Virus record (IMG/VR): IMGVR_UViG_3300042197_004513
Coordinates: 1-21,312 of that record
DNA: 21,312 nt
Reading direction: 5' to 3' (one strand)
From: a virus
Part shown: piece after piece, positions 1 to 21,312 of the stretch
How the letters are laid out: every line of letters starts with the position of its first letter
Position numbering within the stretch: position 1 is the stretch's first letter
The notes under the pieces: generated by a model
What the model saw: the letters and a program-made list of their open reading frames with translations, nothing else
Told to the model about the DNA's origin: nothing
Database searches by the model: none
Made by a program: the position numbers and the translations under genes

Positions 1-191
1 CACAAGGCCAACAACCACAAGGCCAACAACCACAGGGTCAACAACCACAAGGCCAACAACCACAAGGCCAACAACCACAAGGCCAACAACCACAAGGCCA
101 ACAACCACAAGGCCAACAACCACAAGGCCAACAACCACAAGGCCAACAACCACAAGGTCAACAACCACAAGGTCAACAACCACAACCATCT
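1..191. repeat. 15-bp tandem repeat encoding QGQQP
   Basis: Twelve consecutive 15-bp units of the form CACAAGGCCAACAAC plus a partial thirteenth unit run from the window edge. Nine units are identical. The third reads CACAGGGTCAACAAC, and the eleventh and twelfth carry GGTC instead of GGCC; these changes are synonymous. Because the unit length is a multiple of three, copy number can change without breaking the frame. The array probably extends to the left of the window. Confidence 0.95.
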
Positions 192-446
192 ATGATGGAC
201 AAATTAAGTCAATGGCAACAAGATCAACAGAATCAACAGAAAGCAGAAAAGCAAAAACAAACACAGGCAGATAATTTTGATTCTGGAGGTGGCAGCTACG
301 ATCCTGATAATTCAAGAAGCACGAAAGATGAAAATAATTATATCAAAGGTTATTTGCATTCAGAGCAAAGTAATTCAGAAAATAAAGTTTTTTTAGAATC
401 AATCCTTGGTAAAGTAAGGAATACAAAAAAGACTTGGCTTAATTAA
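3..446 (+). CDS. Gln/Pro/Gly-rich repeat protein, 3' part of gene (5' end outside window)
   Basis: The reading frame is open from the left edge of the window, so the true start is not visible. The first 60 or so residues are a tandem pentapeptide repeat, QGQQP, followed by a hydrophilic tail that is rich in Gln, Asn and Ser, beginning SMMDKLSQWQQ and ending KKTWLN. No catalytic or membrane motif is seen. An internal ATG at 192 exists, but the repeat upstream is in frame and uninterrupted, so 192 is unlikely to be the real start. Such low-complexity segments in phage proteins often act as flexible linkers in virion proteins, but that is inference here. Function unknown. The gene ends against a hairpin shared with the convergent gene on the minus strand. 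Confidence 0.75.
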   Translation, partial: QGQQPQGQQPQGQQPQGQQPQGQQPQGQQPQGQQPQGQQPQGQQPQGQQPQGQQPQGQQPQPSMMDKLSQWQQDQQNQQKAEKQKQTQADNFDSGGGSYDPDNSRSTKDENNYIKGYLHSEQSNSENKVFLESILGKVRNTKKTWLN

Positions 447-473
447 AAAGGCTGGTTGGAAAACCAACCAGCC
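441..473 (-). terminator. Intrinsic terminator for the minus-strand gene ending at 532
   Basis: A perfect 10-bp stem, GGCTGGTTGG with CCAACCAGCC, encloses an AAAA loop (450-473). Read on the minus strand it is followed by a T tract (the complement of the A run at 445-449), as expected of a rho-independent terminator. Reading plus, there is no T tract after the stem, so it should act mainly on the minus strand. Confidence 0.75.
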
Positions 474-477
474 TAAT

Positions 478-533
478 GATCTTGCAACTGAAAAGGAAAT
501 CACCCCCCAACCGATAAAAGCAGTTGCAAGATC
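478..533. other. 13-bp perfect inverted repeat with 30-nt loop
   Basis: GATCTTGCAACTG at 478-490 is the exact reverse complement of 521-533. The 30-nt loop holds a run of six C (six G on the minus strand). The right arm abuts the stop codon of the minus-strand gene (532-534), so the structure would form in its 3' untranslated RNA just before the terminator hairpin at 450-473. Role unknown. Confidence 0.7.
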
Positions 534-834
534 AAATCCAACCTGTGCGAGTAGCAGTTTTGATATCCTCTACGCTTACCTTTCTGCCTATAAAGTCAGA
601 AACTGATTCAGCAAAGTGTCTTTCAATATCCTTTTGAACTTCTCGCAAAAAGTGTGGCCCCATTTTTGCAGCTTCCATCATGGTGTTCAAATCAACAGTC
701 CAATCAAGAAGCTCTCCTCCTATAAATATTGCGTTTTCCAAGCCTCCTCCCTTTGCAGGACGAGTTCTCACCTCAAAACGCTTTAAGCCCAATTCCTCTG
801 GATTAAATTTTTCTGGTAAAGTTTCTTCTGACAT
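532..834 (-). CDS. Small conserved-looking phage protein, function unknown
   Basis: The reading frame extends to 882, but the ATG at 834 is preferred: it has a GGTGA ribosome-binding sequence about 6 nt upstream, and the upstream extension (MLDCYIILHYFILVKL) looks like translated AT-rich leader. The resulting 100-residue protein starts MSEETLPEKF and is soluble and mixed alpha/beta in composition. A glycine-rich turn (PAKGGGLENAIFIGGELLDW) occupies about residues 25-45, and the C-terminal half is helical and charged (FLREVQKDIERHFAESVSDF). No family is recognised. It is convergent with the repeat protein gene and divergent from the SWIM protein gene at 913. Confidence 0.7.
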   Translation of the reverse strand: MSEETLPEKFNPEELGLKRFEVRTRPAKGGGLENAIFIGGELLDWTVDLNTMMEAAKMGPHFLREVQKDIERHFAESVSDFIGRKVSVEDIKTATRTGWI

Positions 835-912
835 TAATTTCACCAAAATAAAATAGTGCAAGATAATATAGCAATCTAACAAAAATAAATAAATTTTTGT
901 GTAAATATAAAC

Positions 913-1446
913 ATGAAGTTCTATACTTGGCTAGACTTGAATGAATCAAATATAAGAGACTTGTACAGAAGCACAGTCAACGCTTTTCCAAGAACAAGGA
1001 AAAGACAACATTCTGTTCACGAAATATCTCTCACAGCATTAAATTTTGTGCCTTATCAAGGAGTAAGAACTTTATTTGTTAAAGGTTCTGCATACAATGA
1101 CGAGAAAGGAACTGCATATAATCCTATGATTTTGTTTAAAAATGTCAAATATCATAGCACAAGAGAAAAGAATTTGGCCGAGATTGTCGCAAGCAATGGA
1201 AGAAATTACTTTCTTGAAAAACTGAAATTGCAGCAGGATGTTGTTCTGCGTTGCAATTGTCAGGACTTTTACTGGCGTTTTAATTACGAAGACTATAAAG
1301 ATAGGTCTTTGTATGGAACTCTCAGAAGAAAGTATGAAGCGAAGTTTGATCCCGGTTCGACAAATCCATTGGAATTGCCGGGTATGTGCAAGCACCTCAT
1401 TAAACTTGCACAATCTCTCAATGACTTTGACATTCTGGAGGGTTGA
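913..1446 (+). CDS. SWIM-type zinc-finger protein
   Basis: The 177-residue protein carries a SWIM zinc-binding signature, CxCx(n)CxH: C114 and C116 (RCNCQDFYWRF), then C159 and H161 (GMCKHLIKL). The order and the hydrophobic context of the last pair are typical of SWIM domains, which in other proteins mediate DNA or protein binding. The 42-residue spacing between the two halves is long and contains a Tyr/Arg-rich segment, a layout also remembered from hypothetical proteins of marine T4-like phages. The N-terminus, MKFYTWLDLNES, resembles the capsid-targeting propeptides of T4 internal proteins (LNE followed by S fits the L-x-E cleavage rule), so it may be a virion protein. It overlaps the next gene by one base (TGATG). 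Confidence 0.75.
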   Translation: MKFYTWLDLNESNIRDLYRSTVNAFPRTRKRQHSVHEISLTALNFVPYQGVRTLFVKGSAYNDEKGTAYNPMILFKNVKYHSTREKNLAEIVASNGRNYFLEKLKLQQDVVLRCNCQDFYWRFNYEDYKDRSLYGTLRRKYEAKFDPGSTNPLELPGMCKHLIKLAQSLNDFDILEG

Positions 1447-2009
1447 TGGAAAAGGATTTTGAAAAACTCGTCAAAACAATCAACAAATTTCAAGGAATAA
1501 CACTCATAGACACAAGCACAGATCATTCTTGGATTCATTTTAAACTAGACAATGAATCAACTCTGACTGTTCTTTCCGTGCAAATTACTGATATCAAGGA
1601 ACACTATCCTTGTAACTTTCTTGTTTTATCAAACCAACATGATCCAAAAGACTTTTCTTACCAAATTGTAATAGAACACATTAAAAAACATGAAACAATC
1701 AAAATGCTTCAAAAAAAGCTCCAAAATGTAATAGAAAGCAATGGCGATTTGACAAAGGCAAAACAAAAAGAACTTGGATTGCCTGATATGTCATTGCTAA
1801 CAATAAGACAAATGGCATCAGAACTCAAAAAAAGAGATGGACTTGTTTTTGCTCTTGTATGGATCGAAAATGCAGAAAGAGACAACATAGCAATAGAAGG
1901 AAGTGGAAATCCAACACAACTTGTTGGTCTGCTCAACAGAGGCGCTCATATGGCCATAGAATGGGCAGATAAAAATATCAAGTTTTTTAAACCTAAAGAT
2001 GAAGACTAA
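1446..2009 (+). CDS. Unknown protein translationally coupled to the SWIM protein
   Basis: The ATG at 1446 shares its A with the TGA stop of the preceding gene. A GGAGGG ribosome-binding site lies just upstream inside the end of that gene, so coupled translation is likely. A TTG at 1443 is in frame but less likely as the start. The 187-residue protein has an N-terminal alpha/beta part, a Lys-rich helix near residues 95-120, and a C-terminal part (TIRQMASELKKRDGLVFALV, then IAIEGSGNPTQLVGLLNRG, ending in acidic KPKDED) that looks well structured and conserved. I do not recognise its family. Its neighbour suggests a joint role with the SWIM protein. Confidence 0.8.
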   Translation: MEKDFEKLVKTINKFQGITLIDTSTDHSWIHFKLDNESTLTVLSVQITDIKEHYPCNFLVLSNQHDPKDFSYQIVIEHIKKHETIKMLQKKLQNVIESNGDLTKAKQKELGLPDMSLLTIRQMASELKKRDGLVFALVWIENAERDNIAIEGSGNPTQLVGLLNRGAHMAIEWADKNIKFFKPKDED

Positions 2010-2338
2010 GAATTTCCTATCTTGACAACAATATAGTGAATAACATCATTACTTCCAGCAGTAACTTGGAATCTCCATATATTAGTGCCAGAAACAGGCG
2101 ATAGGGCATTTGAAATGTAAGGATGGACAGGAGAGTTATTTGTCAAAATAACGCAGTAATCGCTAACCATTCCAATCTGTGAGGGAATGCAAATATAATC
2201 AGATGTGCCTGAAAGGGTTACTATTCCAGAAGCTACTGTTTTAGGGCCAATTAAAGAAGAAACACCAAGGGGCAACTTCCCCTTGGTGTTTCTGTTTGCG
2301 ATTCCCGGCCCTGTACCTTCTGAGGTCGTAGCCCCCAT
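2006..2338 (-). CDS. MGAT-tagged virion-type protein (short form)
   Basis: The 110-residue protein begins MGATTSEGTGPG, a tag nearly identical to those of the genes starting at 2898 and 16654. After a short linker (residues 13-30) comes a Thr/Ser/Val-rich beta-strand region (VASGIVTLSGTSDYICIP and onward) ending IVVKIGNS, consistent with a small beta-sandwich. This resembles decoration or fibre proteins of T4-like phages, but no named family is certain. The start has an AAGGATAATT ribosome-binding stretch. It lies 8 bp downstream of the longer tagged gene and is probably cotranscribed from its late promoters. The 3' end overlaps the convergent gene by 4 bp. A 15-bp hairpin lies inside its linker-coding part. 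Confidence 0.8.
   Translation of the reverse strand: MGATTSEGTGPGIANRNTKGKLPLGVSSLIGPKTVASGIVTLSGTSDYICIPSQIGMVSDYCVILTNNSPVHPYISNALSPVSGTNIWRFQVTAGSNDVIHYIVVKIGNS
2258..2293. other. 15-bp perfect hairpin inside a coding region
   Basis: A 15-bp inverted repeat (AGAAACACCAAGGGG and its complement) surrounds a 6-nt loop within codons about 16-27 of the short MGAT-tagged gene. It encodes the linker RNTKGKLPLGVS between the tag and the beta domain. It looks like an intrinsic terminator stem, and on the minus strand it is followed by a T-rich but interrupted stretch. It is unusually stable for an internal coding hairpin. Confidence 0.8.
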
Positions 2339-2346
2339 AATTATCC

Positions 2347-2898
2347 TTAGACAGTTGCGCTGAATGGAGTGGCTTCAGCAGCAGTTGCCTGTGTCAAGGC
2401 ATTAACAAGGAATATGTTGCCACCAATGTCGATCAACTGAAGATAGTCACCAGCATAACCGCCAGTTGTCCCGCCATTCAAGGTGATTGTGTCATCGCCA
2501 GCAGCAACCTCGAAACCAAGAACAGTATTGCCACCATCTTGGCAAACAAAAGCACGACCAACCATGCTATCGCTTGTATTTGCAACCTTGACGATATCAT
2601 CGTTGGAAGTTACAGATGTGCCAACAACAATTGTATAAACATCGCCATTGCCAACTGAAGCTGGAAGAGTAACAGTTACGCCAGCAGCACGATTCAAAAC
2701 AATAATCTTGCCTGCATGGTCGGCAGCAGTCAAGGTAACTGTACTTGCAGTAACGCTAAGAATCTTTTTTTGTCCTGAAAGTGAATCAAGAACAGAGTCA
2801 GGCCCAAGATTTACAGACTTGACGCTACCATTGAAAATCAATGGCTTGATATTTGAAGCAGAACCGGGTCCGGTTCCTTGTGAAGTTGTAGCACCCAT
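2347..2898 (-). CDS. MGAT-tagged virion beta-structure protein
   Basis: The 183-residue protein opens with MGATTSQGTGPGSA and continues as a glycine, threonine and valine-rich beta protein with repeated strand-turn patterns: VTLTAADHAGKIIVLNRAAG, then TVTLPASVGNGDVYTIVVG, TITLNGGTTGGYAGDYLQL, ending ATPFSATV. This pattern is familiar from structural proteins of cyanophages and other T4-like phages, often annotated as virion structural or decoration proteins; that link is from memory. A ribosome-binding site (AAGGAGAC) precedes the ATG and two late-promoter octamers lie upstream. It is expected to be made late and to be part of the particle, most likely on the capsid or as a fibre component. 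Confidence 0.85.
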   Translation of the reverse strand: MGATTSQGTGPGSASNIKPLIFNGSVKSVNLGPDSVLDSLSGQKKILSVTASTVTLTAADHAGKIIVLNRAAGVTVTLPASVGNGDVYTIVVGTSVTSNDDIVKVANTSDSMVGRAFVCQDGGNTVLGFEVAAGDDTITLNGGTTGGYAGDYLQLIDIGGNIFLVNALTQATAAEATPFSATV

Positions 2899-2928
2899 TG
2901 TAGTCTCCTTATAAAAAACAATACATCT

Positions 2929-2936
2929 TATTTATG
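2929..2936 (-). promoter_or_regulatory. T4-type late promoter element CATAAATA
   Basis: On the minus strand this octamer lies 31 nt upstream of the ATG at 2898, followed by an A/T-rich leader and a GGAG ribosome-binding site. It differs from the T4 late consensus TATAAATA by one base. The spacing leaves a leader of about 25 nt. Confidence 0.6.
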
Positions 2937-2952
2937 AGATCAAAAATATTTT

Positions 2953-2960
2953 TATTTATA
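2953..2960 (-). promoter_or_regulatory. T4-type late promoter element TATAAATA
   Basis: An exact match to the late consensus on the minus strand, 24 bp upstream of the CATAAATA element. The two could act as tandem late promoters for the MGAT-tagged genes at 2898 and 2338. The intergenic space up to 3016 otherwise holds only the leader of the divergent gene. Confidence 0.55.
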
Positions 2961-3016
2961 GAAAAAACATATTTGGGAAAAATCTTGCGAAAAAATATAT
3001 AGATTAGAGGAATAAC

Positions 3017-3589
3017 ATGACATATCAATCTGGCCCTCAACTCAAGGATTCACAAAAACAAACCCTATATGGCACAATATTGGGAGGTTCTTCGATTATC
3101 AGGCCAGAAAGAGGCAAAAATTGTTATTTGGCCATGAGAGATAGCAATAAAACTTGGCTTGATTACAAAATAGAAGTGATGTCTGACTTTTTCAAGCTGG
3201 ATGGCCAAACAGTAAAACAAGACAAGAAAACATTCAGGTGTTACAGCATAGCTTATCCTGTTTTCAATGATGTATACAGAATATTCTATAAAGAAGGCAA
3301 AAAAATAGTCACAAAAGAAATTTTAGACATACTTTCAGATGAGGCGTGGATGACATGGTTTTTAGATGCTGGCAAAAAGACCAAAAGAAAGGCATATTTG
3401 AGAACACAAAAGTTTGGAAAGGAAGGAAGCGAAATAATAGCATCTTATTTTAATTCATTGGATTGTGATTGCGAAGTTGCCATAAACAGAAATAAAAGCG
3501 AAATAGTTTTTACAAATAAAGGCGCATTTGAATTGTTGAAATATGTTGCTCCCAAAATACCTCCTTGTATGCTGAATTTCATGGACTAA
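3017..3589 (+). CDS. LAGLIDADG-family (PF03161-type) protein lacking catalytic acids
   Basis: The 190-residue protein follows the LAGLIDADG DNA endonuclease layout end to end. A first motif sits at residues 17-26 (LYGTILGGSS), followed by the basic beta strands (YLAMRDSNKTWLDYK). A central block (YPVFNDVYRIFYKEGKKIV) leads to a second motif at 111-119 (WMTWFLDAG), and a final segment reads FELLKYVAPKIPPCMLNF. Active members carry an Asp before the Gly in both motifs (GDG and DDG). Here these positions read GGS and DAG, so both metal-binding acids are missing. It is therefore probably not a nuclease and may be a DNA-binding protein. It is preceded by GAGGAATAAC as ribosome-binding site. It stands alone between virion genes, not inside an intron. 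Confidence 0.8.
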   Translation: MTYQSGPQLKDSQKQTLYGTILGGSSIIRPERGKNCYLAMRDSNKTWLDYKIEVMSDFFKLDGQTVKQDKKTFRCYSIAYPVFNDVYRIFYKEGKKIVTKEILDILSDEAWMTWFLDAGKKTKRKAYLRTQKFGKEGSEIIASYFNSLDCDCEVAINRNKSEIVFTNKGAFELLKYVAPKIPPCMLNFMD

Positions 3590-3611
3590 TGATACATTTG
3601 CACAATCCCAA

Positions 3612-3854
3612 TCATTGTTTTGGTGGAGGGGCTGCTGGAGCAGAACCACCACCTCCCCCTCCTTCACATGGGCCAGCACCACCTCCTTGACCACATAGCT
3701 TTGTTTCTCCTGCTAATGATCGAGGTGTAGGGTCTTTGGGACTTGGTCTTGGTTTTTGAGGAGCATTATCTCTTGGGCCGGGCTTAAAAGGATGTCCTTT
3801 TCCCTTGCTGGAATACATCTCTTCTAAATTCGTCAACCAACTTTTGAAATTCAT
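3612..3854 (-). CDS. Pro/Gly-rich low-complexity protein
   Basis: The protein has about 80 residues from the ATG at 3854 (MNFKSWLTNLEEMY). An in-frame ATG at 3878 would add eight residues, and neither has a clear ribosome-binding site. I favour 3854 because MNFKSWL matches the N-terminal pattern M-x-F-x-x-W/Y-L seen on other genes here. After about 20 ordered residues the chain is disordered: Pro/Lys-rich, then a Gly run (GPCEGGGGGGS) and a Pro/Ala end. Two Cys lie in the Gly-rich part. The composition suggests a flexible internal or structural protein. Function unknown. Confidence 0.55.
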   Translation of the reverse strand: MNFKSWLTNLEEMYSSKGKGHPFKPGPRDNAPQKPRPSPKDPTPRSLAGETKLCGQGGGAGPCEGGGGGGSAPAAPPPKQ

Positions 3855-3875
3855 GTAGTATTTATGCTGATTTGT

Positions 3876-3883
3876 CATAAATA
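3876..3883 (+). promoter_or_regulatory. Late promoter element CATAAATA
   Basis: This octamer is 27 nt upstream of the ATG at 3911 and is followed by a leader with an AAAGGAATAG ribosome-binding site. It matches the CATAAATA variant found upstream of the MGAT-tagged gene. Confidence 0.55.
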
Positions 3884-3910
3884 TATCAGTCTTTTAGAAA
3901 AGGAATAGAA

Positions 3911-4486
3911 ATGTCAGAATCATTCGCAGAATATTTCTCAAATAGAGACGATCAATATCTATTTGAACAAACAGATATACCCATGAAACTTTTAAGAGAA
4001 TCGTATATCAGCGAAAGACTTCAATATCATCTTGAAAATAATTTGTCACTCTCAAACACAGCTTATCGTTATGGAAGCGAATCATATTATGCTCTTGTTA
4101 ATGAAGTTCGTGACCTTTATCACAAAGGACTTATTGAGATCAATGCCCATGACAAGTTTTTTATTGATTCTGAACTAGGACTAGAAGCAGTTTACCATGG
4201 AAAAACTGTTAAACTAGACAGTCCTATGCGATCATCTGGCCCAAAGAAATATCAAGTTTTTGTGAACTCAGGTAGGAAAAACGCAAGCGGTGAAACAATT
4301 GCCAAGAAAGTTACTTTTGGAGACAGAAGCCTAAGCGTAAAAAATTACTCTGATGCAAGAAGAAAGTCATTCTTGGCAAGACATAAATGTAGCGAAAAGA
4401 AAGACAGAACAACACCGGGATACTGGAGTTGTAATGTTGGTCGTTACGCAAAAAAACTTGGACTTACTTCTTCTAAGAGATGGTAG
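3911..4486 (+). CDS. Phage protein with FLARHKC...GYWSC motif
   Basis: The 191-residue protein has a helical N-terminal half and a C-terminal module at about residues 133-174: KVTFGDRSLSVKN, RRKSFLARHKC, then TTPGYWSC. I recall this conserved module from many phage proteins of unknown role in marine and freshwater myoviruses, often in structural gene regions. The two Cys (160 and 174) with His158 could bind metal, but this is not established. The start ESFAEYFS resembles the SFLEYLS start of the flavoprotein at 5165 and may be a capsid-targeting peptide, although no L-x-E cleavage site is obvious. It has a good ribosome-binding site and a late promoter. It overlaps the cupin gene by 7 bp. Confidence 0.8.
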   Translation: MSESFAEYFSNRDDQYLFEQTDIPMKLLRESYISERLQYHLENNLSLSNTAYRYGSESYYALVNEVRDLYHKGLIEINAHDKFFIDSELGLEAVYHGKTVKLDSPMRSSGPKKYQVFVNSGRKNASGETIAKKVTFGDRSLSVKNYSDARRKSFLARHKCSEKKDRTTPGYWSCNVGRYAKKLGLTSSKRW

Positions 4487-4782
4487 AAAATAATCACATT
4501 CCAGCACAACAAGAAATTAAGGATGGTTTCATCTACAGAACTTTTTATCAAGATGTCAATCCAGAAGAACTAGTTTGGCATTGGGATGAAAATGACAGAT
4601 ATGTTCTTGTCTTAAATGAAAGCGATTGGAAATATCAAGAAGATAATCAATTTCCTATTTTGTTAAAGAAAAATACTGAATTATTCATAAAGGCAGGACA
4701 ATGGCATCGAGTAATTAAAGGCAAAACAAACTTAGAGTTGAAAATAAAAGAAAAACCCCCTGAAAACAATCAGGGGGCCTAA
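4480..4782 (+). CDS. Small cupin-like protein
   Basis: The 100-residue protein looks like a single small cupin barrel. There is an acidic/aromatic segment at residues 31-40 (LVWHWDENDR), a middle strand (WKYQEDNQFPILL) and a second cupin-like box GQWHRVIKG at 73-81, preceded by ELFIKAG as in cupins where a proline or alanine turn precedes G-x-W/E-H. Similar small proteins with the phrase WHWDE...GQWHRV occur in marine phages and bacteria. The substrate is unknown. His34 and His77 are possible metal ligands. It overlaps the stop of the upstream gene by 7 bp, so it is coupled to it. Its last codons form one side of a terminator hairpin. Confidence 0.75.
   Translation: MVENNHIPAQQEIKDGFIYRTFYQDVNPEELVWHWDENDRYVLVLNESDWKYQEDNQFPILLKKNTELFIKAGQWHRVIKGKTNLELKIKEKPPENNQGA
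4756..4777. terminator. Intrinsic terminator at convergent gene ends
   Basis: An 8-bp stem, CCCCCTGA with TCAGGGGG, encloses a 6-nt loop. On the minus strand it is followed by a long T-rich tract (complement of the A-rich stretch at 4741-4755), making it a good terminator for the exported-protein gene. On the plus strand only a mixed A/T run follows. It lies within the last codons of the cupin gene. Confidence 0.7.
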
Positions 4783-4800
4783 ATTAATTTAATTGAAAAG

Positions 4801-5058
4801 TTACTGTTGGGGAGCAGGAACTTTCTTTCCTGACTTAACAGGAGTAGGAGCCTTAGGTTCTGGAGCCTTAACAGGAGTAGGGGCCTCAACCTTCTTTTCC
4901 GAAGGCTTTGCTTCTACCTTGGTGTCAGAACCAGATTTGGTCTGACAAGAAGAGCAACATCCGTTAGTGCAACGAACCTTCTTCTTGAAAATGCCAGCAT
5001 TGGCATCAGCACCCAAAAAACTGCAAGCAACAACAGCCAAAAACAAAATCTTCTTCAT
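4801..5058 (-). CDS. Exported Cys-rich protein with Pro/Lys/Ala repeats
   Basis: The ATG at 5058 is chosen because a GGAG ribosome-binding site lies 8 nt upstream. An in-frame ATG at 5076 lacks one. The 85-residue protein starts MKKILFLAVVACSFLGADANA, a classical signal peptide with a likely cleavage after ANA. VVAC at residues 9-12 also fits a lipobox loosely, so a lipoprotein is possible. A metal-site-like cluster (CTNGCCSSC) follows, then repeats of APTPVK / APEPK. An exported protein is unusual in a phage and suggests action at the host envelope. Function unknown. Confidence 0.8.
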   Translation of the reverse strand: MKKILFLAVVACSFLGADANAGIFKKKVRCTNGCCSSCQTKSGSDTKVEAKPSEKKVEAPTPVKAPEPKAPTPVKSGKKVPAPQQ

Positions 5059-5071
5059 AGCTATTCTCCAG

Positions 5072-5087
5072 CGCACACTTTTGTGCG
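5072..5087. other. Short hairpin in the leader of the exported-protein gene
   Basis: CGCACA and TGTGCG form a 6-bp stem with a 4-nt loop. On the minus strand the stem ends directly next to the GGAG ribosome-binding site for the ATG at 5058, where it could protect the leader or position the ribosome. Confidence 0.5.
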
Positions 5088-5164
5088 TATATCAAATACT
5101 AATGTAATTTCAATGGAAGTCAAGACAAGAAACTATATATTCATGTACAAACAACTAGGAAAAA

Positions 5165-6031
5165 ATGATTAGTTTTCTTGAATACCTTTCTGAAGCCACT
5201 AAAAACAATGATGCACCAATCAAAATTGTTGCATTTCAAGGTAGCCCACGAACAAAAGATTCTTGTTCTGGTGGTGATAGCAAAACAGCTTTTCTTATGA
5301 ACAAAGCAATACAATCACTTTCCAAAGAAGTTAAGATTGATGTTATTGACCTCAAAGTCATGGACAATGAACCACAAATCCGTCCATGCAAAGGATGCAT
5401 TGGAACAAGCAATGGTTTTCATTGCCATTACAAATGTGATTGCTATGACAAAAATGATGGAACAAATGACCTCATGCACGAAAAAGATGTTTATGGTAAA
5501 TTAGAAAAAGCTGATGGATTTGTTGTTTTTACACCTGTTCATTGGTATGCACCATCATCCCAAGTCAAAGCTCTTTTTGATAGGCTTGTTTGTGTTAATT
5601 TAACTCTTAGCCGTGATGATGCTAAAAAACTTTATGGCAAGGATGTCAAAGACCCTAAGAAAACAATTCAAGCAGAAAAGTCTGGAAAGTATCGTGATTT
5701 GCTCAAAAACCATTATGAGGGAAAAGTTGCTGCCTTTTTTATTCATGGAGATGATGGTGCAGATGATTATGTTAACAGAAAAATGCCACTAAGCATGGCA
5801 GATATGAAAACAGAAGATTGTTGCACTCCAAAAGAAGCGATCATGCCTCTAGTTAATCAATGCCGATATTCTGGCATTTTTGTGCCTGAAAATTGCATAG
5901 AGGGCATTGTTTTTGGTTACAAGGAAAAGTATAGCCAAAATAACATTGATGTTCGTAAAAGCCAATTAATCGAAAAAGGAATCAAACTTATAAACAACTT
6001 GGTTGATGAAATTAAAAAGCGAAAAAACTAA
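5165..6031 (+). CDS. Flavodoxin-fold NAD(P)H/FMN oxidoreductase with T4 internal-protein-like N-terminus
   Basis: Residues 20-141 are typical of the NADPH-dependent FMN reductase / iron-sulfur flavoprotein superfamily. The phosphate-binding motif is GSPR at 26-29. There is a Cys cluster at 75-93 (CKGCIGTSNG, then CHYKCDC), and the segment ADGFVVFTPVHWYAPSSQVK leads into ALFDRL. The Cys cluster resembles that of iron-sulfur flavoproteins, so an Fe-S site is possible. The remaining 150 residues extend the flavodoxin fold with an insertion. The N-terminus, MISFLEYLSEATKN, precedes the domain and matches the pattern of T4 internal-protein capsid-targeting sequences (MKTYQEFIAEA type), with LSE before A as a fit to the prohead-protease cleavage rule. 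The ribosome-binding site is AGGAAAAA. Confidence 0.85.
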   Translation: MISFLEYLSEATKNNDAPIKIVAFQGSPRTKDSCSGGDSKTAFLMNKAIQSLSKEVKIDVIDLKVMDNEPQIRPCKGCIGTSNGFHCHYKCDCYDKNDGTNDLMHEKDVYGKLEKADGFVVFTPVHWYAPSSQVKALFDRLVCVNLTLSRDDAKKLYGKDVKDPKKTIQAEKSGKYRDLLKNHYEGKVAAFFIHGDDGADDYVNRKMPLSMADMKTEDCCTPKEAIMPLVNQCRYSGIFVPENCIEGIVFGYKEKYSQNNIDVRKSQLIEKGIKLINNLVDEIKKRKN

Positions 6032-6039
6032 TTTACATT

Positions 6040-6756
6040 ATGAAAATTTCAATGGTTATATGTCGTTTCAAAGAAGACTTGAGTTGGATACAAAACTTAC
6101 CAAAAGAAATTAATTTTATTGTTTTCAATAAAAACAAAGATGATATAGCAGTAGAAAATGCAACTGTTTACAATAAGTGCCAAAATATAGGTCGAGAATC
6201 AGAAGTTTATTTGCGATATATTTTGCAAGAATACAATAATTTGCCTGATATTATCATTTTCAGTCAAGGATATCCACAAGAACACAATAGAAACTTCAAT
6301 CACCTTGTTTACAAAATGGCAAAAGAAGGATTAGATAAAGACTTTTTTGTTCTTTCGAGTTATTGGCAAGACAATCAGTTCCCTCATCCAGACATTGTAA
6401 GATCGTATGAGGGAAATGCAAATTACATTGAAACTGCAAGCAGATATACTCTTTGTCCTCTAAAACATTGGGATGATGGCATTAGAGGAATTTATCATGA
6501 CTACTTTAGATTGCATTCAGAATTGAAAGCTGGAGATGACATTATCAATCACTTCTGTAAATTGATAGGACTGGAAGATAAGGAATTTGGTAGCAATCCT
6601 TTCTTTCAATTTGGATATTCTGGTATTTTTGCTGTTAAAAAAGAAGCTATTCTAAAACATCCAATCAACTTTTATTTCAACTGTTATAGCTTAAATAACA
6701 GAAATGACACTTATGGGTATTTCTTTGAAAGAACTTGGATGAAAATGTTTAGTTAA
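6040..6756 (+). CDS. DUF3431-type protein, probable glycan-modifying enzyme
   Basis: The 238-residue protein has the landmarks I associate with DUF3431: an opening strand with RFKEDLSWI, a YNK...NIGRESEVYLRYIL block at about residues 44-65, and DIIIFSQGYPQEHN at about 70-85. A C-terminal FGYSGIFAVKKEAILKHP follows, then FFERTW. Members occur in fungi, bacteria and large viruses next to glycosyltransferases and have a GT-A-like look, but their activity is not established. It follows the flavoprotein gene by 8 bp with no clear ribosome-binding site and opens the glycan island. Confidence 0.75.
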   Translation: MKISMVICRFKEDLSWIQNLPKEINFIVFNKNKDDIAVENATVYNKCQNIGRESEVYLRYILQEYNNLPDIIIFSQGYPQEHNRNFNHLVYKMAKEGLDKDFFVLSSYWQDNQFPHPDIVRSYEGNANYIETASRYTLCPLKHWDDGIRGIYHDYFRLHSELKAGDDIINHFCKLIGLEDKEFGSNPFFQFGYSGIFAVKKEAILKHPINFYFNCYSLNNRNDTYGYFFERTWMKMFS

Positions 6757-6761
6757 AAATA

Positions 6762-7616
6762 TTATGATTGATAACTAAATTTCTGTATAAATGAATCTAT
6801 GTAATCTTTAATTTCAATTTTTGGTTCCCAATCAATATATTTTTTTGTAGTAGCAATATTTGCTAATGTACAGTTACCTTCTCCCTTTCTCGCAGGTAAA
6901 TTTTTTATTTTTTTAATTTTAAACATATGTGCTATTTCGTTTATTGAGTAATTTCTGCCAAAGCCCAAATCAATTATTTCCTTAATGTTTAATTTAATGG
7001 TGCTATATAATCCTTCGCAAATATCATCAACATGAGTGAAATCTCGCCTCTGATTTCCAGAGCCATATATTATCACTTCATCATGATCAATAAAAGATTT
7101 TTCAATTAGCCCAATAAAACAAGCTTTTTCTCCATGTCTCAAATGATTGTTACCATAGACATTAAAAAGTCTTGCTGTTGTGATAGGTAGATCAAATGTT
7201 TCTTGGTACATTCGACAAGCTGATTCTGCTAAATATTTTGAGCAACTGTATGGGTTTAGATAGGAAGATGAATCGCAAGAACTAGATGAAATAAAAGATA
7301 AACTACAATTATTTTTACGACATGCGTCCAGTATTGAAATTGTTCCTTGTGTATTTACTAAGAAAAAATCTTTTGGGTTTTTAAAACTCATGCCAATTCT
7401 TGGCAAAGCAGCTAAATGAAAAACATGATTAAACCCAATTAAATCATTTGGTTCAATTTTTAAAATATCTTTTTCAATAATTTTTATTGACTGAGATAAT
7501 GTGAATTCTTGTTTAACATCACAATCCAGAGCAGTTACATTATGTTCTTTGTTTTTGAGAAAGTTGCAAAGGTTACTGCCTATATAACCACAACCTCCCG
7601 TTACAAGTATATTCAA
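6762..7616 (-). CDS. NAD-dependent sugar epimerase/dehydratase (extended SDR)
   Basis: This is a full extended short-chain dehydrogenase of 284 residues. The Rossmann motif GGCGYIG sits at residues 7-13, LAA follows at 68-70, and the catalytic serines are in the run FISSSS (around 108-113). The YxxxK pair is Y123/K127 (YSCSKYLAE). The substrate-side segment ARLFNVYGNN is followed by YGSGNQRRDFTHVDD (184-198), as in UDP-glucose 4-epimerases and related nucleotide-sugar epimerases. The exact sugar is not decidable. The start is TTG at 7616, chosen because an AGGAG ribosome-binding site precedes it with 7-nt spacing and the Rossmann strand begins immediately. It likely provides a nucleotide sugar for the neighbouring transferases. 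Confidence 0.9.
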   Translation of the reverse strand: MNILVTGGCGYIGSNLCNFLKNKEHNVTALDCDVKQEFTLSQSIKIIEKDILKIEPNDLIGFNHVFHLAALPRIGMSFKNPKDFFLVNTQGTISILDACRKNNCSLSFISSSSCDSSSYLNPYSCSKYLAESACRMYQETFDLPITTARLFNVYGNNHLRHGEKACFIGLIEKSFIDHDEVIIYGSGNQRRDFTHVDDICEGLYSTIKLNIKEIIDLGFGRNYSINEIAHMFKIKKIKNLPARKGEGNCTLANIATTKKYIDWEPKIEIKDYIDSFIQKFSYQS

Positions 7617-7636
7617 ATTTTATCTCCTATATTTAC

Positions 7637-8383
7637 ATGAGTTTTTCAAATAATGTTTGTAGTCTGTGGATAGGTAATTTACTTACTGATCTTGAAAAAT
7701 TATGTATAAATTCTTTTCTTCATCATGGTTACAAATTTAATTTGTATTCATATGAAAACATATTGAATATACCTACAGGAACAAATTTAATTGATGCAAA
7801 TAAAATAATTGATAAATCAAATGTTTTTTCTTATAAAACAGAAATTGGCAAAGGAAGTTTTTCCGCATTTTCAAATCTTTTTCGTTACAAAGTTTTGTAT
7901 GAATTAGGAGGAGTTTGGACTGATATGGATGTTGTTTGCCTTTCTCGTTTTGATGATATCAAAGAAATCGCAATCGCATCAGAAAAGAAATTTGATGGTA
8001 GTCAAAAGCCCACAAGTTGTTTTTTAAAATTTCCTGCTAAAAGTGATTTTCTTGAATTCTGCATAAATGAGTGTGTGGGGAAAAATTTAGAGATATTGAA
8101 GTGGGGAGAAATTGGCCCTGATCTTGTTGAAAAGTCAGTTAAGCGTTTCTCGCTCGATAATTTTGTTTTAGATCATTCATTTGCATGTCCTATCCAGCAT
8201 TGGAATTCTCAATTGTTTTTTGAAGACTTTGATTTTGTTTTTCCTAAGAAAACATGCCTGCTTCATTTATGGAATGAGATTTGGAGAAGAAGAGGATATC
8301 AGAAAAATTTTAAATATAAAAAAAATTGTTTGTATGAGATTTTAAAAGATAAATATTTAAGAAAAAAAATAATTATGTTATAG
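7637..8383 (+). CDS. Glycosyltransferase, DXD sugar-binding (GT32/capsular type)
   Basis: The 248-residue protein shows the signature of the sugar-binding-DXD glycosyltransferase family: an opening SLWIGNLLTDLEKLCINSF, then the diagnostic block FRYKVLYELGGVWTDMDVV with the metal-binding D96-x-D98. The C-terminal part has a W-x-x-H/Q arrangement (CPIQHWNSQLFF) and ends in a Lys-rich tail. Family members transfer a hexose from a nucleotide sugar, often in capsule or surface glycan synthesis. It is divergent from the epimerase gene with a 20-bp spacer. Its stop codon overlaps the end of the frameshifted methyltransferase on the opposite strand. Confidence 0.85.
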   Translation: MSFSNNVCSLWIGNLLTDLEKLCINSFLHHGYKFNLYSYENILNIPTGTNLIDANKIIDKSNVFSYKTEIGKGSFSAFSNLFRYKVLYELGGVWTDMDVVCLSRFDDIKEIAIASEKKFDGSQKPTSCFLKFPAKSDFLEFCINECVGKNLEILKWGEIGPDLVEKSVKRFSLDNFVLDHSFACPIQHWNSQLFFEDFDFVFPKKTCLLHLWNEIWRRRGYQKNFKYKKNCLYEILKDKYLRKKIIML

Positions 8384-8916
8384 TAATTTTATATGTTTGG
8401 GCTTTAACAAAAACAAATATTCTTTTATCCAAATTTTTTCATAAAGGCCTTTTTCAATTGATTTAAAAACCGCATTTTCTACACCATCAAGATGCATATC
8501 ATCTCCCAAAATCAAACCATCTGGTTTAGAATATGATGACACAATTTCAAATCGTTCAAAACAAATTCGTATTTATGACAAGCATCTAAATAAATAAAAT
8601 CTACTGTAAAATCCTTGAAATAACTTCTGACCTTTGATGATTTATCTTTTATTGTAAAAACTCTGTCACCAAGATTGTATCTTTTAATATTGTTTTGAAA
8701 TATATGAATTGGATGTTTTGTCCATTTATCTAAGCAATATAAATTTATATTTTTATTGTTAGATAGCATTTCAATAGCAGACCGACCATTTAAACTACCT
8801 ATTTCCAGCAATATGTGATTTTTGTTGTAATTTTTTGTAATTTCTTTAAAGGTTTCATAATGTTCATCAACCATATAGACTGGGCCTAGATCATCAAATT
8901 TTCCTGTTTTTGCCAT
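8378..8916 (-). pseudogene. Class I SAM methyltransferase with a single-base frameshift
   Basis: The first 125 residues from the ATG at 8916 have the AdoMet fold: motif I LLEIGSLNGRSA (36-47), an acidic LD at 62-63, and FIYLDACHKYEFVLNDLKL. That frame stops at 8512 after a nonsense-like tail. Reading one base back from about 8541, the same strand continues SSYSKPDGLILGDDMHLDGV, then ENAVFKSIEKGLYEK, to a stop at 8378-8380. This is just what this methyltransferase family (Methyltransf_24 type) has next. Adding one base (for example TG to TGG, giving LKLWSSYSKPDG) restores a 179-residue protein. It may be a real mutation, a programmed shift or an assembly error. The substrate is probably a sugar in this context. 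Confidence 0.8.
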
Positions 8917-8928
8917 AAATTATATATT

Positions 8929-9627
8929 ATGAAAATACCATTGGTAGTTGTATATTTTGATGAAAAACTTGATAAATCAAGAAAACATCATGAGGTAACA
9001 AATAAACTGATAAAACTATGGACTAGATTTTATAAAAAAAGCTTTCAAAACTTTCATCCAATGATGCTTCTAGATGTAAATACAGAAATTCCAAAAGATT
9101 GGCCTTATGATTGCATTAGAGTTGCTGATTCTGAACCCCCTTATAGATTTGATGTTTTGCATAAAGTCGGATGGATTAAATCGCAAGCATATGATCTTGT
9201 TGGCAAATGCATAGTTTGTGATTTAGACTGTATCTTCATCAAAAAATTTGATTACGATTTTTTAGATGATTATTCTATTGCCATGCCCGTTGATATATCA
9301 AAAAGGAAGTATAAAGATTGGCCTGATATTCAAGAAGAACTTAACGCCGGTTTCATTTTTCAAAATTCAAAAGATATAAGAAAAAAATTTATCAATCTTT
9401 GGTCGTCTAGATCAGATTACTCAAATATTACATATTTTGATGAAATAATATTTTCTTCAATTTTATTTGAACTTCAAGGAAAAGTTCTAGATAGTTCTTT
9501 TAATGTAAGTTGGGAATACGATGATGATGCACAACTATACAAAAAATTAATTGATAAAAATTCAAAAATATTACATTTTCATGGTAAAAGAAAAGAATTA
9601 ATTTATAAATCTTTACAAATAATTTAA
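8929..9627 (+). CDS. Putative GT-A glycosyltransferase (DLD motif)
   Basis: The 232-residue protein has a GT-A layout. An N-terminal strand (IPLVVVYF) is followed by conserved basic/aromatic residues and a metal-binding-like CDLDCIF at 97-103 after a hydrophobic strand. An acceptor-side ELNAGFIFQNS and a C-terminal ILHFHGKRK, whose His could complete the metal site, come after. This order (DxD, NAG-F/V-I, H-x-H-G) recurs in nucleotide-diphospho-sugar transferases of large phages and viruses. Donor and acceptor are unknown. It lies 12 bp from the divergent methyltransferase start and 7 bp before the next glycosyltransferase. Confidence 0.75.
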   Translation: MKIPLVVVYFDEKLDKSRKHHEVTNKLIKLWTRFYKKSFQNFHPMMLLDVNTEIPKDWPYDCIRVADSEPPYRFDVLHKVGWIKSQAYDLVGKCIVCDLDCIFIKKFDYDFLDDYSIAMPVDISKRKYKDWPDIQEELNAGFIFQNSKDIRKKFINLWSSRSDYSNITYFDEIIFSSILFELQGKVLDSSFNVSWEYDDDAQLYKKLIDKNSKILHFHGKRKELIYKSLQII

Positions 9628-9634
9628 GGCGCTT

Positions 9635-10321
9635 ATGGTAGTTGTTACAGGATCAAATCATATTTATAAAAAAATATTGAATTTATGTATTCGCTCTATA
9701 AAGAAACTAGAATATAGATATGTTGTTTATGATTTGGGCAATCTTAAATATGGAAAAAATTTTTTTGTAGACAACGAATCATTTCAAAAATATGGATTCT
9801 ATTGTAAACCATTTGATTTTTATCATTCAACTTGTTTGCATAAACCAAAACTAATATTGGATGCGTTAAACTCTAAACAAGAAAATTTAATTTATATCGA
9901 TTCTGATGTAATGTTACAAAAAAAAATTGATGATGTTTTCTACGAGGATTTTGATATAGCGGTTACGGTTAGAAGATCATGTGAAAATGAAAATGAACCA
10001 GTAGTTGAAAATAAAAAAATTATGGGATCAATAAATGCAGGCGTTATATTCATAAAGCCAACCAAAGCATCTTTTGATTTTATTCTGAAATGGATTGTTT
10101 TAACTGAATCATTACAAAATGACCAATGGGCACTTAATGAAATGATATCAAATGTAAAAAGAAATTGTGTTGTTGTTATAAATGGTGTAAGAATTTTGTG
10201 TTTAGAAACTGATTGTTATAATTTTTACTACTTCAATGAAGCCATCAGTAAAAATACAAAAATAATTCATTATAAAAACAAACAATTCAATCAGTTGTTA
10301 AAGCATAATTTGGTAATTTAA
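9635..10321 (+). CDS. Putative GT-A glycosyltransferase (DSD motif, GT8-like layout)
   Basis: The 228-residue protein has a strand plus DXD motif NLIYIDSDVML (D89-x-D91), then SINAGVIFIKPTK, NDQWALNEMI and a C-terminal IIHYKNKQF. This series (DSD, NAGV, DQ-x-x-LN, HY/HF-x-x-K) is the usual order in GT8-like and related retaining transferases. An AAGG ribosome-binding site lies close to the ATG. It is the second of three consecutive plus-strand genes ending with the inositol-oxygenase-like gene and is probably cotranscribed with them. Substrate unknown. Confidence 0.8.
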   Translation: MVVVTGSNHIYKKILNLCIRSIKKLEYRYVVYDLGNLKYGKNFFVDNESFQKYGFYCKPFDFYHSTCLHKPKLILDALNSKQENLIYIDSDVMLQKKIDDVFYEDFDIAVTVRRSCENENEPVVENKKIMGSINAGVIFIKPTKASFDFILKWIVLTESLQNDQWALNEMISNVKRNCVVVINGVRILCLETDCYNFYYFNEAISKNTKIIHYKNKQFNQLLKHNLVI

Positions 10322-10323
10322 TC

Positions 10324-10995
10324 ATGATGAAGTTCAATGTTCAACCTAAAAATAAATTTGATTTGTTGGCAAAACAAATCAAAGAAAAGCACTTTTCTCA
10401 AACAATTGATGATGTTATTTTTTTGAACAATAAATATAAAAATCCTATTTTTGGCAAATTAAAGTTATGGGACTTATTTCAGAAATTGAATTTTTGTATC
10501 GATCCAACTGATAAAATTTTATATCAAACAAACCAATTAATACATACCGCTCAGGTTTTAAAAAGTATGGAAATACAACAAATAACGGATGAAATGTTGT
10601 ATGTTACAGCAATATTGCATGATATAGGCAAGGTTTTGCTGCTTACAGAAGAAAATCCTTGCAATATTGTGTGTGATAATCAAATAATTGTCGCACACAC
10701 AAATAAATTGGGATTTGAAAATTGTTTTACAAATTGGAACCATGATGAAATAGCATATCAAAGATTGAAAGACTATATTCCAAAAGAATATTCATGGTTA
10801 ATCAGATACCACAGTATAAATATTGAAAAATCAAAATCATTTATGAATGAATATGATATTAAAATGTATCAAGAATTTTTACTGCCTTTTTCTAAGCATG
10901 ATAAAATGAGCAAGTCTCAAATCACGCCATCAATTAATTGGGATAAATATAGAAAAATGTGTGAGAAACATCTTCCAATAGAAATTATATTTTAG
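10324..10995 (+). CDS. Inositol oxygenase (MIOX)-like di-iron HD-domain protein
   Basis: The 223-residue protein follows MIOX from start to end. Its features in order are LKLWDLFQKLN, the helix IHTAQVLKS (H74), the HD motif LHDIGK (H99, D100, K103), the segment FTNWNHDEIAY (H140), and LIRYHSI (H163). NEYDIKMYQEFLLPFSKHDKMSKS (D193) follows, and the YRKMCEKHLP end matches the MIOX tail. All six metal ligands known from mammalian MIOX (four His and two Asp) appear to be present, as does the catalytic-site Lys. MIOX splits myo-inositol to glucuronate with O2. A different polyol or a PhnZ-like reaction is possible. An in-frame ATG at 10327 is an alternative start. It ends convergently with the next gene, overlapping by 4 bp. 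Confidence 0.8.
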   Translation: MMKFNVQPKNKFDLLAKQIKEKHFSQTIDDVIFLNNKYKNPIFGKLKLWDLFQKLNFCIDPTDKILYQTNQLIHTAQVLKSMEIQQITDEMLYVTAILHDIGKVLLLTEENPCNIVCDNQIIVAHTNKLGFENCFTNWNHDEIAYQRLKDYIPKEYSWLIRYHSINIEKSKSFMNEYDIKMYQEFLLPFSKHDKMSKSQITPSINWDKYRKMCEKHLPIEIIF

Positions 10996-11834
10996 ATTGA
11001 TACCTTTTTGCACCTATATAAGAAATCATCTAAATCTTTGCTATTTGCTATTGTATTTTTTTTTATGTTTGAGCCAAATTTTAAATTGATTCTAAATAAT
11101 ATCTTTTCTAATTCTTCTTCATTAATTTGATATTTTTCTATGTATTTATTTGCATTCCATATATTATGCAGACAAACTTCAAATTTATGTTTGTCATATG
11201 GATGAAACTGATGTAGTTCTAAAAGAGGAATAGGCCTTAGCAATTTGCTATTTTTCTTATAGACTTTCATAAAAAAGTCATAATCTGGATATCCCCATCC
11301 TTTAAACTCATTGCTAAATCCTCCTGCATTTAAAAATTCTTCTTTATGAAATCCAACCCCACCAGAGAATGGATTTTTTCTAGATAAAATAAAAGGATCA
11401 GAAATTCTAAAATCAGGACATAGATCGTTTTTGTATTTTTCCACATCTGTTAAAATTAATTTTAGTTCATTAATATTCATGTTTCTTTTAATTTGATATA
11501 AATCTGTCGCATAAACAAAAACACTTTCTTTCTGCAATATTTGCATACATATTTCAAAATATTTTTTTTGAACAACTCTGTCGCAATCAAAATAGAATAC
11601 AATTTCATTGGAAGATGATTGAACTCCTAAATTTATAACATCCGCCCAGCAGTAATATTTTGTTTTTCTTTCAACTTCAATTATTTTGAAATCATCAACA
11701 TTATGTAAAAGTTTTCCATCGACCAAAAGAATTTTTTCTGCTTCATAATATTCGCTTGCTTGTTTGAACAATTCAATTGAATTCCTAAGATATTCAATTC
11801 TATCATTTGAAAAAAGAACTATAATAGAGAACAT
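10992..11834 (-). CDS. Family 2/7C-like glycosyltransferase
   Basis: From the ATG at 11834 the protein is 280 residues and starts directly with the first GT-A strand (MFSIIVLFSNDR). A TTG further upstream at 11861 is in frame but adds a poor extension. The nucleotide-sugar part includes IVFYFDCDRVV (DxD at 83-85). The acceptor-side block FSGGVGFHKEEFLNAGGFSN followed by FKGWGYPDYDFF (157-188) is the GGF...GWG-x-(E/P)-D pattern of galactosyl/N-acetylgalactosaminyl transferases (GT7 C-terminal domain and GT27-like). The Glu usually found before Asp is a Pro-Asp here. The gene overlaps the preceding minus-strand gene by 16 bp and is probably coupled to it. Confidence 0.85.
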   Translation of the reverse strand: MFSIIVLFSNDRIEYLRNSIELFKQASEYYEAEKILLVDGKLLHNVDDFKIIEVERKTKYYCWADVINLGVQSSSNEIVFYFDCDRVVQKKYFEICMQILQKESVFVYATDLYQIKRNMNINELKLILTDVEKYKNDLCPDFRISDPFILSRKNPFSGGVGFHKEEFLNAGGFSNEFKGWGYPDYDFFMKVYKKNSKLLRPIPLLELHQFHPYDKHKFEVCLHNIWNANKYIEKYQINEEELEKILFRINLKFGSNIKKNTIANSKDLDDFLYRCKKVSI

Positions 11835-12538
11835 GATGCTTGCCTTAAGTATTTTTTCCAAAACTCATCCTTGCCTTTGTTTAGGCCAACAAAATGTACG
11901 CCACATGAACCTAGATTAAATTCTTCTGCCGTAACAAATATTTCGCTTGTATCGATTAATTCGCATTTGTATTTACTCATAATATGAGCTATCAATGTTT
12001 GTTCGCTAAAATGATCTTCCCATTTTATTTTAAATTTTTTGATATTATAATCAATTTCTTTTTCAAAATCATAATTTGGAGGAAGACATAATACACCTGT
12101 ATTTATGTTGAAATTATCCGGCACTAATTCTTCAAGGACACCATAATATGATCTTATAAAAGATTTTGTTAAAACAATGTCATTTGAACTTAGAAAGTTT
12201 ATGATTTTTTTTGGCAGCTTATACAATACAATATCGTTATCTAGTATTATTTCATGCGACTCTTTCCTTATTCTAGCTGGATATAATTTCCAAGCAGTTC
12301 CATATCTAGTTTCTGGTTTTAGTGTATCGTAAAGAAATGAATATGATTCCGCATCAATAACAATGTCAACTTTGGGAAGACTATCCATTTGGTTTTTCGT
12401 TAAATTGTTATAACATATCGCATATTCGCATGTGCAACCTAAAATTCCTTTCATTAATTCAACTGATTTTATCAAACAATCAAAGCCACAGTCAGAAACT
12501 GATCCTACTGTCCATCTAATTAATGGTTTTTGATGCAT
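11819..12538 (-). CDS. Putative glycosyltransferase (DND motif)
   Basis: The 239-residue protein begins with a short strand (LIRWTVGSVSDCG) and has a basic helix with TAWKLYPARIRK leading to EIILDNDIVLYK. The DND at 100-102 is placed like a GT-A DxD. Later come NINTGVLCLP and a segment HFSEQTLIAHI, like the DQ-x-L-N acceptor-side block. The end, CGVHFVGLNKGKDEFWKKYL, has the terminal H-F-x-G pattern. This layout supports a GT-A transferase of no assigned family. Its ATG and the ATG of the divergent gene share the hexamer ATGCAT. Confidence 0.7.
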   Translation of the reverse strand: MHQKPLIRWTVGSVSDCGFDCLIKSVELMKGILGCTCEYAICYNNLTKNQMDSLPKVDIVIDAESYSFLYDTLKPETRYGTAWKLYPARIRKESHEIILDNDIVLYKLPKKIINFLSSNDIVLTKSFIRSYYGVLEELVPDNFNINTGVLCLPPNYDFEKEIDYNIKKFKIKWEDHFSEQTLIAHIMSKYKCELIDTSEIFVTAEEFNLGSCGVHFVGLNKGKDEFWKKYLRQASCSLL

Positions 12539-13171
12539 AAATTATTTATGTGCCATCAAATCCTATTCGTTTTATACCATGATTCCATAGAAACTAAATT
12601 TCTAAATGAACCAAGTATAATTCCTATAAATTTAAACAAAATTAACATAGGAGAATATCAAACAAATCAATTAGCAGAATCAAGATTCTTTTTTTCCGAT
12701 ATAGCTGAGAATTATAATTCTGAATATGTTGGCATTTTTTCTTACAAACACAATAAAAAATTTCATAAATTAATGTGCCTTCAATCCCTACATCGTTTGC
12801 AATTTCAAAAAAATGTTATATGGGCACCTTATGTTGCATCTGAAGATTGGGCTTACAAAAGTGAAATTAGCCATTCTGGCATTATGAAGTATATTGAAGA
12901 ATTAGCCTTAATCAATAATTTTGAAATGAATAAAAAAAATGGCGTGTTTTGCAATAGTTTCTTATGTCATATGGATGAATACATAAAGTTTAAAAAATTT
13001 TTTGTTCGTAATTTTATGCATTTTTATAAAAAATATGGTTATGATATGGAATATTCTGGCGGCTTTAAAAACAGACATGCTAACTACTTTTACGAAAGAT
13101 TTGCCACAATTTATTTTTCAAATTCACAACTAATTGTAAAAAAGCTACCTTATAAAAAATTTTTTTTATGA
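12533..13171 (+). CDS. Putative glycosyltransferase-like protein (DUF4422-like features)
   Basis: The start is taken as the ATG at 12533; an ATG at 12548 is also possible, and neither has a clear ribosome-binding site. The protein has about 212 residues. The phrase NQLAESRFFFSDIAENYN followed by SEYVGIFSYK, near residues 40-75, and the late segment ANYFYERFATIYFSN recall the (N-x-L)-E-R...Y-x-G-x-x-Q/H-Y-R and ERL blocks of DUF4422 proteins, a glycosyltransferase-like group. I see no clear DxD. It is coupled to the next gene by ATGA. Function is not certain. Confidence 0.55.
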   Translation: MHKLFMCHQILFVLYHDSIETKFLNEPSIIPINLNKINIGEYQTNQLAESRFFFSDIAENYNSEYVGIFSYKHNKKFHKLMCLQSLHRLQFQKNVIWAPYVASEDWAYKSEISHSGIMKYIEELALINNFEMNKKNGVFCNSFLCHMDEYIKFKKFFVRNFMHFYKKYGYDMEYSGGFKNRHANYFYERFATIYFSNSQLIVKKLPYKKFFL

Positions 13172-14175
13172 TAAAAATACAATTTATATTTGGCAATCAA
13201 GGAACTGAAGTTTCAGAGCCACAGCCATTACTGAAATACAATTTAGAAAAATATTACATCAAAATCGTAAAAAAAAATCCAGATTTGTTATTTATACATA
13301 ACAGATTGTTAAACAACAGTCATTCAAAAATACCAAAGGTAATTGTTGAGCGAGCAGATTCATCCGTGATATTTCATGAGCAGGTAAGAGAGCTAATTAG
13401 AGACGATAAAACACTTGCAATAATTAAGACTACAGCCACACATGATAAATCATTAAACAATTCTTTAAAGTGCAATAGAAGATATCATTGTTATATTATA
13501 AATCAATTTGCCAATATATTAGAAAATGAACCAACAAAAAATTTTTTAGACGAAAAAAGTTTGAAAAAAATACATTGTTTAATACCGACATCTGTTCAAA
13601 ATAGATTTTATTGGTATAAAGAACAACCTCCAAAAAAAAATAAACCTATAGATGTTTCTTTTGTTGGTGTAACTAGTTACCCAAACATAAAAGGAATTAA
13701 TGTTATGGATTGGCATAGAAATAAACTTGTAGAAGAATTAAAAAAAATCAATGGAATAAATTTATTTTATGTTACTTCAGAAGCTGGCAAATCACATCCA
13801 TTGAAAGAATTTGATTACAAAAATGTTGTACAAAAAAGTAAGATAATTATCTCGCCTTGGGGCATGGGAGAATGGAATTATAGAGACTTTCATGCCATGT
13901 ATCAAAATTGCATACTTATTAAGCCAGATAGCAGCCATGTAGAATGTTATCCAGTTGACATATTTGCAAACAATGAAAGGTATGTTCCATGTAAAATAGA
14001 TTTCTCAAATCTAAAGCAAAAAATAGAATCTATTCTAGATGAATATAAAAAATATCAAACAATGATGGAAAAAAATCGTGATGATTTAGTAAAATCTTGG
14101 GATTTTCAAAAACTATCAGAAGAATTTGCTTTTTTTGTTTTCAACATTATTGAACCAAAAAAGATGTTTTTATGA
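13168..14175 (+). CDS. GT-B / exostosin-like glycosyltransferase
   Basis: The 335-residue protein has a Rossmann-like N-terminal half with strands at DLLFIHNRLL and PKVIVERADSS. The second half carries the typical nucleotide-sugar site of CgeB/exostosin-type transferases: VSFVGVTSYPN, then KSKIIISPWGMGEWNYRDFHAMYQ, and CILIKPDSSHVECYP, with Glu and Gly residues placed as in GT-B donors. A helical tail (DDLVKSWDFQKLSEEF) follows. Donor and acceptor are unknown. It overlaps the neighbouring genes by 4 bp on each side (ATGA), so three genes are translated as a unit. Confidence 0.75.
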   Translation: MIKIQFIFGNQGTEVSEPQPLLKYNLEKYYIKIVKKNPDLLFIHNRLLNNSHSKIPKVIVERADSSVIFHEQVRELIRDDKTLAIIKTTATHDKSLNNSLKCNRRYHCYIINQFANILENEPTKNFLDEKSLKKIHCLIPTSVQNRFYWYKEQPPKKNKPIDVSFVGVTSYPNIKGINVMDWHRNKLVEELKKINGINLFYVTSEAGKSHPLKEFDYKNVVQKSKIIISPWGMGEWNYRDFHAMYQNCILIKPDSSHVECYPVDIFANNERYVPCKIDFSNLKQKIESILDEYKKYQTMMEKNRDDLVKSWDFQKLSEEFAFFVFNIIEPKKMFL

Positions 14176-14882
14176 AAAAATTAAAATATTTAGTAACAGG
14201 AACAGGAAGAAGTGGAACAGTTTACATGTCTAGACTATTGACCAATATGGGTATAATGTGCGGACATGAATCCATTTTTACTCCCCTTGGATTTGAAGAA
14301 GCAAAAAACAGAATTAAAAATCCACAACTTATTAGAACAAGTAAAGTTTCAATGATGGATAAAGGATTTTTATTTGATTCAAATATTCAAATTGCAGAAT
14401 CAAGCTATATGGCGGCTCCATACATAAATCAAGAAATTTTAAAAAATACAAAAATAATACATGTTATGAGAAATCCAATTAAATCTATAAGTTCTACTTA
14501 CTATGATGCAAATTTTTTTGCTGCAAACAATCAAGGAGGAAAAAAATACGCAAATTTTGTTGAATCACATTTACCTGAACTTAAAAACATAAACAATAGA
14601 TTAGAAAAAAACATTAAATACTATTTGCTTTGGAATGAAATGATACAAGAAAAATGCAAAAATGCTAATTTTATTCTGCACAAAATAGAATTGGGAATAA
14701 CCAAAGAACTCTTAGATTTTCTTGGTGTCGAAAACAATAAAAATATATTTCTAAGCAATAAAATAAATTGTTGGAATAAAAGAAAAAGAGACATTTGTTT
14801 TGATGAAATCCAAGACTTTGAAATTAAAAAAAGACTAGCTCAATTTATGAAAAAATTTAGTTATCACAACATTTTATATTAG
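14172..14882 (+). CDS. PAPS-dependent sulfotransferase-like protein
   Basis: The 236-residue protein opens with the 5'-phosphosulfate-binding loop of sulfotransferases (YLVTGTGRSGTVYMSRLL, residues 6-23). It later has the 3'-phosphate-binding strand-loop KIIHVMRNPIKSISSTYY, the standard pair for PAPS binding. The helix YYLLWNEMI and the end FSYHNILY match small prokaryotic and phage sulfotransferases. It would transfer a sulfuryl group to a sugar or other acceptor, consistent with the preceding glycosyltransferase to which it is coupled by ATGA. PAPS would come from the host. Confidence 0.85.
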   Translation: MKKLKYLVTGTGRSGTVYMSRLLTNMGIMCGHESIFTPLGFEEAKNRIKNPQLIRTSKVSMMDKGFLFDSNIQIAESSYMAAPYINQEILKNTKIIHVMRNPIKSISSTYYDANFFAANNQGGKKYANFVESHLPELKNINNRLEKNIKYYLLWNEMIQEKCKNANFILHKIELGITKELLDFLGVENNKNIFLSNKINCWNKRKRDICFDEIQDFEIKKRLAQFMKKFSYHNILY

Positions 14883-14903
14883 ATTTGTGTATAGCAACTT
14901 TAA

Positions 14904-15548
14904 TCATTTAACATATTTATTCATATTCTCCCACATCTCAACATCCTCACAATAATACTTATTTATCCTCTCAACCTGCTCTGATGTCAAAACAGGCTTC
15001 ACATTCTTTCCCTCATTAACTTTAGGCAATGGCCATTCCAATTCAGCATCCTTGCATAATTGCTCTAATTCACAAGGAAACTTGTATATTTTTGTAATTC
15101 CCGCTATCAACCATGATTGCTTGATGAAATGTGTGTTATTTCTTATTTTTATAGGCAAAGATTCTAAAACATATTCCTGATCATCACTTTCCAATCCCGT
15201 CAATAATCTATCAATGTCCTGACCCAAATATGAAGCACCCGACAAAAAACGATCAACAGGATCACGAAACAATAACAAAACAGTTGACTTGGGTTCTCTT
15301 GTTATTGTACACAAATTCTGCCAAAATGAAATAGAATCATTCATGTCAGAACGAAACATCCTCTGAAAACTTTCAGGCAATGATGCCTTGAATTCATCAC
15401 TAAATTGTGACCAGTTTTTTTCATATTCATCCAAAACCCTTTGCAAACGCTCTGGATGATACTTCCTAACAATAGATGATGCCAAGGCCGATGAAGCAAC
15501 CTTGGCATTAAATGCTATACAACAATGTGGCAACTCAAAATACTGCAT
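14904..15548 (-). CDS. Carbohydrate sulfotransferase-like protein (Sulfotransfer_2 type)
   Basis: The 214-residue protein shows the other main sulfotransferase layout: an early loop CCIAFNAKVASSALASSI (9-26), equivalent to the F-x-x-x-PKVAsts motif of carbohydrate sulfotransferases, and LLLFRDPVDRFLSGASYL (91-108) for the 3'-phosphate of PAPS. The C-terminal VERINKYYCEDVEMWENM is the usual ending, I-x-x-x-Y-x-x-D-x-x. It is not closely similar to the sulfotransferase at 14172 and faces it convergently. It has an AAGG ribosome-binding site. The acceptor may be a glycan made by the island. Confidence 0.85.
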   Translation of the reverse strand: MQYFELPHCCIAFNAKVASSALASSIVRKYHPERLQRVLDEYEKNWSQFSDEFKASLPESFQRMFRSDMNDSISFWQNLCTITREPKSTVLLLFRDPVDRFLSGASYLGQDIDRLLTGLESDDQEYVLESLPIKIRNNTHFIKQSWLIAGITKIYKFPCELEQLCKDAELEWPLPKVNEGKNVKPVLTSEQVERINKYYCEDVEMWENMNKYVK

Positions 15549-15577
15549 ACCTTAAATGAGTTGCTTATATTCAAATT

Positions 15578-15916
15578 TTAGCCATTAGAAGGAGCAACAG
15601 GTGCTGGTGCTGGTGCTGGTGCTGGTGCTGGCTCAACAGGAGCAGGAGCAACTGGTGCTGGTGCTGGTGCAGGCTCAACAGGAGCAGGAGCAACTGGTGC
15701 TGGTGCAGGCTCAACAGGAGCAGGAGCAACTGGTGCTGGTGCAGGCGAACCTACCATCTCAATTTCAGCCTTGGGATTAGCCTTCTTGAAACGCTCAACA
15801 CACTTTTCCAAACCCCCAGCCCTATCAACTACTTCCTTTGACCACTTGGAAATAATATTGTCTTCCTTGTCCATAACAACATAATGAGTTTCTTCTGTTT
15901 TAACCTTGAACTTCAT
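15578..15916 (-). CDS. Small protein with Ala/Pro/Val/Glu repeat tail
   Basis: The 112-residue protein has a compact first half (MKFKVKTEETHYVVMDKEDN through AEIEMVGS), probably a small beta/alpha domain, and a tail of PAPAPVAPAPVEPA repeats ending APSNG. Such rod-like Ala/Pro tails often act as spacers or linkers. It has a strong GGAG ribosome-binding site and overlaps the preceding gene by 17 bp. Function unknown. Confidence 0.8.
   Translation of the reverse strand: MKFKVKTEETHYVVMDKEDNIISKWSKEVVDRAGGLEKCVERFKKANPKAEIEMVGSPAPAPVAPAPVEPAPAPVAPAPVEPAPAPAPVAPAPVEPAPAPAPAPAPVAPSNG
15597..15748. repeat. Imperfect 30-36-bp and 6-bp tandem repeats encoding APAPV...EP
   Basis: On the plus strand the unit GGCTCAACAGGAGCAGGAGC followed by AACTGGTGCTGGTGCA recurs three times. 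At one end a simple GGTGCT (6-bp) array expands it. All lengths are multiples of three, so copy number can vary in frame. Confidence 0.8.
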
Positions 15917-16310
15917 TTTTAGGTCTCCTTTTCACATGATAAATGCTATCTTTTTCTTCACATTCAAATCCATAGTATTTATACCATTTCAATAATCTTT
16001 CCAAATCCAATCCTGTATAAAACTTGCCATCACCAATAACAGATGGGCCAACAACATTAGGCTGCGCCTTTCCTGTTATCACTATACCATGCCCATCAGC
16101 TAAACTACAAAGAAATACTAATGTTCTATTTGCACCTATTCCATCAAAAGAAATTATATTCTGTACCCTAAATTCATCTGGCTCTATAAACCTACACTTC
16201 AAAAGTGTTGTTCCATGCTTGTAGTGATATCCAGAAAATTCCCCATGTGTCCAATGATGTCCACATGGGGCGCAATTTCTTTCAAACTCTTCCCTAAAAT
16301 GAATTATCAA
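15900..16310 (-). CDS. Unknown small protein, TTG start
   Basis: The 136-residue reading frame contains no internal Met, so the TTG at 16310 is the only sensible start. It overlaps the TGA stop of the upstream tagged gene (TTGA), a coupling that makes it credible. The protein has a His/Cys-rich N-terminus (NCAPCGHHWTHGEF), a beta-rich centre and a Tyr-rich helix followed by YYGFECEEKDSIYHVKRR. The last part looks faintly like the C-terminal strand of GNAT acetyltransferases, but this is too weak for a call. Confidence 0.7.
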   Translation of the reverse strand: MIIHFREEFERNCAPCGHHWTHGEFSGYHYKHGTTLLKCRFIEPDEFRVQNIISFDGIGANRTLVFLCSLADGHGIVITGKAQPNVVGPSVIGDGKFYTGLDLERLLKWYKYYGFECEEKDSIYHVKRRPKNEVQG

Positions 16311-16654
16311 GGTGTGTAATCACTTGTGAACAATGATGAAGGACTCTTGATTACAATAAAATCAACATCCCTCTTCTTTGCACCATCAATCTCAAAACTC
16401 TCCACAAGACCATCACCATCAAGATTCTTGGTAATACCATATGACTTGCCAGAACAAAGAATTGTCAAATTCTCAGGCAAATCCTTGATGTCTGATGGCA
16501 AATCAATAGTGGCAGTTCCACCATCAAGGTAAATCTTACCATGAAAAACAACATGAGGATCAAGCAAAGATTGATACTGATCACGATTATTTCCCGGACC
16601 ACGGGTAGCTCCCGCTGATCCCGGCCCAACTCCCGTAACTGATGTGGCTCCCAT
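16307..16654 (-). CDS. Third MGAT-tagged virion-type protein
   Basis: The ATG at 16654 gives 115 residues starting MGATSVTGVGPGSAGATRG, clearly the same N-terminal tag as in the proteins starting at 2338 and 2898. The rest is unrelated in detail: a Gly/Asn linker, then VFHGKIYLDGGTATIDLPSD and FIVIKSPSSLFTSD, a small beta structure. A longer frame from 16702 is rejected because it crosses the late promoter. A GGGGGGAAATATT leader supplies the ribosome-binding site. It heads a minus-strand group continuing to 15578 by coupled or overlapping genes, probably expressed late. Confidence 0.8.
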   Translation of the reverse strand: MGATSVTGVGPGSAGATRGPGNNRDQYQSLLDPHVVFHGKIYLDGGTATIDLPSDIKDLPENLTILCSGKSYGITKNLDGDGLVESFEIDGAKKRDVDFIVIKSPSSLFTSDYTP

Positions 16655-16687
16655 AATATTTCCCCCCAAATAAAATACAGACAAACT

Positions 16688-16695
16688 ATTTATAA
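16688..16695 (-). promoter_or_regulatory. T4-type late promoter element TATAAATA
   Basis: An exact consensus octamer on the minus strand, 34 nt upstream of the ATG at 16654. It implies a leader of roughly 28 nt carrying the G-rich ribosome-binding site. Confidence 0.65.
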
Positions 16696-16742
16696 CTTCC
16701 AATCAAGAATTCATTATCTATTCTGGTGAAATTTATTCCAAA

Positions 16743-17012
16743 TCACCTATTCACTATTTTTTTGCAAAAAACCTCATTGCCACTCAAATCAAATGCAACA
16801 ATCTCTATTTCAGGAACATCAAATTTCATTCTCTTAAACTGCTCAATCAAAATATTTCCATAATCCAAAGCCTCTCTTATCATCTGACAAATAAAATCAC
16901 GATTTTTTCCAACATAACCATTAGACAAATCAAAGTCATCAGTTTGTACAAACCTTCCATTCTCAGTAAAACGAAGTTTGTACTCACGAATTGAAATTTC
17001 ACCAAATGCCAT
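16743..17012 (-). CDS. Small unknown protein, paralog of the gene at 17122
   Basis: The 89-residue protein MAFGEISIREYKLRF... aligns with its upstream neighbour: REYKLRFTENGRFVQ against GRYQIRFRNGRFVVI, and the helix-strand ICQM...IEQFKRMKFDVPEIEIVAFD against ICQMRLLMEEYRKAKLDMPIFEIVGFD. The shared core is a strand with NGRFV, a helix starting ICQM, and a final strand EIV-F-D. I do not recognise the family. An AGGA ribosome-binding site precedes the ATG. Confidence 0.75.
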   Translation of the reverse strand: MAFGEISIREYKLRFTENGRFVQTDDFDLSNGYVGKNRDFICQMIREALDYGNILIEQFKRMKFDVPEIEIVAFDLSGNEVFCKKIVNR

Positions 17013-17013
17013 A

Positions 17014-17121
17014 ACTAAGTCCTATCACCAAGAAATTGATAGAATTGTACCAAAAGGAACTCCAACTCAAAACATGAGTCCAGAAGAAATGAACAAATTC
17101 ATTGCAAGCCTTAACCAATAA
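17014..17121 (+). pseudogene. Possible plus-strand gene remnant between two paralogs
   Basis: The plus strand reads KSYHQEIDRIVPKGTPTQ followed by NMSPEEMNKFIASLNQ and a stop at 17119-17121. The composition and helical SPEEMNKFI tail look like the end of a real protein rather than chance. No good upstream start or ribosome-binding site exists: the only ATG is at 17074 (15 codons), and a TTG at 16978 lies inside the antisense gene. The stop abuts the end of the minus-strand gene at 17122 exactly. It may be the 3' remnant of a displaced gene or a very short gene. Confidence 0.35.
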
Positions 17122-17406
17122 TCAATTTGTGTATATGCTTATGACTTTTTCTTGACCATGATAATCAAAACCAACGATCTCAAAGATTGGCATATCTAAC
17201 TTTGCCTTTCTATACTCCTCCATCAATAAACGCATCTGACATATTGCCTGCTCATATACCAAAAAAACCAAAGGACGATCATCACAACCATAATTTGAAT
17301 CAGAATCAGATGTGTCACTTATTACCACAAACCTTCCATTCCTAAACCTAATTTGATACCTACCTATTTTTTCATCCCTTTCAAAAGTCTTTGACGCAAA
17401 TTTCAT
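17122..17406 (-). CDS. Small unknown protein, paralog of the gene at 16743
   Basis: The 94-residue protein MKFASKTFERDEKIGRYQIRF... shares the NGRFV strand, the ICQM helix and the (P)-x-x-EIV-x-FD strand with its downstream neighbour, pointing to tandem duplication. The two differ in the loop (an SDTSDSDSNYGCDDRP insertion here). No family is recognised. A GGTGA sequence 4 nt before the ATG may be the ribosome-binding site. Confidence 0.75.
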   Translation of the reverse strand: MKFASKTFERDEKIGRYQIRFRNGRFVVISDTSDSDSNYGCDDRPLVFLVYEQAICQMRLLMEEYRKAKLDMPIFEIVGFDYHGQEKVISIYTN

Positions 17407-17481
17407 GAAATCACCAAAAGCATTTCTAAAAACAATAACATCAATTCAATTAATTTCAAGCAAAATTTTCAATTATCGACC

Positions 17482-18120
17482 TCAACCTATATGCCTGACA
17501 TATCCACTTTCCTTACACTTACCAGCCCTATATCCTAAATTCTTATAAAAATTAGAAGAATTCGTTTCTGTACGAATACCAGCATCACCAAACCTAGAAT
17601 AGCTACCTATCTTTTTATTATTCTCATAATGAATCAAACTAGGATTCCATGTGAATCCATGCCACCTACCAAGATATCCTAAACTCATCAAACGATACTC
17701 AATTCCATCACCAATAACAAAAACTTCTTCCTCTATAGGATGACCATTGGTGTCTCCATCCGCTCTCAACCAAACAAGCAATATACTACTATCCCTCAAA
17801 ACTTCCATAGAATACTCTATAAAACCACTATCGTAAAATTCCCAATCCTCCTCCATATGAAAAATATATTCGCTATCAACATAAGAATATGCCTTGTCTA
17901 TACTCTTAGGCTGACCTATATTCTCTTCATTGTAAATCAATAAAATTTCTAAATCAGGATACAACTCTTTTACAAAATCATTGATACCAACATAACCAGA
18001 ATCCTCTATTATAATGTATTTTTTAATTGGATATGTGTTATATTTTACAAAAGAATCAAATGCAATCCTAAGCGAATCTGACCTGTTGCAAGCAGTTATT
18101 ACAACAGTTACATCATTCAT
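17482..18120 (-). CDS. Family 2 glycosyltransferase
   Basis: The 212-residue protein is a short GT2-type GT-A domain. It begins DVTVVITACNRSDSLRIAFD, then has IIIEDSG, YNEENIGQPKSIDKAY and the metal site YIFHMEEDWEF (about residues 89-99), where EED-W replaces the usual DxD, as seen in other viral and bacterial transferases. The acceptor side includes RWHGFTWNPSLIHY. It ends with a Lys/Arg-rich tail. It is the last gene of the coupled operon from 20319, overlapping the methyltransferase gene by 8 bp. Its presence in an operon with nuclease and DNA methylase genes hints at a DNA-related glycosylation, but this is inference. Confidence 0.85.
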   Translation of the reverse strand: MNDVTVVITACNRSDSLRIAFDSFVKYNTYPIKKYIIIEDSGYVGINDFVKELYPDLEILLIYNEENIGQPKSIDKAYSYVDSEYIFHMEEDWEFYDSGFIEYSMEVLRDSSILLVWLRADGDTNGHPIEEEVFVIGDGIEYRLMSLGYLGRWHGFTWNPSLIHYENNKKIGSYSRFGDAGIRTETNSSNFYKNLGYRAGKCKESGYVRHIG

Positions 18121-18790
18121 TTGATCCTAACCAAACATATTCCTTGTAAACTTTTCTGTTGCCCCTTGACTCAGTCAATGATACAAATGGCAACCAATCT
18201 GCTCCATCAGACTCACACACTATTACTTGACCATTTCTCTCTCTACACCAATCTCCCAACTTATTGTAATCAATGTTCTTACTGCTGTATTTGTAATATT
18301 TGCCACCAACAAAGTAAGGTGGGTCAATAAACCATGTGGCCTCACAATTCGCCACATCACGATAATCACCAATATCAACCTTCCAATGCCTTATCTTGTC
18401 AAGATTGTCAGCAATAAACTGCAATTTGTAATCCTGCGTATTTGGTCTTACTACTGTTTTCCACCTTGATGCTGTTTTTTTAGGCATAGTAGGCGATCCT
18501 ACTATGATAAAACCAACCAAATCCTTTCTTTCCTGACAATCCCATACAAAGTCATCAGTATTTTGACCACACTTCAATCTTCTTGTTGATAAAATGTCAT
18601 TCTTACTGCACTTCTGCAACCATTTCCACAAATTCACTATCACTTCATACTTTTCAATCAAATGCACTTCACGATCCCAATACAAAAAAGAATATTGAGC
18701 AGTACCAGCAAATGGCTCTATTATCTTTTCATACCTTGGAACAGGATATTTATTTGCTACCTTTGCCTTGCTTCCATAATATCCCCACAT
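18113..18790 (-). CDS. D12-class DNA adenine N6-methyltransferase (Dam-like)
   Basis: The 225-residue protein has the D12 order: N-terminal MWGYYGSKAK (GSK site), AdoMet motif I IIEPFAGTAQYS (23-34), then the catalytic DPPY motif at 156-159 (TWFIDPPYFVGGKYY). LGDWCRERNGQVIVCESDGADWLPF follows as in Dam-type enzymes. It is slightly shorter than typical Dam proteins (about 260-280), with a reduced target-recognition region, so the recognised sequence cannot be predicted. The start overlaps the stop of the nuclease gene (TAATG). It could protect phage DNA from host cleavage or from the linked nuclease. Confidence 0.9.
   Translation of the reverse strand: MWGYYGSKAKVANKYPVPRYEKIIEPFAGTAQYSFLYWDREVHLIEKYEVIVNLWKWLQKCSKNDILSTRRLKCGQNTDDFVWDCQERKDLVGFIIVGSPTMPKKTASRWKTVVRPNTQDYKLQFIADNLDKIRHWKVDIGDYRDVANCEATWFIDPPYFVGGKYYKYSSKNIDYNKLGDWCRERNGQVIVCESDGADWLPFVSLTESRGNRKVYKEYVWLGSNE
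18485..18506. other. 9-bp perfect inverted repeat within the methyltransferase gene
   Basis: CATAGTAGG, a CGAT loop, and CCTACTATG. The loop region contains GATC (18495-18498). It encodes IIVGSPTMP. It may be chance or a regulatory hairpin or binding site. Confidence 0.5.
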
Positions 18791-20319
18791 TACTTACCTT
18801 TCTTCTTCGCATAATTAGCCTTCATCTTCTCAGAACGACAAGGCTTGCACATATTACAATAACCATCTCTCTTGCTCTTGTCAGGACTAAATTGCTCAAA
18901 TAACTTCACTTCCTTACACTTATTACACTCTTTCTTGCCCTCAGACTCATATGGATTCTCTTTCCTCAAAGTCAATTTAGGCTTGCTTCCAGCTATATGA
19001 CCACCTTCTCTCTCACATATGTATCGACCATTTCTAGCTATATTCTTCTCATATGTGAGCCTCAATGCAATGTGTACCTCATTACAGAAAGAACAAGGGA
19101 CTTCGATTGTTTTTGTTGCTACATGTTTTTGATAATGCTTTTTAACAGCCTCACATTTTCTTTTCTTTCTTTCTTCGACAAAGTCAGTATTATTTTGCAA
19201 TTCGGAAAGAAAGATATCAGCCCAACATGTGGCTTTATATTCAGATTCAAAATTTAATTCATTTTCTGTCCATATTTGAAACTTCCATCCATTTTTTTTG
19301 GCAATCTTTTTGTTGTCTTCTATTTGAATTTTACAAAATTCTAATCTTCTTTCTGGTTTTACCTCAATTATTGAAATTTCCCCAGATTTATATGTAACAA
19401 GAAAATCTATTATTCTCTCTCTACCATCAATTTCTTCTAGAACCTGAGTTGAATAAGAAATTACATTTTCATCAGCATCTAAAATTGTTGCCGCACGAAG
19501 TTCATAACTTGATTGAAAATAAATTGTTTTAGGATTTCCTTTTTTAGTTTCGTAAAATCCATGCCTTCTCGTAATAAAAGAATTTGTCACAACTTTTCTG
19601 AGTTTATAAATCCAACGCTTTTTTCCCGCATCAAATACTTGCACTAAACCTCTTTCTTCTGCCCATTGTTTTTCTGTCATTCCTTCTGGACAATTAACAT
19701 TTTGTTTCTTTTGACTTTGTTTGCTGTAGGCTTTTTCAATATTGTTGCGCTCAACATAAAAGTAATCAGGAGTTAGTTCACTTTCCAAAATAAAACCTAA
19801 CTTTTCATAAACAGTTCCCAAACTGTAACGATTATCACTAAAACTGATAATCTTGTCGATTCCTTGAGATTTAGCCCAAACAACAGAAGCATTAAATAAT
19901 TTACTGGCTCCACCGACAACCCTTATATTATTCTTAAAACACATCCTATCAAGCAAAACATCCTCGTTGTTACGATGATGTCTACCCAAAGAAAGAACGC
20001 CTAAAAGTTCATCTCCTTCAAATATTCCAAAAGCAGCTATGGCAAGACCATTTGATCCTTGGATATGATATTCATTACAGAATTTTCTCAACAAACTAGT
20101 TTCTATTGGTTTAACTTTACACTTTCTTGCAAAAACTGATCTCATGTTGTTGCTTGTGTATGAATTGATATGTGATTTGATTTGTTGTTCTCTTTTTATA
20201 AATTCATGCTTAAAGAATATAAATGAATTGGGATTTGTATTTCTTGCAGCCTCAAGTGCTTCTTTCGCCCAACTTTTATTTGCAGGCACTTCATTCACAA
20301 CAATAATGTTCGGTTGCAT
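18790..20319 (-). CDS. Multidomain nuclease: GNAT-like/PD-(D/E)XK/zinc-finger protein
   Basis: The start is the ATG at 20319 (ribosome-binding AGAGGTGT); an ATG at 20370 lies inside the promoter. The protein has 509 residues. Residues about 60-190 form a GNAT-like module (EYHIQGSNGLAIAAFGIFEG, GGASKLFNASVVW, ISFSDNRYSLGTVYEKLGF) known from phage homing-nuclease-associated proteins. Residues 268-350 look like a TnsA-like PD-(D/E)XK nuclease: SSYELRA (E273), RIIDFLVTY (D305), ISIIEVKPERR (E319, K321). Cys pairs follow (CSFC at 409-412, ICER at 434-437) and a C-terminal zinc ribbon CNKCKEVKLFEQF with YCNMCKPC. A restriction-like or homing role fits the coupled methyltransferase gene. Confidence 0.85.
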   Translation of the reverse strand: MQPNIIVVNEVPANKSWAKEALEAARNTNPNSFIFFKHEFIKREQQIKSHINSYTSNNMRSVFARKCKVKPIETSLLRKFCNEYHIQGSNGLAIAAFGIFEGDELLGVLSLGRHHRNNEDVLLDRMCFKNNIRVVGGASKLFNASVVWAKSQGIDKIISFSDNRYSLGTVYEKLGFILESELTPDYFYVERNNIEKAYSKQSQKKQNVNCPEGMTEKQWAEERGLVQVFDAGKKRWIYKLRKVVTNSFITRRHGFYETKKGNPKTIYFQSSYELRAATILDADENVISYSTQVLEEIDGRERIIDFLVTYKSGEISIIEVKPERRLEFCKIQIEDNKKIAKKNGWKFQIWTENELNFESEYKATCWADIFLSELQNNTDFVEERKKRKCEAVKKHYQKHVATKTIEVPCSFCNEVHIALRLTYEKNIARNGRYICEREGGHIAGSKPKLTLRKENPYESEGKKECNKCKEVKLFEQFSPDKSKRDGYCNMCKPCRSEKMKANYAKKKGK

Positions 20320-20349
20320 ATTACACCTCTGTTTTTGCCCCACAAAGGT

Positions 20350-20378
20350 ATTATAGTAAGTAAATTTCATAAAATCAA
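20350..20378 (-). promoter_or_regulatory. Sigma-70-type promoter for the nuclease-methyltransferase operon
   Basis: On the minus strand TTGATT (20378-20373), 17 bp, then TATAAT (20355-20350). The -10 box is perfect, the -35 box matches 4 of 6 and the spacing is ideal. Initiation near 20343 gives a leader of about 24 nt to the ATG at 20319, containing its ribosome-binding site. Early host-polymerase expression is expected. A TATAAATT sequence at 20399-20392 could add a late start. Confidence 0.75.
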
Positions 20379-20424
20379 ATGTATTTTCAACAATTTATAA
20401 AAATCTTTTAGATGTGTGAAAAAG

Positions 20425-20453
20425 AGAAAACCCCGGTTTTTCCGGGGTTTTCT
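20425..20453 (-). terminator. Intrinsic terminator after the capsid gene
   Basis: A 12-bp stem (AGAAAACCCCGG with its complement) encloses a five-T loop. It is GC-rich at the tip of the stem and has A/T arms giving a T tract on either strand. It follows the capsid gene by about 30 nt and precedes the nuclease operon promoter, insulating the two. Confidence 0.85.
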
Positions 20454-20484
20454 TGTGTTTGTGATAGTAAGACTAGCGTAAAAT

Positions 20485-21312
20485 TTAGATAACAAAATTC
20501 GCAATCGACAGGCGGGCGTAAAATTTTGCCCCCTCACGGAGCAACTTTTTTCCGTATCGAGTCAAAATTCCTTTTCGTGGACAAAATGACTCTGGATCGA
20601 GGACAACAGGTGTCTGAGTCAAAGGAACATATGGGCAGTAGAAGTAACCGCTATCCATATAGCTATCTCCCTTGTAGCCAAGGAGAAGCTGATTGCTTGG
20701 GAAGAGGGGGTCTTTGTAGAGTCTCCAGCGATTGTTCACGGTGCCGACATACTGGATGCCAAGGCTTGAGGTGAAGGTTTCGGAAGGAGCGGGAGCGAAG
20801 CCAGCGGTAGCTGTTTCAAAGATTGAAGCAACTTCGGGGCTGGTGACGATCCAGTTAGCGCCACCACGGAGTGTCTTCCTGTGGATGACATTGGAAATTT
20901 CGACAACCTTAACATAAAGGCTTTCGTACTTTTCCTTGATGGTTTCGCCAAGAGCGGTGTTGAAGTCCCAAGCAGAGACAGTACCGGCGTTGTTACGGAG
21001 GTCGGTGAGGACTTCACGGTCGATTTCGAGGTTGATTTCCTGAGCGAGAACAGCGGTCAACTCAGCTTCAGCGTCGAGGTTGTGCTGTGAGCGGAGGTCT
21101 TGCTGTGCTTCATAAGACCAAACAGCCTTGAGCTTACGGGTTCTAGCAGCGATCTCTTCTGATTCAACGACAAGGTTGATCTCAGGAAGGTCTTGATTGC
21201 ACTCCATATTGTACTCATAGGAGCAGACCACATTATTTGAACCGGGAGCGGCGTTCCAAGTAAGTGTGAGTTCGCCTGTGGTGGTATTGAGGCTACCAGC
21301 AGTACACTTAGG
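20485..21312 (-). CDS. Major capsid protein, gp23-type (C-terminal part, 5' end outside window)
   Basis: The frame runs to the right edge of the window and supplies 275 residues of the C-terminal part. It reads PEINLVVESEEIAARTRKLK, AVWSYEAQQDLRSQHNLDAE, NFTALGETIKEKY-type helices, ANWIVTSPEVASIFE, SLGIQYVGTVNNRWRLYKDP, LLLGYKGDSYMDSGYFYCPYVPLTQTP, and a final RYGKKLLREGAKFYARL. These correspond to the conserved HK97-fold segments of T4-like gp23: the LPEI...TRKLKA...DAEAEL block and the YVPL end. The protein would form the hexamers of the prohead. Third-position G/C is clearly higher than in the neighbours, consistent with high expression. The gene is followed by a strong terminator. Confidence 0.9.
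   Translation of the reverse strand, partial: PKCTAGSLNTTTGELTLTWNAAPGSNNVVCSYEYNMECNQDLPEINLVVESEEIAARTRKLKAVWSYEAQQDLRSQHNLDAEAELTAVLAQEINLEIDREVLTDLRNNAGTVSAWDFNTALGETIKEKYESLYVKVVEISNVIHRKTLRGGANWIVTSPEVASIFETATAGFAPAPSETFTSSLGIQYVGTVNNRWRLYKDPLFPSNQLLLGYKGDSYMDSGYFYCPYVPLTQTPVVLDPESFCPRKGILTRYGKKLLREGAKFYARLSIANFVI

Follow-up and report, generated by a model that had tools for sequence, protein, structure and literature searches.

A T4-like capsid-targeting peptide predicted at the N terminus of a phage flavin reductase

Described head-entry signals and the reductase locus

A described signal for protein entry into a phage head is the capsid-targeting sequence (CTS) of bacteriophage T4. 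The first 10 residues of internal protein IPIII suffice for entry into the T4 head; residues 4 and 7 serve in targeting and residues 8 and 10 in processing, and cleavage by the gp21 protease follows an L/I-x-E sequence (PMC9026906). As read from AF158101, IPII and IPIII start with MKTYQEFIAE followed by A, and IPI starts with MKTFKEF. The propeptide of Alt is shorter.

Two other systems are comparable. Giant phages of the SPN3US/phiKZ type contain many internal proteins with N-terminal propeptides that are cut by the prohead protease (PMC5694885). These injected inner-head proteins resemble the array of tagged proteins described below in their number and in carrying propeptides, but several of the propeptides exceed 100 residues, unlike the 10-residue tag. 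The polyvalent proteins of phages and conjugative elements include enzymes that are thought to be delivered with the incoming DNA (PMC5512222). They are large multidomain proteins, whereas the tagged phage cargo is encoded by separate genes that have only a short N-terminal tag in common.

The stretch of viral DNA analyzed here (the window, 21,312 nucleotides), from a giant T4-like phage, encodes a flavin reductase whose N-terminal peptide, MISFLEYLSE, shares with the T4 CTS the 10-residue length, the aromatic residues at positions 4 and 7, the aliphatic residue at position 8, and the Glu10-Ala11 pair (Table 1). The L/I-x-E cleavage rule and a phage family with gp23 and a gp21-type protease are also common to both. 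The cargo differs, being a flavin reductase in the window and small basic proteins in T4.

Table 1. Features of the window discussed in the text
Feature	Position	Strand	Description
Flavin reductase ORF	5165-6031	+	288 aa, ATG start; protein begins MISFLEYLSEATKNNDAPIKIVAFQGSP
Capsid-targeting-like propeptide MISFLEYLSE	5165..5194	+	Residues 1-10; from translation, comparison with T4 IPIII, and conservation in homologs
Predicted prohead-protease site E10/A11	5192..5197	+	L-S-E then A fits the L/I-x-E rule; conservation of E10
Flavodoxin-like FMN/NAD(P)H reductase domain	5219..6028	+	Residues 19-288; Pfam FMN_red, Flavodoxin_2
Late-promoter-like TATATA element upstream of the reductase gene	5131..5141	+	AACTATATATT
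Second tagged ORF	913..1446	+	MKFYTWLDLNES; aromatic residues one residue earlier; relatives MKFHQWLDLKES, MKFHNWLELNES
Small tagged ORF, if the ATG at 3854 is used	3612..3854	-	MNFKSWLTNLEEMYSS; relatives start MNFKEWFYEIEE, MNFKNWLNQIEE
Weaker tagged ORF	3911..4486	+	MSESFAEYFSNRDD; aromatic residues at 5 and 8; relative MSESFHEYVNNRED
Major capsid protein gp23	20485..21312	-	Runs off the window edge; Pfam Gp23, 3e-68

The enzyme and its N-terminal peptide

The reductase matches the Pfam family FMN_red (NADPH-dependent FMN reductase) from residue 19 onward (2e-14; 53.9 bits against a cutoff of 24), with Flavodoxin_2 as the second match. An AlphaFold model based on 13 phage homologs (mean pLDDT, 83; pTM, 0.82) replaced a single-sequence model that was unusable (pLDDT, 41). 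It predicts a separate N-terminal helix at residues 4 to 12, followed by the first β-strand at residues 19 to 25. Foldseek matches of this model include azoreductases, human NQO2, and SsuE and cover the flavodoxin fold, the best being to paAzoR1 (E value, 2.6e-7). This fold is common to the phage enzyme and the NAD(P)H-dependent FMN, quinone, and azo reductases of these two Pfam families; the phage enzyme adds to it a conserved Cys-rich motif and the head tag. Six Cys residues (34, 75, 78, 87, 91, and 93) are invariant across all 13 homologs, with the spacing C-x2-C-x8-C-x3-C-x-C. This spacing is unlike the textbook 4Fe-4S motif of iron-sulfur flavoproteins; the cysteines are inferred to form, possibly, a metal or Fe-S site. 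A phmmer search found no PDB chain, and neither NCBIfam nor PHROGs assigned a family. One pattern-based scan of cellular genomes gave no cellular relative, which left no host enzyme against which to set the tag.

Residues F4, Y7, L8, E10, and A11 align position by position with the determinants in T4 IPIII. The two aromatic residues needed for targeting are present as F4 and Y7, and the processing determinants are present as the aliphatic L8 and as E10 followed by a small residue, A11. The tag is also removable and separate from the cargo, as the domain starts at residue 19 and tagless homologs exist. The preliminary description had likened this N terminus to the CTS of the T4 internal proteins, fitted its L-S-E-A sequence to the gp21 cleavage rule, and placed the peptide outside the flavodoxin fold. 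All three points are borne out: the match covers the mutationally mapped positions 4, 7, 8, and 10, plus position 11; the L-x-E site followed by A is present, and E10 is invariant in ten homologs; and both the Pfam domain and the first model strand begin only at residue 19.

In viral homologs with about 80% identity, the N terminus reads M[IR]SF[LI]EY[LI][AS]EAT. More distant tagged homologs, down to 48 to 49% identity, start with MRSYAEYLAEA, MKTFVEYLAET, MKTFAEYLVEA, MKTFAEYLAEA, or MRDFLQFLSEE; MESFNNYIESK, from a homolog with 54% identity, is a weaker case. Compared at the codon level, ten tagged sequences always have Glu at residue 10 (encoded by GAA and GAG), only L or I at residue 8 (six codons), and only F or Y at residues 4 and 7. 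Residue 11 is mostly A, and residues 2 and 5 are freer. Retention of the tag despite this codon divergence points to selection on the peptide and to more than a common origin in the recent past.

The tag is absent from three distant homologs. Those at locus L065 and in the 735-kb phage LR756501 begin with a short leader in which the motif is missing (MKVKKL..YN.K), and the one at L066 starts directly at the fold. The LR756501 homolog, 46% identical, is untagged although this phage has a shifted tag array of its own, so the enzyme exists both with and without a head address. According to the preliminary description, alignment of homologous N termini would be informative, and homologs lacking the peptide in other phages with the same capsid system would refute the idea. 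In this alignment the tag is kept down to 48 to 49% identity in phages with the same gp23/S77 system but is missing from the three distant homologs. Tagless cases are limited to the more distant LR756501, G013, and G014, where the capsid genes are weak and diverged or were not found.

Head genes and possible packaging of the reductase

The window gp23 shares 91% identity with its counterpart in LR756511, an uncultured phage of 595 kb. Every record with a tagged homolog that is large enough to cover gp23 contains it (G003 and G008 to G012), and five of these six also encode the gp21-type protease S77, the exception being the 11-kb G009. The prohead protease is absent from the 21-kb window; the head system of this phage is represented by gp23 in the window and by S77 and gp23 in relatives with the tagged gene. 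LR756501 yields only diverged matches (gp23, 6e-24; S77, 24 bits, below the cutoff). Neither gene was found in the available parts of G013 (54 kb) and G014 (139 kb), whose homologs are untagged. In the gp23 proteins of the group, N-E is conserved close to where the cleavage site of T4 gp23 aligns, and FLNE followed by A occurs near the N terminus; cleavage at these sites is an inference. An interrupted (intron-containing) gp23 was considered and dropped, as the gene simply runs off the window.

The capsid-targeting interpretation in the preliminary description is supported at the sequence level, and the window itself contains gp23. Residues 1 to 10 of the reductase are likely to be a functional T4-type CTS, with the enzyme packaged, cut after Glu10, and delivered to the host. 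The observations concern the tag and how it is conserved and used across an array of proteins, together with the capsid and protease genes of the relatives and the enzyme fold; targeting, cleavage, ejection, and the role in the host are inferred from them. The reductase would be made late in infection, and the F4/Y7 face of its short N-terminal helix would bind the scaffold core of the assembling prohead. Assembly of gp23 would enclose the protein, and a cut after Glu10 by a gp21-type protease would free it from the core, so that the mature enzyme, starting at Ala11, would remain beside the genome in the head. Like the T4 internal proteins and Alt, it may then be ejected into the next host, where its most likely function, ahead of phage gene expression, would be redox chemistry of the quinone/flavin or another NAD(P)H-dependent type. 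In these phages it would belong to a large set of tagged cargo proteins. Several points count against this reading: no virion proteomics for these uncultured phages exists in the material searched, the specificity of S77/gp21 in the window phage is inferred, and the enzyme, at 31 kDa, has to exit by way of the portal, probably in an unfolded state.

The tag might also bring the enzyme into the prohead for a role in head assembly or maturation, such as redox control of Cys residues or protection of the packaged DNA, and not as an injected effector. In T4, IPIII is packaged and also has an influence on head assembly (PMC9026906). The reductase gene of G003 belongs to the structural region, with gp23 about 14 kb away, and in G006 and G007 the gene is near the protease. 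In G012, however, it is about 70 kb from gp23, and no specific sequence evidence speaks for an assembly role, which we consider unlikely.

Tagged proteins in related genomes and other genes of the window

Use of the tag by many proteins, missed in the preliminary description, is stronger evidence for a CTS than the single peptide. The idea of an array came from reading N termini in the related genomes G001 to G003; LR756511 and G012 were unseen when the criterion was set and serve as held-out tests. The T4-derived criterion, an aromatic residue at both positions 4 and 7, was applied at every offset, with the mean at positions 20 to 49 as background. ORFs were called mechanically (greedy ORFs in 20- to 50-kb pieces), and gene starts are predicted, not measured. 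LR756511 has 41 ORFs with the pair starting at position 4 against 8.6 expected (p, 7e-16), and G012 (459 kb, of which 400 kb was read) has 30 against 5.9. The counts are 14 against 2.0 in G002, 12 against 0.6 in G001, 4 against 0.5 in G003, 7 against 2.2 in T4, and 5 against 2.0 in cyanophage S-SSM6b. The same scan shows no spike in RaK2 (8 against 7.1), Immutovirus (2 against 1.7), or phiKZ (2 against 2.8), which in this respect is unlike the related tagged phages. The two aromatic residues co-occur above their marginal frequencies in LR756511, G012, G001, and G002 but not in the controls.

The 101 ORFs picked only by residues 4 and 7 are enriched in K/R2, T/S3, E/Q6, L8, E9/E10, and E12. An [LI]xE sequence is found within residues 8 to 18 in 42 of them (42%), compared with 191 of 1755 untagged ORFs (11%; p, 3e-14), and at residues 31 to 41 in only 3 of the 101. 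A strict CTS score retrieves 56 ORFs (23, 14, 8, 7, and 4 in five related genomes) against about 1.2 expected from internal positions, exceeding all 300 N-terminal shuffles in each genome. It finds 3 ORFs in T4, the number expected from IPI to IPIII, and none in phiKZ, RaK2, or Immutovirus. This scoring scheme was written after the enrichment table had been seen, and the 4/7 scan is the cleaner test. When residues 1 to 20 are left out, the 56 proteins form 51 clusters with no relation to one another, which shows the tag to be modular. The array differs from the T4 set in that residue 7 is most often W and in its size: tens of tagged genes per giant-phage genome, whereas the scanned 150 kb of T4 yields three genes with high scores.

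LR756501 has an array shifted by one residue from the T4 CTS. In its first 400 kb, the aromatic pair is found at positions 5 and 8 in 46 ORFs against 5.7 expected, and the held-out remaining 335 kb replicates this (38 against 5.0; p, 2e-21). In all, about 84 ORFs (loci L075 to L094 and L167 to L183) carry the shifted tag, with the rough consensus M-I-K-K-[FY]-x-x-[FY]-I-N-E or, more loosely, M-I-K/T-K-[FY]-x-x-[FY]-x-N-E.

RaK2 and Immutovirus lack a tag array despite having gp23 and S77, which means that an array does not follow from the head system by itself. This leaves some room for the motif being an amphipathic docking helix for a target other than the prohead (a membrane, a host protein, or the phage replication compartment), given that the peptide is predicted to be a short helix and that its tie to the head is only bioinformatic. 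Against such a helix stand the residue-by-residue match to the T4 CTS, the coupled L/I-x-E cleavage element, and the occurrence of the tag with gp23/S77 heads and its absence from phiKZ and the untagged homologs, and we regard it as improbable. Chance resemblance, with a neutral leader on an ordinary auxiliary reductase working in the infected cell, could cite the motif-less starts of the L065, LR756501, and L066 homologs but is strongly disfavored by the 56 strict matches in five genomes and by an invariant E10 and consistently aromatic or aliphatic residues 4, 7, and 8 despite divergent codons.

With a capsid-targeting sequence on the reductase as the preferred reading, the evidence leans, though only slightly, toward a broader hypothesis: in giant gp23-type phages, a large share of the genes (tens in each genome, and about 84 with the shifted form in the 735-kb phage) may bear a generic T4-like N-terminal head-entry code. 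Each of their virions may carry a delivered proteome of enzymes, among them the flavin reductase, a CCA-adding enzyme, and a 2H-type phosphodiesterase, to act in the host before phage transcription. If so, a 10-residue tag would allow those proteins of uncultured giant phages that ride in the head and reach the host first to be predicted from sequence. In each genome, dozens of unknown genes would become testable candidates for injected effectors or counter-defense factors, with a redox enzyme among them, and the mechanism described for the three internal proteins of T4 would be extended to a genome-wide strategy. CTS arrays in huge phages were not described in the open-access literature searched, which is no proof of novelty.

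Recognizable tagged cargo includes a CCA-adding-type enzyme (PolyA_pol/HD) and a tRNA-ligase-type (2H) phosphodiesterase. A 720-aa tagged protein of G012 (L105:9335-11494, minus strand; MKSFNEWLVES) contains an HD domain and the PolyA_pol domain of CCA-adding enzymes, which suggests that a tRNA repair function is delivered. Tandem tagged paralogs in G002 (L013:9687-9905 and 9908-10213; MNTFVKWAEKTKKELP and MKSFIQWAGDNKAELP) suggest that tagged cargo genes duplicate. PADLOC found zero defense matches among 53 tagged proteins. A second N-terminal motif, [YF]L[AS]G[VI][IL][SN]E, recurs on several ORFs, with 7 matches at N termini and 0 in internal windows of the related genomes (L011:1328, L013:13664, L019:14856, L024:14963, L024:15583, and L024:17901), plus one more in a Flavobacterium phage; it is possibly another head-entry signal.

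A TA[AT]ATA element resembling the T4 late promoter precedes the reductase gene, most of its tagged homologs, and the other tagged genes of the window. Its enrichment looked strong before operon position was controlled for. Among genes with an intergenic gap, it lies upstream of 15 of 51 tagged ones versus 115 of 927 (p, 0.0015 overall after the control), which is modest and only supporting evidence for the CTS.

Between the reductase and head genes (6040-18120), the window contains ORFs that by eye resemble glycosyltransferases, an NAD-dependent epimerase, and sulfotransferases. The window also has two genes of the homing-endonuclease type. One, beside gp23 (18790-20370, minus strand), encodes a composite protein that matches the HNH/homing endonuclease, Mom-like, and endonuclease VII families. 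The other, at 3017-3589 (plus strand), encodes a LAGLIDADG protein.
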